Positions 1-64,000 of a stretch of DNA of 64,000 bases are shown here, piece by piece. Under the pieces are notes generated by a model. It did no database searches. It was not told the DNA's origin and saw nothing but the letters and a program-made list of their open reading frames with translations. The stretch's first letter is position 1. Each line of letters starts with the position of its first letter. Made by a program: the position numbers and the translations under genes. This DNA is from an uncultured Actinomycetes bacterium. Lineage in GTDB: Bacteria > Actinomycetota > Actinomycetes > Nanopelagicales > Nanopelagicaceae. The DNA lies in contig CAINLV010000111.1 of NCBI GenBank assembly GCA_903850565.1, positions 1 to 64,000 of the forward strand, read 5' to 3'.

Positions 1-126
1 AAAGAAAGATCCGGCATTTCTGGAAATCATACCCCCTAGCGGCATTGCTATAGTGGCTACGCTACCACTCGAGGTGGCGCCAGATGACGCTGTTTCTTGT
101 AGTTTAACAAATTCATACAGTCGCAT
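1..126 (-). CDS. Phage-like protein, N-terminal part only (runs off the window)
   Basis: An open frame of 42 codons starts at an ATG at 126 and continues beyond base 1. It begins MRLYEFVKLQE and then has a Ser/Thr/Ala/Gly-rich stretch (ASSGATSSGSVATIAMP). Its start codon lies inside the last codons of the gene at 113-415, so the two overlap by 14 bases, a compact arrangement typical of lytic phage genomes. The N-terminus recalls small hypothetical proteins of T4-like cyanophages; that is recollection of a family style, not a search result. Function is unknown. Confidence 0.5.
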   Translation of the reverse strand, partial: MRLYEFVKLQETASSGATSSGSVATIAMPLGGMISRNAGSFF

Positions 127-415
127 TTTCAATCCTTAAATTACCTTGCTGATCAACTTTGCCAGGACCATATTCTACCCGCATATTTTTTACTTGAAGT
201 TTTGCCAAATGTGGGGGTACTAACTCGTAGCGTATTTTATAGTTGCCAAACTTAGCTTCTATTTGTAGCAATTCTTCAAGATATATAGAACTGTCTTTCC
301 AAATCCAGGTGCGTTCTGCAAATAATTCGTCATTGACATATACACGGTAGATTGGGGGCAGGGCCTCCCAATCACAGTAAACATCAGACAGTAGACGAAT
401 ATATTGTTTGGTCAT
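113..415 (-). CDS. Small phage-like hypothetical protein
   Basis: A 100-residue protein with no signal peptide or membrane segment. It is rich in aromatic and charged residues, with stretches such as YRVYVNDELFAERTWIW and YLEELLQIEAKFG that look like a small beta-rich structural fold. This pattern is one I associate with conserved hypothetical proteins near structural genes of T4-like myoviruses. It lies in tandem with the genes on either side on the same strand (17 bases from the gene at 433, 14-base overlap with the next one). The gene probably belongs to a viral cassette rather than the host chromosome; the function is not known. Confidence 0.6.
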   Translation of the reverse strand: MTKQYIRLLSDVYCDWEALPPIYRVYVNDELFAERTWIWKDSSIYLEELLQIEAKFGNYKIRYELVPPHLAKLQVKNMRVEYGPGKVDQQGNLRIENATV

Positions 416-432
416 ACTGTATTTAGTTAAAG

Positions 433-1011
433 CTAATTTGCCAGTCGGGCAACTAGTCTAACATTACGGGCCCAGCCTTGTAATTCTTTCACGGTGCCGG
501 GCACAGCTCGTTCTAATTGTTTTGTAGTTACATATAATTGATCAAAATTATGCCCTGATGTTTCGTAGGCTTCGTGAGTACGGAAATCATATCCATAAAC
601 ATTTAATGATGATTTTCGTTTTAATTCGCGCCATATACGCTGGCCGCCAGGGCTTTGACAATGATCGCTAATTAAAGTTAAATTTAATTGTCGAATTAAG
701 TATTCATAAAGACCAATGGCTCGAACTTGATTTTTAGGGCGAGCATAAACACCAAATATTTTAAAACTTAATGGGTTAGTAATATAGCGTGTGCCTGATA
801 TTGATATTTCTACTTTACGAGTTTCTGGATTAAAAATACAATAAGTGGTGGCCATACCATGGCGCCAGCGCCACATTTCAAACCCTCCAGGGAAATATCC
901 TATATATTCACCCAGCCAGTGACGCTCGGTACCTGAGGGAATGCGCTGTCCTCTGCGGGGTAATTGATCTAGGGTTCTCTGTTTTTTGTAAATGTGGTCA
1001 ATAAGCAACAT
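433..1011 (-). CDS. Phage-like hypothetical protein
   Basis: A 192-residue soluble protein without a signal peptide. The middle contains an ISGTRYITNPLSFKIFGVYA stretch followed by a helix (RAIGLYEYLIRQLN) and a conserved-looking SDHCQSPGGQRIW motif. The SPGG-x-x-IW motif occurs in a group of hypothetical proteins of T4-like and other aquatic tailed phages, possibly an acetyltransferase-like fold since the layout (strand, helix, 'SDxxQSPGG') resembles GNAT relatives. That fold idea is inference. It sits between two other phage-like genes with gaps of 8 and 17 bases, in one transcription direction. Confidence 0.55.
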   Translation of the reverse strand: MLLIDHIYKKQRTLDQLPRRGQRIPSGTERHWLGEYIGYFPGGFEMWRWRHGMATTYCIFNPETRKVEISISGTRYITNPLSFKIFGVYARPKNQVRAIGLYEYLIRQLNLTLISDHCQSPGGQRIWRELKRKSSLNVYGYDFRTHEAYETSGHNFDQLYVTTKQLERAVPGTVKELQGWARNVRLVARLAN

Positions 1012-1019
1012 AAAGTTAC

Positions 1020-1247
1020 TTATTCACAGTTCCACCTACGGCGTGCTTTACAGATGGCCTTGTCTGGAGTTTTGGCACAGCTGATGCTGTGCATCTTCAT
1101 TTGTCCACGACTGCGTGAGCAATAGCTCTTACGACGCTTTGACGCTTTGCTACCCTTCTTTAACTTTGACGGCTTGGTAGTTACAGCAGTCTTTAGTTTT
1201 GAGCCAGGATGTTCACGTCGATAGGCCTTGACAGCTTTAGGGCTCAT
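1020..1247 (-). CDS. Phage-type small basic Cys-containing protein (DUF6321-like)
   Basis: A 75-residue, very basic protein: MSPKAVKAYRREHPGSKL at the start, then PSKLKKGSKASKRRKSYC, and a C-terminus with KAICKARRRWNC. This set (xSPKAVxxYRxxxPGSKLxTAVT, KxGSxAxKRRKSxC, RRxWxC) matches my memory of the DUF6321-like family found widely in T4-like phages of marine and freshwater bacteria. Several Cys residues and many Lys/Arg suggest nucleic-acid or metal binding, but no function is established. Its start codon at 1247 falls exactly where the host permease fragment begins on the other strand, which marks the phage/host boundary. Confidence 0.6.
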   Translation of the reverse strand: MSPKAVKAYRREHPGSKLKTAVTTKPSKLKKGSKASKRRKSYCSRSRGQMKMHSISCAKTPDKAICKARRRWNCE

Positions 1248-1392
1248 GGTCTCTGAAGCTCAATCCACAGCCGCCTTTGCTTGGTGGACCTTAGCTGGTC
1301 CAGCACTAGCTTTGGTCTTTGCCGTAATTTCGCTGAATTTGGTGGGCGATGGCTTGCGAGATTCGTTGGACCCAACCAGGAGATCTGTATGA
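1225..1392 (+). pseudogene. 3' remnant of a DppC-type ABC permease gene
   Basis: The frame ending with TGA at 1390-1392 encodes the standard C-terminus of an oligopeptide ABC permease (DppC/OppC type): GLMVSEAQS, a last membrane helix (WWTLAGPALALVFAVISLNL) and VGDGLRDSLDP. The frame is closed by an in-frame TAG at 1222-1224 and family-like residues begin at about 1240 (GLMVSEAQ), so only some 50 of roughly 270-300 residues remain. The stop overlaps the start of the following ATPase gene as ATGA, as in an intact dpp operon. The upstream part is replaced by phage-like genes on the other strand, so this is either a rearrangement breakpoint or an assembly chimera. Confidence 0.8.
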
Positions 1393-2333
1393 GCCTTTTG
1401 CGGGTCAGCAATTTGACCGTTGAAACTTCGCTAGATGGAAAGACCCTGGTCGATGATGTCTCATTCTCTATTGAAAAGGGAGAATCCGTAGGAATTGTCG
1501 GCGAGAGCGGTTCTGGAAAATCGCTATCTGCCCTTTCCATTCTCTCGCTTCTGCCCAATGGTGTTCGAAAACGCTCGGGTACGGTGGAATTTCAGGGACA
1601 GGAAATCGCTGCAGAAAATCTACAAAATATTCGAGGTAATCGAATCTCCATGGTTTACCAAGATCCCATGACCTCGTTGAACCCGATGATGAAAATTGGT
1701 CGCCAGATCGAAGAAGTGCTAGAGGCACATGACCTTGGTAAAGATTCGGCTCGCACTTTGGCGGCGTTGGAGAGCGTTCGAATTCCCGAACCTGAAAAAT
1801 GCGCAAACTCCTATCCCCATGAATTTTCCGGAGGTATGCGCCAACGCGTGATGATCGCCATTGCGCTTTTGTTGAAGCCTGATTTATTAATTGCAGATGA
1901 GCCAACAACCGCTTTGGATGTAACGATCCAACGCCAAATCTTGAATTTGGTGAATGAGCAAAAGCGAGCAAATAACGCTTCCATCCTTTGGATTTCCCAT
2001 GACCTCGGCGTTGTCGCCGAGATGGTGGATAAAGTCATCGTTATGTATGCCGGTCGGATTGTAGAAGTGGGAACTGTTGCAGAGATTTTCGAAAACCCTC
2101 GCCACCCATATACGGTCGGCCTGATCGGTTCTCTCATCAAACGTAAACATCAGCAGAAGATGATCTCAATCCCTGGCACTCCCCCTAAACCTTGGACCGT
2201 GACCGGACAGTGCGGTTTTGCAGATCGATGCAGCAGGGTTCTGCCCAACTGCACTCAGCAAAAGCCAGAGCTAGTAGAACTGGGTCGTCAATCTTTCGCC
2301 TGCTTCAATCCATTTGAAGGAGGACTGATCTAG
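1389..2333 (+). CDS. Peptide ABC transporter ATP-binding protein, DppD type
   Basis: A 314-residue ATPase of a dipeptide/oligopeptide importer, acting on the cytoplasmic face of the membrane. It carries Walker A (GESGSGKS, near residue 40), the ABC signature (FSGGMRQRVMIA), Walker B with LLIADEPTTALDV, and the C-terminal oligopeptide-type Cys motif (CGFADRCSRVLPNC). The start at 1389 is chosen because AGGAG lies 6 bases upstream and ATG overlaps the permease stop (ATGA); an earlier start at 1281 would run through permease sequence. It overlaps the next ATPase gene by one base. Neighbouring AnmK and an RpiR regulator suggest that the cargo is a muropeptide or anhydroMurNAc-peptide rather than a general peptide, which is inference. 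Confidence 0.9.
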   Translation: MSLLRVSNLTVETSLDGKTLVDDVSFSIEKGESVGIVGESGSGKSLSALSILSLLPNGVRKRSGTVEFQGQEIAAENLQNIRGNRISMVYQDPMTSLNPMMKIGRQIEEVLEAHDLGKDSARTLAALESVRIPEPEKCANSYPHEFSGGMRQRVMIAIALLLKPDLLIADEPTTALDVTIQRQILNLVNEQKRANNASILWISHDLGVVAEMVDKVIVMYAGRIVEVGTVAEIFENPRHPYTVGLIGSLIKRKHQQKMISIPGTPPKPWTVTGQCGFADRCSRVLPNCTQQKPELVELGRQSFACFNPFEGGLI

Positions 2334-3118
2334 TGGCCCTGAAATTAGAAGTTACAAACGTTTCTAAGCGTTATGTCTCCAAAAGCAAAGATCGGACCAT
2401 TCAAGCACTTTCGGATATTACTTTTGCAGTCGAAGAGGGAAAGATCCTAGGTATTGTCGGGGAAAGTGGATGCGGGAAATCAACGCTCTCTAGAATCATC
2501 GCTGGGTTGGAATCTCCAGATACCGGGACCGTTCAAGTAACCGGAAAACCCCATCCAGTTATCTCCAAATACGTTTTGAAAAATCGGCAGCGAACTGTTC
2601 AATTGGTATTTCAAGATCCTTACTCATCCCTGAATCCACGACAGCCAATTTATAAAGCGATAGATGAAGTAGTCGCAATCTACCAACCAGCTCTAACGGG
2701 GTCAGAACGAGACGAACGGGTCAGCGACCTTCTGGGTAGAGTCGGGATCTCCCGCGATATGTCCAACCGTTACGCACATCAATTCAGTGGTGGCCAGCGC
2801 CAACGAATTTGTATTGCACGTTCATTGGCAGCCAATCCCGAGATTCTCCTTTTGGATGAGCCGGTTTCAGCCTTGGATGTTTCGGTTCGCGCCGACATCA
2901 TCAATTTGCTCCTAGAGCTAAAGAGCCAATTCAACCTGACCTACATCTTCGTCAGCCATGATCTAGAAATTGTTAAGCACGTAAGTGACGACATTATGGT
3001 CATGAATGCCGGAAAGATCGTTGAAAAAGGATCGTGGAATGAAGTCATGGAAAATCCGCAAGATCAGTACACAAAGACCTTGATTGAAGCAATGCCGAAA
3101 CTCAGCCGAAGGGAATAA
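2333..3118 (+). CDS. Peptide ABC transporter ATP-binding protein, DppF type
   Basis: The second ATPase of the same importer, 261 residues. It has Walker A (GESGCGKST), the signature FSGGQRQRICIARSLA and Walker B LLLDEPVSALDVSV. It lacks the Cys-rich C-terminal extension usual in DppF, so it is shorter than the typical 310-330 residues (compare the 323-residue paralogue at 45381). GTG at 2333 overlaps the TAG of the previous gene by one base, with AGGAGG about nine bases before it, so the two ATPases should be translationally coupled. anmK follows after one base. The pair, with the lost permease, would have formed an operon with anmK. Confidence 0.9.
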   Translation: MALKLEVTNVSKRYVSKSKDRTIQALSDITFAVEEGKILGIVGESGCGKSTLSRIIAGLESPDTGTVQVTGKPHPVISKYVLKNRQRTVQLVFQDPYSSLNPRQPIYKAIDEVVAIYQPALTGSERDERVSDLLGRVGISRDMSNRYAHQFSGGQRQRICIARSLAANPEILLLDEPVSALDVSVRADIINLLLELKSQFNLTYIFVSHDLEIVKHVSDDIMVMNAGKIVEKGSWNEVMENPQDQYTKTLIEAMPKLSRRE

Positions 3119-3119
3119 C

Positions 3120-4286
3120 GTGAAAATTCTAGGAATGATTTCTGGTACCTCTTATGACGGTATCGATTGTTCGATAGGTGAATTCGGCACTGATGGTGAG
3201 ACCGTTCTTTTAAAACCTCTCTTCACCAGAACCCATGAATATCCAGCCGAAACTTACGGGCTCATCAATCGCTCTATGCCACCAGCCAAGATTGACTATC
3301 AAGTTGTCTGCCAGATCGACACTCTGGTCGGTGAAGCATGCGCAGAAGCCGCGGCCCTGGCAATTGCGGAATCTGGCATCACACCGGATTTAATTGTGTC
3401 CCATGGGCAAACCATGTATCACTGGATCTCCCCCGAAGGCAAGGCTCTGGGCACGCTGCAAGTAGGAGATGCCGCTCGCGTTGCTGAACGAAATGGAATT
3501 CCGGTCCTCTCGCAGGTACGTTCCAGAGATGTCGCAGCAGGTGGCCAAGGTGCACCCTTTGCCAGCCTGATAGACCACATGTTGCTAGCAGCGCGAAATT
3601 CCAACTGCGGCGCGCTCAATCTTGGTGGCATTTCAAATATGACCATCATCAGACGGGGTGACTCAACTATTGCATTCGATGTGGGTCCTGCCAATGCATT
3701 AATGGATGCAGCAGTTCGTATTTACACAGAGGGAAAAGATAATTACGACAAAGATGGCGCTCTCGGGGCGCAAGGTGAAATAAATCAGGAAGTTCTTGCC
3801 GAAATGCTGAAAGAGCCTTACTACGCGATGTCCTACCCGAAATCAACGGGTAAAGAGTTATTTAATCATGACTATTTGCTCGCTTGGATGGAACGCTACC
3901 CAGATGTTTCAATGCTGGATTGGATTTCCACTTTGACCGCTTTGACGGCAACAACTATTGCCAATGAGTTCAATAAACTCAATCTGGAACAAGTATTTGT
4001 ATCTGGCGGTGGCTTGCACAATAAGACCTTGATGGCAAAGCTTCGCCAGCTCTCTCCTTCAGTGGAATTCCTGCCCTATGAGGATTTAGGTTTAAGTTCC
4101 GATGGCAAAGAGGCCTATCTCTTCGGCTTAATCGGTTTCCTTAGCGCACATAACAAAGTGGGAAATATTCCTTCAAGTACGGGAGCTATTGGCCCCCGAA
4201 TTTTGGGGACTATTTCTCCGGGAAAGAACGGCTTTCCGGCCCCGATTCTTTATGACCACGAATTTACCAGTTTAAGAATTATCTAA
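3120..4286 (+). CDS. anmK: Anhydro-N-acetylmuramic acid kinase
   Basis: A 388-residue enzyme that opens and phosphorylates 1,6-anhydro-MurNAc to MurNAc-6-phosphate in cell-wall recycling. The N-terminal phosphate-binding motif GMISGTSYDGIDC (family GTSxDGID) is clear, followed by VSHGQTMYH, the LGGISNMT motif, FDVGPANALMD and a C-terminal VSGGGLHNKTLM motif, in family order and at family length. GTG at 3120 is preferred: it lies one base after the upstream stop with AGGGA five bases before it; the upstream in-frame ATG at 3084 lies within the dppF frame. The gene ends in a 15-base convergent overlap with the GNAT gene. No MurQ etherase is visible, but it may have been in the lost upstream part. 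Confidence 0.93.
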   Translation: MKILGMISGTSYDGIDCSIGEFGTDGETVLLKPLFTRTHEYPAETYGLINRSMPPAKIDYQVVCQIDTLVGEACAEAAALAIAESGITPDLIVSHGQTMYHWISPEGKALGTLQVGDAARVAERNGIPVLSQVRSRDVAAGGQGAPFASLIDHMLLAARNSNCGALNLGGISNMTIIRRGDSTIAFDVGPANALMDAAVRIYTEGKDNYDKDGALGAQGEINQEVLAEMLKEPYYAMSYPKSTGKELFNHDYLLAWMERYPDVSMLDWISTLTALTATTIANEFNKLNLEQVFVSGGGLHNKTLMAKLRQLSPSVEFLPYEDLGLSSDGKEAYLFGLIGFLSAHNKVGNIPSSTGAIGPRILGTISPGKNGFPAPILYDHEFTSLRII

Positions 4287-4766
4287 AACTAATTCGCACT
4301 GGAGTGCTTGCCACTCTGCCTCGGTCCTGGTTCTTCCCGAGCGGAGAAAACCCAACGATTCATAGAGCGCAATTGCTCGAGGATTCTTTTCAAAAACCCA
4401 TAACTTAGTTTTGGGATATGCCGTTAATTCCTGCAACACGTGGGTGAGCAACATGCGTCCAATTCCTTGGCCGGAATAGCCCGGATCGACATAGAGACTG
4501 GCTAAATAGCCATCTTCACTACCTTCAGGGTCGCCACCGAACTTGGCGAAACCAAGTAACGAACCATTGCCCCAAGCGCCGATAAATTGTAGGTGCGACT
4601 GGCTTTTGTAACTCTTTTGCCACAGTTCCAGCGAGTCCGTTTCCGAGAAAGGCTCGAGCACCTCTGGCGGTAAGACTTCCCGGTAATCATTTTTCAGGCA
4701 TTGATAAAAAATCTCGGCCAATCTGGAAATATCTTTTTCGCTCACCGAGTGCAATTCAATCGCCAT
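4272..4766 (-). CDS. GNAT-family N-acetyltransferase
   Basis: A 164-residue GNAT acyltransferase. The acetyl-CoA site is seen as LYVDPGYSGQGIGRMLL (V-x-P-x-x-R/QGxGxxL motif A), preceded by a GFAKFGG strand and followed by the motif B helix (NPRAIALYESLGF). The start at 4766 is chosen because the family begins a few residues before 'MAIELHSVSEKDISRL'; an upstream extension to 4913 would read into the divergent gene. On the minus strand TACACT (4773-4778) lies six bases before the ATG, so the mRNA is probably leaderless. It sits inside the muropeptide locus and might acetylate an amino sugar or amino acid, but the substrate cannot be read from sequence. Confidence 0.85.
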   Translation of the reverse strand: MAIELHSVSEKDISRLAEIFYQCLKNDYREVLPPEVLEPFSETDSLELWQKSYKSQSHLQFIGAWGNGSLLGFAKFGGDPEGSEDGYLASLYVDPGYSGQGIGRMLLTHVLQELTAYPKTKLWVFEKNPRAIALYESLGFLRSGRTRTEAEWQALQCELVLDNS

Positions 4767-4795
4767 GCAATTAGTGTAGTTTTCTGGGTATCGAA

Positions 4796-5821
4796 ATGTC
4801 AGGTATTTTCCAAGCCGTGGAGCCGGGTCAAACAGCGCCACCAGTCTTTGCTTCTGCAATTTTCTCCGCATCAAAGGTTCAATACTCCACAAATCTTTCG
4901 GAGATTGCCGCACCGGATGCCATCTTTGATTTAGGTAGTGTCACCAAGATCTTGGCGACTACTTCTATTGCCATGAAGTTGGAAGAGAGAAGTCTTCTCG
5001 ACTTAGGAGATTCAGTATTTACCTATCTTCCCTATCCAGGGTTTGAACGCTTCACAGTTAGTGATTTGTTGCTCCACCGATCCGGCTTGTGGGAGTGGTG
5101 GCCCCTTTACGCCGAGCTAGGTTCAGCGGAAGAAATACTGACCTTCATTTCGCAGAAGGAATTGAGATATCCGCCTTCGAGCCAGTGGCACTATTCAGAT
5201 TTAGGTTTCATAGTTTTAGGCGAAGTTCTGAAGAAGATTTCTGGGGCAAGCTTTCCAGAACTTTTTGCAGAATTAATAGCAGACCCCTTGGGCTTGGTAA
5301 ATACTAAATATGCAACCCCCACAAATATTGAAGCAACTATTCCTAGCTCCTTCGGTGATCGAGCCGAATTTCAGATGTTGGAAAGCAATCTGCCTTATCC
5401 AATCAATATTCCTGCCTCCCAATTTGGTGGATGGCGAACTCAGATTTTGAAGGGTGAAGTAAATGATGGCAATGCCTTCCATTTACTCGGCGGAGTGAGC
5501 AGTCATTCCGGCCTATTCTCATCCTTAGGTGATTTGGTTTCATTCGGCCAAACTTTGCTCGGCTCGGATTACTTTCCCAACTTGATTCAGTTTCGCACGG
5601 GCGGAGTTGACCCAATTCAGGGTTTGGGATTTCGCCGTTTTGGTCAACAATTCGAAGCCTTTGGCCATACTGGTTTTCCAGGAATTGCCATTGTTCTAGA
5701 TCCGGAGTTAGGAAGGGGTTTCGCATTTGGGACGAATCGTCTTCTAGTAGAAACGAACCCGGTTCCCACTAACTCTTATATCGAGCCCATGCTTGAGCTA
5801 TTGAAATCAACCGATATTTAA
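4796..5821 (+). CDS. Serine hydrolase of the beta-lactamase/class C fold (AmiE/YbbE-like)
   Basis: A 341-residue beta-lactamase-family protein. The catalytic SxxK is in DLGSVTKILAT (about residue 50), the second motif YxN is represented by HYSDLGF, and the third by GHTGFPG near the C-terminus. LLLHRSGLWEW is the usual loop after the first helix. No signal peptide is apparent, so it may be cytoplasmic. In Bacillus the MurNAc cluster contains such a protein (YbbE/AmiE) next to the RpiR-type regulator MurR; the same neighbourhood here (AnmK, RpiR regulator) supports a role in trimming muropeptides. A general esterase or D,D-peptidase remains possible. It is transcribed divergently from the GNAT gene over a 29-base gap. 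Confidence 0.8.
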   Translation: MSGIFQAVEPGQTAPPVFASAIFSASKVQYSTNLSEIAAPDAIFDLGSVTKILATTSIAMKLEERSLLDLGDSVFTYLPYPGFERFTVSDLLLHRSGLWEWWPLYAELGSAEEILTFISQKELRYPPSSQWHYSDLGFIVLGEVLKKISGASFPELFAELIADPLGLVNTKYATPTNIEATIPSSFGDRAEFQMLESNLPYPINIPASQFGGWRTQILKGEVNDGNAFHLLGGVSSHSGLFSSLGDLVSFGQTLLGSDYFPNLIQFRTGGVDPIQGLGFRRFGQQFEAFGHTGFPGIAIVLDPELGRGFAFGTNRLLVETNPVPTNSYIEPMLELLKSTDI

Positions 5822-5843
5822 CGCTTTTGTTATGCCCTGCTCC

Positions 5844-5872
5844 TTGACCCAACTCATTCAAGGCGATAATTT
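5844..5872 (+). promoter_or_regulatory. Sigma-70-type promoter of the rpiR gene
   Basis: TTGACC at 5844-5849 and TAATTT at 5867-5872 are separated by exactly 17 bases, followed by a leader of about 40 bases with a GAGGAG ribosome site before ATG 5921. This separates the regulator from the preceding hydrolase gene as its own transcription unit. Confidence 0.55.
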
Positions 5873-5900
5873 TCACCAAAGGCCAAATTTGGTCGAAATT
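5868..5900. promoter_or_regulatory. Inverted repeat, candidate RpiR/MurR operator
   Basis: The arms AATTTTCACCAAA (5868-5880) and TTTGGTCGAAATT (5888-5900) are nearly complementary, with a perfect CCAAATTTGG at 5883-5892 nested within. The dyad overlaps the -10 and the leader of the RpiR-family gene, where an autorepressor would bind. No second copy was seen before the other salvage genes. Confidence 0.45.
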
Positions 5901-5920
5901 TTTTTCATGAGGAGTCCTAG

Positions 5921-6904
5921 ATGCCCCCAAAACGCCCGGCGCTGGCCTCTCCAACTCCCAAATACTCCGATCTCGTGGGAGAGATAAAGAATTCATTTGG
6001 AAGCTTTCACGCCTCTGAAGCCTTGATTGCCCAAACCATTATTGATGATCCGGCAGCAGTCGCCCAGATGAATATCTCCAGGTTGGCCGAGCACAGCGTC
6101 ACTTCCGTTTCCTCCGTGGTTCGCTTTGCAAAAACCATGGGGTTTAAGGGATATCCAGAATTTCGTATGGCGCTGGTTGGCGAAGTGAGCCGTCTGGGAA
6201 ATGTTGATACCTCCATTCGAGACCTAGATGGTGGCATCACGCTCAATGACACTGCCGAAGAAATCATAAGAAAAATTGCCGCCGCAGATGCCCTTGCTAT
6301 AAAGACAACAGCCGAACGATTGGATCCAAAAACTTTCGTTCAGGTAGTAAATCTCTGGTCCAAGGCAAAGACAATCGCCACCTTTGGATTGGCTTCTAGT
6401 GGCTATGTCGCCATGGATCTGCAATTGAAATTGAATCGATTGGGCATAGCTTCTATCGCTTGGCGAGATGCGCATTCAGCACTTACCTCAATCTCACTTC
6501 TCAAAAAAGGCGATGTCTTGGTAGCAATAAGCCATAGCGGATCAACAGTGGATGTCATAGATGTGATCACTGAATTTAAAAATCGTGGGGTGAAAATCGT
6601 ACTAATTACCAATGGCATTCGCAGTCAGGCCGCGACGCTTGCCGATTATGTATTGTTCACGTCGGCGCGTGAAACCACATTTCGAAGTGGTGCCACCGCA
6701 AGTCGGATCGCACAACTCACCGTCGTGGATTGTCTATGCGTGGCGTTGGCACAACGAAGTTGGAAAGTGACGAAAGCTGCATTGGCAGAATCTCGAGCAG
6801 CAGTGGCATCTCGCTCTGGGAAAAAATCCATTGATTCAACAAAAAGCACTTCTACTGCCAAGGCGATTGCTAAGACCAGAAGAAGTGGTTCGGAGCAACT
6901 GTAA
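5921..6904 (+). CDS. RpiR-family transcriptional regulator (MurR-like)
   Basis: A 327-residue regulator: N-terminal HTH_6 domain (about residues 15-90, with NISRLAEHSVTSVSSVVRFAK as the helix-turn-helix) and a SIS sugar-phosphate-binding domain (about residues 125-265, with ATFGLASSGYVAMDL and LVAISHSGSTVDVIDV). RpiR proteins sense phosphosugars; members near anmK/MurNAc genes (MurR) sense MurNAc-6-phosphate. A 40-residue basic Ser/Lys/Arg tail follows the SIS domain, which is unusual for the family. GAGGAG is placed nine bases before the ATG at 5921. The gene closes the muropeptide locus and has its own promoter and a dyad in the leader. Confidence 0.88.
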   Translation: MPPKRPALASPTPKYSDLVGEIKNSFGSFHASEALIAQTIIDDPAAVAQMNISRLAEHSVTSVSSVVRFAKTMGFKGYPEFRMALVGEVSRLGNVDTSIRDLDGGITLNDTAEEIIRKIAAADALAIKTTAERLDPKTFVQVVNLWSKAKTIATFGLASSGYVAMDLQLKLNRLGIASIAWRDAHSALTSISLLKKGDVLVAISHSGSTVDVIDVITEFKNRGVKIVLITNGIRSQAATLADYVLFTSARETTFRSGATASRIAQLTVVDCLCVALAQRSWKVTKAALAESRAAVASRSGKKSIDSTKSTSTAKAIAKTRRSGSEQL

Positions 6905-6929
6905 AAAATCGCAGATTTTCTGCCAAGTG

Positions 6930-7502
6930 CTAATTGAGAACTCTTACCCACACTTGGTAACCACTGTGAATTACTTGAATTCGCTCTGCGTACTTGGATA
7001 AAAATACGTCGATGGCATCCTTTGGTTTATTCTCCGCAGCGGGATCCAGGTTCCAGAGATAGTCATCGAAGGCGATGATTGCTCCTATTTTTGCCACCCT
7101 TATAGCATTTTCGGCATCCCTGAGAACTTGGCTTCGGTGATGGTCCCCATCGATGTAAATGAAATCAAATCTCGCTTCATTTTGACGAAAGAAATCATCA
7201 GAGAACATTTTCATCTTTATTACATTCGAATACAAGCAAGTCCTATTGTTGTATGTGGATTCAATTTCTCCAAGCGGTGGGTAAAAGTCATCACCGGTGA
7301 TGTTGACCCAAGGATCGACATCAAAGAGCCGTGATTTAGAATGAGTAAGCACATTATCAAGGAGCCATACCGACGCGCTCCCCAAATAGACTCCGATTTG
7401 CAAAAAATCCACTTTTTCGCCGCGGAATGAAGATAAATAGGTTTCAAATTCAGGCTTTGCATTTTGAAACCAATCAAAAAAGTGCGATTCCCCAGATTCC
7501 AC
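6930..7502 (-). CDS. Class I SAM-dependent methyltransferase (Methyltransf_24 type)
   Basis: A 190-residue protein with the SAM-binding loop FLQIGVYLGSASVWLLDN (about residues 33-50), the acidic residue after strand 2 (LFDVDPW) and FIYIDGDHHRSQVLRD, the hallmark of the Methyltransf_24 group, followed by GAIIAFDDYLW. Such proteins often sit with glycosyltransferases and modify surface glycans, consistent with the divergent glycosyltransferase next door. The start is GTG at 7502, preceded by GGAG six bases upstream. The acceptor is unknown. Confidence 0.8.
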   Translation of the reverse strand: MESGESHFFDWFQNAKPEFETYLSSFRGEKVDFLQIGVYLGSASVWLLDNVLTHSKSRLFDVDPWVNITGDDFYPPLGEIESTYNNRTCLYSNVIKMKMFSDDFFRQNEARFDFIYIDGDHHRSQVLRDAENAIRVAKIGAIIAFDDYLWNLDPAAENKPKDAIDVFLSKYAERIQVIHSGYQVWVRVLN

Positions 7503-7606
7503 GAATTACTCCAAAGGTATCTTTCGGGAATCAGTCACTTTCCCAACCTGAATCAATATTGGACACTAATATTATACGTCGGCTGAAGTACTGGACAGGA
7601 TTGAAA

Positions 7607-8644
7607 ATGAAGATCTTTGGCGTAAGTGTCGTCAAAAATGAGTGGCCACTAATTGCAGTCTCGGTGGCTCATGCACTGGCCAATGATTGTGATGAAGTCA
7701 TAGTTATAGATAACGGCTCCACAGACTTCACACTCCAAGGATTGCAAAACCTTCGCGATTTAGTCTTTGGCGGACGCCTTCATATCTTTCAATATCCGGG
7801 CAAGTATGTCCAAGCGTCAATAACTGGTGCTGCAATTCAATTGGCCCGTCATTTGGGTGCAGATTATGTCCTTGCATTTGATGCCGATGAATTCCTCATA
7901 ATCCAAGGTGATGACAATCTTTCCGAAGTGCTTACTCAAGCTCCTGAGATCGATCTTGCAGATAGCATTCAAATCCATTTGCAGAATTTTGTGGTGCCTA
8001 ATTATTTTGATGAGTACGATCTATCTTCATATTCCGAGATTGTTACCAGAGTCGTTCCCACTCAAAAGCAAGCAGGATTGTCCGGGATCGAACTACAGAG
8101 AATGATTCTTGCTGATGAAGTGGGTCTGCTCGATAATCATTTTTGGAATTTTAAGGTGGTAGTCAAAACCAATAAACGGAGCTTCACCACTTCTGGCAAT
8201 CATCGAACCATTCGCAGAGGTAAGGTCATCTATCTGGATCCAGAGAAAATTATCTGGGGCCATATTCCATATGTGCGCCCTTCGAAAGTTATCAGGAGAA
8301 ATCATGACAAAGAAATTAATCAAAGCACCGTTCATTACCCATTATTGGAATCATTAGCCAACATAAAAAGTGACCGAGAAATTTGGGAATTGGTTTCCGT
8401 AGACGAAAACCAAGAAAACCCTCGCATTCCACTTACTAAAGACGACAAACTCGGCAGAGCTGTGGAACGGGCAGTTAAAGTCCTAACGCCGTATTGGGAT
8501 CGAATCAATGATCCAGAAAGGCACTCGAACGATGAATATGACGGGCCACAATCAGTTCACGAAGCGGCTCTGTTAGCGACACTCATCGACGTCGTTTACG
8601 AATACATTGGGAAAGATTTCACCGATCAGATTCAGATCCCTTAA
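7607..8644 (+). CDS. Family 2 type glycosyltransferase
   Basis: A 345-residue glycosyltransferase of the GT-A fold. The N-terminus (GVSVVKNEWPLIAVSV, EVIVIDNGSTDFT) and the metal-binding region (VLAFDADEFLI) are typical of the Glyco_tranf_2_4 subgroup. The frame is open back to 7427, but ATG 7607 is chosen because the fold starts immediately after it and AGGA precedes it. No membrane helix is seen. It is divergent from the methyltransferase gene, with a 104-base gap that must hold both promoters. Probable role in polysaccharide or glycoprotein assembly; donor and acceptor unknown. Confidence 0.85.
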   Translation: MKIFGVSVVKNEWPLIAVSVAHALANDCDEVIVIDNGSTDFTLQGLQNLRDLVFGGRLHIFQYPGKYVQASITGAAIQLARHLGADYVLAFDADEFLIIQGDDNLSEVLTQAPEIDLADSIQIHLQNFVVPNYFDEYDLSSYSEIVTRVVPTQKQAGLSGIELQRMILADEVGLLDNHFWNFKVVVKTNKRSFTTSGNHRTIRRGKVIYLDPEKIIWGHIPYVRPSKVIRRNHDKEINQSTVHYPLLESLANIKSDREIWELVSVDENQENPRIPLTKDDKLGRAVERAVKVLTPYWDRINDPERHSNDEYDGPQSVHEAALLATLIDVVYEYIGKDFTDQIQIP

Positions 8645-8647
8645 TCC

Positions 8648-9160
8648 CTATTTCTTTTTGATGTAGCCCTTTGGGCATATTGGATTGACTGCGGTGACTT
8701 TCTTAACGGTCTTTCCTTTCAAGCAAGTGATTGTCGTCTTCTTAACCACCTTTTTCGGAGTTACTTTTGCCGAAGGCGTGGGAGACGCTTTAGGAGTGTT
8801 GACTTGCTTCTCCATTAAGCGAAGTGTGTCGGCGAATTCACCGGTCTCTTCTTCGGCATAACCAGCGACCGTATCCAAATCTGAAGTTGGATCGGCTAGA
8901 TTCTGATCGATGGTGCGCCGAACATTTAGGAAATCATCCATAATTTTTGTGAAGGAAGCCATGGTCGTGGCATCGTTTCCGATCTTGGACTTCACTACCA
9001 ACAAGCGGGCATATTCTGAATCGAAAATTGGATTGTATTTAGCCTGGATAGTTGCCACCCGATCTGCTCGGGTAGGCACTGCATCATCTGCACGAGCAAC
9101 GCTAACGGTGCCAAAGATCAAGGAAAAAACGACTAGAAGTAGCGGGACTTTCGATTTCAT
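8648..9160 (-). CDS. Secreted protein with basic Cys-containing C-terminal tail
   Basis: A 170-residue protein with a clear signal peptide (KSKVPLLLVVFSLIFGTVSVARA, cleavage after ARA). The mature part is helical, followed by a Pro/Thr/Lys linker (SPTPSAKVTPKK) and a short C-terminal module TITCLKGKTVKKVTAVNP then CPKGY. The two-Cys tail of the form ITCxKGKxxKKVTAxxPxCPxGYxxK recurs on exported proteins of freshwater actinobacteria, as I recall, and helps identify the lineage. Function unknown; a surface-anchoring or wall-binding role of the tail is inference. It ends four bases from the convergent glycosyltransferase. Confidence 0.75.
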   Translation of the reverse strand: MKSKVPLLLVVFSLIFGTVSVARADDAVPTRADRVATIQAKYNPIFDSEYARLLVVKSKIGNDATTMASFTKIMDDFLNVRRTIDQNLADPTSDLDTVAGYAEEETGEFADTLRLMEKQVNTPKASPTPSAKVTPKKVVKKTTITCLKGKTVKKVTAVNPICPKGYIKKK

Positions 9161-9251
9161 GCCTTAATCGTACTTACTCCCCAGAAGGCTAGAAAGGTCA
9201 AACTCCCTCTCAATAGTGATGGCACTATGTGTTTTTCATTACGAGTCGAAG

Positions 9252-9974
9252 TTAAATAATTCCTTGCGCTAGCGCTTCGTGCGTTTGGGAATTCTGGATC
9301 TGGACAAATTTGATTTTTGCCACCGGGATATCGGTGGTGGCGACCAGGTTCTTGGCGCTAGCACCGGCTTCGGTCCAAGTAGCCACAATGGTCGTTGCTC
9401 CGACGGCATCGGTGACGACTAGGTCATAACTTTCCGGCGTTGAGCTACTTTCTTCGCTTCGATAGGTGCAACTCCAGATGAACTGAGTACCCCAATTCTG
9501 CGAACGAACCTTCATATCCACCAACATTGAATCAGCCGCGAGCGCCTTCATTGAGACATTCGTTGCCGAAATCGAGTTCGTTACATTCGAACCGACCTGT
9601 CCGCCAGATTGGCCAGCGGTTGATCCCAAAAAGAGTCCGACCGCAATTACGGTGGATGCGGCTACAGATAGCCCAGCTACCAATTGCATTCTAAAACGCT
9701 TCCGCTGAGCCACAACGCCACGGGCCAGATCTCGAATGGGTGCGCTGGGAAGCGCGAACACATTCGAAGGCTCAGGTTGATCCATCAGACCTTTAGCCGT
9801 CTCTTTATCAATCTTCATGAGGAAACCAGGAATGCTGGCGAGTTCAGCTACAGATCTGGTGCAACCGTCGCAATTTGTCATATGGATTTCAAAATCCTTA
9901 CGATCTTTTGCACTGAGGGCACCAAGGACATACGAAGCATCCCACTGGCGAAATTCATCAACTTCTTCGTTCAT
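9252..9974 (-). CDS. Anti-sigma factor with zinc-binding N-terminal domain
   Basis: A 240-residue protein with a ZAS-type motif HMTNCDGC (H-x3-C-x2-C, about residues 31-38) after a helix typical of zf-HC2/anti-sigma domains. One membrane helix (LVAGLSVAASTVIAVGLFLG, about residues 98-117) puts the remaining ~120 residues outside the cell as a sensory domain, rich in Ser/Thr and without a recognised fold. It follows the ECF sigma gene with an ATGA overlap (9971-9974), the standard cognate-pair arrangement. It should hold the sigma factor at the membrane until released by proteolysis or ligand; the signal is unknown. Confidence 0.88.
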   Translation of the reverse strand: MNEEVDEFRQWDASYVLGALSAKDRKDFEIHMTNCDGCTRSVAELASIPGFLMKIDKETAKGLMDQPEPSNVFALPSAPIRDLARGVVAQRKRFRMQLVAGLSVAASTVIAVGLFLGSTAGQSGGQVGSNVTNSISATNVSMKALAADSMLVDMKVRSQNWGTQFIWSCTYRSEESSSTPESYDLVVTDAVGATTIVATWTEAGASAKNLVATTDIPVAKIKFVQIQNSQTHEALAQGII

Positions 9975-10477
9975 TGGATTGCTCCTCTCTCTTGAAGGGC
10001 TAGGCGTAAAGCTCGGAGCGCGTAATGAAGCCGGGACTTAACTGTTCCCTCGGGCGTTCCTTCTTCTCTGGCGATCTCAGCGATCGATTGGCCAAGGTAG
10101 TAGGAGCTAATAACAACCCGGCGATGCTGATCCGAAAGGGTGGATAGCGCATCCGAAAAGATCCAGGTTTCCAAGGTGGCATCAGTTTCATCGGCAGTAA
10201 CAACTTCTGGCAGTACATCTGAGGAGATTTCTCGGCGAAATCTGGCACTTCGGCGATCATCGATGACCAGGTTCCGCGCCACGGTGAAGAGCCATGCGCT
10301 CACACCCTCATCCCCTTGGTCCAGGATCTTGGGATCTTTCCAGGCTCGAAGCATCGCTTCTTGGACAACATCCTGAGCCATAGCCAGATCTTTAGTCATT
10401 TGAACCACGAATCGGAGCAGCCGGGCGCCATGAACCTCATAAAGAGCGTTGATGAGCTGGTCCTGCTTAGCCGACAT
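9971..10477 (-). CDS. ECF-family RNA polymerase sigma factor
   Basis: A 168-residue ECF sigma factor: region 2 (YEVHGARLLRFVVQMT, DVVQEAMLRAW) and region 4 (LGQSIAEIAREEGTPEGTVK followed by SRLHYALRALR). ATG 10477 is chosen over the in-frame start at 10489 because GGAGG sits five bases upstream of it (CCTCC at 10483-10487 on the plus strand). It is followed by the cognate anti-sigma gene. A candidate ECF promoter (TGAACC-N16-CGTTG) lies just upstream, and an identical arrangement precedes the next upstream gene, implying autoregulation and at least one further regulon member. Confidence 0.9.
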   Translation of the reverse strand: MSAKQDQLINALYEVHGARLLRFVVQMTKDLAMAQDVVQEAMLRAWKDPKILDQGDEGVSAWLFTVARNLVIDDRRSARFRREISSDVLPEVVTADETDATLETWIFSDALSTLSDQHRRVVISSYYLGQSIAEIAREEGTPEGTVKSRLHYALRALRLALQERGAIQ

Positions 10478-10495
10478 GAGTACCTCCACTTACTA

Positions 10496-10522
10496 CAACG
10501 AGATACCGGTTCATTTGGTTCA
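10496..10522 (-). promoter_or_regulatory. Candidate ECF promoter of the sigma gene
   Basis: On the minus strand TGAACC (10517-10522) and CGTTG (10496-10500, extended CGTTGTAG) are 16 bases apart, ECF-like -35 and -10 elements. Transcription would begin about ten bases before the start codon at 10477. The same elements with the same spacing occur at 10823-10849. Confidence 0.65.
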
Positions 10523-10539
10523 ATATTATCTGAAAAACT

Positions 10540-10755
10540 TTAAGCGACTAGGCGAAGGGCGAAACTGCCGGGACGGGCGGATTCGATTTGGGCCACAGAT
10601 ACTAACTTTTGGACAGTGGCCTTTTTGGGAGCCTTCGCCTTGCTGGTCAGCAGGAACCAAACGACCAATAGAAGCTCAAGTGCCACGACGTAAGCCAAGA
10701 AGAGTCCGATACGAGCTCCCCAGAAAGCATCGAAATGCATTGCAAAATCCAGCAC
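10540..10755 (-). CDS. Small single-span membrane protein, probable ECF regulon member
   Basis: A 71-residue protein with one long hydrophobic segment (IGLFLAYVVALELLLVVWFLL, about residues 16-36), then a basic stretch (SKAKAPKK) and a soluble C-terminal tail. The start is GTG at 10755 with AAGGGGG seven bases upstream. It matches no family I recognise. Its upstream region carries a copy of the ECF-type promoter found before the sigma gene, with a leader of about 60 bases. By position and regulation it may be part of the sigma/anti-sigma system, for instance a membrane sensor, a modulator or the effector output; that role is inference. Confidence 0.6.
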   Translation of the reverse strand: MLDFAMHFDAFWGARIGLFLAYVVALELLLVVWFLLTSKAKAPKKATVQKLVSVAQIESARPGSFALRLVA

Positions 10756-10822
10756 TTGTTTCCCCCTTATGTAAAATTTCTCTTTATCCGAGGGCTGGTT
10801 ATTTAGCCTCCGTTACTTGCTA

Positions 10823-10849
10823 CAACGAAACAGAGACACCAATGGTTCA
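10823..10849 (-). promoter_or_regulatory. Second copy of the ECF-type promoter
   Basis: Minus-strand TGAACC (10844-10849) and CGTTG (10823-10827) are again 16 bases apart. Beyond the two boxes the similarity to the sigma promoter includes TTGAACCA at the -35 and CGTTGTAG-AAG at the -10, while the spacers differ. It faces the small membrane protein gene starting at 10755. Confidence 0.65.
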
Positions 10850-10905
10850 AAGCAATTAGGAATTTCTCGATGAATTTTTATAGATACGAAATTATGCGAT
10901 TTAAC

Positions 10906-11562
10906 TTATCTAGCCAGAATGTCCCAGCAACCCAATCCCACCAATAAGAGCGCCGCTACCAAACTTCCTGACTTACCTAGTCGTTGTGGCAGACCTGCGA
11001 TGTTGAGCAAACGATCGGATTCCATATCTTTGACCACATTGAGGAAATGGAATGCACAAGCGAAAAGCATGAATCCCAGGTATATCCACGCCGGAACTCG
11101 CTTGTTTGCAGCCACGTAGATTGCCCACGGCAACAACCCAAATGAAATTGCATAAGGCACGACAGAGATCAAGGTCGACTTTAATCCCAGGTTATATAAA
11201 GAGGCACTTGCGATTCCGATTAGGTGAATCATCGTTCCTTTGAATCCCAAGGGGCCAAAGTAAGAAAGAAGTATCGCAAGTACTAAAGCCGTAGGAATTG
11301 CAACCGCTAACGATTCTTTACTAATTGTTCCCGCTACTAGGGGCTTGTTCTTTCGAGCGGCCGAACTATCTAGCGGAAAATCAATGAGATCGTTACTCCA
11401 TCCCACTACGCACTGGCCGGCAACAATCGCAAGTGTTATTTCAAAAGATGCCGCGTTAGAGAATTCGGTTTGCGCAAGAATAAAAGTAGCCGAAGCGACG
11501 ATGAGAGTAGGTCCGAAATGCGTTGCTTTGACGAGAGCTAGAACTTTTGGAATTAGACTCAC
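10906..11562 (-). CDS. UbiA-family prenyltransferase, short form
   Basis: A 218-residue polytopic membrane protein with about seven helices. The first Asp-rich motif of the UbiA superfamily is seen as NDLIDFPLD (N-D-x-x-D-x-x-x-D), and a second acidic cluster as VKDMESD. UbiA enzymes attach a prenyl chain to an aromatic or sugar-phosphate acceptor; in actinobacteria one group makes decaprenylphosphoryl-ribose precursors. At 218 residues it is short compared with the usual 280-300. GTG at 11562 overlaps the TGA of the upstream acyltransferase gene. It is the last gene of a four-gene glycan operon (14020 to 10906), so a lipid-carrier role is plausible. Confidence 0.75.
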   Translation of the reverse strand: MSLIPKVLALVKATHFGPTLIVASATFILAQTEFSNAASFEITLAIVAGQCVVGWSNDLIDFPLDSSAARKNKPLVAGTISKESLAVAIPTALVLAILLSYFGPLGFKGTMIHLIGIASASLYNLGLKSTLISVVPYAISFGLLPWAIYVAANKRVPAWIYLGFMLFACAFHFLNVVKDMESDRLLNIAGLPQRLGKSGSLVAALLLVGLGCWDILAR

Positions 11563-12149
11563 TGCTGAGAATTTCGTTTCAGAAGTTCTTCTGCAAGTTG
11601 AATGATTTTTTCTGACTTAGATCCGATTCTTCTCGACGGAACTCCCAAATATTTCCCGAAATATTCGGTGGATCGATTCACCAATGTACCAGCACCAACC
11701 CCAGTGCCATCCGCCAGAGTCAGCCCCGGCAGGATGATGGAGTTACAACCTATAAAAACGTATCGACCAATTATCAGCTTTGCATGAATTACATTGTTAA
11801 ATTCACTTGGAACTGTTGGATTTATAAGAAATTCACCACTGAAATCATCACTCTTGGAAAAAAGACGGCACCCAAAAGAAACGGTGGAAAAATCTCCTAT
11901 CTCAATCGCCTCAGAGCCGGCGATCAGAGTGCTGTTGTTAGATATGTGAACATAACGCCCAACTTCGACCTTTCCGGAAATCACCGTGAAATCATCGACC
12001 CTGCTGAAATCTCCAAAACTCATTTCGCCCCTGCCGTAGTAGCTGGCTTTACGACTGAGTTGAACGTTTCGGCCCAAGTATTTGAAACCCATTGAGTCCA
12101 ATTCATCTTGGTTATAGAAGCTGGTTTCTTCGCGCTTTCCTTGAGTCAT
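11559..12149 (-). CDS. Hexapeptide-repeat acyltransferase (WbbJ-like)
   Basis: A 196-residue left-handed beta-helix acyltransferase. Hexapeptide-style repeats run through the middle (SFGDFSRVDDFTVISGKVEVG, ISNNSTLIAGSEAIEIGDFS, then FIGCNSIILPGLTLADGTGV), with GAGTLVNRS near the end, as in sugar O-acetyltransferases. The catalytic His is expected in the loop near 'VIHAKLIIG'. It lies nine bases downstream of the DegT aminotransferase and overlaps the UbiA-like gene. Together with DegT this suggests N-acetylation of an amino sugar, as in QdtC/WlbB-type pathways; O-acetylation is the alternative. Confidence 0.8.
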   Translation of the reverse strand: MTQGKREETSFYNQDELDSMGFKYLGRNVQLSRKASYYGRGEMSFGDFSRVDDFTVISGKVEVGRYVHISNNSTLIAGSEAIEIGDFSTVSFGCRLFSKSDDFSGEFLINPTVPSEFNNVIHAKLIIGRYVFIGCNSIILPGLTLADGTGVGAGTLVNRSTEYFGKYLGVPSRRIGSKSEKIIQLAEELLKRNSQQ

Positions 12150-12158
12150 GGAATGAGC

Positions 12159-13232
12159 CTAGCAATTGAGAGACGCATGTAGGAGTTCTGAAATTCTTTG
12201 AACTTGAGCCTTTGAAATACCTCGAAAGAAAGGAATCCCGATAGATCTACCCGATATTGAATTAGACATTGGGAAATTTCCCAACCCTGAATTGTCGAAT
12301 GCTGGCATTGCACTTAACCCACGTTGCCACCATCGTCGAGTCTCAATTCCTTGAGCATCGAAATTCGAAATAATTCGCTCGGCCGTAGCCTGATCTTCCA
12401 AAAGGATATTCCAGTACGGGTTAATAGGATTTCCAAAATCCTTGGTAACCGATAACCCAAGTTCTCTCTCCTTTTGTTGCACGAGTTCTCTAGCTGCCAG
12501 CCACTCCGCCCTTTCCTCTGGCCAATTATCTAAAGCAGCCAATCCAAATGCAGCGGCAATCTCGGACAGTTTTGAATTAGATCCAGGGAAAGCAGATAGG
12601 CGATCACCGTCGAACCCAAAATTCGTCCATAGTCGAAATTCTCTAGCCTGATCTTGATTTCCGAAAACCACAAAACCACCTTCGCCAATCCCCATTACTT
12701 TGGTGGCGTGAAGCGAGAATACAACTGACCATCCTTCGGGAAGTTTCGATAAATCGTGTGGGTGAGCACCAATGGATGCGGCCGCATCGATGACTATTGT
12801 TTTAACAGCTGGATATTGATCTAGAGAAATAGGTGAACCAAATGGAAGCACATATTGAATTGCTTGCGATGTACCAATTTTCTCTGGTACCACCATCTGC
12901 CAATTAGACTCATGGATATCGGTTAAATGAATTCTCTTCCCAGCGGCCAAAGTTGCGTGGGCTCCAGCGGCAAAGGTGAAGTTGGGGAGAAAGAACTCTG
13001 TTTCGCTGGCTAGTTGCATCGCTCCCGTAAGTCCAGTTGTTGCGCTGGAGCAAGTTACGACCTGCCAACTTTGGACACCTAAGAATTCGGCTAGGCGTTC
13101 TTCAAATCGCGCATTGAGTGGACCGAAATTAGAGAATCTGCCAGATAAGTACATCTGATTTAAGTAAGGTTGCACTTTAACTAAAGGCGGAAGTTGAGGC
13201 CGCATAATGGGAATTGAGATTATCTTCTCCAA
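12159..13232 (-). CDS. DegT/DnrJ/EryC1-family sugar aminotransferase
   Basis: A 357-residue PLP enzyme that makes amino sugars from nucleotide keto-sugars. The PLP lysine is in FSLHATKVMGIGEGGF, with the upstream Asp in VIDAAASIGA and the N-terminal (MRPQLPPLVKVQPYL, SGRFSNFGPL) typical for the family. The start used is TTG 13232 with AGGTGG seven bases before it; ATG 13205 is possible. It is 11 bases downstream of a glycosyltransferase and upstream of an acyltransferase, so the operon can make and transfer an acylated amino sugar. The sugar dehydratase that would supply its substrate is not in the window. Confidence 0.88.
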   Translation of the reverse strand: MEKIISIPIMRPQLPPLVKVQPYLNQMYLSGRFSNFGPLNARFEERLAEFLGVQSWQVVTCSSATTGLTGAMQLASETEFFLPNFTFAAGAHATLAAGKRIHLTDIHESNWQMVVPEKIGTSQAIQYVLPFGSPISLDQYPAVKTIVIDAAASIGAHPHDLSKLPEGWSVVFSLHATKVMGIGEGGFVVFGNQDQAREFRLWTNFGFDGDRLSAFPGSNSKLSEIAAAFGLAALDNWPEERAEWLAARELVQQKERELGLSVTKDFGNPINPYWNILLEDQATAERIISNFDAQGIETRRWWQRGLSAMPAFDNSGLGNFPMSNSISGRSIGIPFFRGISKAQVQRISELLHASLNC

Positions 13233-13243
13233 GATCTGACCAC

Positions 13244-14020
13244 CTAACTTCTCAACAAAATTTGTTGGGAATCGCCAATGAGGTGGGTCTTCAAAAATTC
13301 TCTAGCTTCCTTCAGGCGAATACTCCGCCCTTCAGAACTTTGCCCGGCCCATGCATTATTTCCGTGGAGTCGATAGGTGGCCATGGATTCTTGTAAATAT
13401 CCAACGTCTCCAGATTCTGATGCGGCCGCGAAAATCAACCAATCTTCCGGTTGGATGTCTTTTACTGATTTTAGAAAATCATCTCTCAAATTTTCACGAC
13501 GCAGCATTACTGAGCACGTGGCAATGTAATTCCCTTGGGCCACTCTGGCACCCGGCATTCGCATGGGATGACCATCGATTTTATTCAGAGTCCTACTGGC
13601 CAAAATCGCATATTCAGCATCACCGCCATCGTTCAAAACACCAACGGGGTGATGACTGATAGAACACCAAGGGTTTTGCCGCATAAAGTCCATTTGTTTC
13701 GCCAACTTAAATCGATCATTCCAAAAATCATCACCTTCACAGAATGCGACAAAAGGTGAATGTATATCTAGTAAGGGCCCACAAGCTAAAGATTTACCGA
13801 GAGAAAAATAATTGTAGGGATGGTAATTGACTCGGAGCTTTCCTGGGTATTCGTCTTCATAGGATTTTAGAATTTCTCGAGTTCCATCCGTGGAAAAATC
13901 ATCGTGCACGACGACATCGATTTCGAAAGGTGCGATTTGCTCAAAAATGCCATCTAAACAATCCCTGACGAAGCGTTCTTGGTTAAAAGTTAAAACCAGG
14001 ACCGTCACTATTGCCGTCAT
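13244..14020 (-). CDS. Family 2 glycosyltransferase
   Basis: A 258-residue GT-A glycosyltransferase: TVLVLTFNQERFVRDCLDGI at the N-terminus, VVVHDDFSTDGTREIL as the first nucleotide-sugar motif, and FVAFCEGDDFW as the metal-binding DxD-like motif. ATG 14020 is preferred to GTG 14026 because AAAGGGGGT is five bases upstream of it. First gene of a four-gene operon with aminotransferase, acyltransferase and UbiA-like genes; likely adds a sugar in surface glycan synthesis. Confidence 0.88.
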   Translation of the reverse strand: MTAIVTVLVLTFNQERFVRDCLDGIFEQIAPFEIDVVVHDDFSTDGTREILKSYEDEYPGKLRVNYHPYNYFSLGKSLACGPLLDIHSPFVAFCEGDDFWNDRFKLAKQMDFMRQNPWCSISHHPVGVLNDGGDAEYAILASRTLNKIDGHPMRMPGARVAQGNYIATCSVMLRRENLRDDFLKSVKDIQPEDWLIFAAASESGDVGYLQESMATYRLHGNNAWAGQSSEGRSIRLKEAREFLKTHLIGDSQQILLRS

Positions 14021-14081
14021 GTCCACCCCCTTTAGCCGAAAAAGTAACGCATTTCAGCAGAAATCCGACACACTTTTCAAC

Positions 14082-15941
14082 CTAGAAAAGGAAATCCTTT
14101 GTCGTGGCAAAGGAGTTTCCCGACTTTCCTACTGCAACATAGGAAACTGTACATTTACCGGGTTTTTGGCCGTGAAGAACGCTACCTTGGATCTGGCAAA
14201 TTTCCGGAGTTAATGATGTGACCGTTGTATCGATCAGCCGAGAATGGGGCAGAAGAACTTGATTGATCACTGGCAAAATCTTGGAACTTTCAAGTTTGGT
14301 CATCAATTTAGTCAGAACTGCTGCTTCATTTGGTTCATAAATAATCTTTTGAATTAGGTCTACCACCTGTGGGATGTTTCCGGTAACGGCCAAAGGTCTG
14401 GCATTCAAGGTTTTTACGCAACTTAAATTAAAGGCCGGCGCCGCAGAAGATTGGTCACTGGCTGTAGAAGTTGACGTCGCAGGGGTAGTGAATTCAAGGG
14501 ATTTGGCTTCGCCAAAGTTTTCAACTGATCGAGCTTCGAGAGTCACCTGATACAACTTTCCGGGGCGCAAGTTAATAATGGTGCCGTCCCAAGATGAAGT
14601 AAATGTTCCATAAACATTTGGCGCTGGATAATTACAGGCTGCGCCCGTATATAAAACGAGGTCAATATTCTTTCCAGTCCATCGAATTGTCCCCGCAGTT
14701 CCGCTTCCACCATCCACATAGTTCAGTGAATTAATAGATGCCACAACGCGGATGTGTGAATCGGGCATTACAAGAATGAGGTACCCAACTCCTCCCGCAC
14801 CTAACACGCTAACAGGGGTAGAGCTGGAGCCACCGGTACTTCCATTTCCCAATTGGCCGAAGATATTTGAACCCCAACAGTTAACATTTCCCGTGGCCAA
14901 GAGGGCGCATGAATGGTAATAACCAGCGGCAATCGCCGTGGCATTTGTCAGACCCGCCACGGAAACTGGAGTGTTCTTATCGGAAGTTGTGCCATCTCCT
15001 AACTCGCCATTCCCATTCCTGCCCCAACAACTTACTGAGCCATTGAGGTGAATAGCACAGGAATGATCACCTCGGGCCGCAATCATTTTTATGTCAGTCA
15101 AACCGAAAACCGATACTGATACAGCACTTGTAGAATTCGTACCATCTCCCAATTCACCTTGATTGTTATACCCCCAACATTTGACAGTGCCATCAGAAAG
15201 CAGGGCACAACTATGATTTGCACCTAGAGCAATGGAAGTAGCTCCTGAAAGGCCAGAGACGCTGGTCGGCTGATTAGAATTTAGAAAACTTCCATCCCCC
15301 AATTCGCCCGAACTATTTGAACCCCAACATTTCACACTCTGGTCGTTAAGTAGAGCGCAAGTGTGAAAACCCCTGGCGCCGATCGCAATGACGTTACTTA
15401 GACCAATAACCGCCACTGGAACATTGCTATTGAAATTTGTCGCATTACCAAGTTCGCCACCGCTGTTATCTCCCCAACACTTGACCGAACCACTATTTAA
15501 TAATGCACATGAATGGGCATAACCTCCGGCGATAGCGGATACACCGGTCAATCCTGAAACCGGGACAGGAACTTGCGAGCTAACGAAAGTTGCGTTGCCT
15601 ACTTCGCCAGAACCATTTAATCCCCAACAGTCCACGGTTGCGTCAGCCAACAAAGCACAGGTGTGATCTCCACCTGCAGCGATGTCAATTACTCCAGAAA
15701 TTGACGAAACTGGCACCGGGGTATTTTTATTAACCAGAGTTCCATCGCCCAATTGTCCCGACCGGTTGGCACCCCAACATTGAACGACACCAGCGGACAA
15801 GGCACAACTAAAGTTATAACCTTCGGAAATGATACTTAGGGAATTGGTCGCTTGTGCGGAGGATAGATAAGAAGTACAACTAAATATCATGGATAGTGAA
15901 CTTAAAAATCCTAGCCACTTCGCTATTCGAGTGCGCGTCAC
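14082..15941 (-). CDS. Secreted RCC1-repeat beta-propeller protein
   Basis: A 619-residue exported protein with an N-terminal signal (LGFLSSLSMIFSCTSYLSSAQA). Seven successive repeats of about 50 residues follow (residues ~35-385), each of the type HxCALLxxGxVxCWGxNxxGELGDGT, so a complete seven-bladed RCC1 propeller is expected. Each blade has a Cys pair 10-12 residues apart, suggesting a disulfide per blade outside the cell. After the propeller comes a fibronectin-like region (about 400-490), a Ser/Thr linker, and a C-terminal part with another Cys pair (ICQIQGSVLHGQKPGKC). A surface binding or adhesion role is inference; no enzyme motif is seen. Confidence 0.85.
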   Translation of the reverse strand: MTRTRIAKWLGFLSSLSMIFSCTSYLSSAQATNSLSIISEGYNFSCALSAGVVQCWGANRSGQLGDGTLVNKNTPVPVSSISGVIDIAAGGDHTCALLADATVDCWGLNGSGEVGNATFVSSQVPVPVSGLTGVSAIAGGYAHSCALLNSGSVKCWGDNSGGELGNATNFNSNVPVAVIGLSNVIAIGARGFHTCALLNDQSVKCWGSNSSGELGDGSFLNSNQPTSVSGLSGATSIALGANHSCALLSDGTVKCWGYNNQGELGDGTNSTSAVSVSVFGLTDIKMIAARGDHSCAIHLNGSVSCWGRNGNGELGDGTTSDKNTPVSVAGLTNATAIAAGYYHSCALLATGNVNCWGSNIFGQLGNGSTGGSSSTPVSVLGAGGVGYLILVMPDSHIRVVASINSLNYVDGGSGTAGTIRWTGKNIDLVLYTGAACNYPAPNVYGTFTSSWDGTIINLRPGKLYQVTLEARSVENFGEAKSLEFTTPATSTSTASDQSSAAPAFNLSCVKTLNARPLAVTGNIPQVVDLIQKIIYEPNEAAVLTKLMTKLESSKILPVINQVLLPHSRLIDTTVTSLTPEICQIQGSVLHGQKPGKCTVSYVAVGKSGNSFATTKDFLF

Positions 15942-16031
15942 AGATCCTCCAGAGCTTGATGTATAAGAAGGAGATAGTAACCGTTGGAGGTTTTTAATTA
16001 CGCGACGCTAACGCAAATCGACCAATGATAT

Positions 16032-16907
16032 CTAGACTATTTGTTCGTTAAGTCCATCTAATATGAATTCCTTCGCCTTCTGGGTATCAATACTTTTTGC
16101 GATTCGAATGGATCCGGCTTCAGATTCAATAAAACGGTTAAAAGCTAGTTCGTCACCATCAATGTGTGATTCAACTATACCTTTCCGAGAAAAAGTAAAG
16201 ATCTCTGGATGTAACAGTGCCAAGATGTTGATTGGGTCGTGCGGGTTGTTTACTGAATCATTCCTCAATTCCAACCAGCCTTCAATTTCAGAATGGAGCA
16301 ATTTTTGCACTGGACCCAAATTTTTTAGAAAAGCAAAATCCGATAAAGGTATGGCGACTTGGCCAGTTATGTTGAGCGGAACGATCGTTGTTGAAATTTT
16401 GGATTCCATCACGATTCTCAAAGCTTCCACGTCGGCTTTGAAATTATGTTCGGCAAACTCTCTTTCAAAATCGCCGCCCATAATCTGAAGGTGTTTTATT
16501 TTAGAAGCGAAGGTAGTGTCCTGTTGAATCGCCAAAGCAATATTGGTGAGTGGAGCTATTGCTAGGATTTCAATCTGGTTCGGATAGGTATTAACTGCTT
16601 CAATCATGAAGTCAACTGAATTTTTCCCACCACTTAAGTATCTCGACAAATCACCATGCAATGATCCTTCTCCACCAGAAATCCATACTTCCCGACCAGA
16701 AAGTGTTTTAGCGGGACCGGCGTAAACGGGGAGTTCCTTGCCCAGCAAATCTAGGTAATGACGAACTATCTGGCCACGAAGTTTGGTATCGCCATACGCA
16801 GTGGAAATGCCAAGCACGTCAACGTCCTTCTGATTGAGCAAGTACATCAATGCCATGGCATCGTCGACATCGGTTCCAATATCCGTGTCGAGAATAATTT
16901 TGCGCAA
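16032..16907 (-). CDS. Inosine-uridine preferring nucleoside hydrolase family
   Basis: A 291-residue N-ribohydrolase that splits nucleosides into base and ribose. The calcium-binding motif is intact at the N-terminus (DTDIGTDVDDAMAL) and further family features follow: ILAIAPLTNIALA, IMGGDFE, and the C-terminal NNPHDPINILALLHPE with the catalytic His/Asp region. No signal peptide, so cytoplasmic salvage. It lies six bases downstream of the malic enzyme gene on the same strand, probably cotranscribed. The ribokinase at 57751 could use the ribose produced. Confidence 0.9.
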   Translation of the reverse strand: MRKIILDTDIGTDVDDAMALMYLLNQKDVDVLGISTAYGDTKLRGQIVRHYLDLLGKELPVYAGPAKTLSGREVWISGGEGSLHGDLSRYLSGGKNSVDFMIEAVNTYPNQIEILAIAPLTNIALAIQQDTTFASKIKHLQIMGGDFEREFAEHNFKADVEALRIVMESKISTTIVPLNITGQVAIPLSDFAFLKNLGPVQKLLHSEIEGWLELRNDSVNNPHDPINILALLHPEIFTFSRKGIVESHIDGDELAFNRFIESEAGSIRIAKSIDTQKAKEFILDGLNEQIV

Positions 16908-16913
16908 GATGGA

Positions 16914-18317
16914 CTATCCCTTGGCTGGTTTAGAGGCCTTCGCCAGTGCAATAACTGCATTAGCCACTGCTGGCGTTACGTTTGGATCGAAAACGCTTGG
17001 GATGATGAATGTGGCATTTAACTGCTCTGGGCTAACGCAACTTGCGATCGCATTTGCCGCCAAAGCCAGCATCTCATCGGTTACCTTCGTAACTCCAGCA
17101 TCCAGCAAGCCCCTAAATATTCCAGGAAAGGCCAATACGTTGTTGATCTGGTTCGGGTAATCGCTGCGACCGGTTCCCACGATTTTCGCGTGCTTGGCTG
17201 CCAACGCTGGATCGATTTCTGGATCCGGGTTTGCCATTGCCAGAACAATAGAATCTGATGCCATAGCCGCAACATCGGCTTCCTTAAGAATATTTGGAGC
17301 GCTGACTCCGATGAATACGTCAGCACCGACTAGAGCCTCGGCAAGAGTGCAATTGCGATCTTCTGGATTTGTATTATCAATCAGCCATTCGCGCATGGCA
17401 TTGGCACGCGGTGACTGCTTATGGATTGATCCCTTGGAATCAAAGGCAATAATGTTGGTGGCACCTTCGATTATTAAGAGTCGAATAATTGCATTGCCAG
17501 CAGCTCCGGCACCGCTGAGAACAATGCGAACATCGGGCAAGTTCTTCTTCACAAGTTTTAATGAATTGATCAGAGCAGCCAAAACCACAATTGCGGTTCC
17601 ATGTTGGTCATCATGGAAGACTGGAATATCCAAAAGATCCTTGAGGCGGCTTTCAATTTCAAAACATCTTGGCGCCGAAATGTCTTCCAGGTTAATTCCG
17701 CCAAAACCAGGAGCAATCAACTGAACCGTTCGAATAATCTCTTCGGTATCTTGAGTATCCAAGCAGATAGGCCAGGCATCTACATTTCCGAATCTCTTGA
17801 AGAGGACTGCCTTGCCTTCCATCACTGGCATCGCTGCTTCCGGACCAATGTTTCCCAAACCGAGCACCGCAGAACCGTCGGTTACCACTGCCACTGTATT
17901 TCTTTTAATGGTCAGGTGGCGAGCATCTGACTTATCTTTTGCGATCGCTAAGCAAACGCGAGCAACACCCGGGGTGTATGCACGGGATAGGTCATCGCGG
18001 GTCTTCAAGGGAACCTTGGATTGGACTTCCAACTTTCCACCCAGGTGAAGCAGGAAGGTACGGTCACTGACATTTCGAATTTTGATCTGAGGAGAGGCTG
18101 CCTTAATGGCATCGGTGATTTCAATAGCATGATCTGCATCTACCGCATCGCAGGTAATATCAATGGTTACATGGTCTTGTAATGACTCAACCACATCCAG
18201 AGCAGTAAGGGTTCCACCAGCGGCGGCAACTACTGCGGGGATCAGAGAAGTGGGAGCAATGCTCATATCAGTTTCGATACGAATTGTGATTCCATAACCA
18301 GGGCTCGTACTTTTCAT
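16914..18317 (-). CDS. NAD(P)-dependent malic enzyme with N-terminal ACT-like domain
   Basis: A 467-residue enzyme converting malate to pyruvate and CO2. Residues ~1-85 resemble an ACT regulatory domain (YGITIRIETDMS, TALDVVES); the catalytic part has the Tyr motif LSRAYTPGVARV, the lysine region MEGKAVLFKRFGNVDAWPI, metal ligands in NLEDISAPRCFEIE and FHDDQHGTAIVV, and an NAD(P) loop VLSGAGAAGNAIIRLL. ATG 18317 is chosen since GGAG is six bases upstream; an ATG at 18329 is in frame. The ACT fusion is common in actinobacterial malic enzymes and implies allosteric control by an amino acid. Confidence 0.93.
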   Translation of the reverse strand: MKSTSPGYGITIRIETDMSIAPTSLIPAVVAAAGGTLTALDVVESLQDHVTIDITCDAVDADHAIEITDAIKAASPQIKIRNVSDRTFLLHLGGKLEVQSKVPLKTRDDLSRAYTPGVARVCLAIAKDKSDARHLTIKRNTVAVVTDGSAVLGLGNIGPEAAMPVMEGKAVLFKRFGNVDAWPICLDTQDTEEIIRTVQLIAPGFGGINLEDISAPRCFEIESRLKDLLDIPVFHDDQHGTAIVVLAALINSLKLVKKNLPDVRIVLSGAGAAGNAIIRLLIIEGATNIIAFDSKGSIHKQSPRANAMREWLIDNTNPEDRNCTLAEALVGADVFIGVSAPNILKEADVAAMASDSIVLAMANPDPEIDPALAAKHAKIVGTGRSDYPNQINNVLAFPGIFRGLLDAGVTKVTDEMLALAANAIASCVSPEQLNATFIIPSVFDPNVTPAVANAVIALAKASKPAKG

Positions 18318-18427
18318 TTCAGACTCCATCGTCCAAGGGTCAGTGTTTAGCCAACCAGCGTAGCGCGGCTACCCATCAGTACGAAGGTGTTGTATGCCAC
18401 AAAAGAAAGCTTGAACTCCGCTACTTT

Positions 18428-20116
18428 CTAATGCACGGGTGCGTGATAAACGCAAGTATTCAGAAGCATAAAATCACGAAGAGCCTCTACGTCGGCCGGG
18501 ATGCTTGTTATCTTCACGTGAGAAGAATCCACCTCATCGGTCCTTGTACTCGCCAGTTCTTCGGCCAAGGCAATGTAATCATGAAGGTCATTTTTCCGTT
18601 GCAAAGCCGGCGCGCTGCCAGCCGGGGTTTTCCATTGAGCTAAGGCATCGAAGTTCAAGACACTTTGTTTTCTGGAGTCCTGATGCCACCACAACCCAAC
18701 CATGGGATCGAAATAATAATCGGAGAGAAATTTCGATCCGTTGCGAGCAATGAACAAAAGTGCCGATGTTATGTAATCTCTTACTTCATCGCTGATGAAG
18801 TAGTTGAAATTGATCCGAACCCAACCGGGCTTTAAGCCTTCCCAGCCTTGGTCAATCACTTCTTGGAACAAGTGCGATTTTCCTTGGTCAATACCCAATA
18901 GCCGATGCCCATAGGGGCCGGCACAGGAACAACCGCCGCGCGCCTGAATTCCGAATAGATCATTGAGTAGAGCGACTACAAAGTTGTGGTGAAGATATTG
19001 ACCTTCATGGCCAATGCGCAGCGACAAGATTGATAAGCGCTTTGCATCTGCGCTACCTAAGATTTCAATGTTCTTGTTGGTAGCTAACATTTCCCTTGCT
19101 TTTTGAAGAAGTGCGGATTCTCGAACTTCGATCTCATGAACACCAACGGAGCCTTTGAGAGCAAAAGCCAAACCTGCCCGTATCGATCCAATGATGTCTG
19201 GCGTACCCGACTCTTCACGACGAACTGGATCTTGTACGTACTGGAAGTCCTCATCACTGACATAACTAACCGTTCCGCCGCCTGGCGAACTGGGTTTTAG
19301 TCCCATCAACAATTCTTTTCTTATAGCCAATACCCCAGGAGAACCCGGACCTCCAACAAACTTGTGTGGAGAAAGGAAAAGAGCATCTTTATTGGCCGAA
19401 GGATCGGTATCAGAAATCATTTTCATTTCAACATACGGCGCTGCTGCGGCATAGTCCCAAATTGCCAGCGCACCGTACTGATGCAACTTCTTAGTGATCG
19501 CATCCGTATCCGTAATAATTCCAGTCACGTTGCTGGCCGCAGAGAAGGATCCAATCTTTAATGGCCTTCCTTGATATTTCTTGAGACTGACTTCTAAGGA
19601 TGCAATATCAATATGCCCAGAGTCGTCTTCAGGTATGCGAACCACTTCGGCAATGGATTCACGCCATGGCAGATCGTTAGAGTGATGTTCAAACGGGCCT
19701 AAGAAAACCACCGGTCGCTGGTCGTCAGGAATTTGCCCGGTGAAGCCATATTTCTTATCGAGTTGGTTTGATATAGAAAGCCCCAAGATCGAAATAAGTT
19801 TATTTACGGCTCCAGTCGCGCCAGACCCAACAAAAATCACCGCGGTGGATTCATCTCCACCAACACCTTCGCATACGGCAGCACGGGCATGCTCTCGGAA
19901 CTCAGTGGTCTGTAATCCAGTCCCACTGGATTCGCTATGAGTGTTGCCATACCAAGGTAAAACTAATTCTCGAATTGCATCTTCAATAAAACTGAGTGAT
20001 CTTCCCGAAGCCGTGTAGTCGGCATAGATAATTGGCCGCGGCCCATAAGGGCCTTCCAGCACAAGGTCGTCGCCAATCAAACTTGATCGAATCAAGTTAA
20101 TAAGTTCTGACGACAT
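18428..20116 (-). CDS. Class V aminotransferase-fold PLP enzyme (cysteine desulfurase-like)
   Basis: A 562-residue PLP enzyme. The N-terminus has IIYADYTASGRSL, then FVGSGATGAVNKLI, IWDYAAAAPYVEM, and the PLP lysine in FLSPHKFVGGPGSPGVL. A RGGCSCAGPYGHRLLG motif provides a cysteine where desulfurases carry theirs. It is about 150 residues longer than SufS/NifS, with an extra C-terminal region of unknown role. ATG 20116 follows GGAGG by four bases; an in-frame TTG at 20128 is less likely. No Fe-S assembly genes adjoin it, so desulfurase, lyase or aminotransferase activity is unresolved. The cysteine synthesis genes lie 1.2 kb away. Confidence 0.82.
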   Translation of the reverse strand: MSSELINLIRSSLIGDDLVLEGPYGPRPIIYADYTASGRSLSFIEDAIRELVLPWYGNTHSESSGTGLQTTEFREHARAAVCEGVGGDESTAVIFVGSGATGAVNKLISILGLSISNQLDKKYGFTGQIPDDQRPVVFLGPFEHHSNDLPWRESIAEVVRIPEDDSGHIDIASLEVSLKKYQGRPLKIGSFSAASNVTGIITDTDAITKKLHQYGALAIWDYAAAAPYVEMKMISDTDPSANKDALFLSPHKFVGGPGSPGVLAIRKELLMGLKPSSPGGGTVSYVSDEDFQYVQDPVRREESGTPDIIGSIRAGLAFALKGSVGVHEIEVRESALLQKAREMLATNKNIEILGSADAKRLSILSLRIGHEGQYLHHNFVVALLNDLFGIQARGGCSCAGPYGHRLLGIDQGKSHLFQEVIDQGWEGLKPGWVRINFNYFISDEVRDYITSALLFIARNGSKFLSDYYFDPMVGLWWHQDSRKQSVLNFDALAQWKTPAGSAPALQRKNDLHDYIALAEELASTRTDEVDSSHVKITSIPADVEALRDFMLLNTCVYHAPVH

Positions 20117-20272
20117 GGTGCCTCCCAATCTCTGGATAGATTCTAGGACTTAGGCGACCCAATTTCTCCCACCATCCTCGCAATACATCATCACTTGTTG
20201 CCATTTCTTAGAGTTTGATTAAATCCTTCAAACTAGCCTGCGATAAACCTGATTCACCTCTAGCATTCCCAA

Positions 20273-20743
20273 ATGGAGAAGATTTCACGCAGAAGTTTGG
20301 TCATGCTTGTAGGCGCAATTCCCGCTTGGTTATCGGGGAGTAAGGCCTCAGCATATGCAGTTACACATCCAAGCCCTAAGGCTTCGAAAGCCACAAAAAC
20401 CGGGGTTAAATCGATTCTCATTCCCGTAAAGGTCGGATCGGTGCAATTAGCTCTCTCAAAATTAGCGGTTGGAAACAGCGTGAGTGCCTCGTTTGTTGAT
20501 ACCACCGGTGCAAACAAACCGATTTTGGTTCATCGAAAGAGCGCCAAAGAGGTCGTTGCTTACTCTGCGATTTGTACCCATAGTGGTTGCACTGTTGGAG
20601 CTGGAGCTAAAACATTTGTTTGCCCTTGCCACGGTTCTACTTACGATTCCACCACTGGTGCAGTAATAAATGGCCCAGCGCCAAAGTCTCTGGCGCCATT
20701 TCCTGTCGTTGTGCAATCCGGGGCGCTATTTATAAAAGGCTAG
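20273..20743 (+). CDS. Exported Rieske [2Fe-2S] protein
   Basis: A 156-residue protein with a twin-Arg-like N-terminus ([23 protein letters not shown]), so export by Tat after cofactor insertion is likely. The Rieske domain occupies residues ~50-156 with both cluster motifs: CTHSGCTVG and CPCHGSTYD (C-x-H-x2-C and C-x2-H). There is no obvious second membrane segment, so it is a small free or lipid-loosely held ferredoxin-like protein, not the full QcrA. It stands alone between convergent neighbours, five bases from the DinB-like gene end. The electron partner is unknown. Confidence 0.9.
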
Positions 20744-20748
20744 AACTT

Positions 20749-21198
20749 TTAGTGGAACTCCCTTAATTGATTGAAGTGGGATTCGCGGTGTTCAACTGCG
20801 TAACCCAATATTTGTGACAAAGTGAGTTCGCCATATGAATCATGAATACCAACGCGCTGCCAGACTGCTTCGCCAACTAATTTAAGGGCGTCGTAAGTCA
20901 TCCGAAACAAACCATCAATCGCGGCCAGGGAATCCTGTGGATTTCTATCGGAGTAAAACAAATTCTCTGGGTAGAGATCTTCATTGAAATCGGCAAGGGG
21001 TGGCTTCTCGACAGTTAGAACATGCCAGTAACGGGCAGCAAAGTGCACATCGGCATCGGCCATGTGATGAAGGATGAAAGCCCTGGACCATTCGCCGTCT
21101 TGAGATGGCGCTGCCATTTCAGCTTCGGTGAGGGATTTTGCAAGCTCTATAAAAGCCATTGAGGTGGTCTTGTATTGGTTGAGAAGTTCGGCAGTCAT
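20749..21198 (-). CDS. DinB-like four-helix metal-binding protein
   Basis: A 149-residue all-helical protein of the DinB/YfiT superfamily. Metal-ligand histidines appear in AFILHHMADADVHF and near the C-terminus in AVEHRESHFNQL, at the expected spacing. Members act as thiol-dependent transferases (mycothiol or bacillithiol) or have no known function. It lies 29 bases downstream of cysE on the same strand, which would fit thiol metabolism, though this is only context. Confidence 0.8.
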   Translation of the reverse strand: MTAELLNQYKTTSMAFIELAKSLTEAEMAAPSQDGEWSRAFILHHMADADVHFAARYWHVLTVEKPPLADFNEDLYPENLFYSDRNPQDSLAAIDGLFRMTYDALKLVGEAVWQRVGIHDSYGELTLSQILGYAVEHRESHFNQLREFH

Positions 21199-21227
21199 AG
21201 GTAGAGCCTAAAGCAAAACCAGTTTTT

Positions 21228-21728
21228 TCAAATGGAATAAAAATTCGCTTTTGCTCGGGCTGCGAAATCTTTAACGATGGTGGCGTTTGTCGCCACAATG
21301 GCATCATCGTGAACGCGAATATTGCCGATAATTCTGGCTCCGGCACCTAAGGTCACGCGATTTCCAATTGTTGGGTGACGCTTTTCGTGAGAAAAACCCC
21401 GTGCTCCCAAAGTGACATCGTGATACATAAGCACGTCATCGCCGATGATGGAGGTCTCCCCAATAACTACGCCCATGCCGTGATCGATGAAAAAACGCCG
21501 GCCAATAACCGCACCAGGATGAATTTCGATTCCAGTCTTCTGTCTAATCCAAGTCATATGAATTCGCGCCGCTAGTTTGAAGTTATGTCGCCACAAGAAA
21601 TTTGCCCAGCGATATCCCCACACGGCATGTACGCCGGGATAAAGTAAAAAGACTTCAAACTTTGAACGCGCAGCAGGATCTCGTTGCAGCGCGTTCAAAA
21701 TATCTTCCCGAAATCGGAAACCGATCAT
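21228..21728 (-). CDS. cysE: Serine O-acetyltransferase
   Basis: A 166-residue acetyltransferase producing O-acetylserine from serine and acetyl-CoA, the first step of cysteine synthesis. Short (EpsC-type) form with a left-handed beta-helix: [56 protein letters not shown]. Catalytic histidines lie in IDHGMG and YHDVTLGA. Its ATG directly follows the stop codon of cysK with no gap, so both are translated from one mRNA and O-acetylserine is passed to the sulfhydrylase. Confidence 0.94.
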
Positions 21729-22658
21729 TTAGTCCATTAAATCTTGATACAGAATGGTCGAAAGATAACGCTCCCCGAAAGAAGGAATAATCACGACGAT
21801 AGTTTTGCCAGCATTTTCAGGACGATTGGCCACTTGATGAGCAGCCCACAATGCAGCGCCAGATGAGATACCTACAAGGATTCCCTCTTCGCGCGCAGCT
21901 CGACGTGAAAACGCAATTGTTTCGTCGTTAGGTGCATCAAGGACTTCGGTGTAAACGGTGCGATCCAGAATGTCAGGAACAAAGTTTGCGCCAATACCTT
22001 GAATTGGATGAGGACCAGGCTTTCCACCAGTCAAGATTGGAGATGCGGCTGGCTCTACGGCAACAATTTGAATGTTTGGGTTCAATTCCTTTAATCGATT
22101 GCCAGCACCAGTGATAGTTCCACCAGTTCCAATGCCCGCGATAAGAATGTCGACCTTGCCATCGGTGTCTCGCCAAATTTCTTCAGCTGTTGTGGCGCGG
22201 TGAATAGCAGGGTTAGCCTCGTTTGCGAATTGGCGAACCAATACTGCTCCAGGCTCTTTGCCTAACTCTTCAGCCTTCGATACTGCGCCATTCATGCCTT
22301 CGGAAGCAGGAGTCAGAACTAGTTCGGCACCAAATGCACGAAGCAACGCACGTCGCTCTTTCGACATTGACTCTGGCATGGTCAAAATAACCTTGTAGCC
22401 GCGAGCGGCGCCAACCATTGCCAAAGCGATACCGGTGTTCCCTGAAGTTGCTTCAATAATTGTTCCACCAGGTTGAAGTTGACCGCTCTTCTCAGCGGCA
22501 TCAACCATGGCAATGCCAATACGGTCTTTTACGGTGCTGGTTGGGTTGTAAAACTCCAACTTGGCCAAGACCGTTGCTGTAGATCCATCCATAATTCTTT
22601 GAATCTTCACTAGCGGAGTATTTCCAACGACTTCAGTGATGCTGTTATAAATTCTCAT
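21729..22658 (-). CDS. cysK: Cysteine synthase (O-acetylserine sulfhydrylase)
   Basis: A 309-residue PLP enzyme that makes cysteine from O-acetylserine and sulfide. The PLP lysine is in [14 protein letters not shown], the substrate loop is [10 protein letters not shown], and the phosphate-binding loop [12 protein letters not shown] is intact. Length and order match CysK rather than the larger CBS-domain cystathionine beta-synthases. It is the first gene of the cysK-cysE pair and probably starts the unit from the gap at 22659-22726. Confidence 0.95.
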
Positions 22659-22726
22659 AGGCCGAGTTTAAGTCAGTGTTATTGATTCAGCGAGTTGCGA
22701 ATGATTCGCGAAGGCAAACTCTTGGC

Positions 22727-22960
22727 TTATTTGAGCGGAGTTCTCCAGAAATCCAGCAAAGCCAAATTCGATTCCTTTGCTTTGCCATGTGCCTTGACTT
22801 CGATGGCGCCTTCCCAATTGGCATCCAATTTCAAGATGAATATTTCCAAAGCCTGATTGGGATCGTTGGCTTCAATGAGTTCCTCACGGTTATCTCGCTC
22901 AAAGACATCTTTTCCAAAAAGATGGAAGTGATTTCCTTTCGGACAGGTTGTAATGGTCAT
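22727..22960 (-). CDS. Small hypothetical protein
   Basis: A 77-residue acidic protein without signal peptide or membrane span. It has one His-rich N-terminal stretch (CPKGNHFHLFGKDVF) that could bind a metal, then charged helical sequence. On the minus strand TATAAT (complement of 22966-22971) lies five bases before the ATG, so a leaderless transcript is likely and supports the gene being real. A 16-bp palindrome lies just upstream. It is divergent from the NERD protein gene. No family recognised. Confidence 0.5.
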   Translation of the reverse strand: MTITTCPKGNHFHLFGKDVFERDNREELIEANDPNQALEIFILKLDANWEGAIEVKAHGKAKESNLALLDFWRTPLK

Positions 22961-22976
22961 ATCTCATTATAAATGT

Positions 22977-22992
22977 TGGATCAATTGATCCA
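22977..22992. promoter_or_regulatory. 16-bp perfect palindrome in a divergent promoter region
   Basis: TGGATCAATTGATCCA at 22977-22992 is identical on both strands. It lies six bases upstream of the TATAAT of the small gene (22960) and about 34 bases before the start of the NERD gene (23026), where one dimeric regulator could control both. Confidence 0.5.
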
Positions 22993-23025
22993 TGTTGACA
23001 GTCCCTCTGCTTATAGTTGGCGGCT

Positions 23026-23916
23026 ATGAGCGACTGGAAATTGATCAAGGCCAAGCGGGTAAGCACTTGTGAAGTTTGCCAGGAAGTCTTTGCCATCGGC
23101 ACAGATATCTTCTGGAGTCGATCAAAAGGAACGATCCGGTGTACGCGGGACCACGAATCAGGGCTCAACCTGGAAGTGAAGAGACCTCTCGATGATGGCG
23201 CAGGAATAATTGTTAATGGTAAACCTTGGTTTCCTGATGAGAGTCAAGGGACGGAATCGAAAATTGATGGTATCGCTGGCGGATCGTCAAAGGCAGAATA
23301 TGAACGGCGAAGGACCAAGGAAAAAGAAGGTTTGACCTCCAAATTTCCTCGGATTGGAAATGCTTTGTTTTATCTCAAAAAAGAACCTCAATCAACAAAA
23401 GCGTGGAGTGAAGGGTCGCTAGGTGAAATACAGATTGGCAAAGAGCTGGAGGAAATTGCTGGTCGACTTCATTATCGGGTTCTGCATGATCGCAAAATTC
23501 CCGGTTCATCCGCAAATATCGATCATATTTTGGTTGCCCCACATGGCATATTTGTGATTGACGCCAAAAACTATTCCGGGGAAGTTCGGATCAAATCCGA
23601 AGGTGGGCTGTTGACTGCCTATCGAGAATCCCTCTGGGTAGGTGGACGAAATCAAACGAAATTAGTTGAAGGTGTCAAAAAGCAAGTTCAGATTGTTGCA
23701 GATGCATTAAGTAAAATCTCGATTGAGGCTTCGGTCGTTGGTGCCCTCGCTTTTTACAAAGCGGAATTTCCCTTATTTTTTAAACCTACTGAGATCAACG
23801 GAGTTTTAATCAACGGCAAAGGGATTGAACGATCGGTGACTGAATATCAATCGAATATAGCTATCAATGTAGATACAGTTTTTGCTCACTTGAAGAAGTT
23901 ATTTCCATCTAAATAG
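23026..23916 (+). CDS. NERD-domain protein with N-terminal Cys/His motif
   Basis: A 296-residue protein. Residues ~105-225 form a nuclease-related domain (NERD): SEGSLGEIQIGKELEEIA, VLHDRKIPGSSANIDHILV, PHGIFVIDAKNYSGEV; the D and D-x-K pattern resembles restriction-nuclease catalytic cores. Residues 1-50 contain CEVCQEVF and IRCTRDHE, a C-x2-C...C-x3-H arrangement that may bind zinc and recognise DNA. ATG 23026 is preferred to TTG 23017; TATAGT at 23012-23017 would give a leaderless mRNA. NERD proteins occur in DNA processing and defence, but biochemical roles are largely unknown; a stand-alone house-keeping role is equally possible. Confidence 0.8.
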   Translation: MSDWKLIKAKRVSTCEVCQEVFAIGTDIFWSRSKGTIRCTRDHESGLNLEVKRPLDDGAGIIVNGKPWFPDESQGTESKIDGIAGGSSKAEYERRRTKEKEGLTSKFPRIGNALFYLKKEPQSTKAWSEGSLGEIQIGKELEEIAGRLHYRVLHDRKIPGSSANIDHILVAPHGIFVIDAKNYSGEVRIKSEGGLLTAYRESLWVGGRNQTKLVEGVKKQVQIVADALSKISIEASVVGALAFYKAEFPLFFKPTEINGVLINGKGIERSVTEYQSNIAINVDTVFAHLKKLFPSK

Positions 23917-23960
23917 TTGGCGAATGCGGTCATAACTAAAAAGAAATTGATTAGGATTCG

Positions 23961-24881
23961 ATGATGATCCTTCACAAAACTTTGAGCATTCCTGGCCTTG
24001 GATCCGAAGGAATGGAAATTCCTTATTTCGAAATCGTCGGCGAAAAAGAAGGCCCCACCTTGACTCTGGTGGCCGGAGTCCACGGAGCCGAATACGCATC
24101 CATCGCTGCGGTTCGTGAATTTGCCACGAGCATTAATCCCGCCGAGGTTTCTGGAAAAATCGTGGCCGTCCCGATACTTAATTTAGCTTCCTTCTGGGCA
24201 CGGTCGGCATTCGTAGTACCTGTTGATGGCAAGAACTTGAACCGAACCTTTCCAGGTAATGCCGAAGGTTCTTTTACTGAGATTTTGGCGCATCATATTT
24301 TCCAAACTTTTATCAAGGGTTCTGATTTTCTAGTGGATTTACATGCTGGGGATATTCCAGAAGCTCTAGAACCTTTTGCAATGTTTGAAGAGTCGGCGGT
24401 AGAAGCAGGATCGTTGCTACTAGCTAAGGCATACGGGCTTAAGCATGTGGTTCGGCAAAGTTCGGCCGTCCGCACTGTTGCAGGAAGTACTTGTGCCGCC
24501 GCTGCGGATATTGGAATTCCAGCCATCATCGCTGAGTCAGGTCAGAATGGCATTCTGACGAGCGAGTCCATTGCTATCCATGTCGCAGGTCTTACCAACT
24601 TGGCCAGGTCAGTTGGCGTTTTGAGTGGCGAAGCAATAGTTCATTCCCAGGTTGTGGTTCACGAAGGTTGGAACTGGTTGCGAGCGCACAGCGCTGGTTG
24701 GTGGACTCCCCTGATTCAAACTGGCAATAGGGTTCAAGCCGGAGAAATCGTTGGCACGTTACACACCATCTTGGGAGAACTGATCGAAGAAATTAGAACT
24801 CCAGAAGCCGGAGTAGTTCTCTTTCAAACCAGCAGCCCAGCAGTATCCGTTGACGGAATTCTGATGGGCATTGCTCGCTAA
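23961..24881 (+). CDS. Succinylglutamate desuccinylase/aspartoacylase-family hydrolase
   Basis: A 306-residue zinc carboxypeptidase-fold amidohydrolase. Zinc ligands are recognised as GVHGAEYAS (H and E) and VDLHAGDIPE (H); the NRTFPG motif of the family follows as LNRTFPGN. The C-terminal part (residues ~225-306) is a beta-barrel with a biotinyl-like fold, common in this group. Substrates in the family are N-acyl amino acids; the exact one cannot be told. It ends with a four-base overlap with the convergent fusion gene. It neighbours a cluster of amidase, dipeptidases and methylaspartase, so it may also work on acylated or amidated amino acids. Confidence 0.85.
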   Translation: MMILHKTLSIPGLGSEGMEIPYFEIVGEKEGPTLTLVAGVHGAEYASIAAVREFATSINPAEVSGKIVAVPILNLASFWARSAFVVPVDGKNLNRTFPGNAEGSFTEILAHHIFQTFIKGSDFLVDLHAGDIPEALEPFAMFEESAVEAGSLLLAKAYGLKHVVRQSSAVRTVAGSTCAAAADIGIPAIIAESGQNGILTSESIAIHVAGLTNLARSVGVLSGEAIVHSQVVVHEGWNWLRAHSAGWWTPLIQTGNRVQAGEIVGTLHTILGELIEEIRTPEAGVVLFQTSSPAVSVDGILMGIAR

Positions 24882-27019
24882 TTTATTGCTGGTTTGCGAA
24901 TTTCGAAATTTATTATTTCTTCGATCTGCTTGGCAACTGACAAGAGTTCGTTGTCCGAACCCATTACAGTCGAGAGTTGGACTCCGATAGGAAGTCCGTT
25001 CTTGTCCCAACCACATGGAAGTGAAATCGCGGGATCCCCGGTTAAGTTAAATAGTCCGGTAAACATTCCCTCGGCCTGACCTTCTGGAGTATCAACTGGT
25101 GGTGTTGTGTCAGGTGCTACATAAGGAGCGGTCGGAGTAAGAAGGACATCAATTCCTGCATACATCTGTGCAGCCGCTGGAAGGAGTTCGGCTCGCTTGG
25201 CCATCGCTGCTTCATAAGCGGGACGGGAAATTCCTTCGGCACTTTGAAGCAGGCGAAGGGTTTCAGGGCCATAGTGGTGGGGATTGGCTGTGACCTGCTC
25301 ACCGTGAACTTGCCAAGCTTCCCAGAGTAAAATATCCCCGAAGGTGGCTTCTAACTCTGGAATAACCGAACCATTCACCTCAACGATGGAAGCACCAGCC
25401 GCCGCGAGCGCAGAAATCGTCTGGCGGATAGTAAAGGACACATCTGGTTCCATATATTCACTATCAAGTTGCGAAGTAATCACGCCGACTCGAAGTTTTC
25501 GTTCGGAAATCTTGGTGGTGGAGCTCGTTAAGGCGTCAAATACCTTAATAGTGGTGGCCATATCTTTGGCCAGTAACCCAACATGATCCAAGGAAGGTGA
25601 CAATGGGGTTACGCCTTCCAGCGGAATCGCACCGAAGCTCGGCTTGAAACCCACTACGGCGCAGTAATGAGCGGGGAGACGAATAGAACCGCCCGTATCC
25701 GTGCCCAGCGCCACATCGCAAGCATGAACGCCAACCAAGGCTGCCGAACCACCACTAGATCCTCCGGCGGTCTTTGTCGGATCAAACGGATTCATCGCTT
25801 CTGCAACTCCCGGATGGGTAGCGCCAGCGGCGTACTCCAATAAAGAGGTGGTGGCGAAAACATCTGCCCCTAATTCACGAAGGGTGGCGACTACGGGAGC
25901 ATCTGCGCTAGCTGGAGCCGATTTCATGGAATCGGGGTTGCCGTTGCCGCGAGGTTGCCCGGCTATATCGATAATGTCTTTAACGGCTATCTGGATGCCA
26001 TGGAGTGGTCCTTGTGGCGCTCGCAATGGAGCGGGAAGCAAGCTCACCAGTGCGTTGAGGGGTGTTCCTAGTCGTAGCGAGCGCTCGTATGTTGCCAGCA
26101 AATCCAAGTTAGCGACTTCGCAAGTGCGCTCGCCAGCCTCGATGGAATGGATAATTGCCCCCACATAATTGGTGAGCGGACCTTTTAGATCTCGAAGTAG
26201 ATCATCCACTTCCGTTTTTCGCTTTCGAATCATCAGGTCCCGATAAATCCCACTGTGGGTTTTGGCGCTCTTACGATTGAAAGTGACTAAGCGATCCAAG
26301 GATGGTTCTAGATCATTGGGGTCGAATCCATCAAAGGATTCAGGGCGAACTGGAGATTGAGCAAGAACTTCCTTGGCGATTGCCAGCATCAGTGGTCGAT
26401 ACTGAGGCGCCTCCAACGAGTCAGCAATAGATAAGTCTGAGGTGGCACCGGCGTACAACATGGCTCCGTAGGCTTCTTTGCCCCACAGGTAGCCCAAGAT
26501 ATTGGTTGTTGCTTCGGCGTATGGAAGCGCATCCACCAGTTCGGTAAGTCGCGGCGTAATTTGGCCGCCCACTAACTCGCCAACCCTAAAGGTTGCAATA
26601 TTTCCCTGCATAATTCTTCCCGGGGCGATGACATCGGCTCCGAAATTCACAAAACTGACCATCATATTTTCGGCGCCGACTACTTCGGCCAAAATGTCCG
26701 CGGTCAGGCCATTTTGAAAACTCACCAGATAGCCATCGGGATTCATTCGATTCCGAAGCAACTCCACAGCATCCTTCGTATGATGGCTTTTTACCGCAAT
26801 CGCGACTCGATCTAATTTTGCCGGAAGGTCCTTAGGGAGAACGGCTACTGCCGAAACGGTGAAGTTCTCGACGGGACCTTCAATCGTTATGCCATGTTGA
26901 TTAATAGCATCGACATGTGCGGGATCGACATCGCAAAAGAGAACCTCATGGCCGGACCGAATTAAATGAGCGCCTATTGTGCCGCCTATGGCGCCAGCCC
27001 CAATGATTGTTAAGTGCAT
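24878..27019 (-). CDS. Fusion: ketopantoate-reductase-like dehydrogenase + amidase
   Basis: A single 713-codon frame with two enzymes. Residues 1 to about 310 are an ApbA/PanE-type dehydrogenase: Rossmann loop TIIGAGAIGGTIGAHL, AVKSHHTKDAV, FQNGLTADILAEVVG and the lysine in LWGKEAYGAML (about K181). Residues ~325-713 are an amidase-signature hydrolase with the full Ser-cisSer-Lys triad: Lys in IAVKDIIDIAG (~K347), AGGSSGGSAALVG (~S421/S422) and nucleophile Ser in GTDTGGSIRLPA (~S445). GGGGAG precedes ATG 27019. No frameshift is visible, so this is a true fusion linking oxidoreduction of a 2-oxo acid with amide hydrolysis. It is divergent from methylaspartate ammonia-lyase over a 100-base gap. 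Confidence 0.9.
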   Translation of the reverse strand: MHLTIIGAGAIGGTIGAHLIRSGHEVLFCDVDPAHVDAINQHGITIEGPVENFTVSAVAVLPKDLPAKLDRVAIAVKSHHTKDAVELLRNRMNPDGYLVSFQNGLTADILAEVVGAENMMVSFVNFGADVIAPGRIMQGNIATFRVGELVGGQITPRLTELVDALPYAEATTNILGYLWGKEAYGAMLYAGATSDLSIADSLEAPQYRPLMLAIAKEVLAQSPVRPESFDGFDPNDLEPSLDRLVTFNRKSAKTHSGIYRDLMIRKRKTEVDDLLRDLKGPLTNYVGAIIHSIEAGERTCEVANLDLLATYERSLRLGTPLNALVSLLPAPLRAPQGPLHGIQIAVKDIIDIAGQPRGNGNPDSMKSAPASADAPVVATLRELGADVFATTSLLEYAAGATHPGVAEAMNPFDPTKTAGGSSGGSAALVGVHACDVALGTDTGGSIRLPAHYCAVVGFKPSFGAIPLEGVTPLSPSLDHVGLLAKDMATTIKVFDALTSSTTKISERKLRVGVITSQLDSEYMEPDVSFTIRQTISALAAAGASIVEVNGSVIPELEATFGDILLWEAWQVHGEQVTANPHHYGPETLRLLQSAEGISRPAYEAAMAKRAELLPAAAQMYAGIDVLLTPTAPYVAPDTTPPVDTPEGQAEGMFTGLFNLTGDPAISLPCGWDKNGLPIGVQLSTVMGSDNELLSVAKQIEEIINFEIRKPAIN

Positions 27020-27119
27020 TACGTCTCCCCTGCTCCGTAGATGTCAGAGCGTGACGATACCAACGATTACGATTGCGCACGTTATCGAAAATCGTGAAGA
27101 ATCTCCCGAGAGGTATTCC

Positions 27120-28397
27120 GTGATTATTACCAACCTACTGGCGGTACAAATTCGTTCCGGTTTTTTTGCCGATGACCAAGCGGCGATCTTGGCTGGTGCA
27201 GGTCACGATGGATTTGCATATATCGGCACTCCTATCACTCCTGGCTTTACATCGATCCGGCAGTCAGGCGAAGCCGTCTCCATCATGTTGGTTCTTCAGG
27301 ATGGACAGATTGGCTATGGAGATTGTGCAGCAGTGCAATATTCCGGGGCTGGCGGGCGAGATCCCGTTTTCAATGCAGCGCAAGCAGTTGAAGAAATTAA
27401 CCGACATTTGGTGCCATTTTTTGCCGGAAAAGATATTTCTAATTTTCGAACGGTAGCAAACGAGTTAGAAAACTTTTTAGTTGACGGTAAGCAATTGCAT
27501 TCTGCAATTCGATATGGAATCAGTCAGGCGCTATTGGATGCTGTGGCAAAATCTCGGGCCATCACTATGGCTGAAGTTATCCAAGAAGAGTATGAAACTG
27601 GAATAGAAATTACTGCCATTCCACTTTTCGTGCAATCAGGCGATAACCGCTACGACAACGTGGACAAGATGATCATGAAATCTGCGGATGTGCTTCCACA
27701 CGGACTGATAAATAATGTTGAAACCAAGTTGGGAAAGTCAGGTGAAATTTTTTCTGACTACATGACCTGGGTCCATGACCGAATCCTCGCGCTACGCGCT
27801 TCCCCTACCTATAACCCCACCCTGCATTTCGATATGTATGGGACCGTAGGCAGGGCATTTAATTCAGATGTCGAAAAGATCGCTGACTATTTAGTTTCGC
27901 TAGAAAAAGCAGCTGCGCCTTTTCAGTTGCGACTCGAGCATGTAATCGACGGCGGAAGTCGGGAAGGACAAATAGCGGTATCGGCCAAACTCCGAAGTGC
28001 ATTGCAAAACCGCAATTCTTCGGTGCAAATTGCCGTTGATGAATGGTGCAACACTTTAGAAGATGTGAAGCTTTTTCTTGCAGCCAGCGCTGCAGATGTT
28101 ATTCATGTAAAGACTCCCGACCTGGGAGGAATTGGTAACACGATAGAGGCATTGCTACTGGTGCGCCAAAGTGGTTTTGCTGCATATTGCGGTGGAACAT
28201 GTAATGAGACCGATATATCCGCAAAGGTTTCGGCTCACATCGCTATGGCTTGTGGGGCTATCCAAGTGCTGGCCAAACCTGGCATGGGCGTTGATGAGGG
28301 CATGATGATCGTGGGAAATGAAATGGCGAGAGTAATGGCATTGGTGCAGAATCGAAGCATTGTTAGCGATCTAGATAAAGGTGGACTATCTCAATGA
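27120..28397 (+). CDS. Methylaspartate ammonia-lyase
   Basis: A 425-residue enolase-superfamily enzyme that interconverts 3-methylaspartate and mesaconate plus ammonia. It follows the clostridial enzyme closely: GAGHDGFAY, CAAVQYSGAGGRDPVF, the His in LPHGLINNVETKLG, metal ligands in LHFDMYGT, QLRLEH and VDEWCNT, the catalytic Lys in VIHVKTPDLGGIGN, and AYCGGTCNETD plus LAKPGMGVDEGMMIV. GTG 27120 is chosen because AGAGG is six bases upstream and the family starts there; the open frame extends to 26979 without family similarity. It overlaps the M20 gene by ATGA. Glutamate mutase, the usual supplier of methylaspartate, is not in the window. Confidence 0.93.
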   Translation: MIITNLLAVQIRSGFFADDQAAILAGAGHDGFAYIGTPITPGFTSIRQSGEAVSIMLVLQDGQIGYGDCAAVQYSGAGGRDPVFNAAQAVEEINRHLVPFFAGKDISNFRTVANELENFLVDGKQLHSAIRYGISQALLDAVAKSRAITMAEVIQEEYETGIEITAIPLFVQSGDNRYDNVDKMIMKSADVLPHGLINNVETKLGKSGEIFSDYMTWVHDRILALRASPTYNPTLHFDMYGTVGRAFNSDVEKIADYLVSLEKAAAPFQLRLEHVIDGGSREGQIAVSAKLRSALQNRNSSVQIAVDEWCNTLEDVKLFLAASAADVIHVKTPDLGGIGNTIEALLLVRQSGFAAYCGGTCNETDISAKVSAHIAMACGAIQVLAKPGMGVDEGMMIVGNEMARVMALVQNRSIVSDLDKGGLSQ

Positions 28398-29776
28398 GCA
28401 ACTCTCTGAAATTTGATGACACGGATGACAACTATTTGAAGGAGTTGGCTCCGTACATTTCTATCCCTAGTGTCAGCAGAGATGCCACCTCCGAAACCAT
28501 GTCACAGGCAGCCAATTGGCTAGCGAATCAACTCGCTTTTGCCAATGGCCGGGTCGTGGAGACCCAGGGCCATCCTGTGGTTCGAGGAGAATGGCTGCAA
28601 GCCGAAGGCGCCCCCACAATTTTGGTTTATGGTCACTACGATGTTCAGCCAACGGGAGATTTAGCCGAATGGAAAACCCCGCCATTTGAAATGGTTGTTG
28701 ATGGCGATGTAATTCGCGGGCGCGGAGTTACCGACGACAAAGGACCGGTCTATATCGTTCTCAAAGTTGCCCAAGCATTTATTGCTCAAGAGCACGCACT
28801 TCCCCTTAATATAAAATTTCTCTTTGAAGGCGAAGAAGAAATAGGTAGTCCCCATCTACCTCCCTACCTAAGAGCTCATGCCGAAGAATTGGCTGCCGAT
28901 TTAGTGATCTCTGCAGACGGTGCCATGTGGAGACCTGGCGAGCCATCTCTGTCGATCGCTTCCAAAGGCTTAGTCACTTTGAATCTTGAAGTTACTGGAG
29001 CAAATGACGATCTTCATTCCGGCCGATTTGGCGGCACTGTTGCAAATTCACTCCACGTCTTAACGCAAATTTTGGCCGGGCTTCACACCCCCGATGGCCG
29101 AATCGCAGTACCGGGCTTCTACGACGGAATCCCAGAACTAACTCCACAACGCAGAGCTGATATCGCTGCCGTCCCATTTGATGATCATCAATATATGGCC
29201 GGATTGGGTGTCGATGAACTTTTCGGAGAAGTTGGATTTAGTACCTTGGAAAGATTATGGGAACGACCAACTTTGGAAATCAATGGAGTTACATCAGGTG
29301 GGAAATACACTGTTATTCCCCATATCGCTACCGGGCATATTTCGTGCCGCTTAGTTCCCGGACAAGACCCACAGCATGTGTTGGCCGCCATTACTGCCCA
29401 TGTTGAAAGTCAGAAATATGCCGGCGTGAAGGTCGCAGTTCATCCTGATCTGGGCGGAGTACCTGCTTACACAATTCCCGCTGATCATCCCGCAATTAAG
29501 GCGGCTAGTGCCGCTCTGGATCATGTTTATCCTGGCGAAGGCGTGCTCCTTGCAGTCATTGGCGGAACTCTTCCTGCTACCGCACTTTTCGAAGATGTAT
29601 TGGGCGTGAAAACTCTCTTCTTCTCCTTCTCTACCGCTGATGAGAAATTGCATGCCCCTAATGAATTCATGCGAATCAAGCGCTTTCGTGAAGGCATGAA
29701 GGCGTGGGAAAAATTGTGGAGATTGCTCGCAGCAGGCGAACATCGCTTGCAACCCGTAACCAGAAAGCAGGGATGA
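28394..29776 (+). CDS. M20-family metallo-dipeptidase
   Basis: A 460-residue dizinc peptidase. Ligands: VYGHYDVQPTG (H), GRGVTDDKGPVY (bridging D) and FEGEEEIGSPHL (catalytic E and ligand E), ISADG (D), and a C-terminal His in DEKLHAPNE. The dimerisation/lid domain spans residues ~190-330 and carries NDDLHSGRFGG. The DDKGP variant places it with broad dipeptidases (carnosinase-like) that cut dipeptides and N-acyl amino acids. ATG overlaps the methylaspartase stop (ATGA), so the two are translationally coupled; the M19 gene follows directly. Confidence 0.92.
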   Translation: MSNSLKFDDTDDNYLKELAPYISIPSVSRDATSETMSQAANWLANQLAFANGRVVETQGHPVVRGEWLQAEGAPTILVYGHYDVQPTGDLAEWKTPPFEMVVDGDVIRGRGVTDDKGPVYIVLKVAQAFIAQEHALPLNIKFLFEGEEEIGSPHLPPYLRAHAEELAADLVISADGAMWRPGEPSLSIASKGLVTLNLEVTGANDDLHSGRFGGTVANSLHVLTQILAGLHTPDGRIAVPGFYDGIPELTPQRRADIAAVPFDDHQYMAGLGVDELFGEVGFSTLERLWERPTLEINGVTSGGKYTVIPHIATGHISCRLVPGQDPQHVLAAITAHVESQKYAGVKVAVHPDLGGVPAYTIPADHPAIKAASAALDHVYPGEGVLLAVIGGTLPATALFEDVLGVKTLFFSFSTADEKLHAPNEFMRIKRFREGMKAWEKLWRLLAAGEHRLQPVTRKQG

Positions 29777-29778
29777 CC

Positions 29779-30966
29779 ATGACCGATTCAAAATACTCTT
29801 CTTATGACTATTTAGAGCACGGTGTTGATCTGCCGATCTTCGAACTTGCCCCTGAATTTGGCAAATATCCTGCTTATGTAAGCGGAGTTACTCCTGAAGA
29901 AAATGCACGAGCCAAAAAATTGGTTGAGGAAAATATCATCATCAGTTTGCACGACCATCCCGTTAGATTTCCAGATGACATGAGGCAAACACCGGAATAC
30001 AACCAAACCGGCCGACAACATACTGCCTTCAACGGACTCGCAGCATCAGGGATGACTATCGTTTTCGACAACATGATGGATGGAACCGCCTGCGTAACGG
30101 GAAATGCACCGTGGCGTTGGATGGATATCATCACCGATTTAGGAATGCGCCAGGCCGATATTGCCCACCAAGACGAGGTAGTTGTCGTCAGAACTATTGA
30201 AGACATTTATTTAGCCAAAGAAAATGGCAAAGTGGGTTTGATCTTTGGCTTGGAAGCAGCAACGCCGATCGAAAATGAAATTGATCGATTAGATGTTCTT
30301 TACGGACTTGGAATTCGACAAATGGGTATCGCCTATTCAGACTCAAATGTCTTGGGCAGCGGACTCAATGAAGATGTAGATGGCGGACTGACTGCCTTTG
30401 GAAAACGATGCGTTACCCGAATGAATCAATTAGGTATTGCTATTGATATCTCTCACTCTTCTGACCAAACTGGAATAGATACATGCATAGCAAGCAGCGA
30501 GCCGGTCTTCATGACACACGCTGGTGCCAAAGCAGTGTGGAACACCAGGAGGATGAAGTCCGATGACTGCCTCAAGGCTGTGGCGAGCACTGGTGGAGTC
30601 ATTGGTATTTCAGCGGCCCCTCACACAACTTTGTCCCACGAACATCCGCAGCACAATATTTTGTCCATCATGGATCACTTTAAATATTGCGTTGATCTAG
30701 TAGGCATTGAGCATGTCGCCTTCGGCCCAGACACTCTTTACGGTGACCACGTCGGATTACATACGGTCTTCGCAGGTTTGCTTAAGGTGGGCGCTATGGG
30801 CGGGCCATCATTTGAAAAAGTGAAGTACGTTGATGGTTTAGAAAATCCCACCGAAAACTTCTGGAATATCGCAGATTGGCTAGTTCAGAACGGATACAGC
30901 GATGAGGAAATCGTGGCTGTTATGGGTGGAAATATCCTGCGAGCCCTGAAAGAAATCTGGGCTTAA
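29779..30966 (+). CDS. Membrane dipeptidase family (M19, renal dipeptidase-like)
   Basis: A 395-residue metallo-amidohydrolase of the M19 family, which cleaves dipeptides including those with a D-residue at the C-terminus. Metal ligands are seen as ISLHDHPVRFP, the Glu in FGLEAATP, DISHSSDQT and MTHAGAKAVWN, and the late AFGPDTLYGD motif. No signal peptide, so cytoplasmic. ATG 29779 is preferred as AGGG lies about six bases upstream; ATG 29773 would overlap the preceding stop (ATGA). First motif LHDHP differs from the usual DGHND, which may indicate a different specificity. Third gene of an operon with methylaspartase and M20. Confidence 0.88.
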   Translation: MTDSKYSSYDYLEHGVDLPIFELAPEFGKYPAYVSGVTPEENARAKKLVEENIIISLHDHPVRFPDDMRQTPEYNQTGRQHTAFNGLAASGMTIVFDNMMDGTACVTGNAPWRWMDIITDLGMRQADIAHQDEVVVVRTIEDIYLAKENGKVGLIFGLEAATPIENEIDRLDVLYGLGIRQMGIAYSDSNVLGSGLNEDVDGGLTAFGKRCVTRMNQLGIAIDISHSSDQTGIDTCIASSEPVFMTHAGAKAVWNTRRMKSDDCLKAVASTGGVIGISAAPHTTLSHEHPQHNILSIMDHFKYCVDLVGIEHVAFGPDTLYGDHVGLHTVFAGLLKVGAMGGPSFEKVKYVDGLENPTENFWNIADWLVQNGYSDEEIVAVMGGNILRALKEIWA

Positions 30967-32102
30967 TCGAGCATTTCTCGATGGGGAGCGGCCTTGCGAA
31001 TCTGAGGCCGTTCCCCATCAAAGCGAAGTGGTAATCCTGGAAGTACTTTGACCGCTGTGTCCTCATCCGGATAAGACAACATAACTTCGATAGCAGCGCC
31101 TTGTTTATCGGACAAAAGCGCTTCAGGGAGAAGAACCTCTTCAGCGGCAACTCCCGCAGTCAAAAGCTCTTTCGACCAAACAGCGGCATCTTTGGTCTGG
31201 AGGGCAATTTCAATTTCCCCTTTCAACACTATGGCGTTGCTGACTCGGTCGGTATTAGTAATGAATCGCAGGTCACTTACCAAATCGCTTCGCCCAATAA
31301 CAGCACAGAGTTTTCCGAAGATATTGTCATTTCCTACGCCAATGCAGAGCGTGCCATTTTTTGCAGAGAAAATTCCGTAAGGCGAAAAAGCGGGATGACC
31401 ACTCCCAGATCGAACCGAGGGAAGTTGTGTCAATTCATATGCCGAAACATGGTAGCTAACCCAGAGCGCACCAGTTTCAAAAAGGGATGTTTCAACTAGA
31501 GATCCCATTCCAGTACGGTTGCGTTTTACCAACGCTGCCAGTATTCCTAGAGCCAACCAAGTTCCTGCACCAACATCTAGGACTGAAACACCGGTACGAA
31601 CCGGTTCACCCTCTGGTTCGCCGGTTATATGCATAATTCCCGTTCGAGCCTGAACCGTTGCGTCATAGCCAGGTGATTGCGCATCCGGACCTTGCGAACC
31701 GTAGGAAGAAAGGTTGCCAATAATAAGGCGTGGGCGAGACTTCATTAACTCCGAAGGAAGCAATCCCATTTCTTGTAGTTTGCCCGGTAAAAAATTACTT
31801 ATGAAAACATCGGTCTCATCTAGTAATTTATTTAATTGGTTTTGACCTTCAGCGGATTTAAGATCCAAAGTAACGACTTCCTTGTTGCGATTTACAACAT
31901 GAAAATATGCAGAACGATCGCCATCGGTTGGAGCCATAAAACGTGCTGGATCCCCAGACGGAGATTCAATTTTTATTACCTCTGCACCTAAATCGGCAAG
32001 AACGGTGCCCCCAAATGGGCCAGCGATGTTTGAAGTTGCATCCAGTACTTTGATGCCAAAAAGTGGAAGTGAGGCGAGTGAATTTTCTGCTGCGGTACTC
32101 AT
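30963..32102 (-). CDS. Family III CoA-transferase (CaiB/BaiF)
   Basis: A 379-residue CoA-transferase that moves CoA between carboxylic acids. The N-terminus (IKVLDATSNIAGPFGGTVLA, LGAEVIKIESPSGDP) and the catalytic Asp in QSPGYDATVQARTG are clear, as is NLSSYGSQGP before it. The natural acid is not evident; mesaconate is an attractive candidate because methylaspartase lies in the same cluster, and family III members include mesaconyl-CoA and formyl-CoA transferases. It is convergent with the M19 gene (four-base overlap), thus not in the same transcript. Confidence 0.85.
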   Translation of the reverse strand: MSTAAENSLASLPLFGIKVLDATSNIAGPFGGTVLADLGAEVIKIESPSGDPARFMAPTDGDRSAYFHVVNRNKEVVTLDLKSAEGQNQLNKLLDETDVFISNFLPGKLQEMGLLPSELMKSRPRLIIGNLSSYGSQGPDAQSPGYDATVQARTGIMHITGEPEGEPVRTGVSVLDVGAGTWLALGILAALVKRNRTGMGSLVETSLFETGALWVSYHVSAYELTQLPSVRSGSGHPAFSPYGIFSAKNGTLCIGVGNDNIFGKLCAVIGRSDLVSDLRFITNTDRVSNAIVLKGEIEIALQTKDAAVWSKELLTAGVAAEEVLLPEALLSDKQGAAIEVMLSYPDEDTAVKVLPGLPLRFDGERPQIRKAAPHREMLD

Positions 32103-32123
32103 CCCTGCATTCTGCCCTCTGAA

Positions 32124-32654
32124 CTACTGTCGGGGCAAAGCAGCAATGATCTTTTCCGCATCCAACTGTGGATCCGACGGATCAATTATCAATCTGGCTA
32201 CTTCTCGATACCTGGGGTCGCGCCGTTCATAGCGCTCCTTAATGATTTCCATGGGGTTTTCAGAAAATGCTTGGCGGCCAACTCCCGAAGAACCTGCACG
32301 AGATTTCAACTTCTCCAAGGGAACATGGAGGTAAATAGTGAATTGGTCTTTGAGGGCTTCCAGAAGTGGAGGGTCATCTCCAACCGAAGCGGCAGCCCCT
32401 GCAATTAGCGGTGCTGGTCGCCTCAGCACATCTGCTAAATAATCGTGCTCTAATTTATGAAGAGTAGGAACATCCAGTGCCCCCAATTCCTTCATCGACA
32501 TATGAGCCATCTTGCTCATCTCATAATCATTGTCTATATAGGGCCAACCCAATAACTCCGAGAGTCGATTGCCGATGGTGGATTTACCAGCACCCATCGC
32601 ACCAATTAAAACAATGCGGCGGCTTGGCAGCTCAAGGAAGTCACTGGAAGTCAA
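32124..32654 (-). CDS. Shikimate-kinase-like small P-loop kinase
   Basis: A 176-residue kinase of the shikimate/gluconate kinase superfamily: P-loop LIGAMGAGKSTIG, the acidic motif WPYIDNDYEM, GRQAF in the lid with RxGR-type Arg, and RYERRDPRYREVA at the C-terminus as in AroK. TTG 32654 is chosen because no ATG fits and AAAGG lies six bases before it; it overlaps the preceding dehydrogenase by 14 bases. AroK function is possible, but co-translation with an idonate-type dehydrogenase makes a sugar-acid kinase an equally good reading. Confidence 0.7.
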   Translation of the reverse strand: MTSSDFLELPSRRIVLIGAMGAGKSTIGNRLSELLGWPYIDNDYEMSKMAHMSMKELGALDVPTLHKLEHDYLADVLRRPAPLIAGAAASVGDDPPLLEALKDQFTIYLHVPLEKLKSRAGSSGVGRQAFSENPMEIIKERYERRDPRYREVARLIIDPSDPQLDAEKIIAALPRQ

Positions 32655-33660
32655 TGAGAACCTTTCCAGATATTTGAGAATTCTTTGCAATTTCAAAGGC
32701 TTCAACCGCGTCATCGGGTTTCAAAATATGAGTAATACATAGCGAGAATTTGTCAGATTGCAATAACAACTTCACGGCATCTTCGACTTCATTATTGAAA
32801 CGAAAGGCCCCTTTCAGGGTGATTTCCTTAGAGACCAATGCGGCAATAGCAATAGGTTGTGGACCAGCGCCCAATATCCCAACCTGAATAACCGTTCCAG
32901 CTCTGCGAACTGCAACAAAAGCTGAACTTACCGCGATGGGTGAAGCCGAACATTCAAAAACAACATCGTAATAATTTTCTGGCAGAGCTTCACTGGTGAT
33001 CTGAATTGTCTTGTCAGCTCCCATTGATTTGGCACGCTCTAGCGGGCCAGTTAAGACATCTGTTGAAGTTACTTCAGCGGCACCGTTGTAGTGAGCCAAG
33101 GCCGCTACCAAAAGCCCAATTGGACCAGAGCCCGAAACTAATACTCTCTTGCCGGCAAGATCCCCATAAACATTTGCCGCATGAACTGCAACACCCAATG
33201 GTTCAGCAAGGGCGGCATCCTTTAATGAGAGCCCAGCAGGCAATGCCCGCACCATAAATTTCTTAACTAAGAGGTAATCCGACATTGCCCCTTGAGTATG
33301 CGGCCATGTTGATGCACTTCCTAAATAGCTTCCGCCAGGCCACAAATGACGTTTATCTTCGATGCCTGGTTCCGAAATTCCAAATCTTCCAGGATGCACG
33401 GTAACCGCGGTTCCTGAGGCAAATTCGCCACTGGGATCTAGATCGATCGTTCCAGAAAGTTCGTGTCCAGGGATCAGTGGTTCCTTCACAACAAAGGCGC
33501 CATTTGCACCATCAAAGTAGTAATGAAGATCCGATCCGCAGACACCTACATAGGCAATGCGAATTCGAACTTCGTCCGCCTGAGGTTCTGGAACTGGGAG
33601 CGATTGAATGCTTGCATCTAACTTGCCGTCAATCACAAAAGCTCGCATTGTTGCACTCAT
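32641..33660 (-). CDS. Zinc-dependent L-idonate/polyol-type dehydrogenase
   Basis: A 339-residue medium-chain dehydrogenase. Catalytic zinc site VGVCGSDLHYYFDGAN with PGHELSGTI, NAD loop VLVSGSGPIGLLVAAL and the motif YLGSASTWPHTQGAMSDYL are close to L-idonate 5-dehydrogenase (IdnD), which oxidises L-idonate to 5-ketogluconate. The structural Cys cluster of classic ADHs appears absent (HLWPGG where HLCPGG is common in IdnD). It shares a 50-base divergent promoter region with the mannitol/fructuronate-type dehydrogenase and is followed by a small kinase, together a sugar-acid pathway. Confidence 0.82.
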   Translation of the reverse strand: MSATMRAFVIDGKLDASIQSLPVPEPQADEVRIRIAYVGVCGSDLHYYFDGANGAFVVKEPLIPGHELSGTIDLDPSGEFASGTAVTVHPGRFGISEPGIEDKRHLWPGGSYLGSASTWPHTQGAMSDYLLVKKFMVRALPAGLSLKDAALAEPLGVAVHAANVYGDLAGKRVLVSGSGPIGLLVAALAHYNGAAEVTSTDVLTGPLERAKSMGADKTIQITSEALPENYYDVVFECSASPIAVSSAFVAVRRAGTVIQVGILGAGPQPIAIAALVSKEITLKGAFRFNNEVEDAVKLLLQSDKFSLCITHILKPDDAVEAFEIAKNSQISGKVLIDFQ

Positions 33661-33698
33661 TATCTAGTTGCTCCATGACTATGAATTTAGGTTCTAAC

Positions 33699-33704
33699 TA
33701 TACT
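33699..33704 (+). promoter_or_regulatory. -10 element for a leaderless transcript
   Basis: TATACT at 33699-33704 stands six bases before ATG 33711. Transcription should start at or within a base of the ATG, giving a leaderless mRNA for the dehydrogenase. A weak -35 may lie around 33676-33682. Confidence 0.5.
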
Positions 33705-33710
33705 TTGCCC

Positions 33711-35216
33711 ATGACAAATTCTTCAGCCACAAATTTGCCACTCTTGAATCTAAAGACTGCGCCGCAAGAGGCACTTCTACTGCAGCAGACACCAGCGACT
33801 GGAATTGTCCACATTGGACTGGGAAATTTTCACCGTGCTCACCTTGCCGTCTATACCGCACTGGCGGTTCAGGCCAATGGCGGTGACTGGGGAATTTTTG
33901 CCTACTCCATGAGAAGCACCGCCACTCCTGACTCCATGACCGCGCAAGATAATTTGTATTCAGTTGTCACGATCTCTCCAGATTCGGACCAAATTATCAT
34001 TCCGGCGATTCACACTAAGGTTCTTGGCGGCCCCGAAAGAGTTGGCGAAGTACTTCGAGAAATCGCCCAAAGTGCCACGAAAATAATCACTTTGACGGTC
34101 ACCGAGGCTGGATATTCAATTTCACAGGAGACCAATGGGCTGGACCTGGGCTCTCCTGACATTCAATGGGATCTCACACATCCAGCCACTCCTAAGACTG
34201 CGATCGGAATTATCGTTCGCGGGCTACAACTTCGGGCACAGTCACATAAATCCCCGATAACTGTTTTGAGTTGCGACAACTTAAGTTCAAATGGAAATCG
34301 AACTGCTCAACTGGTTGGACAGTTTGTAGCGGCGCTACCTGAATTTGAGTCCCAAGAACTCGACGCTTACATTTCAACTTTGGTCACTTTTCCCAATTCA
34401 ATGGTGGATCGAATTGTTCCTGGCACACAACCTCGACATATTGAAATGGTGGCGAACCGCCTAGGTGTTCACGATCAATCCCCTGTTCCAGCAGAGGCAT
34501 TTACCATGTGGGTGCTAGAAGATAATTTCGCCGCGGGTCGACCTGATTGGGAAATCAATGGCGCCATCTTTACTAAAGATGTCGAAGGTTACGAAGTAAT
34601 GAAATTGCGCTTGCTCAATGGCGCTCACTCACTTCTGTCTTACCTGGGCGCCCTAGCCGGAGAAGAAACAATTCCTGGAGCTAGATTCCTTCCCTTCGTA
34701 GAACAGGCCCTTCAAACCATCCTCTACAAGGAGTTCCTTCCAACTTTTTCTTTGCCAATAGGAGTTGAGGCTGACAAATATATTGCGCAACTATTTTCAC
34801 GATGGTCCAATACCGTCCTCGGTGATTTAACGAGTCGGGTTGGTTCGGATGGATCTACAAAGTTACCGCAGCGAATCACCCAGCCGGTTCTCTTCCACGC
34901 GTTGAACCAAGAAATACCTCAATATATTGCCCTCACCATTGCTGCCTGGCTGGCGTGCATAGCGCCTCTGGCGGGATTTGAGCCGGGTAAATATGCAGAT
35001 GCGATGAAAGACCCAGCTAAGGAAAAATTGGTGGGCTACGCGGCTTCTTCCACTTCACCCTCGGATTTTGTCCGTTGGGTATTTACAGGTGCTGGAATAT
35101 TTGCACCGGAATTAGCAACTCTTTCCGAGTTTCACAATCAAATTTCTATCTATTTGGATTTGATAATGCGCGAAGGTATTGAAGCTGCCTCAAAATATGC
35201 CCATTCGTTAAGTTAA
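33711..35216 (+). CDS. Mannitol dehydrogenase family (mannitol/fructuronate/tagaturonate oxidoreductase)
   Basis: A 501-residue polyol dehydrogenase of the long-chain mannitol family. Family signatures: IVHIGLGNFHRAHLAVY near residue 30, VTEAGYS, LSCDNLSSNGNRT, FPNSMVDRIVP, and the catalytic lysine in YEVMKLRLLNGAHSLLSYLG. Choice among mannitol 2-dehydrogenase, fructuronate reductase and similar enzymes cannot be made by eye. ATG 33711 is picked because the fold starts soon after and a -10 box fits; the frame is open upstream to 33477 inside the divergent gene. A strong terminator follows at 35231. Confidence 0.88.
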   Translation: MTNSSATNLPLLNLKTAPQEALLLQQTPATGIVHIGLGNFHRAHLAVYTALAVQANGGDWGIFAYSMRSTATPDSMTAQDNLYSVVTISPDSDQIIIPAIHTKVLGGPERVGEVLREIAQSATKIITLTVTEAGYSISQETNGLDLGSPDIQWDLTHPATPKTAIGIIVRGLQLRAQSHKSPITVLSCDNLSSNGNRTAQLVGQFVAALPEFESQELDAYISTLVTFPNSMVDRIVPGTQPRHIEMVANRLGVHDQSPVPAEAFTMWVLEDNFAAGRPDWEINGAIFTKDVEGYEVMKLRLLNGAHSLLSYLGALAGEETIPGARFLPFVEQALQTILYKEFLPTFSLPIGVEADKYIAQLFSRWSNTVLGDLTSRVGSDGSTKLPQRITQPVLFHALNQEIPQYIALTIAAWLACIAPLAGFEPGKYADAMKDPAKEKLVGYAASSTSPSDFVRWVFTGAGIFAPELATLSEFHNQISIYLDLIMREGIEAASKYAHSLS

Positions 35217-35230
35217 ACCAGAAGCACCCA

Positions 35231-35267
35231 AACGAAAATGGCCGAGATTGCTCTCGGCCATTTCGTT
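35231..35267. terminator. Bidirectional intrinsic terminator
   Basis: The arm AACGAAAATGGCCGAGA (35231-35247) pairs with TCTCGGCCATTTCGTT (35252-35267), with a four-base loop and a single bulged base. It lies between two convergent genes ending at 35216 and 35284. The A-rich and T-rich flanks of the stem allow it to act in both directions. Confidence 0.85.
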
Positions 35268-35283
35268 GTGAATTAACTAAGGC

Positions 35284-36420
35284 TTACTTGCCCCAGATCT
35301 TCTTGTAAGCAGCACGGTATCCATTTTGTGGATCCCATACGGTGCTAGTTCCTGCGTTTGCCTTGGTTACAAGGTGAACAACTGGAACGTATCCGCTTGC
35401 CTTTTGACCAGCGAAGGCACGGTTGAATTCATCAACAATCTGCCATCCCTGCATTGTCAAAGGTTCTGGAACTGTTACAGACTGGAAATCTCCAGAGTTG
35501 ATGCGACCGTACTCATCAGGTGAACCGTCTCCGGCACCAACGTTATGAGGGAAGCCAGCGCCGTCTTTGCCAGCTGCACGAAGTGCTGCTGCCATTGGGG
35601 TGATGTACAAGCCACCATTGATGGAAATGGAGTGAGTCCATGAATCGCCATATTGAGCGACAAGAGCTGCAGTCTTAGATGCAACCAATGTTGAGATGCT
35701 GTCGCCGATTGGAATATTTGCATATTCCAAGAGCTTCAAGGATGCACAGGTTTCAACTTCTGCCTTGATCTCTTGAGATTTTCCTTCAGCGAAAGGAATT
35801 GAAGAGTCGGTGAAGATAACGACTCCGCCAACGCCCTTTGAATCAGCAATTACCCAGTCAGCAGAGATCTTTGAGACATCTGCACGAAGAGTCGTGACGT
35901 TGCTAAACAAACCAAGTGAAGGTTGTGGACCAGAAGTGGCTGCAGCGTGCCAACCAATTACTGGAATCTTTGCAGCCTTTGCTTTAGCAATTGCATCCTT
36001 CACAGTTGCTGGATCAAAGCCACCGATAATAATTCCGCTGGCCTTCAAGGTGACGGCCTGCTGTGTGGCTGATGCCATTCCAGCGGCAGTTCCTTGACCA
36101 TCAAGTACGCGAACCTTCCAGCCCATTGCTGCAGCGGCTTCTTTCACGCCTGCTGCGGCACCGGCAACTCCACCATTTTGCATGGTCTGAGCTACGAAAA
36201 TCAGGGTCTTGCCCTTTGTGGCCTTAGGTCCGGTCTTTGGACCATCCCATGGAGCTTTTACTGCTGTGGCCTTTGCTACGGCAGCGGTTGCCTTAGCTAG
36301 CGCTGCTGGGCAGCCTTCTGCCGCAACTGCGGATGAAGTCATTGACAATCCGACCAATGGACCGGCGATCAAAGTTGTTGCTGCTACGAACGCACCGACA
36401 CGCTTTTTCATATTCTTCAA
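35284..36420 (-). CDS. Sugar ABC transporter substrate-binding protein (ribose type)
   Basis: A 378-residue exported binding protein of the Peripla_BP_4 type. The signal peptide is MKNMKKRVGAFVAATTLIAG then PLVGLSMTSSAVAA. The mature part begins with an Ala/Lys-rich helix with a Cys, followed by LIFVAQTMQNGGVAGAAAGV, ASGIIIGGFDPATVKDAI and AKAAKIPVIGWHAA, the two-lobed sugar-binding layout. Last gene of a three-gene importer after ATPase and permease, with the bidirectional terminator just behind it. The ligand may be a pentose, polyol or sugar acid, given the dehydrogenases next to it. Confidence 0.9.
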   Translation of the reverse strand: MKNMKKRVGAFVAATTLIAGPLVGLSMTSSAVAAEGCPAALAKATAAVAKATAVKAPWDGPKTGPKATKGKTLIFVAQTMQNGGVAGAAAGVKEAAAAMGWKVRVLDGQGTAAGMASATQQAVTLKASGIIIGGFDPATVKDAIAKAKAAKIPVIGWHAAATSGPQPSLGLFSNVTTLRADVSKISADWVIADSKGVGGVVIFTDSSIPFAEGKSQEIKAEVETCASLKLLEYANIPIGDSISTLVASKTAALVAQYGDSWTHSISINGGLYITPMAAALRAAGKDGAGFPHNVGAGDGSPDEYGRINSGDFQSVTVPEPLTMQGWQIVDEFNRAFAGQKASGYVPVVHLVTKANAGTSTVWDPQNGYRAAYKKIWGK

Positions 36421-36468
36421 TGTATTTCCTTTCCTTGCATCTATTCGAGGGGTCTGCTGGTGAAACGG

Positions 36469-37491
36469 TTACTGGCTTTCCATGCTCCGCCGTGAAGCTT
36501 CGGCACCGGATTTCAAACGACGTCTTGCTGAATATCCAGCAAGACCAACGGCTGCCAACAATGTCAGTCCGTTGAAGAGTGGTGTCGCCCAGAAATCAGC
36601 ACCCAACTGCTGAATTCCTGCCACTCCGATTGCAAGGATCGCAACCGCGACGAGCGTTCCAAGCGCATTCGCTCTTCCGAGACGAATCGTTGTCGACCCC
36701 AATAAGGCGCCAACAAATGCAGGAAGTAGATACTCGCTACCAATACTTGGGTTACCAACTTGTTGTTGAGCGGCGAGCAAACATCCTGCAAAACCAGTGA
36801 TTGCCGATGAGGCAACGAAAGAAAGAATTACATATCGACTCTTTGGAATTCCGATCAATTCAGCGGCACGTGGATTTGAACCGATCACATAAAGTCCACG
36901 GCCAGCTGGAAGAAATTCTAGAACTACCACCAAAATGAATACCAGGGCGATTATGTAATACGCGCCAATCGGAAGGCCAAGGAAGTGACCATTCATGAGG
37001 TTTGTAAATCCTTTAGGCAATCCTTGAACCGGAGGGACCAATCGACCACCATGAGTTATCCAGCCACTTAGCGCGTAAAGCACGCTTCCTGTTCCAAGTG
37101 TCGCGATAAAGGAATCGATCTGAGCAAATTCCACAAGTAAACCATTAATTAGCCCCACCAATGAACATCCAACGATGGACAGAACGCAGATCAAAATCCA
37201 GGAGATGTGGCTATTGATCAAGAACCACATCACGATCACGTGTGTTAATCCCAAGGCATAGCCCATAGATAAATCGAATTTGGCCGTAACGATAGGGATC
37301 ATCGCTCCAAGCGCCAAGAGTGCCGGGATGGACTGGTTAGTCAAAATTGCTTGCAGGTTGGATGAAGTGGGATATGTATCTGGCAAGAGAAGTGAAAAAA
37401 GAATGAAAATCGCAACTGCCAAAATGGGTAACCCATAGGTTCCCAATCGCAGCGCGATAGATGATCGATTCTTTGCCATTTTAGGATGCAC
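36469..37491 (-). CDS. Sugar ABC transporter permease (RbsC type)
   Basis: A 340-residue polytopic permease of the BPD_transp_2 family with eight to ten hydrophobic segments. ALGAMIPIVTAKFDLSMGY (family I/VDLSVG motif), LINGLLVEFAQIDSFIATLG and GSNPRAAELIGIPKSRY are characteristic. It would form the membrane channel as a homodimer with the double ATPase. The gene overlaps the end of the ATPase gene by 11 bases and is followed 48 bases later by the binding protein gene. Confidence 0.92.
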   Translation of the reverse strand: MHPKMAKNRSSIALRLGTYGLPILAVAIFILFSLLLPDTYPTSSNLQAILTNQSIPALLALGAMIPIVTAKFDLSMGYALGLTHVIVMWFLINSHISWILICVLSIVGCSLVGLINGLLVEFAQIDSFIATLGTGSVLYALSGWITHGGRLVPPVQGLPKGFTNLMNGHFLGLPIGAYYIIALVFILVVVLEFLPAGRGLYVIGSNPRAAELIGIPKSRYVILSFVASSAITGFAGCLLAAQQQVGNPSIGSEYLLPAFVGALLGSTTIRLGRANALGTLVAVAILAIGVAGIQQLGADFWATPLFNGLTLLAAVGLAGYSARRRLKSGAEASRRSMESQ

Positions 37492-38965
37492 TCACATTCG
37501 CTCTTGATGCGTAGGTAACTAGATTTTCAACTGATAGTTGCGATCTTTCCAATTCCGCCACAATTTCGCCATCGGAAAAAACCAAGGCACGATGTGCCAT
37601 TAATGCAACTTCCTCAAAGTCGGTAGAGACCAGCAATACCGCCAATCGCGCTTCCGTGGCTTCAGCGATGAGTCGATAGATATCCCCCTTAGCCCCGACA
37701 TCGACTCCTGCTGTTGGCTCCTCTAAGACGATTACCGATCGGGGAAGACTTAACCAGCGAGCCAAAATAACTTTCTGCTGATTGCCCCCCGAAAGAGTTG
37801 CGATCGCAACCTCTTCATTCGGAGTCTTGACATTGAATCGGTTGGTTAATTCCGCTGCTTCAGTGGCTTCTTTGCGATGGCTCAGAAGCGTAAAAACCCC
37901 AGCGCCACGAACTTTTAGATTGGGAAACATATTTTCTCGGATAGATAAATGCATCGCCAAACCTTCTTCGGCGCGAGAACTAGTGATGAGAGAAATGCCG
38001 GCTCGAACCACTTTCACTAAACCGCCTTTAAGCGCAGCGCCTTTCAGAGTTATGGTGCCACCAAAACGAGGTAGAGCTCCCGCAATTATGCGACCCACTT
38101 CTCGTTGACCGGCACCATTAAGACCAATCAACCCAAGAACTTCACCTTCGCGCAAAATAAAACTGGCACTTCTAACACCTTCGCCACTTAAGTTGCTGAC
38201 ATTGAGGACCTCTGCGCCGTAATTGGCATCGCCTAAATGAAAGAGTTCGGTAGATCTTCCAACGATTCCGCGAACTAAGGACTCGGGAGAAAATGTTGAA
38301 ATCAATCCTTCTTCAACTAGCTTGCCATCTCGCAGAACTACTACGCGATCGGCCACTTTAAAGATCTCATCCAATCGATGTGAAACATAAACAATGGCAA
38401 CGCCTTGCGTTTGCAAATTTCGAAGTACCTGAAAAAGATTTTCACAATCACTTGCGTGCAAACTGGCAGTTGGTTCATCTAAAACAAGTACATCGGATTT
38501 TGCATAAAGCGCGCGAGCAATTGCGACAAGTGAGCGATCTGCTTTCGATAATGTTGAAATAGTTTGGTTGACATCGATATGCGGTGCAACATTCTTCAAC
38601 GCATCCGTTGCCATTTTTCGAACGCCGGCCCAATCAATAATCCCTGCTTTGCGAGGATAACCAGAACCAAGAGCGACGGATTCACCAACTGTCATCCATT
38701 CCACAAGACCAAGATCTTGGTGAATAAATGCGAAGCGAATTGAATTGAGGTTGCCGCCATCTTGCGAGGTTATCGATCCGGAATCTGGCGAATAAATTCC
38801 GGCAAGGATTTTTATCACCGTTGATTTGCCAGCACCGTTAGCGCCAAGCAGAGCCAATACCTCGCCGGCATTAATATCGAAACTCACCGCATCCAAAGCT
38901 TGCGTCGCGCCAAACCTTTTCGACAAGGCTTTAATCGAGACGAGGGCGGAGTTTCTGATTGGCAC
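37481..38965 (-). CDS. Sugar ABC transporter double ATPase (RbsA type)
   Basis: A 494-residue protein with two ABC domains. The N-terminal half has Walker A LGANGAGKSTVIK and VLDEPTASLH; its signature region is degenerate (STLSKADRSLVAIARAL in place of LSGG). The C-terminal half has the typical degenerate Walker A LIGLNGAGQREVGR but an intact signature LSGGNQQKVILARWL and VLEEPTAGVDVG. This asymmetry is normal for ribose/galactose-type importers. GTG at 38965 starts the gene. It is separated from the upstream iclR gene by a terminator hairpin, so a separate promoter is expected in 38966-39024 or read-through occurs. Confidence 0.93.
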   Translation of the reverse strand: MPIRNSALVSIKALSKRFGATQALDAVSFDINAGEVLALLGANGAGKSTVIKILAGIYSPDSGSITSQDGGNLNSIRFAFIHQDLGLVEWMTVGESVALGSGYPRKAGIIDWAGVRKMATDALKNVAPHIDVNQTISTLSKADRSLVAIARALYAKSDVLVLDEPTASLHASDCENLFQVLRNLQTQGVAIVYVSHRLDEIFKVADRVVVLRDGKLVEEGLISTFSPESLVRGIVGRSTELFHLGDANYGAEVLNVSNLSGEGVRSASFILREGEVLGLIGLNGAGQREVGRIIAGALPRFGGTITLKGAALKGGLVKVVRAGISLITSSRAEEGLAMHLSIRENMFPNLKVRGAGVFTLLSHRKEATEAAELTNRFNVKTPNEEVAIATLSGGNQQKVILARWLSLPRSVIVLEEPTAGVDVGAKGDIYRLIAEATEARLAVLLVSTDFEEVALMAHRALVFSDGEIVAELERSQLSVENLVTYASRANVSAS

Positions 38966-38981
38966 AGGCTGAAGTTAGACT

Positions 38982-39019
38982 AAAAAAGCCAAAATGTTAT
39001 GCAGCGTCCAGCATTTTGG
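38982..39019 (-). terminator. Intrinsic terminator after the iclR gene
   Basis: On the minus strand CCAAAATG (39019-39012) and CATTTTGG (38996-38989) form an 8-bp stem with a 15-base loop, followed by CTTTTTT (complement of 38982-38988). It lies six bases after the iclR stop and just before the sugar ATPase start. The loop is long, so an operator role is an alternative. Confidence 0.6.
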
Positions 39020-39024
39020 ACACT

Positions 39025-39801
39025 TTATTTTCCCATGGAGAGCGGGTTGGACAAACCTTTGGCGAGGGCATGAAGGTCATTGAGCAAGGCCTGGCGAAAT
39101 TCTGGGGTCAATCTCCCCGTTAAAACCGTGGAAGAGACCGCAACCGAGGAGGTATCCCCACGGAATCCCGAAACTGCTAGCCCAAAACACGTTACTCCGG
39201 TCGTTGCTTCTTCGTCATCGATTGCATATCCGCGAGCACGTACCTTCTCCAAGTCAGATAACAATTCGGTAACGGTCTTAAGTGATTTGGCGGTCAACGG
39301 TACGAATGCATGTGGCTTGCCTTTATATCTTTCCTGAACCTCTTTAGGTGTGAGTTGGGCAAGCAGAGCTTTTCCGGTGGCGGTGCAGGCTGCCGGAAAT
39401 CGATCTCCGATATTTGCCGTCAATCGAATTTGCTGGCGCCCTTCATACTTTCCTAAATACAAAACGTCAGTGCCATCCAAGATTGCGATACGAGATGACT
39501 CTCGAGACATTATCGGCAGACTTGCACAAAGATCATAATATTCGCGCAACGCATCGACGCTGGAGAGGTAGTAACCACCAAGTTCAACGAGTTTTCGACC
39601 CAGTGCGTAACCGTTCTCACGTCTAACTAACATTCCACACTCTTCGAGTTCGATGCAGATATTGGCCGTTGATGATTTGGGATAACCCAGTTTTCGGGAA
39701 ATTTCATTGGTTCCTATATTTGAATGAGACTGAGCCACCAAATCTAAAATGGCGGCCGCGCGTGCAACTGCGGGAACCAACGGGGTGCGCTCATCAAACA
39801 T
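39025..39801 (-). CDS. IclR-family transcriptional regulator
   Basis: A 258-residue regulator: N-terminal winged HTH (residues ~10-65, with NEISRKLGYPKSSTANICIE as recognition helix region) and C-terminal effector domain (about 80-250, with FPAACTATGKALLAQL and ARGYAIDDEEATTGVTCFGL). IclR proteins sense small acids and control catabolic genes. It lies between the sugar ABC genes and the divergent cyclase/dehydrogenase genes, and a 23-bp dyad at 39841-39863 in the divergent gap is a good operator. Likely local regulator of one or both sets. Confidence 0.92.
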   Translation of the reverse strand: MFDERTPLVPAVARAAAILDLVAQSHSNIGTNEISRKLGYPKSSTANICIELEECGMLVRRENGYALGRKLVELGGYYLSSVDALREYYDLCASLPIMSRESSRIAILDGTDVLYLGKYEGRQQIRLTANIGDRFPAACTATGKALLAQLTPKEVQERYKGKPHAFVPLTAKSLKTVTELLSDLEKVRARGYAIDDEEATTGVTCFGLAVSGFRGDTSSVAVSSTVLTGRLTPEFRQALLNDLHALAKGLSNPLSMGK

Positions 39802-39840
39802 CTATTTACCTGTCCAACCCTCTAGACGCCACTCAGCATC

Positions 39841-39863
39841 CTGATAGTGTCGGACAGTATCAG
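39841..39863. promoter_or_regulatory. 23-bp near-perfect dyad, candidate IclR operator
   Basis: CTGATAGTGTCGGACAGTATCAG (given here as arms CTGATA 39841-39846 and TATCAG 39858-39863, with inner TGTC-G-GACA) pairs in 10 of 11 positions about a central G. It lies midway between the iclR start at 39801 and the cyclase start at 39908. Confidence 0.65.
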
Positions 39864-39907
39864 CGAGACACCATCTCAACAAGACGCACTTACGGAGAGA
39901 ACGAGAC

Positions 39908-40849
39908 ATGGAATCAGATTTCGATAACGGCCCATTCTTAACTTCGAGTGAATTCGATTCGCTCTTTCACCGATTGAAAACCTGGAACAACTATCCTGCC
40001 GAAAGTATTGAACGCGGCGCCCTTAACTTCGTAACCAAAGAGGTAGTGAAAAACGCGGCCCTTTCCATTAAATCAGGTCAAGTTATTTCACTCGCACTTC
40101 CGTGGAACACCATCTCCGGACCGGATAACGCTAAGCCTGCCGCACATTACATGGTCAGCCTTTCCCAATTTGAAGGCTCAGAACCTACGTCAAATAGGGA
40201 CTTCATCAGCGTCGACTATCACGGCAAAGCAGTAAGTCATATGGATGCGCCGACACACATCGTTTATAAAGGTGATTTATTTGGCGGAAAGAAATCAATT
40301 GATCATGTAACAACTGAAGGTTCTTCCTGGGCGACCATCGATAAATTGGGACCAGTCGTTACGCGCGGAGTTCTGCTCGATGCTGCCAGATTGCGGGAGG
40401 TGGATTACCTCGAGCCAGGCACTGCTATTCGTGCTGAAGATATTTTGGCGATGGAAAGAAAATTTGGATTCGCCATCTCCGAAGGAGATTGTGTTCTCCT
40501 TCGAAGTGGCCATTTTGCACGACGCGCTGCCGTAGGGGTTTGGAATCCAGATAATCTCTCTGCTGGTTTTCACGTCGATGTCATGGAGCTTTTCAAAGAT
40601 CGAAAAGTCAGTGTCATTGGTGCCGATGGAGATAGCGATGTTCGGCCATCGCCCGTGGAAGGCGTTGAATCACCAATACATGCACTCGCCCTTCCAGGAA
40701 TGGGAATTCCGTTGCTTGATAACTTGCAGTTGGAAGCTCTTGCACATGCATGTGCCGCCGAAAACCGATGGACCTTCCAAATCACTCTTGCTCCACTAAA
40801 TATTCCAAGAGGCACTGGTTCACCGCTCAGTCCAGTGGCGGTTCTTTAA
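39908..40849 (+). CDS. Cyclase/kynurenine-formamidase-like metal hydrolase
   Basis: A 313-residue member of the cyclase family (PF04199), metal-dependent hydrolases acting on amides or lactones. The motif GKAVSHMDAPTHIVYKG corresponds to the family HxDxPxH metal site, and further family parts are VTRGVLLDAARL, DCVLLRSGHF and a late GADGDSD region. About 60 residues longer than simple formamidases, as in the larger bacterial subgroup. ACGGAGAG precedes ATG 39908. Its stop overlaps the start of the hydroxyacid dehydrogenase gene by one base (TAATG), so a lactone or amide product could be handed to the oxidoreductases. Confidence 0.85.
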   Translation: MESDFDNGPFLTSSEFDSLFHRLKTWNNYPAESIERGALNFVTKEVVKNAALSIKSGQVISLALPWNTISGPDNAKPAAHYMVSLSQFEGSEPTSNRDFISVDYHGKAVSHMDAPTHIVYKGDLFGGKKSIDHVTTEGSSWATIDKLGPVVTRGVLLDAARLREVDYLEPGTAIRAEDILAMERKFGFAISEGDCVLLRSGHFARRAAVGVWNPDNLSAGFHVDVMELFKDRKVSVIGADGDSDVRPSPVEGVESPIHALALPGMGIPLLDNLQLEALAHACAAENRWTFQITLAPLNIPRGTGSPLSPVAVL

Positions 40850-41883
40850 TGGGAGATATTTCCAATTTCAAAGTAGGGCTCTCTTCTGATCTGGACAATG
40901 GTCAAGGTGGATTTTCTTGGGGCGAAATAAACATCGACTCTCTGGCGCCACTCAACTGGAATTTCCTTCCATCTGTAGGTTCTACTTTTACTCCCGAATC
41001 ATTAAGCGGTTACGACGCCGTTGCCTTTGCTGGTCCCGGAATAACTGATGATTCATTCCCTGAGCCAGAACTTTCTCCCTTAGTACTTTCTCGATTTGGA
41101 GTGGGTTACGACAACATCGACCTAGCGGCGTGTACTGCTGCAGGCACGGCATTAACGATCACTCCTGACGGATCCAAAAAACCAGTAGCTACCGCAGCTT
41201 TAATGTTGATGCTTTCCACTATGCATCGATTAGTCGCAAAGGATTCACTCGCAAGAGCCAATGGTTGGAATCGGCGGTTAGATGGTTTAGGTCAGGGACT
41301 CAATGGCAAAACAGTTGGAACCATTGGCCTTGGCAACATCGCGAGCGAGTTTTTTCGACTCATCGCACCATTTGACACGAATCGGATTTCATTCGATCCA
41401 TGGAAAACGGACGCGGAAGCGCTGCAACACAACGTTACTCTGGTTGACCTACCAACACTGATGGCTTCAGCTGACGTAGTTGTTGTGATGGCGGCCCTTA
41501 CTCCAGAAACAAGGCACCTCATTGGGGCCAAGGAAATTGGCGCGATGAAGCGCAGTGCCATCCTGATAAACATTTCTCGAGGCCCGATTGTGGATGAGTC
41601 CGCTCTGATTAACGCGCTCACTTCGCATTCCATTTTCGGAGCTGGTCTGGATGTCTTTGAAACCGAACCTACTTCACCTGGTAATCCACTCCTTGCAATG
41701 GATAATGTAATCGTGACACCGCATAACATTGCCTGGACTGATGAACTGGCTTTTGGCATGGGTACAAGTGCATTCAAGGCCATTACTGAAATCAGCAATG
41801 GCCGCATACCTGATTTTGTAGTCAACAAAGATGTTGTGAATACCCCGCAGTTCAAGGAGAAGTTGGCAAAATGGCAGAGATAG
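40849..41883 (+). CDS. D-2-hydroxyacid dehydrogenase
   Basis: A 344-residue NAD(P)-dependent dehydrogenase of the phosphoglycerate-dehydrogenase-like group. NAD loop GKTVGTIGLGNIASEFF, catalytic Arg in INISRGPIVDESAL, Glu in GAGLDVFETEP and His in VIVTPHNIAWT are all in place. ATG 40849 is chosen for the TAATG overlap with the cyclase gene. A 13-base overlap joins it to the next gene. It may reduce or oxidise a 2-keto/2-hydroxy sugar acid, such as glyoxylate/hydroxypyruvate-type substrates; specificity is not readable. Confidence 0.9.
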   Translation: MGDISNFKVGLSSDLDNGQGGFSWGEINIDSLAPLNWNFLPSVGSTFTPESLSGYDAVAFAGPGITDDSFPEPELSPLVLSRFGVGYDNIDLAACTAAGTALTITPDGSKKPVATAALMLMLSTMHRLVAKDSLARANGWNRRLDGLGQGLNGKTVGTIGLGNIASEFFRLIAPFDTNRISFDPWKTDAEALQHNVTLVDLPTLMASADVVVVMAALTPETRHLIGAKEIGAMKRSAILINISRGPIVDESALINALTSHSIFGAGLDVFETEPTSPGNPLLAMDNVIVTPHNIAWTDELAFGMGTSAFKAITEISNGRIPDFVVNKDVVNTPQFKEKLAKWQR

Positions 41884-42752
41884 ATCGCACTTCACAAGTT
41901 GCCGTCATCGGATTAGGTGCGATTGGCTTGCCCATTGCGATCAACTTGGCGAAGGCGGGTGTATCTACACAGGTCTGGAATCGCTCCGCGGCGGCAGCAG
42001 AAAAAGCAGCAAGCTTTGGTGCAACCCGATTTCAAAACCTTTCGGAAATTGATGCCAGAATTATTTTGACAGTGCTTCCCGATATCTCCCAGGTGTACGA
42101 AGTGCTTGATAATGGCTTGGAATCCGCACTTCAGGCCGGCGATATCTTTGTCGTAATGGGTACGGTATCGCCTATTGCTATTAAGGAATTGGGAGCGCGG
42201 TTGGCGAAGATTGGTGTGAAATGTCTGGATGCACCGGTGAGTGGTGGAGATGTTGGTGCTCAACAAGCAACCTTGTCGATCATGGTTGGTGGAGATCTTG
42301 AAGTTTTCGAAGAAGTTAAACCAACTTTTTCAAAGATCGGATCGACAATTCGATTGCTTGGTCCGTTAGGTTCGGGCGAAATGGCCAAAGCCTGTAATCA
42401 AATTGTTGTTGCTGTTACTTTGACGGCAATCGCGGAAGCGGTGACCTTAGGTCGTCGCGCTGGTCTAGACGACAAAGTCTTGCTCGATATTTTGGCCGGA
42501 GGTCTTGCTAACTCTCAAGTGCTTACGGTCAAACGTGGAAAAATCGAATCCGCAGATTTTGCTCCAGGAGGATCGTCAGCATTCCAACTCAAGGATTTAC
42601 GGTTTGCTCTGGAGGCTGGATTGGATACCAATACCTCTTTGCCCGTCACCGAAAAAGTAACCGAGCTCTATAACGATCTAGTTGATTCTGGTGACGGCGG
42701 ACTCGATCACAGCGCCATTATTCGACAGATCGAGCGCCGCAGTTCACTTTAA
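41871..42752 (+). CDS. 3-hydroxyisobutyrate/tartronate-semialdehyde reductase-type dehydrogenase
   Basis: A 293-residue beta-hydroxyacid dehydrogenase: NAD(P) loop VAVIGLGAIGLPIAINLAKA, the substrate motif DAPVSGGDVGAQQATLSIMV, the catalytic lysine in GSGEMAKACNQIVVA, and QLKDLRFALEAG. The family includes GarR (tartronate semialdehyde reductase), fitting a sugar-acid pathway with the two genes before it. It overlaps the previous gene by 13 bases and ends just five bases from the convergent SDR gene. Confidence 0.9.
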   Translation: MAEIDRTSQVAVIGLGAIGLPIAINLAKAGVSTQVWNRSAAAAEKAASFGATRFQNLSEIDARIILTVLPDISQVYEVLDNGLESALQAGDIFVVMGTVSPIAIKELGARLAKIGVKCLDAPVSGGDVGAQQATLSIMVGGDLEVFEEVKPTFSKIGSTIRLLGPLGSGEMAKACNQIVVAVTLTAIAEAVTLGRRAGLDDKVLLDILAGGLANSQVLTVKRGKIESADFAPGGSSAFQLKDLRFALEAGLDTNTSLPVTEKVTELYNDLVDSGDGGLDHSAIIRQIERRSSL

Positions 42753-42757
42753 GATAT

Positions 42758-43561
42758 TTAGTTGGATGCTTCCCCATAATTAAATGTTGTAACGCATCCG
42801 CCATCAACAGTAACGATGGCACCAGTCATAAATGAGGCTTCGTCAGAAACCAAGAATGCCGCAACATTTGCGACTTCAATAGGTTGCGCTTGGCGCCCAA
42901 TAGGTTGCATGGCTGCGGCTTTCTCGCGGCGGGCCACTGCGGCTTCGTATTGCTCATCACTCAAGGTGCTCTTGCGACGTCCCAGATTAGTGTCGATATA
43001 GCCAGGGCAAATTGCATTGATGCGAATACCTTCGGGAGCATAATCAACTGTTAATTGGCGGGTGTAGTTGATGATGGCGCCCTTGGAAGCACAATAGGCC
43101 GCAGCCTTCGGTGCCCCAATCAGGCCATAAGTGGATGCAATATTGACGATCCGCCCATCATTCTTCTTTAAGAAGTGTGGCAGGGCATATTTTGTGCAAA
43201 GGAAAGTTCCACCGATATTTATGGCTAAAACTCGCATAAAGTCGGCATGATCGATCTCGTGCGTGCGAAGTTGACCGCCGCCTACTCCAGCATTGTTAAC
43301 CAAGATATCTAACCCACCGAAGGTAGCGACTGTTGTGTCAATTAAATTCTTGACATGTTCTTCATTAGATACATCTGCTTCGACGAAGATTGCCTGGCCA
43401 CCGGCAGCTTTAATCTCTTCAACCACACGATTTCCATCGTCCACCAGAACATCAGAAACGGTAACTTTCGCACCAGCCACTGCAAGTCGCATGGCTGTTG
43501 CTCGTCCAATTCCATTTCCTGATCCAGTAACAATCGCAACTTTCCCTGAAAGATTTGTCAT
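42758..43561 (-). CDS. Short-chain dehydrogenase/reductase
   Basis: A 267-residue SDR oxidoreductase with a classical cofactor motif VTGSGNGIGRATAM, NNAGVGGG and the active site S-Y-K region IVNIASTYGLIGAPKAAAYC then ASKGA. The C-terminal PEGIRINAICPGYIDT and FLVSDEASFMTGAIVTVDGG are standard. Last gene of the peptide operon, 12 bases after the D-aminopeptidase. The substrate is unknown; its presence with peptidases suggests it handles a product of unusual amino acids. Confidence 0.88.
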   Translation of the reverse strand: MTNLSGKVAIVTGSGNGIGRATAMRLAVAGAKVTVSDVLVDDGNRVVEEIKAAGGQAIFVEADVSNEEHVKNLIDTTVATFGGLDILVNNAGVGGGQLRTHEIDHADFMRVLAINIGGTFLCTKYALPHFLKKNDGRIVNIASTYGLIGAPKAAAYCASKGAIINYTRQLTVDYAPEGIRINAICPGYIDTNLGRRKSTLSDEQYEAAVARREKAAAMQPIGRQAQPIEVANVAAFLVSDEASFMTGAIVTVDGGCVTTFNYGEASN

Positions 43562-43573
43562 TTTTGATTCTCT

Positions 43574-44398
43574 CTATTCGACGATTGTGCGGCTAAGGAA
43601 TACGGTGGTGATAAAACGGCGGAAGAGATTTAATGGATCGGAATCAGTAAGTTCCACCGTCTTCGCACCGGTTCGGACCGTACCCGGGATCCATGTAGCT
43701 TGCTCGGCAAAGTCACCGTTATGGAAGGTAATCTCTATTGTCGCTGGCAAAGTGATGGCTGGCGCTGAAATGCTCTTCAAATTCTTAATTGCTTCAGTGG
43801 CCTTCTCTTTAATTAATTCACATGCTTGAACTGGATGCATGCTATCTGAGGCAAAGCGAGAAATGCTCTTCTTTACAACTGCAGATTTCACATCAGGTGA
43901 CCATACTTCCGTCTCGATCTGAGTGGTTTCATCACCAGATACAAGAACCACTGGTACGCCATAATGCTGCGCAACAAGGCAATTTAAGCCAGCTTCAGAA
44001 GCTATTTGACCATTAATTTTGATCTCTGAAATAGCACGGGGGTTATAGGTGTGTGAAAGAACGGATGCTTGGCTGCTCATAGAGCCGTGATAGGAGATGA
44101 AGAAGATTGCATCGTAAGAAGAATCTAACCCTTGCATCATGTACATAGGTTTGTGCTTGCCCGATAAATATCGTGCGTTCCCAGCCAATTGATCAGGGAA
44201 AATATTTTGCATGGCTGAATGGGAATCGTTTAACAGGAATTCTGTTGCGCCGGCAGCCATGGCGCCTTCGATACTGGCGTTAATTTCTTTTGTGAGTAAA
44301 CCACGGTAGTAGTTGTAGTCAGGGTTTCCAGCAATGCACTGGTTCCAGTCAACGACTCCTGCAGTACCTTCCATGTCGGAACTTATGAATATTTTCAT
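43574..44398 (-). CDS. dppA: D-aminopeptidase (M55 family, DppA type)
   Basis: A 274-residue zinc D-aminopeptidase that removes N-terminal D-amino acids (D-Ala, Gly) from peptides. Motifs: MKIFISSDMEGTAGVVDW (metal-binding D and E), EFLLNDSHSAMQN (H), FFISYHGSM (H) and ASEAGLNCLVAQHYGVPVV. ATG 44398 is chosen because the family begins there and it overlaps the upstream gene as ATGA; upstream codons to 44518 belong to that gene. In Bacillus, dppA heads the dppABCDE operon; here it is likewise in an operon with a full dipeptide importer, so salvage of D-residue peptides from cell walls is likely. Confidence 0.92.
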   Translation of the reverse strand: MKIFISSDMEGTAGVVDWNQCIAGNPDYNYYRGLLTKEINASIEGAMAAGATEFLLNDSHSAMQNIFPDQLAGNARYLSGKHKPMYMMQGLDSSYDAIFFISYHGSMSSQASVLSHTYNPRAISEIKINGQIASEAGLNCLVAQHYGVPVVLVSGDETTQIETEVWSPDVKSAVVKKSISRFASDSMHPVQACELIKEKATEAIKNLKSISAPAITLPATIEITFHNGDFAEQATWIPGTVRTGAKTVELTDSDPLNLFRRFITTVFLSRTIVE

Positions 44399-45351
44399 AT
44401 CAGTGCCTTTCGTGGTCGAAATTCTGGTTCGGTGGAATTCTCGGTCATTAATGTGTAGGTAGAGCCTTCCATTCCAGCGGCGCCGCCATGACGACCATCT
44501 GGCGTTAGGGCTAAGCACCGAAGTTCGGCTCTGAAGTCATCGGGAAGGGCTCTTGCCTCTTGCAAGGCGGCAAAACAAGCATCTTCAGGAGTCATGCCAG
44601 AACGCATGTTTTCAACAACGGTTCGGGAGGTACCTGAGCGAAGGGCAAGTTCGCCTCGTCCAGTACAGGCGGCGGCACCGTAGCGAATGTCAGAATAATT
44701 TCCGGCACCTGGGACTGCTGAATCGCCAACTCGACCAGGGTGTTTGTACGGATAACCGCTTGTGCTTACTCCGCAGACGATCTCACCGCTCTTATCCATG
44801 GCAATAATATTGATCGTTCCCCAAGGTCCATCGTGAGGTGACATTCGGGTTACAAGTTCCAATGCGGCCATGCGATATCGCTCGTCGCCCGTTGTCGCTT
44901 TGGTATTTTCGCCTTCAATCGATTCGCTAGGAACCGTTTTCAATTGGGCTAGCCAGAGTTCTTTAGCCTCTGGAGTTAGCAATTCCGCGCGAGTGAAACC
45001 TAAGTAGTCTGCAAAAGCCTCTGCGCCTTCACCAACTAAGAATGCATGCTGAGGTAATTTTTCTAACACCGCTCTGGCAATGGAAATGGGGTTTGGGAAA
45101 TCTTTTACTGCGGCCACCGCCCCAAAGGCGCGAGTGGAGCCAACCATGATTGAGGCATCTAATTCGACAATTCCTCTGGCATTTGGAAGACCACCAGTTC
45201 CGACATAATGATCAGCCAAGTTATCTTCGCAAAGTTGCAATCCTCGCTCAACGGCATCGAGCGCACTTCCACCTCTACGAAGAATCTCCATTGCCGCTGG
45301 AATTCCAGCTTCACTTCGTTCACTTCCAATTATTACCAGCTCTGACACCAT
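44395..45351 (-). CDS. Isoaspartyl peptidase/N4-glycosylasparaginase-type Ntn hydrolase
   Basis: A 318-residue N-terminal-nucleophile hydrolase (T2 family), matured by self-cleavage before a threonine. The nucleophile is probably the Thr in DGPWGTINIIAMDKSG; VCGVSTSGYPYKHPGRVGDS and CTGRGELALRSG follow as in the family substrate pocket. Usual sequence at the cleavage site is HDTxG; here it is PWGTINI, a noted variation. It removes isoaspartyl residues or GlcNAc-Asn linkages. AAGGAG precedes ATG 45351. Placed between the importer ATPases and DppA, it most likely finishes digestion of imported damaged peptides or glycopeptides. Confidence 0.85.
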   Translation of the reverse strand: MVSELVIIGSERSEAGIPAAMEILRRGGSALDAVERGLQLCEDNLADHYVGTGGLPNARGIVELDASIMVGSTRAFGAVAAVKDFPNPISIARAVLEKLPQHAFLVGEGAEAFADYLGFTRAELLTPEAKELWLAQLKTVPSESIEGENTKATTGDERYRMAALELVTRMSPHDGPWGTINIIAMDKSGEIVCGVSTSGYPYKHPGRVGDSAVPGAGNYSDIRYGAAACTGRGELALRSGTSRTVVENMRSGMTPEDACFAALQEARALPDDFRAELRCLALTPDGRHGGAAGMEGSTYTLMTENSTEPEFRPRKALI

Positions 45352-45380
45352 TACTCCTTTGTTGATGGTTTAAGTAAAAA

Positions 45381-46352
45381 TTAGTGAACGAGCTGGCAAG
45401 CGACTCGATGATGTGAACCTCGGATTTGCAAGAGTTCAGGATCCACAGTCAAGCAAGACTCAACCGCAATTGGGCAGCGACTTTGGAAACGGCAGCCTTG
45501 GAAGTGTGCCTGCATCTTTGGTAGCTCGCCATCAGGTGCCTCGCCTAGTTTGGAACCAGGAGTCATCTTGGGAACGGATGAGAGAAGTAATTTTGTATAA
45601 GGATGTTGCGGGTCGGCAAAGACCTGTTCCGTAGGACCAGTTTCAACAATTCGACCTAAATACATAACCACAATTTGATCGCTGATCTGACGAATCACGG
45701 CGATATTGTGAGAAATAAAGAGCATTGTTAGGCCAAGGTCACGTTTTAGATCCAATAGTAAGTTAACGATGCTGGCCTGAACTGAAACATCTAACGCCGA
45801 GACCGCCTCATCGGCAATAAGAATCTTCGGTTCTAGCGCCAGTGCCCGGGCAATGCCAATCCGCTGGCGTTGTCCACCAGAAAACTGTCGCGGAAAAGAT
45901 TGCAATGCCGAAAGTGGAAGCCCAACTAGCGAGAGCAGTTCCTTGCAGCGTTCATCTACTTTCTCTTTAGAAACTAATTTATGAAAGAGAAGAATCTCTT
46001 TCAGCATGTCCCCCACAGACATTCGCGGATTAAGCGAAGCAAAAGGGTCCTGGAAAATCATCTGGACCGATCGTCGTTGTTCTAAGGTTCGTTCTTGACC
46101 AATGCTTTCGCCATACAGGCTCAACTCCCCCGCCGTGGCCGGGTATAGCCCTACCAAAGTGCGTCCTAAAGTTGATTTTCCGCAACCGGATTCGCCCACC
46201 AAACCGATGGTTTCCCCGGCATGTATTTCAAAATCGACACCATCCACTGCCGGGATTGTGAGCGGTTCTTTTCCACGCAACTTCGAAACCAAGGATTGTC
46301 GTCCAACAAAGTGTTTGGAAAGTCCGGTGGCGCTGAGAATTACTTCACTCAT
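45381..46352 (-). CDS. dppF: Peptide ABC transporter ATPase, DppF type
   Basis: A 323-residue ATPase with Walker A VGESGCGKSTLGR, signature QFSGGQRQRIGIARALAL, Walker B ILIADEAVSALDVSV and the C-terminal oligopeptide Cys motif (CRFQSRCPIAVESC). Walker B is followed by EAVS where the paralogue at 2333 has EPVS, a tolerated change. Fifth gene of the importer operon, with an ATGA overlap with dppD. Full length, unlike the shorter paralogue in the muropeptide locus. Confidence 0.93.
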   Translation of the reverse strand: MSEVILSATGLSKHFVGRQSLVSKLRGKEPLTIPAVDGVDFEIHAGETIGLVGESGCGKSTLGRTLVGLYPATAGELSLYGESIGQERTLEQRRSVQMIFQDPFASLNPRMSVGDMLKEILLFHKLVSKEKVDERCKELLSLVGLPLSALQSFPRQFSGGQRQRIGIARALALEPKILIADEAVSALDVSVQASIVNLLLDLKRDLGLTMLFISHNIAVIRQISDQIVVMYLGRIVETGPTEQVFADPQHPYTKLLLSSVPKMTPGSKLGEAPDGELPKMQAHFQGCRFQSRCPIAVESCLTVDPELLQIRGSHHRVACQLVH

Positions 46353-47344
46353 GCTCTTGCCTCCGAAAGTTTATCTAGATAATTCTGTGAATGATGGCAA
46401 GCGGACAAGGAGGTACGTATCGGGAGTAAATCCGGTTCTGTAGTCCTACATAGATCCGAAACCGCGAAACATCGAGGTGCAAATGGGCAACCGACAAAAG
46501 TCTTGGTTAAATCGGGGGCTTCGCCAGATATTGAGAAAAGCCGTTCGACTTGGTGGTCCATGTCGGGAGCTGACTTCAACAATGAATATGCGTAGGGATG
46601 AGTGGGATCTTGGAAAGTGTCCTGAACATTTCCACGCTCTACAAAACGCCCGGCATACATGACATTCACTTCTTGGCAGATTTCGTTAACAACCGCCAAA
46701 TCGTGAGTCACAAAAACAATTCCAGTGTTCTCTTTTTGACGAAGGTCTAGAAGAAGTCGAAGTACCTGGGCTTGAATAGTTACATCAAGAGCAGTCGTTG
46801 GCTCGTCGCAGAATATCAATCGAGGATTCCCGGAAAGGGCGATGGCAATTGCCACTCTTTGACGCAAGCCACCGGAAAGCTGATGCGGGTAAACCTTGAG
46901 CCGTTTTTCGGCTTCTGGAATTCCCACCAAAGTCATAAGTTCTATTGCTCGTTCGCGTGACTTCTCTTTTGACCAGCCCATACGACGGTGTGGGATTTCG
47001 GCAATCTGAGTTCCTACAGTGAGAACTGGATTCAGCGCAGCGATCGCATCTTGAAAGACAATGCCAATCTTCTCGGCCAAGAGTTGGCGGCGCGCTTTTT
47101 CTGATAGTTCAAATAAGGATTGACCTTCGATAAAGATATCGCCGGAGGTAATTCGAGCATTCTTAGGGAGCAATCCCAAAATTGCTTTCAGAGTTATGGA
47201 CTTTCCGCTACCGGATTCTCCAACAATTCCAATGGATTGTCCTTCATTCACATCTAGTGAAATTCCGCGGATTGCTTTTAGTAGACCTCGGTTTGTTTCA
47301 ATATCAACATGGAGATTACGGACCGAGAGGAAAGGTGTGCTCAT
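46349..47344 (-). CDS. dppD: Peptide ABC transporter ATPase, DppD type
   Basis: A 331-residue ATPase: Walker A GESGSGKSITLKAILG, signature LSGGLRQRVAIAIALSG, Walker B LIFCDEPTTALDVTIQ, C-terminal Cys motif (CPFAPRCFAVSDLC). The frame is open to 47482, but ATG 47344 is chosen because it overlaps the permease stop (ATGA) and the family starts there. Pairs with dppF as the heterodimeric motor of the importer. Confidence 0.93.
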   Translation of the reverse strand: MSTPFLSVRNLHVDIETNRGLLKAIRGISLDVNEGQSIGIVGESGSGKSITLKAILGLLPKNARITSGDIFIEGQSLFELSEKARRQLLAEKIGIVFQDAIAALNPVLTVGTQIAEIPHRRMGWSKEKSRERAIELMTLVGIPEAEKRLKVYPHQLSGGLRQRVAIAIALSGNPRLIFCDEPTTALDVTIQAQVLRLLLDLRQKENTGIVFVTHDLAVVNEICQEVNVMYAGRFVERGNVQDTFQDPTHPYAYSLLKSAPDMDHQVERLFSISGEAPDLTKTFVGCPFAPRCFAVSDLCRTTEPDLLPIRTSLSACHHSQNYLDKLSEARA

Positions 47345-48141
47345 TTGTTCAACCGCTTCACAAGTCCATCTCCAATGAGGGAAAGTCCAAATCCAACAAT
47401 TACCACCATGACACCTGGAATAGTTGGAATCCACCACTGCTGCAAAATGTAGGCCTGACCTTCCTGGATCATCGAGCCCCATTCGGCAGTTGGAATAGGA
47501 ACCCCAAGCCCCAAATACCCAAGTGAGACGATGGCCAAAATGCTCAAGACAATGTCGCTCATTGAGAAGACGATGGCCTGCGAGATTACATTTGGAAGAA
47601 CATGGCGTCGAAGAATACGTGAAGTTGGTAGCCCGCTGAGTTTGGCTGCGTGAACATAATCCAATTCTTTAGCAACCAAAACCGCCGCTCGAATAATTCG
47701 GCAATAGGCCACCCAACCAACCAAACTAATCGCGAGGATGATGGATTTAGGACCGGCTCCAACTACGAAGACTAGGGCGATAGCAAGCACATAAAATGGA
47801 AAAGCGATTGTGGTATCAACAATGCGCATGAGGATTACATCAAACCAGCCCCCGCGCCAACCAGATATCAAGCCCAAAGTTGTTCCTAGGACAAAGGGAA
47901 AGAGAACCGCCAAAATTCCGATCGAGAGATCAATACGGGCGCCATAGATGATGCGTGTTAATACATCTCGACCCAAATTGTCTGTGCCCAGCCAATGATG
48001 TCTGCTTGGGGCAGCCAAGGTGGACATGAGGTTTTGACCAATAGGGTCATAGTGAGTCAGCCATGGCGCAAAAATGGCGACGAAAGCCAAGGTAGAAATG
48101 ATCGCAATACCGAGATAAAAAGAATAGTTTTTGTTTTTCAT
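47341..48141 (-). CDS. dppC: Peptide ABC transporter permease, DppC type
   Basis: A 266-residue permease. N-terminal cytoplasmic helix and first membrane span (YLGIAIISTLAFVAIFAPWL), HWLGTDNLGRDVLTRIIYGA, the EAA-like loop KELDYVHAAKLSGLPTSRI, and a C-terminal GLGVPIPTAEWGSMIQEGQ and LIGDGLVKRLN. Six spans. It overlaps dppB by one base (TAATG) and dppD by four. It gives an intact comparison for the truncated permease at 1225-1392. Confidence 0.93.
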   Translation of the reverse strand: MKNKNYSFYLGIAIISTLAFVAIFAPWLTHYDPIGQNLMSTLAAPSRHHWLGTDNLGRDVLTRIIYGARIDLSIGILAVLFPFVLGTTLGLISGWRGGWFDVILMRIVDTTIAFPFYVLAIALVFVVGAGPKSIILAISLVGWVAYCRIIRAAVLVAKELDYVHAAKLSGLPTSRILRRHVLPNVISQAIVFSMSDIVLSILAIVSLGYLGLGVPIPTAEWGSMIQEGQAYILQQWWIPTIPGVMVVIVGFGLSLIGDGLVKRLNK

Positions 48142-49079
48142 TAGAGTGAAACCCGAGGATCTAGAGCTGCATGAATCAGGTCGGTAATCAGATTCACGGT
48201 GACAACTGCCAATGCAAAAAAGATAGTTACACCTTGAACGATTGGGTAGTCACGGCGGCCAATGGCATCGATCATGAGGGATCCTGTCCCTGGGATAGCA
48301 AAAACTCGTTCAACAATCACAGTAGAACCGATGAGATAAGCAATATTGACTCCCAGAACTGTTACCGAGGCAATAATCGCATTTCTCAATACGTGGCTCA
48401 CGGTGACCCGAATACGGCTAAGACCCTTTGATCGTGCGGTCAGTACGAAATCGGCTTCCCAGATTTCCAGCATGCTGGCACGCAATGAACGAATCAAAAT
48501 TGGCGACAGGCCAATAGCGATAGAGAGCGATGGAAGAAATATCGAACGAACATGCTCGGCAAATGTGTAGCCAAAGCCACTAACGGGAAAAAGGTGCACT
48601 TTCAGGCCCAACAAGAGGATTAATTCAATTCCAATCCACACTTGTGGCATTCCCAGCCCGATGATCGGAACCATTCGAACTATCTGATCTCTAGCCGCAC
48701 CTTCTTTGGACGCAGCCAAAACCGCTAATGGAAAACTTATCAAGAGGGAGAGGAGGATTCCCCCGATCAACAAAAAGGAAGAGGCTTGCAATCGACCAGC
48801 AATTAATCCGGATACCGAGGTGCGATCATAGAAACTGGTGCCCAATGAACCATGAAATAGATGATTCAAGAAGGAAAAATATTGAACGATGATCGAGCGA
48901 TCAATACCGAGTTGGTGATGCAAAATTTTGGTTCGAGCCGGAGTCGCCGTTTGTCCGAGTAAAACGTCGGCGGGATCTCCGGGAATTAAGTGAACGAGGG
49001 TAAAAACAAATACTGAAATGCCGAAGAGAGCAGGTATCACCTGAAGCAATCTCTTGCCTGCATAAGACAAGAAATTCAT
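48141..49079 (-). CDS. dppB: Peptide ABC transporter permease, DppB type
   Basis: A 312-residue permease with six spans: LLQVIPALFGISVFVFTLVH with PGDPADVLLG, LGTSFYDRTSV, the EAA loop EADFVLTARSKGLSRIRV, and a late GSTVIVERVFAIPGTG. These are the standard features of the DppB family. First permease after the binding protein gene (65-base gap), followed directly by dppC. Confidence 0.93.
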   Translation of the reverse strand: MNFLSYAGKRLLQVIPALFGISVFVFTLVHLIPGDPADVLLGQTATPARTKILHHQLGIDRSIIVQYFSFLNHLFHGSLGTSFYDRTSVSGLIAGRLQASSFLLIGGILLSLLISFPLAVLAASKEGAARDQIVRMVPIIGLGMPQVWIGIELILLLGLKVHLFPVSGFGYTFAEHVRSIFLPSLSIAIGLSPILIRSLRASMLEIWEADFVLTARSKGLSRIRVTVSHVLRNAIIASVTVLGVNIAYLIGSTVIVERVFAIPGTGSLMIDAIGRRDYPIVQGVTIFFALAVVTVNLITDLIHAALDPRVSL

Positions 49080-49144
49080 CCGGTTACTACCTGCTCTCTT
49101 GTAGGAATTATTGCTGAGATTTCTATATTACTGGATAGAACTAC

Positions 49145-50689
49145 TTACGCCTTCTTTACATCTTCCATGTGGTACTGAAGTGTAGGAGTGACGTAGAAGC
49201 CAGTGATATTGGAACGGTTTGCATAGATGTATGGTGCGTTGTAAACGAACATCATCATTGCATCCTGGGCGACAAGCTTCTGTGCCAGGCTGTAGTTCTT
49301 CTGACGAACTGCAACGTCAGTTGTGGTCTGTGCGCGCTTTACTGCGTTGATTACAGACTTGTTGACGTAGTTGGTGTAGAAGGAACTAGTTCCGCCTTCA
49401 ACTGGGTTCAGTGCGAAGGTCATCAATTCGTCAGGATCTGAAATATCCATGGTCCAGGCGGTGCTGGTCAATTGATAGTTCATAGACTTCTGAGTTTGAC
49501 GCTTAACCTTTGGCTCTTGGGTCTTGATATTCAAGGTGACTCCAAGAGTTTTTAGTGAAGCCTGAAGAATTGAGCTCATGGCTTGATCCTGTACAGATCC
49601 AGCGCTAGCCAAGTATTCCAAGGTCAGGTTCTTCTTGTACTTTGACTTTGCCAATTCAGCGGCTGCGGCCTTCATGTCATATTGGATTCCAGGGGTGGTG
49701 GCATCGTAGAAGCCAACGTTTGGAGCCAAGATGGAGTTTGAAACGGTACCGACGCCAGCAAGGACAACCTTGATGATTGCGGCACGGTCAAGTGCGTAAG
49801 AAATGGCACGACGGATATGGACATCTGAAAGAGCAGGAACCTTGTGGTTAAACGCAATGTACTCAGATGCGGCTGCAGGGAATGCAGTTGCCTTCAAACC
49901 AGATGTGCTATTGATGGCAGCAAATGAAGTTGCAGGAGGAAATTCATTGATATCTGCTTGACCGGACTTCAACATCAAGTCGCGGGTGTTGTCATCGACA
50001 ACGTACTTCCAAGTAACAGAGTTCAAATAAGGCTTTCCTGGCTGCCAGTAGTTCTTGTTCGCAACCATCTTTACTTCGGTGCCTGGTGTCCAGTGATCAA
50101 ATACAAATGGACCAGTTCCAACAGGTGACTTCAAGAATGCATCTGCAGACTTTCCGCCGAAGTTGGCAGGCAAGATTGCGTTAGAGAAGCTCGCAAGGTC
50201 AGATAGCAAAGGTGCCCATGGGGCGTTTGTCTTGATAACCACGGTGTCAGCGGAAGGAGCCGAAACTGACTCAATAGCGGTGTTCAAGAAGCCCCAGCCG
50301 TCGCCCTTTGTGGCACGATCAAGTGAGAACTTAACGTCTGCTGAAGTCATCTGCGCACCGTTGCTGAACTTCACATCGGTTCGAAGCTTGAAGGTCCAGG
50401 TCAACTTATCTTTTCCGACGGTGCCGCTCTTGGCTAACCAAGGGGTGACGTTCTTTCCGTCTGGAGTGATCATGAATAGTGGTTCGAAAATTTGCTCTTG
50501 GATGAAGATTGAGTCATTTTGAGCCAGGTCCGGATCGAAGGTAGCAAAATCTTGGTTTCTAACAAGAACCAAATCACCCTTTGGTGAAGCGTTATCTGCA
50601 TGAGCTGCAGGGAGAACGCCGGCAACCAAAGCACCAACGACAGTTACAGCAACAAGAGCTGCACTACCGAGTTTCTTTTTTAATTGCAT
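49145..50689 (-). CDS. Peptide ABC transporter substrate-binding protein (SBP family 5)
   Basis: A 514-residue exported solute-binding protein. Signal peptide LGSAALVAVTVVGALVAGVL with PAAHA cleavage. The mature protein has the family 5 layout: LVLVRNQDFATFDPDLAQND, a DKLTWTFKLRTDVKFSNGAQ signature with TSADVKFSLDRA, and SPVGTGPFVFDHWTPG. No lipobox Cys, so it is released or otherwise tethered. It heads the eight-gene operon down to 42758, and a dyad at 50716-50735 lies just upstream. Cargo is likely short peptides, perhaps with D-residues given DppA. Confidence 0.92.
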   Translation of the reverse strand: MQLKKKLGSAALVAVTVVGALVAGVLPAAHADNASPKGDLVLVRNQDFATFDPDLAQNDSIFIQEQIFEPLFMITPDGKNVTPWLAKSGTVGKDKLTWTFKLRTDVKFSNGAQMTSADVKFSLDRATKGDGWGFLNTAIESVSAPSADTVVIKTNAPWAPLLSDLASFSNAILPANFGGKSADAFLKSPVGTGPFVFDHWTPGTEVKMVANKNYWQPGKPYLNSVTWKYVVDDNTRDLMLKSGQADINEFPPATSFAAINSTSGLKATAFPAAASEYIAFNHKVPALSDVHIRRAISYALDRAAIIKVVLAGVGTVSNSILAPNVGFYDATTPGIQYDMKAAAAELAKSKYKKNLTLEYLASAGSVQDQAMSSILQASLKTLGVTLNIKTQEPKVKRQTQKSMNYQLTSTAWTMDISDPDELMTFALNPVEGGTSSFYTNYVNKSVINAVKRAQTTTDVAVRQKNYSLAQKLVAQDAMMMFVYNAPYIYANRSNITGFYVTPTLQYHMEDVKKA

Positions 50690-50715
50690 GTAAATGCACT
50701 CCTAATCAACGAAGG

Positions 50716-50735
50716 ATATTCAGGGAACTGAATAT
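50716..50735. promoter_or_regulatory. Perfect 8+4+8 dyad upstream of the peptide operon
   Basis: ATATTCAG (50716-50723), GGAA, CTGAATAT (50728-50735). It begins 26 bases upstream of the start codon of the binding protein at 50689, overlapping where the leader or promoter must be. A dimeric repressor site is the simplest reading; a small hairpin in the mRNA leader is the alternative. The remaining 180 bases to the next gene show nothing else that I can name. Confidence 0.5.
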
Positions 50736-50916
50736 GAGGGCTGTTCATGTCAGGTCGGCTTTAATACCGAGGGAGCGACACGGAAAGGAGACTAAAGGAA
50801 AATTGTCTGCTTTGCACGTGGAAACGATTTCAGCCATGTAAACCTTTTTTAAAAAGACATACCGCCAGAACAATCTGCCTGCAAATTTGGAAAGATGTGA
50901 CGATGCTTCAAAGTGG

Positions 50917-51606
50917 CTAGAAAAGGGAATGGCCGCCATCAACAGAGAGGCATTGCCCCGTGATCCACGAAGAATCTTCTGACGCGAAGAATCTAACCGC
51001 ATTAGCGATGTCGTGGGGTTTGCCCAACCTTCGGGTGGCAATGCCACTAATTATTTTGGCTTGGCCCTCATCGCCATAACTTTCCCACTGCTTGATAGTG
51101 GTCGGATTGGAGAGAATGAAACCAGGAGCAATGCAATTAACGGTAATTCCGTGTGGTCCAAGTTCGTAAGCCATCTGCCTAGTGAAAGCGATCTGTGCCG
51201 CTTTCGAGCTGGCATAAGCCTGAATTCCAGTCAGTGAGACGCTTCGGCCTGCCCCAGAAGAAATATTGACGATACGTCCCCACTTTTTGGCCTTCATCCC
51301 GGAAACAACTGCTCGGGTCGAATTAAAAGTCGTCTGCACGTTGGCATTAAATATTGCCTGCCATTGCTCATCGGTAATTTCTTCCAACGGATGATGTACC
51401 TGTCCTGCTACTCCGCCGGCATTGTTGACCAAAATATCAACGGGACCGATCTTGGCAAAAAATGCGTTGGCTTGCGCCGAGTTGGAGAGGTCGACCTCGG
51501 GCAAGTCCACCGAATGAACTATGTACCCAGTCTCGGAGAGCAGTTGCGCAATCCCTTTGCCAATTCCATGCCCAGCGCCGGTTACGACGGCTACCAAATT
51601 ACTCAT
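50917..51606 (-). CDS. Short-chain dehydrogenase/reductase
   Basis: A 229-residue SDR. Cofactor motif VVTGAGHGIGKGIAQLL, NNAGGVAGQ, active site ISSGAGRSVSLTGIQAYASSK and C-terminal FASEDSSWITGQCLSVDGG. It overlaps the alpha/beta hydrolase gene by ATGA and is the second gene of that pair. Role not known; possibly a 3-oxoacyl or sugar alcohol substrate. Confidence 0.88.
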   Translation of the reverse strand: MSNLVAVVTGAGHGIGKGIAQLLSETGYIVHSVDLPEVDLSNSAQANAFFAKIGPVDILVNNAGGVAGQVHHPLEEITDEQWQAIFNANVQTTFNSTRAVVSGMKAKKWGRIVNISSGAGRSVSLTGIQAYASSKAAQIAFTRQMAYELGPHGITVNCIAPGFILSNPTTIKQWESYGDEGQAKIISGIATRRLGKPHDIANAVRFFASEDSSWITGQCLSVDGGHSLF

Positions 51607-52442
51607 GATTGCATAATAGGGGCTAGAAACTCGCGCATCGTCTTTTGGAAAAGTTCGGGTTCTTCACGTTGTGGCGAGTGACCAGATTTTTCAAAAATTA
51701 CTAACTGCGAATTTGGAAGCAAGTTGGCGATCTTCTCTGCTGAGGAAACAGGAGTCACCCAATCGGTTCTGCCCACAGTTACAAGGGTGGGAACCTGTAG
51801 ATCTGGAAGTTTGCCAGTCAAGTCATAATTTGGCGTGTTGTGCACGAAGCACCAGTTGTGAGATTCGTGTCGGTAAAAACCTGCTTCCACCGCTTTTGCC
51901 GAAGCCACTGGGTCATAATTAAAGTCATAGAGCGGGATTAACTCAGCCCATCTAGCCTTCAAATCTTCATCGTCATATATCTGACCGCTCCAATAGCGAT
52001 CGAAATTATCCCAATTCAATTCAACCCGAGTTTGATTTCGAGCATTTTCTTTCAAAGTCTCAAAATTTGAAGCATCGGCCGAGGTGTCTCGAAGGATCAT
52101 TGCCTTGACTCGATCCGGATACGCGACTGCATATTCCATAGCAATGAAGCCACCATATGAGCCACCTGCCACAACAATTTGCTCAACACCCATCCATTGG
52201 CGAAGACCTTCGACATCTGCAGCCCATTGTTCGTGGGAATAAGGAGGTATGCCTTCACTAACACCACAGCCTCGGGCATCAAAAACGACTACCTGAAAAA
52301 TGTCAGATAACGGTCCAAAAGTTGCCTTTGGCTCGTGAAAGGAACCAATCCCCCCACCACCATGATGTGCAATAAGTACTGGAAGTCCCGGTTCCCCTAG
52401 AACTTCTACATAAAGCTTTGCGTCATTAATTGTTACCCACAT
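51603..52442 (-). CDS. Alpha/beta hydrolase (proline iminopeptidase-like)
   Basis: A 279-residue hydrolase. Oxyanion motif HHGGGGIGSF, nucleophile elbow VVAGGSYGGFIAMEYA (Ser), acid VTVGRTDWVTP (Asp) and His in FEKSGHSPQREEPE complete the triad. RGCGVSEG near residue 57 corresponds to the DxRGxGxS motif of proline iminopeptidases, which remove N-terminal proline. Ester hydrolysis is an alternative. First gene of a two-gene unit with the SDR; divergent from the gene at 52545. Confidence 0.85.
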   Translation of the reverse strand: MWVTINDAKLYVEVLGEPGLPVLIAHHGGGGIGSFHEPKATFGPLSDIFQVVVFDARGCGVSEGIPPYSHEQWAADVEGLRQWMGVEQIVVAGGSYGGFIAMEYAVAYPDRVKAMILRDTSADASNFETLKENARNQTRVELNWDNFDRYWSGQIYDDEDLKARWAELIPLYDFNYDPVASAKAVEAGFYRHESHNWCFVHNTPNYDLTGKLPDLQVPTLVTVGRTDWVTPVSSAEKIANLLPNSQLVIFEKSGHSPQREEPELFQKTMREFLAPIMQS

Positions 52443-52544
52443 GTTCGCACTCTAGTGGAACTCTTAAAAATGAGCGCAGCAGGATTACATATAGCCAGTT
52501 GCCTCCTTAGAATATGGGAGGGCATATTCGAAGGGGCGATCACG

Positions 52545-53438
52545 GTGACCGAGAATCGAACTTGCGTTGTGTATCACTTCTTCGATGGCGGAATGATTTC
52601 CCAAGACAATCTGGCCCACTTCCTGGCCTTTGGATATTCCGAAGAGATCGATTATTACTTTGTTCTCGCCGGTGAATCGCGATTTGATTTTCCAGAGTTG
52701 TCGAATATCAAAATAATGGTGACGCCGAATATGAATTTGGATTTCGGAGGGTATTGCACTTTGGTGCGGACCACCCCAGCAATTCAAGATTACGATTACT
52801 TAATCTTCATCAACTCCACCTGCCGAGGTCCATTTATAGAAGACTTGAAATCTGAAAAATGGTGGGAGAGGTTTACTCAACCAATTGATGATGGCTACGG
52901 GCTCGTGGGACCTACGATCAACATTTTCGACGCTAATGAACAATTGACGATCAAATCAAAGATTGGTGATCCATCGATTTACTTGGGAAGCCACGTTCAA
53001 TCGTATGCATATTGCATACCCAAAAAGGTATATAGAGGACTCATTGGTTTAGGCTTCTATTCTGCTGAAGAACCACTTAATAAGGCCGAAGTTATCGCTT
53101 CGTACGAATTTCGCCTCACCGATTTTGTCCTGAGAATGGGGCTCAATATCAAATCTTTTCTTTCACCCTATGACCTGGATTATCGATTCCCCCATCTGGA
53201 TCTGAACGCAACCTCCCATACTGGAGATCTGCTTTATCCAGATTCATACTTCGGGAGAACGGTTGGAATAAAAGAAGTGATGTTTGCCAAAACGAATCGT
53301 AATCTTTATTCGGAAAGCGAACTTTTTGCCGTAGCTCAAGAGATGCTTTCGGCAAATCCTGAGGTAATAAACTCTCCAGCAATAAACTCCTCCAGAATGC
53401 GTTTTTACATCCATCGAGTCAGACCAGGAGTCATCTAA
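52545..53438 (+). CDS. RgpF-like glycan-associated protein
   Basis: A 297-residue soluble protein. It starts with RTCVVYHFFDGGMISQDN and a strand-rich fold, then NMNLDFGGYCTLV, DYDYLIFINSTCRGPFI and LVGPTINIF. The 'FGGY...YxxxxxINSxxRGPF...LVGPTI' order is found in a group of glycosyltransferase-related proteins near polysaccharide genes and in RgpF-type proteins. Catalysis is not proven. GTG 52545 is preferred (GGGG upstream, family start); the frame is open to GTG 52455. It overlaps the CorA gene by one base (TAATG), an unexpected partner. Confidence 0.65.
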   Translation: MTENRTCVVYHFFDGGMISQDNLAHFLAFGYSEEIDYYFVLAGESRFDFPELSNIKIMVTPNMNLDFGGYCTLVRTTPAIQDYDYLIFINSTCRGPFIEDLKSEKWWERFTQPIDDGYGLVGPTINIFDANEQLTIKSKIGDPSIYLGSHVQSYAYCIPKKVYRGLIGLGFYSAEEPLNKAEVIASYEFRLTDFVLRMGLNIKSFLSPYDLDYRFPHLDLNATSHTGDLLYPDSYFGRTVGIKEVMFAKTNRNLYSESELFAVAQEMLSANPEVINSPAINSSRMRFYIHRVRPGVI

Positions 53439-54409
53439 TGATCGTTGATTCGGCACTTTACCAAAATGGGCGACGCACTTCTGGTCCAACTGATATTTCA
53501 GATCTGGTTGACATAGCAAAACGCGAAGGAGGATTTGTTTGGCTTGGTCTAGCCGAGCCAACCAAAGAAGAATTCGACATGGTGGTTGGCGAATTAAATT
53601 TTCACCCACTTGCCGTGGAGGATGCAATCCACGCAAAACAGCGCCCAAAAATTGAAGATTACGAAGGTCTGACTTTCTTCGTGCTCAAAACCGTTTTCTT
53701 TGATCGAAAAGAAAGTGAAATCACGACAGGCGAGCTACTGTGCTTCATTGCAGATCACTTCATCGTCATTGTCAGACATGGAGAAGGATCGCCATTGGCA
53801 CAGGTAAGGCAAGGGTTGGAAGATAAACCCGAGCTCCTGGCAGCCGGTCCATTTGCGGTTTTGCATGCTGTTGCCGACCGAGTGATCGATGGGTATACGG
53901 CCATTGCAGGTGAGCTCGAAGGAGAGGTTGCCAGTCTTGAAACTAGAGTATTCAGTGGGCAACGCCAGACATTTTCGCAAGATATCTATTTTCTCAAACG
54001 AGAATTCATTGAATTCCGACATGCAATCGAGCCGCTAATCACTCCGGTTCAAAAATTGGCCAACGAAACTTTTACATTAGTGCCGACGACTCTTAAGCCA
54101 TTCTTTCGAGACACGCTCGATCATCTTCTCCATGCAGTTGAGCATGCAACTGGATTAGATTCTTTGTTGACAGCGGTGCTCCAAGCAGATCTGGCTCATG
54201 TTCAAGTGCAACAAAATATTGATGTGAGAAAAATATCCGCCTGGGTGGCATTGGCCTCTGGACCAACAATGATCGCCGGAATATACGGTATGAATTTTCA
54301 CCACATGCCGGAGCTGAGTTTTGCTTATGGCTATCCAATTGTGATTTCAGGTATGGTGACTTTAACGCTCTTTCTGCTCCGAAAATTTAAGAAGTCTGGT
54401 TGGCTTTAA
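53438..54409 (+). CDS. corA: CorA-family Mg2+/divalent cation channel
   Basis: A 323-residue channel subunit with a large cytoplasmic N-terminal domain (~residues 1-255) and two C-terminal membrane helices. The family GMN motif is intact in GIYGMNFHHMPELSF between the helices. HPLAVEDAIHAKQRPKIEDY near residue 57 is the conserved cytoplasmic motif. ATG at 53438 overlaps the stop of the preceding gene (TAATG). Pentameric, moves Mg2+ or Co2+ inward. Confidence 0.93.
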   Translation: MIVDSALYQNGRRTSGPTDISDLVDIAKREGGFVWLGLAEPTKEEFDMVVGELNFHPLAVEDAIHAKQRPKIEDYEGLTFFVLKTVFFDRKESEITTGELLCFIADHFIVIVRHGEGSPLAQVRQGLEDKPELLAAGPFAVLHAVADRVIDGYTAIAGELEGEVASLETRVFSGQRQTFSQDIYFLKREFIEFRHAIEPLITPVQKLANETFTLVPTTLKPFFRDTLDHLLHAVEHATGLDSLLTAVLQADLAHVQVQQNIDVRKISAWVALASGPTMIAGIYGMNFHHMPELSFAYGYPIVISGMVTLTLFLLRKFKKSGWL

Positions 54410-54435
54410 TTTTTTCGGAGCCGAATCGAGAAAAA

Positions 54436-54726
54436 CTACATCTGGGCGAGTTCAAATATTTCAATACTCAGTTGACCAGAATTCCCTGCAAGTAGTGGAT
54501 TTCCTTGGGTTAATGCCTTAGCTGCTTCCAGTGAATCTGCTTCTACGATCGTGTATCCACTTAGATTAGTTGGTGTGGCCATAGATCCGTCATCAACGAC
54601 GACCCCACCTGCACCAAAAGGCGCGCCTTCATCCACGAGCGCCGAACCAACTTTGCCCATCCATGCACCCCATGCTGCGCCCATTTCTTCGGACATATCT
54701 GCAGCTGGACCTTTGAAGAGATAAAT
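54436..54726 (-). CDS. YCII-related protein, no canonical start codon
   Basis: About 96 residues of the YCII/DGPF fold: KVIYLFKGPAADMSEEMGAA, AWMGKVGSALVDEGAPFGAG, YTIVEADSLEAAKALTQGNP and a terminal IEIFELAQM. The conserved first strand (KVIYLF) has no ATG, GTG or TTG within reach after the upstream stop at 54771: candidates are ATT at 54726 or ATC at 54753. The first ATG (in ADMSEE) would delete the first strand. AAAGGAAAG lies upstream, fitting translation from a rare start. Third gene of the ArsR operon; function of the family is mostly unknown. Confidence 0.7.
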   Translation of the reverse strand: MYLFKGPAADMSEEMGAAWGAWMGKVGSALVDEGAPFGAGGVVVDDGSMATPTNLSGYTIVEADSLEAAKALTQGNPLLAGNSGQLSIEIFELAQM

Positions 54727-54770
54727 GACTTTAGTCTTCGCTTTCCTTTCGATTTGGTTGATGTGATTTT

Positions 54771-55748
54771 CTAGGCGGCAGTGCGCCGTCCAGAAAAAGC
54801 GATTAATTTGGCAATATCCGAATCGGATTGCTCTGCAATAATTTCCGGGGCGAAGAGCCCACGGTCTCGTACTTCTTGGGTAATGATCATTCTGCAATTA
54901 TTGAGAACATAGCCAGCCACAGGATTTGAGACTTCGTATTCCTGCCCGGTTGCTTGCGAGAGATCCCAACCATGAATGAGAAGTTCCATGCTCATAAGTC
55001 CAGCTACCACTGGAGCCGGAAGAACTCCAATTCTGATATCAATTTCTCCACTCAAACCATGGTTTCGTAGCGCTTCAATCGTCCGTTGTGCCAGGTCCGC
55101 GATCTCGATTTCAGGGCTTTTTTCATGGTCGTGGACAACATCCAAGCCCAGACCTCTAGCCGTGTTTGAGAGTGATCGAAAGAGATGATCAACTAATTGT
55201 TCGACAGTCATTTCTGGGCAAGGAGTTGGTTTTTGAAAATCACTTGGCGAAATATTGGTAAGAATTCTTTGAGTAATGGCTAGGCAAGCTTCGATGGCCA
55301 CTATGGGATCCATATTCTCCGGAGCAAACGACCAAGGATCGGCCGTTGCGACTCCAGATGATGAGAAGGTGGAAAGGCGATCTAGATAATGATTCCACCC
55401 TTGGGCATGCCCGGCTTCTTGTTCTTCATTTAGGCCTGCATGGACCAACCTTAAATTTGTCCCACCTTCGACGCCTTCCAAGGTTATTGAAACTGTAGAA
55501 GCACCTGGTGGAAGATCTTCCGAACCTTCCCATCCCCAACTAAGAACCATCTTCTTGCCTGGAACTAATTCCAGAATATTTCCCATCGCCGAATGCCCAG
55601 GAGTAATCGTCCAGCGATATTCCCCGCCAACTTCCAACTCAATGCGTGCGGCAACAGTTTTCCATCTGCGAAGACGCTCAGGTTGGGTAACCAACTCAAA
55701 TACCGCATGAGTGTCCAATGGGAGAAAAACGGTGGTATCGAATGCCAT
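54771..55748 (-). CDS. Fusion of SRPBCC (AHSA1) domain and DinB/TIGR03086-like domain
   Basis: A 325-residue two-domain protein. Residues 1-145 are an AHSA1-type SRPBCC fold (TTVFLPLDTHAVFELVTQPE, GGEYRWTI, GWNHYLDRLSTF). Residues ~150-325 are a maleylpyruvate-isomerase/TIGR03086-type four-helix domain (FQKPTPCPEMTVEQLVDHLF, SMELLIHGWDLSQATG). The second domain is typical of mycothiol-using actinobacteria. Its ATG overlaps the arsR stop (TAATG). AHSA1 genes behind ArsR regulators are a common pairing; detoxification of a small electrophile is a possible role. Confidence 0.82.
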   Translation of the reverse strand: MAFDTTVFLPLDTHAVFELVTQPERLRRWKTVAARIELEVGGEYRWTITPGHSAMGNILELVPGKKMVLSWGWEGSEDLPPGASTVSITLEGVEGGTNLRLVHAGLNEEQEAGHAQGWNHYLDRLSTFSSSGVATADPWSFAPENMDPIVAIEACLAITQRILTNISPSDFQKPTPCPEMTVEQLVDHLFRSLSNTARGLGLDVVHDHEKSPEIEIADLAQRTIEALRNHGLSGEIDIRIGVLPAPVVAGLMSMELLIHGWDLSQATGQEYEVSNPVAGYVLNNCRMIITQEVRDRGLFAPEIIAEQSDSDIAKLIAFSGRRTAA

Positions 55749-56068
55749 TATTTTTTCCTCTCTTTTTTCACAAGATATTTTTGGGCGTCTGCTACCAGAA
55801 GATCGATTTCATTGCTCCAAAACTCATCGAGAAAGAACTGTCTTACTTTGAGCATTCCTTTAGGGTTCACTTTGTAGAGCCGATTCCGTCCAACTTTGCG
55901 TGCATCCACCAATCCCGCCTGTTCCAGAAGAAGTAATTGTTGCGAGATCGCAGAGCGGCTGATTTCAAATTCATTTGCAATATCAGTAACCGTTAGTTCA
56001 TTCTTAGATAGGAGATGCAAAATCTTTCGACGCGTGGATTCGGCCACAACTTCTAATAAATCGATCAT
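55748..56068 (-). CDS. ArsR-family winged-helix regulator
   Basis: A 106-residue repressor: RRKILHLLSKNELTVTDIAN, EFEISRSAISQQLLLLEQAG as recognition helix, and KVGRNRLYKVNPKGM as wing. No metal-binding Cys motif (no CxC), so it likely responds to an organic signal as do the AHSA1-linked ArsR regulators. A 16-bp dyad lies nine bases upstream of its start. It overlaps the next gene by one base, and controls its own operon by inference. Confidence 0.9.
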   Translation of the reverse strand: MIDLLEVVAESTRRKILHLLSKNELTVTDIANEFEISRSAISQQLLLLEQAGLVDARKVGRNRLYKVNPKGMLKVRQFFLDEFWSNEIDLLVADAQKYLVKKERKK

Positions 56069-56076
56069 ATAAATAC

Positions 56077-56092
56077 GTTAGTTGAAACTAAC
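56077..56092. promoter_or_regulatory. ArsR operator candidate
   Basis: GTTAGTT (56077-56083) and AACTAAC (56086-56092) form a seven-base perfect inverted repeat with GA between, eight bases upstream of the arsR start at 56068. This position would block RNA polymerase. Confidence 0.6.
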
Positions 56093-56104
56093 CTATTCCA
56101 CAAT

Positions 56105-56129
56105 AGCTAATTTCTATTATTAATTAGCT
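56105..56129. repeat. AT-rich inverted repeat
   Basis: AGCTAATT (56105-56112) and AATTAGCT (56122-56129) with a nine-base spacer, followed by TTTTTT on the plus strand. It lies after the end of the UPF0126 gene (minus strand) but its T-run points the wrong way to terminate that gene; it could be a second operator for the arsR promoter. Confidence 0.4.
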
Positions 56130-56140
56130 TTTTTAAATAT

Positions 56141-56746
56141 TTATCGCAACTTTGGCAAATGCCAGTCGAACCTCACTGAAAGTTCTCTAACAGTTATCGT
56201 CATCATCCCAGAAGCGATAACCAGGAAAAATGTTGCAACATGAAGTTGATGTAATCCAACATAAGTAATGGCGCCGGCTAAACAAGAAGTTCCGATAGTT
56301 TCTCGGTGAAGTAACACAGGTTCTACTTGGCATAAGACATCCCTGAAGAGACCACCCGTAACTCCACCAATCAAGCCTAATATCGAAGCGCTAACCCAAT
56401 TTGCGTGCAAGGCCAAGGCAAAGTTGGTACTTGAAACGGTTGCTACTGCCAGTCCAAAAGTATCCAACGAAAGTACGAAGCGACCAATAGGTAGTGTTTT
56501 TCGAATCAAGATTGTTAGAAGAACTGCAAGAATGATTGAAGCAAAGAGCCAAGGATGTTGTAACCAAGGCGGAGTTCGACCCAAGAATAAGTTGCGAAGC
56601 GTGCCGCCGCTCAGCGAAGAAATTGCAGATATTAAAGCAATACCGCCGTAATCCATCCCTTTGCTAGCTGCCACCCGGGCACCGACCAATGCAAAAGCGA
56701 AGGTGGATACAAGGTCCAGAATGGAAACGATCGAATTCAAATGCAT
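56141..56746 (-). CDS. TRIC/UPF0126-family membrane channel
   Basis: A 201-residue polytopic protein with about seven helices in two repeat halves, each starting with a glycine-rich turn: SSLSGGTLRNLFLG and LIGGVTGGLFRDVLC (family GGxxRD). RTPPWLQHPW follows the first. Family members form trimeric cation channels (YicG/TRIC). The first motif has RN in place of RD. It follows the CitE-like gene after nine bases, so they may be cotranscribed. Confidence 0.85.
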   Translation of the reverse strand: MHLNSIVSILDLVSTFAFALVGARVAASKGMDYGGIALISAISSLSGGTLRNLFLGRTPPWLQHPWLFASIILAVLLTILIRKTLPIGRFVLSLDTFGLAVATVSSTNFALALHANWVSASILGLIGGVTGGLFRDVLCQVEPVLLHRETIGTSCLAGAITYVGLHQLHVATFFLVIASGMMTITVRELSVRFDWHLPKLR

Positions 56747-56755
56747 GGCGCGGAC

Positions 56756-57604
56756 CTATCTGCCTTGATTTTCTATAAGTGCATTGGCCCATTTTGCATG
56801 TGCCTGATCGATCATGGATCCATCATCATCAGTGGTTGCAGCACCGTGAGAAAGTTCGAGCAATTCCAAAATTCTCTTTGCTCGTGCGATTTCATTTTCG
56901 CTCGTCATAAAAACTTCATTAATAATGGATACCTGCGCCGGATGAATACAAAGCCTTCCAATAAACCCAGAACGGCGCAACGCTTCTGAGGAATCTCGTA
57001 GCCCAGATATATCTTGAAAATTCCGGGCTGTCGGACCGACGGGAGAGTTAACTCGAGCTGCGCGAGAGGCGAATAGCAAAGAATTACGTGCAAAGTTCAT
57101 TACTGACCCATCATGATCGGTGGGCAACGCTAGATCTCCAGCTAAATCTTCTTCCCCAAGGGCTAGGCGAACCACCCGCCGTGACTTGGCGATCTCTTCT
57201 GCCCGTAATACTCCCGCTGCACTTTCGATGAGTGGCATAAGCATCAGACCCTGGATATTGCTCGCTTTTTCAAAATCAGAGATGACTCCTGCGACCTGGT
57301 TTACCTGGTCTGACGACTCAACTTTTGAAGGCACAATTCCAGTAACTTTTTGGTGAACTGCGATGGCCAAATCTTTATACGTTTCTGAAGGCTCGGCATT
57401 TACTCGGACCCACAATTGGGTGCTCCCCCGATAATTCGCCAGGTAGGATTTTAAATTCGCTCTTGCTTGTTCTTTCTCTGCTTGAGGCACCGAATCTTCT
57501 AGATCCAGAATGAGCGCATCAGCGCCTCTAGAGTCGGCCCCTAAAAGCATTCCCTCATTGCTGGTGGGAACAAATAAATAGCTACGTGCCGCAAAAACTT
57601 TCAT
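56756..57604 (-). CDS. HpcH/HpaI aldolase family, CitE-like lyase
   Basis: A 282-residue CitE-like enzyme cleaving or forming beta-hydroxyacyl-CoA or similar compounds. RSYLFVPTSNEGM at the start, ALILDLEDSVPQAEKEQARA (metal-binding Glu-Asp), LWVRVNAEPS, LMPLIESAAGVL and ALGEEDLAGDL match the family, and GRLCIHPAQVSIINEVF is the CitE C-terminal signature. ATG 57604 is chosen because the conserved region starts eight codons later. Family roles include citramalyl-, malyl- and beta-methylmalyl-CoA lyases; with methylaspartase and a family III CoA-transferase elsewhere in the window, a mesaconate-derived route is conceivable. Confidence 0.85.
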   Translation of the reverse strand: MKVFAARSYLFVPTSNEGMLLGADSRGADALILDLEDSVPQAEKEQARANLKSYLANYRGSTQLWVRVNAEPSETYKDLAIAVHQKVTGIVPSKVESSDQVNQVAGVISDFEKASNIQGLMLMPLIESAAGVLRAEEIAKSRRVVRLALGEEDLAGDLALPTDHDGSVMNFARNSLLFASRAARVNSPVGPTARNFQDISGLRDSSEALRRSGFIGRLCIHPAQVSIINEVFMTSENEIARAKRILELLELSHGAATTDDDGSMIDQAHAKWANALIENQGR

Positions 57605-57750
57605 CAGCGGTGGTTGCTCCCTTGGCTTCGAATTTGAGATTTGCACAATCATACGTTGCCCCAACAATAGGATTAAATTTATACATTTTTCCCCATTGTC
57701 AGATGATTCTTCGCCTAAAATCTTAGTAATCCTAAATAGACTAGGAACCT

Positions 57751-58677
57751 ATGAGCACCATTTCATCTAAATCGCCCGTGGTGGTCGTGGTTGGAAGCGC
57801 CAATATAGACCTCACTAGTTACGCCCGCCGGCTACCCGAAGGTGGCGAAACTTTAATGGGTGATTCCTTTTCTGAAGGTTTTGGTGGCAAAGGCGCTAAC
57901 CAGGCAGTGATGGCCGCATTAGCCGGCGCAGAAGTTCATTTCATCGGAAGTGTTGGTGATGACCAATTTGGGAAAGCGCTCATTTCTAATTTCCAGCATT
58001 ATGGAATAAACACCTCGGGGATCAATATTGCCGAAACAAGTAGCGGTATTGCTCACATATGGGTAGACGAAAGTGGCGAAAATAGAATTCTGATCATTCC
58101 TGGAGCAAATGGGACAATCTCAACTGAAGATGTTGAACGGAATCTGGCTGCAATTCCACATATCGATTTCATTATAGGTCAATGTGAAATTCCACAGTCG
58201 GCCACCTTCTCAGCATTTCTTGCCGGAAAAGCCAGAGGCGCCACCACGATACTAAATCCAGCGCCTTATCAAAGTCTTGCCGATAAACTTCTAGCGCTAA
58301 CGGATTGGTTGATTCCCAACGAAAGTGAATTCGCGCTTCTCGATAAATTCTCGCGACTGCCAGAGTCCAAATTGGTAATTGCCGAACTTCGACCTGAAAA
58401 GAACCTAATTGTTACTTTGGGTGAAGAAGGCGCTGCTCTTGCGCTGCCTAATAGCACCGTCGATTACATTGAATCGACGAAAGTCCGTTCCGTCGATTCA
58501 ACCGGGGCTGGTGATTGTTTTATTGGTTCATTCACTGCGGCATTAGGTCTGGGACTTAATCCGCATGAAGCGACAAACTTTGCTTGTCAATGTGCGGCAA
58601 TAAGCGTGACCCGAAAGGGCGCGCAGGCCTCCTATCCTTCTATGGAGGAGTCTGCGAATCTAATTGCCACTTTATAG
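57751..58677 (+). CDS. rbsK: Ribokinase (PfkB family)
   Basis: A 308-residue sugar kinase phosphorylating ribose or a similar sugar. GFGGKGANQAVMAALAGAEV near the N-terminus, FIGSVGDDQFGKAL, ILNPAP and the catalytic DSTGAGDCFIGSF match ribokinase closely. AGGA lies five bases before ATG 57751. The ribose could come from the nucleoside hydrolase at 16032 or the ribose-type importer at 35284-38965. Confidence 0.88.
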   Translation: MSTISSKSPVVVVVGSANIDLTSYARRLPEGGETLMGDSFSEGFGGKGANQAVMAALAGAEVHFIGSVGDDQFGKALISNFQHYGINTSGINIAETSSGIAHIWVDESGENRILIIPGANGTISTEDVERNLAAIPHIDFIIGQCEIPQSATFSAFLAGKARGATTILNPAPYQSLADKLLALTDWLIPNESEFALLDKFSRLPESKLVIAELRPEKNLIVTLGEEGAALALPNSTVDYIESTKVRSVDSTGAGDCFIGSFTAALGLGLNPHEATNFACQCAAISVTRKGAQASYPSMEESANLIATL

Positions 58678-58683
58678 ATTGAA

Positions 58684-59289
58684 CTAATTGTGCACGAAGA
58701 GAATTTGCGGAACTTTTGAAATTCTAATCTGAGCTTTGGAGGCTACAACATCATTACAGTAGGTTCCATCTCCGATAGCGGTCATATCCCTCCACCCAAC
58801 TTCTTTGGCGATCTCAGTCCTGACAATCATTGCGCCGATGTCAATATTTCCTAGGGAAGGACTAGTCTGAAAGAAATTGTAAGGAATTTGGTTCCTTGCT
58901 CCTGGTCGATCATATGAGTGCACCATGTCGCAAATAACTAAATCACTGTCATCAACTTTGGCCCTAGACATCATGTTCTGCACGAATACCGGCACATAAT
59001 AATTGTCATCATTTGTAATAAGTAGATACTCTCCCTTCGCGTCATTGATTGCCATCTGTCGCAATGAATGCCCGAAATCGTTATACCTCTTGGAAGTAAA
59101 CTCATAATCCATCTGCTCTGGATATTCTTCACGATATGCGCGAAGAATCAATTCAATTTTTGGATCGTATCCATCGTGATACACCTTACAAAAAAAATCT
59201 TGATCGGTCTGAACGAAAAGACTCCGCAGCAACACATGAATCGCCTCTGGGCGTTGGTAGGCAACGACTCCGATAAATAACCGTTTCAT
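58684..59289 (-). CDS. Family 2-like glycosyltransferase, short
   Basis: A 201-residue GT-A domain: RLFIGVVAYQRPEAIHVLLR at the start and YLLITNDDNYY as the metal-binding DDN motif. It lacks any C-terminal extension; about the minimum length for a catalytic GT domain. Nine bases downstream of the GT4/methyltransferase fusion gene on the same strand, so cotranscribed and likely acting on the same glycan. Confidence 0.8.
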   Translation of the reverse strand: MKRLFIGVVAYQRPEAIHVLLRSLFVQTDQDFFCKVYHDGYDPKIELILRAYREEYPEQMDYEFTSKRYNDFGHSLRQMAINDAKGEYLLITNDDNYYVPVFVQNMMSRAKVDDSDLVICDMVHSYDRPGARNQIPYNFFQTSPSLGNIDIGAMIVRTEIAKEVGWRDMTAIGDGTYCNDVVASKAQIRISKVPQILFVHN

Positions 59290-59298
59290 AGCAACAAT

Positions 59299-61308
59299 CT
59301 AAATCTCCTGAGTCACAAATGGATAGAAGTTCAATTCGATTTCGTTTTTAAATTGGTTATTTCTAAAATCCAAGCCGGATATCGGCAGAGGGACAGAGTT
59401 CTTTCTGCTGCCAGGATCGTATGCACGTTTGTTGATAAGCGTTAATTCTAAGATATCTGGAAAGCCATCTTTCGTGCCACCTTCATTATTGGCGTGAGCA
59501 TGGACGATTACATGATTTCGTAACAACTTAACGAAACAGGCAATTTTGTCAGCAAAGGGAGTGCCCCATGAATCATCGTTAATGCCGTGAAATTCAATAA
59601 CCATTTGCGCAATATTGCCCAGTTCTTCCTCTTCCACAGTCGATAGCCAGAGATACTCACCACCTTCAATATCCATTTTAAGGAAAATGTCTTCGTAATT
59701 GCCCAGCAGGTAACTTAAATTCGTCGTGTGGTCATCATTGTGACTGCCAATGTTCTTCTTAATGAACATAATATTGGTCGTGTATTCAAATGGATATTTA
59801 TCAATTGTTCCATCAAATGCATAGCAATCAAATGGATTAATGTGAAATTCCTTTAGAAAATCTCTGGAAAAGGACTCTTCATTACTTATGCCAGCCGAAA
59901 TATAACAATCGTATTCGCCGACCGTTTGTGTAATTACGTAACCACCATCTCCAGCAATTCCCAATCTCCATTTAAATTGAGAAGGAAAGTGGCTCACTTC
60001 AAAAAGGGCATGATGGAATTCCAATGGCATAGGTCTAGCCACTCGCTTCAATAGCTCAAATACGTTTTGAGCGTATTGACTCCAAGTGGAATACGTTAAT
60101 CCCGTTGTGGTGGGATGCATGTTTTGCTTCTTTAGTTCCATCCACTCTGAAATAGCGTTACCAAGATCGGTGGCTCCTGCACCAGAAAAATACTGAGCGT
60201 GCTTGCCCATAATCTCCCGGAAAACCGGAATATCTCGGCACAAGACAGATAATTCATGTTGTGCGGCTTCAATAAGAGGTAAACCAAAACCTTCATCAAT
60301 GCTAGCTGCAATCAGCGCAGAGGCGTTTTTATAGGCCTCTTGAAGAAACTTGTCAGTTGCTTGTTTCATCCAGAAGAGATTCACACCAGAATGAGGATGA
60401 TCTTCCATCCGAGCAACAATTTCGTCCACGTACCAGCCTTGCCGCCCGATAATCACTAAATTGAGGTCAACTCCTGCAGAAGTTAGATAATCGAAAGCAT
60501 CCAGCGCCTGGCTGTGACCTTTTCTGGGTTCAATTGTTCCCACCATAAGGAAGGTAGGGCGTTCATTAAAGACATTAAGCACTGTCATTTCAGAATCGGT
60601 CATTTCCGCAATTGACAGGCCAGTTCTTTCTAAAGGATGTTGATCGGCAAGAAAGTCTGAACCCAAATGAATTGTCGAAATTAATGGGAAATCTGCCTCT
60701 AGATATTTTTCTTCTTTTAGCCAAAGTCCTAGGTCGCTAGCAACCGCATGAGATATGCAAAGAACATGATCGGCGACTACCAGCTTTCGGAGCCAATTGC
60801 CAAATTCACGAACGGATTCGGTATTAAAGAATTGAGGATATTTTAATGGCAAAATATCGTAGAGAAGAAATAAGGTCACAACGCCTTTATCCTTCAAATT
60901 CTTTACGAATTCATTGCTTAAGAATTGTGGTCCAAGCGGCATGTCGATATCAAAAAATATATCTCCTGGAATGAACTGCACTTTTCGATACTGATGATTC
61001 TTATCTTGAACTACATAATTTTCAGAATAGTAAGTTTGATCTTTTTTGGTAAAAACGGCGAAGAAATCAAAATCCCCTTGGACGATCTTTTTCAATTCCA
61101 AAAGCAAGCGTTTTTGGACCCGCTCTATCCCGGTTCCGTTATCCCTAATGACCAGAGTCGTCACATCGACAAAGACTCGAGTACGGGGCGTTGTCACAGA
61201 GAGATTATATTGTCTATCCGAGGAACGCAGAGAAAGCGGGATTTCTTCGCTTCCCGGCGAGGACCCCAAGGGAGGATTTGTTCCTAGATTAGCCTCCACA
61301 TCCTCCAA
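59299..61308 (-). CDS. Fusion: GT4 glycosyltransferase + methyltransferase-like domain
   Basis: A 669-residue protein. Residues ~40-440 are a GT-B family 4 glycosyltransferase (FVDVTTLVIRDNGTGIERVQ, VLCISHAVASDLG, LMVGTIEPRKGHSQALDAF, AASIDEGFGLPLIEAAQHEL). Residues ~450-669 resemble a FkbM/Methyltransf_22-type domain (WRLGIAGDGGYVITQTV, ISNEESFSRDF, IFLKMDIEGGEYLWL, VIEFHGI). The start at 61308 gives about 40 low-complexity residues before the GT fold; a later start may be real. The design suggests transfer of a sugar and methylation of it in one chain. Starts lie 58 bases from the divergent FkbM gene. Confidence 0.82.
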   Translation of the reverse strand: MEDVEANLGTNPPLGSSPGSEEIPLSLRSSDRQYNLSVTTPRTRVFVDVTTLVIRDNGTGIERVQKRLLLELKKIVQGDFDFFAVFTKKDQTYYSENYVVQDKNHQYRKVQFIPGDIFFDIDMPLGPQFLSNEFVKNLKDKGVVTLFLLYDILPLKYPQFFNTESVREFGNWLRKLVVADHVLCISHAVASDLGLWLKEEKYLEADFPLISTIHLGSDFLADQHPLERTGLSIAEMTDSEMTVLNVFNERPTFLMVGTIEPRKGHSQALDAFDYLTSAGVDLNLVIIGRQGWYVDEIVARMEDHPHSGVNLFWMKQATDKFLQEAYKNASALIAASIDEGFGLPLIEAAQHELSVLCRDIPVFREIMGKHAQYFSGAGATDLGNAISEWMELKKQNMHPTTTGLTYSTWSQYAQNVFELLKRVARPMPLEFHHALFEVSHFPSQFKWRLGIAGDGGYVITQTVGEYDCYISAGISNEESFSRDFLKEFHINPFDCYAFDGTIDKYPFEYTTNIMFIKKNIGSHNDDHTTNLSYLLGNYEDIFLKMDIEGGEYLWLSTVEEEELGNIAQMVIEFHGINDDSWGTPFADKIACFVKLLRNHVIVHAHANNEGGTKDGFPDILELTLINKRAYDPGSRKNSVPLPISGLDFRNNQFKNEIELNFYPFVTQEI

Positions 61309-61366
61309 ATTGAACGATTATTTAGAGCTATACCTTGAGTCGGGATTAGCGCCTACAATCGGCAAT

Positions 61367-63016
61367 ATGGAGCGACGTGACTTTGTATATTCCTCTGCTC
61401 GCACTTTGATTAACACTTATCCGCATTTACAAACTGATTCTGCTTTTTCGCAACAAAATACCGCCACCTTCACGCTGCCCCAAGCCGAATATCGAGTGCA
61501 GTCGCAAAATGGTGAAGATGGAATTTTGGCGGAAATTTTTTCAAGAATTGGGGTGGATTCAAAGATCTTCGTTGAATTCGGAATTCAAAATGGATCTGAG
61601 GGAAATTGTGTTTTTCTGGCAGATTGGTGTGGTTGGTCTGGCCTATTCATCGAAGCCGATCTTCAACAATTCAAGCCATTGTTTTTGAAATACTCGCAGA
61701 ATCCTAGGATCCAAACATTTAAAAATTTTGTCTCTTCTCAAAACATTAACGAATTGCTTGTGCTCGCGGGAATCACCAAGGAAATCGACCTCATATCAAT
61801 TGATGTAGATGGCGATGATTTCTGGATATGGAAGGCAATCAATAAGGTCTCGCCTCGTGTTGTTGTCATCGAAATGAATGGTTCAATTCTGCCGCAAGAT
61901 GTCATAGTTCAACCGCGAAATAGTCCACCTTGGAACGGAACCAGCGCTTATGGGGCATCAGTTTCCGCACTTAAAAAGCTGGGAGAATATTTAGGTTATT
62001 CATTGATTCACACCGACCTAGCCGGGGTGAATAGCTTTTTTGTACGAAAGGATCTGGTTCATCATTTTCCAGAAGCGAATGAAGTTGCCATCCGCTCCAC
62101 AAATCACTCACTACTCGGACACAGACACCCGCCCGCTTCGCTAAAACATTTTGTCGATCTCGCAAAGAATTTCGATGAAATTATCGAAGAACCAAATATT
62201 CCAGCGGTTGAAACTAATGAGCTACAAGTTCAGTTTGTTCACGACCATGCCTTAGGCGATTTCTTATTCCCCGCCGATGACCAGATAATTTCTAGATCTA
62301 TTAGAAACGATGGAATTTGGGAACCACGTGAAGTGCAGTGGCTGAAAGAGAATGTTCCCCCGGGGTCAAACTGCCTTAATATTGGCGCAAATGTTGGTTA
62401 CTTCACCTGTCTTATGTCCCAATTGGGTGGCGACTCGGGACAGGTGGTTTCCATCGAACCGAATCCCAAATTAATTCCTTTGCTAAAGAGCAATGTAAAT
62501 CGGCTGGCCCGTCCCAACGTTGAAATATTTGAATGTGCAGCTGGAAATAAAACGGGGGAAATCGACCTCTACTTGAATGAGCGTAATTTTGGAGATAGCC
62601 GAGTTTATAATCCGAAAATTACTCAAGATGGTTATCACCCAGCAGAGCATGGATTCGATGAAATTATCAAAACGGTCTCGGTGCCCATTCGCAAAGTGGA
62701 CGAAATCATCGGCGATAAGCAGATTGATGTGGCCCTAATCGATACTCAAGGTTGGGATCATGAAGTTTTGCGCGGAATGCAGAACATAATCTCACTATGG
62801 CACCCAAGGATCTTGGTCGAGTTTTCGCCTTCTTGGATTGCTTCTTTGGGAGAGGATCCAGCCAAGGTGCTGATGGAATACCAATCTTGGGGTTATCGAT
62901 TAGGCTCCCCCGACTTGGATCTGGGCCAGAATCCCTCAGCAGAAGCGGTTCTCAGAGAAATCGAACTCTGCCCCGCTTACTACATCAATATCTCACTCAC
63001 CCCGATTTCTTTGTAA
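61367..63016 (+). CDS. Tandem FkbM-family methyltransferase
   Basis: A 549-residue protein with two SAM-type domains. The first (residues ~45-240) has QSQNGEDGILAEIFSRIG, KIFVEFGIQNGSEGNCVFLA and LISIDVDGDDFWIWKAI; the second (residues ~330-540) has NCLNIGANVGYFTCLMSQLG, VVSIEPNP, and LIDTQGWDHEVLRGM, the canonical FkbM order. ATG 61367 is preferred: TACAAT (61354-61359) lies seven bases upstream and would give a leaderless mRNA; the frame is open upstream through the divergent gene. Function: O-methylation of surface glycans, by context. Confidence 0.85.
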   Translation: MERRDFVYSSARTLINTYPHLQTDSAFSQQNTATFTLPQAEYRVQSQNGEDGILAEIFSRIGVDSKIFVEFGIQNGSEGNCVFLADWCGWSGLFIEADLQQFKPLFLKYSQNPRIQTFKNFVSSQNINELLVLAGITKEIDLISIDVDGDDFWIWKAINKVSPRVVVIEMNGSILPQDVIVQPRNSPPWNGTSAYGASVSALKKLGEYLGYSLIHTDLAGVNSFFVRKDLVHHFPEANEVAIRSTNHSLLGHRHPPASLKHFVDLAKNFDEIIEEPNIPAVETNELQVQFVHDHALGDFLFPADDQIISRSIRNDGIWEPREVQWLKENVPPGSNCLNIGANVGYFTCLMSQLGGDSGQVVSIEPNPKLIPLLKSNVNRLARPNVEIFECAAGNKTGEIDLYLNERNFGDSRVYNPKITQDGYHPAEHGFDEIIKTVSVPIRKVDEIIGDKQIDVALIDTQGWDHEVLRGMQNIISLWHPRILVEFSPSWIASLGEDPAKVLMEYQSWGYRLGSPDLDLGQNPSAEAVLREIELCPAYYINISLTPISL

Positions 63017-63057
63017 AAGGTGAATCCGAGGCCATTTTCCTGTTCTAAGATCTATCT

Positions 63058-63966
63058 GTGGAACTATCTAAGGTAATTTTATATTACGGATTTACACCTA
63101 TAAGCGATCCGGATGCCATGAAACTGTGGCAGCAGACGCTGTGCGAATCCCTAAACCTGACTGGTCGAATATTGATCTCTCCCCACGGTATTAACGGAAC
63201 GCTGGGCGGGGACATGTCGGCACTGAAGAAATATGTACGCGCGACTAAGTCATATCCAGGTTTCAAGAAGATAGATTTCAAGTGGTCCGAAGGAAATGGT
63301 CATGATTTTCCTCGTTTGAAAGTCCGAGTCAGAGATGAACTCGTAGCCTTTGGGAATCCCACCGAACTCAAGGTGGACATCAATGGTGTCGTAGGCGGCG
63401 GAACCCATTTACGACCAGAAGAAGTTAATAAATTAGTTGAAGATCGCCCCGAAGAAGTAGTCTTTTTTGATGGCCGAAATGCTTTCGAAGCAAAAATTGG
63501 AAAATTCAAAGATGCCATCGTTCCGGATGTAACGACTTCTCGCGACTTTGTGAAAGAAATCGAAAGTGGAAAGTACGATCACCTAAAAAATAGACCCATC
63601 ATTACCTACTGCACTGGCGGTATTCGGTGTGAAGTCCTCTCTTCCGTCATGGTAAATCGTGGATTTACTGAGGTCTACCAAGTAAAGGGCGGAATCGTCC
63701 GATACGGAAAACAATTCGGGGATAAAGGTCTTTGGGAAGGTTCTCTCTATACCTTTGATGCCCGAATGGCTATCGATTTCAGTAATAGCTCAAAAGTGAT
63801 TGGCACCTGTGAAGTTTGTTCCAAACCTTCAAAACAATTTCATAACTGTGCAAATGTCTCTTGTCATCAATTAGTCCTACTCTGCGATGCTTGTGCGGAA
63901 ATACAATCAAATCAAAGTTGTTTCCACGATCTATCGAACAATCCGGACTCAGAACTTATTGGTTAG
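63058..63966 (+). CDS. trhO: tRNA uridine(34) hydroxylase, rhodanese-related
   Basis: A 302-residue protein of the YceA/TrhO family, which hydroxylates U34 of certain tRNAs using oxygen. N-terminal ferredoxin-like domain ([35 protein letters not shown]) and a rhodanese domain with the active-site Cys in [14 protein letters not shown]. The C-terminal part carries Cys pairs ([25 protein letters not shown]), probably binding zinc, as in many family members. GTG 63058 is the start; TAAGAT (63046-63051) six bases upstream suggests a leaderless mRNA. The remaining 34 bases of the window hold nothing recognisable. Confidence 0.92.
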
Positions 63967-64000
63967 TTTTCGGCAAGCAATGTTAGTAGTTATCGAAACT

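Follow-up and report, generated by a model that had tools for sequence, protein, structure and literature searches.

Gene organisation at the locus

The stretch of DNA analysed here, called the window in the following, comprises 64,000 nucleotides. On its minus strand a single open frame of 713 codons (24878–27019) starts with ATG and runs without interruption through a reductase half (residues 1 to about 298, about 26126–27019) and an amidase half (about residues 301 to 713, about 24881–26119). The uninterrupted fused frame claimed by the sequence-only reading is thereby confirmed. Downstream of the fusion lies the gene of an AstE/AspA-type (DoeB-like) deacylase on the plus strand (23961–24881). 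It is convergent with the fusion, the 3' ends overlapping by 4 bases, and in 5 of 22 loci it was seen close to the fusion. At the other end a methylaspartate ammonia-lyase (MAL) is encoded on the plus strand (26979–28397; TIGR01502 548 bits, cut-off 286). In 26979–27126 the first start that was assigned mechanically to the MAL frame overlaps that of the fusion, whereas homology starts near 27126, which leaves a short divergent intergenic region between the two genes. The plus strand further carries an M20 dipeptidase-type peptidase (28394–29776) and an M19 peptidase of the renal/membrane dipeptidase family (29704–30966, true start probably downstream of 29704), and the minus strand a CaiB family III CoA-transferase, possibly a mesaconate CoA-transferase (30963–32102).

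A second block, entirely on the minus strand, comprises the short-chain dehydrogenase SDR1 (42758–43561), an M55 D-aminopeptidase of the DppA family (43574–44518), an Asparaginase_2 Ntn-hydrolase (44395–45351), an Opp/Nik-type ABC importer (45381–49079; ATPases 45381–46352 and 46349–47482, permeases 47341–48141 and 48141–49079) with its family 5 solute-binding protein (49145–50689), a second short-chain dehydrogenase, SDR2 (50917–51606), which directly adjoins the fusion in several relatives, and an alpha/beta hydrolase resembling proline iminopeptidases and esterases (51603–52442). The closest PDB match of the Asparaginase_2 protein is glycosylasparaginase, followed by isoaspartyl peptidase; enzymes of these kinds hydrolyse amide bonds formed with the beta-carboxyl group of aspartate. 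A CitE/HpcH-type lyase gene (56756–57667, minus strand) is only 32% identical to the cluster lyase of the relatives, so its membership in the cluster is uncertain. Both the CaiB and the CitE-like proteins score under the cut-offs of mesaconate- or citramalyl-specific models.

The cluster genes of the window thus fall into two blocks, 23961–32102 and 42758–52442. The region between them (32124–42752) is an unrelated block of sugar/polyol type with a zinc dehydrogenase (idonate dehydrogenase-like), a mannitol dehydrogenase, parts of a sugar-type ABC importer and a kinase of the shikimate kinase family.

Domain structure of the fusion protein

Two Pfam domains were recognised in the 713 amino acid protein, ApbA (PF02558) at residues 4–149 with 93.8 bits (cut-off 22.2) and Amidase (PF01425) at residues 334–693 with 242.4 bits (cut-off 27). 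The NCBIfam model for PanE, TIGR00745, reached 114.2 bits and stayed below its cut-off of 141.35, and the several NCBIfam amidase models that matched were all well under theirs. Among proteins in the PDB the sequence relatives of the N-terminal half are the 2-dehydropantoate 2-reductases 5ayv, 5hws and 2ew2, and those of the C-terminal half are amidase 2dc0 and malonamidase E2. When fused and amidase-only proteins are aligned, the latter begin with a helix that falls on residues of about 303–320 of the fusion; the amidase half therefore starts near residue 301–310, practically without a linker. The AlphaFold2 model (mean pLDDT 80, pTM 0.56) contains both folds. Its weak regions, residues 254–268 and 296–330, mean that the placement of the domains relative to each other is not reliable.

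The fusion is conserved as a single frame

A scan of genome contigs yielded 22 loci with 60–71% identity over essentially the full length, and searches for relatives added more. Both halves lie in one frame of 702–777 amino acids from stop to stop in 24 of the 25 other distinct loci (about 60–72% identity), assemblies of isolates included. The same domain order thus recurs in other genomes, and the relatives carry the fusion and not separate adjacent genes. The sole split case is locus L055, which has the two parts in different frames. There the frame breaks at a residue of about 278, within the reductase half and away from the domain junction, on a contig of a metagenome-assembled genome (MAG) with, according to its name, about 5x coverage.

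In the amidase tree, the fused proteins and two amidase-only proteins (from genomes G022 and G400) form one fully supported clade (100/100), which is compatible with the amidase-only state being ancestral as well as with a loss of the reductase. The reductase halves group together (90/86), apart from their unfused relatives. Counts of the label "fused" in the trees are not to be over-read, as a score threshold left out the likewise fused L050 and L052, and L095 duplicates the window's own sequence. The data fit a history in which the fusion arose once within Actinomycetota and then spread to lineages of lakes, soil and peat. Two loci that might have indicated a spread across phyla were not accepted as such. 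The contig of L050 (JAJAYQ010000246.1), titled Spirochaetaceae and the best candidate from outside the actinobacteria, appears to be identical to contig C245 of genome G131, with which it agrees in length and match position and which is assigned to the window's own class; its NCBI name looks wrong. L055, labelled Acidobacteria, stands alone among the 296 genomes of its phylum group, which leaves its label or an acquisition uncertain.

A non-exhaustive literature search found no description of a pairing of reductase and amidase or of the gene cluster around it, in agreement with the sequence-only reading, which knew of no enzyme of this kind. As far as that search went, both domain families are known, and their pairing and the cluster are undescribed.

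The reductase half

In 23 aligned fusions N103, K181 and E270 of the reductase half are invariant, as is most of the nucleotide motif. N103 and E270 correspond to the Asn98-type asparagine and the Glu256-type glutamate in E. coli numbering. The half shares with the ApbA/PanE superfamily (PF02558; for example the ketopantoate reductase 5ayv) the Rossmann domain, the positions of the catalytic Lys, Asn and Glu and, in the model, the helical C-terminal part. The substrate contacts differ. The asparagines found in 5ayv at four and eight residues after the catalytic lysine, which contact the substrate in ketopantoate reductases (EC 1.1.1.169; N180 and N184 in E. coli), are replaced by G185 (invariant) and Y189 (nearly invariant), with the lysine itself kept. 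Unlike ketopantoate reductases, the fusion also has no recognised ApbA_C domain (no Pfam match at E 0.001) and has an amidase attached.

In the model the reductase half ends in a helical C-terminal part. This part can be aligned with unfused relatives, among them one with an ApbA_C match, but has a deletion of 9 residues compared with them. The claim of a complete PanE module therefore holds for the overall fold and to a lesser degree for the sequence family.

The closest unfused relatives from the genome search are 41–45% identical and likewise lack Asn at the substrate positions. They lie in a conserved operon (L078, L079, L080 and L081) with a PuuE-like enzyme of the polysaccharide deacetylase family, an MFS transporter, an SDR and an M20 hydrolase. 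From the missing asparagines and these operons we conclude that the reductase of the fusion belongs to a distinct branch of the superfamily that recurs alongside an SDR and an amide hydrolase. The operon of L078 additionally has an AbgT transporter. The four operons represent another amide pathway, which may be undescribed as well.

Taken together, the reductase half is best explained as an NAD(P)-dependent 2-oxo/2-hydroxy acid oxidoreductase of the PanE superfamily, probably with a specificity other than pantoate.

The amidase half

The triad of Lys, cis-Ser and Ser (K347/S421/S445) is invariant in the 23 aligned fusions, and the GGSS motif is present. With the triad and the residues of the reductase half conserved, the claims of an amidase signature module and of intact key residues in both halves stand. 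The spacing of 24 between the two serines equals that of S131 and S155 in malonamidase E2, which is also the best PDB match found with Foldseek (E 8e-26, TMt 0.79). Within the amidase signature family (PF01425) the closest folds, malonamidase E2 (1obl) and amidase 2dc0, have the same triad, the GGSS motif and the short architecture of about 410 amino acids, at 28–29% identity over the fold match. In both of them, unlike in the fusion, the N-terminus of the amidase does not run straight out of a reductase. A further difference to malonamidase E2 concerns Arg158, its contact to the malonate carboxylate: its position (S445+3) is occupied by L448 in the fusion, with R447 adjoining.

The C-terminal half is thus best explained as a probable Ser-cisSer-Lys amidase, and the whole gene as probably encoding a genuine bifunctional enzyme of two domains with the catalytic sets of both intact.

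The gene cluster in relatives

In L085 nearly the same set of genes as in the window lies on one contig in the order CaiB CoA-transferase | CitE/HpcH-type lyase, M19, M20, MAL, SDR1, M55, Asparaginase_2, two ATPases, two permeases, solute-binding protein, SDR2 | fusion | AstE-like | alpha/beta hydrolase. The cluster is uninterrupted in L085 and L087. Many of the 22 loci are on short contigs; 17 of them have M55 and Asparaginase_2, 16 have the ATPases, 14 the binding protein and 13 MAL. The neighbourhood is kept across freshwater actinobacteria, Streptosporangiaceae and Acidimicrobiaceae, and in the relatives a citramalyl-CoA-lyase-like enzyme is part of the cluster. In the versions from Acidimicrobiaceae (L045, L047 and L052) the importer has both ATPases in one frame, and L045 has a DUF885 protein next to the alpha/beta hydrolase.

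Two genomes of the window's own family, G022 and G400, keep the importer, Asparaginase_2, M55, SDR1, SDR2 and the alpha/beta hydrolase at about 73–90% identity and have an amidase-only gene in the slot of the fusion. Neither MAL nor a reductase of the fusion type was found in these two genomes. A simple fission of the fusion was rejected as their origin, since the amidase is only about 41% identical as against 73–90% for its neighbours; the tree accommodates an ancestral as well as a reduced state. In a separate lineage (G264 and G186; loci L104 and L105) an S9 peptidase, MAL, CaiB, a stand-alone amidase and an Opp importer follow one another, and a CitE-like gene is close by. This row also has a PucR-type regulator.

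MAL also occurs without the fusion in L106 and L107 (genomes G329 and G388), near SDRs and an amidohydrolase or nitrilase-family enzyme; the surroundings of MAL in L107 also include CoA-transferases and a distant PuuE-like protein. This arrangement may represent another way into methylaspartate.

Association of the fusion with methylaspartate ammonia-lyase

The MAL neighbour is, judged by its sequence, a true member of its family: it aligns with the clostridial enzyme 1kcz at 522 bits, including the LPH and KTPDLGG segments (regions of the catalytic His194 and Lys331). Across 395 sampled genomes of the class, 11 of them with MAL, the gene is present in 7 of 7 genomes with the fusion versus 4 of the 388 others (Fisher p 1.2e-12, not corrected for phylogeny). 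MAL was also present in 9 of 9 fusion genomes of a second set and in 16 of 18 of a third, the sets overlapping; in the remaining two genomes of the third set, both MAGs, it was not found.

For the glutamate mutase E subunit (PF06368) there was no match in the window's own genome, which is 94.7% complete; glutamate is therefore probably not the source of methylaspartate. MAL usually goes together with glutamate mutase, but is here tied to a peptide importer. According to the arrangements in G022/G400 and G264/G186 the amidase goes with the importer and the peptidases, and the reductase half with MAL. This pairing is a correlation from few independent events, as it rests on two closely related genomes and on co-occurrence, both of which are affected by kinship.

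A possible pathway and alternative explanations

We consider it fairly probable that the fusion is a catabolic enzyme with two activities and belongs to an undescribed pathway, in which a peptide or amide is imported and an amino acid of the 3-methylaspartate type is released from it. The sequences show the fusion and its conservation, the intact catalytic residues, the conserved cluster and the co-occurrence with MAL; from the genes present we infer the substrate, the reactions and the order in which they run, and the direction that the redox step takes. The Opp-type transporter would take up a small peptide or amide. Asparaginase_2, M55, M20, M19, the AstE-like protein, the alpha/beta hydrolase and the amidase half would dismantle the imported compound, and the reductase half and the two SDRs would carry out redox steps modifying it, so that the fusion would supply one hydrolytic and one redox step. 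The hydrolases would set free the 3-methylaspartate-type amino acid, MAL would convert it to mesaconate, and the CaiB CoA-transferase and the citramalyl-CoA-lyase-like enzyme would feed mesaconate into central metabolism.

We considered several alternatives. The two halves could each serve a step of their own within one pathway and be fused for co-expression only, with no two-step conversion of one molecule. The clusters of G022/G400 and G264/G186, where the amidase has no linked reductase, are in line with this, and so is the poorly predicted interdomain placement (pTM 0.56). Nevertheless the fusion has been retained through wide divergence, and the unfused reductase relatives adjoin an SDR and an M20 amide hydrolase, which suggests a recurrent partnership of reductase and hydrolase. 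We regard this alternative as unlikely, though it is the one to be taken most seriously. A more improbable one is that the reductase half is structural or regulatory (oligomerisation or redox sensing) and that the amidase does the chemistry of the pathway. The amidase-only counterpart in the same slot of G022 and G400 and the diverged, less confidently modelled C-terminal part of the reductase would suit such a role, but none of the 23 sequences departs from the catalytic Lys, Asn and Glu, and conservation is higher in the reductase half than in the amidase half.

The sequence-only reading had suggested a pantoyl- or pantothenamide-like substrate. The amidase half would then split a pantoyl amide and the reductase half interconvert pantoate and ketopantoate, for which membership in the ApbA/PanE superfamily and the intact N103, K181 and E270 could be cited. 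This substrate was rejected as very improbable: G185 and Y189 replace the substrate-contact asparagines, TIGR00745 remains under its cut-off (114 versus 141), ApbA_C is not recognised, and the conserved cluster has genes for peptide import and hydrolysis and for methylaspartate–mesaconate catabolism and none for pantothenate. Finally, a sequencing or assembly error that merged two genes, for which L055 with its two frames might be quoted, is ruled out for practical purposes by the one frame in 24 other loci, isolate assemblies among them; the break in L055, which comes from a low-coverage MAG, falls within the reductase half and misses the junction.

Relation to known systems and significance

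Against the proposed pathway it counts that Opp-type importers and peptidases are common and can adjoin unrelated genes, as do the scores of the CaiB and CitE-like proteins and the two fusion genomes in which MAL was not found. In two of the closest known systems an enzyme of the Asparaginase_2 or M55 type likewise adjoins an Opp/Dpp-type importer: the isoaspartyl peptidase encoded beside the glutathione importer in iaaA-gsiABCD of E. coli, and DppA in the dpp operon of Bacillus. Unlike the cluster described here, both are without MAL, CoA-transferase, SDRs and reductase–amidase fusion. A second comparison is offered by two methylaspartate routes, the pathway used in glutamate fermentation and the cycle of haloarchaea (PMC5592240 for the cycle), which have MAL, a CaiB-type CoA-transferase and a CitE-type lyase in common with the cluster. 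The differences are the lack of a match for the glutamate mutase E subunit in the window's own genome and the presence of the peptide importer, the many peptidases and amidases and the fusion in the cluster.

Microcystin and nodularin, which contain iso-linked D-erythro-3-methylaspartate, were considered as the imported compound. They are attractive for freshwater strains, yet the cluster occurs equally in soil Streptosporangiaceae and peat Acidimicrobiaceae, and the literature search found no paper connecting MAL with microcystin; we keep them as a lead only.

More specifically, but only tentatively, the pathway proposed above could be one widespread in actinobacteria for an unusual imported peptide or amide that holds a beta-linked unit of the 3-methylaspartate type and a 2-oxo/2-hydroxy acyl amide, the fusion carrying out consecutive redox and hydrolysis steps on the acyl amide. 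Two steps on one molecule were also suggested by the sequence-only reading. If this were true, the fusion would be the diagnostic enzyme of that pathway. The cluster points to an environmental compound with 3-methylaspartate or a close analogue that is used by lake, peat and soil actinobacteria, and the identity of this imported compound would account for the fusion and the cluster together.
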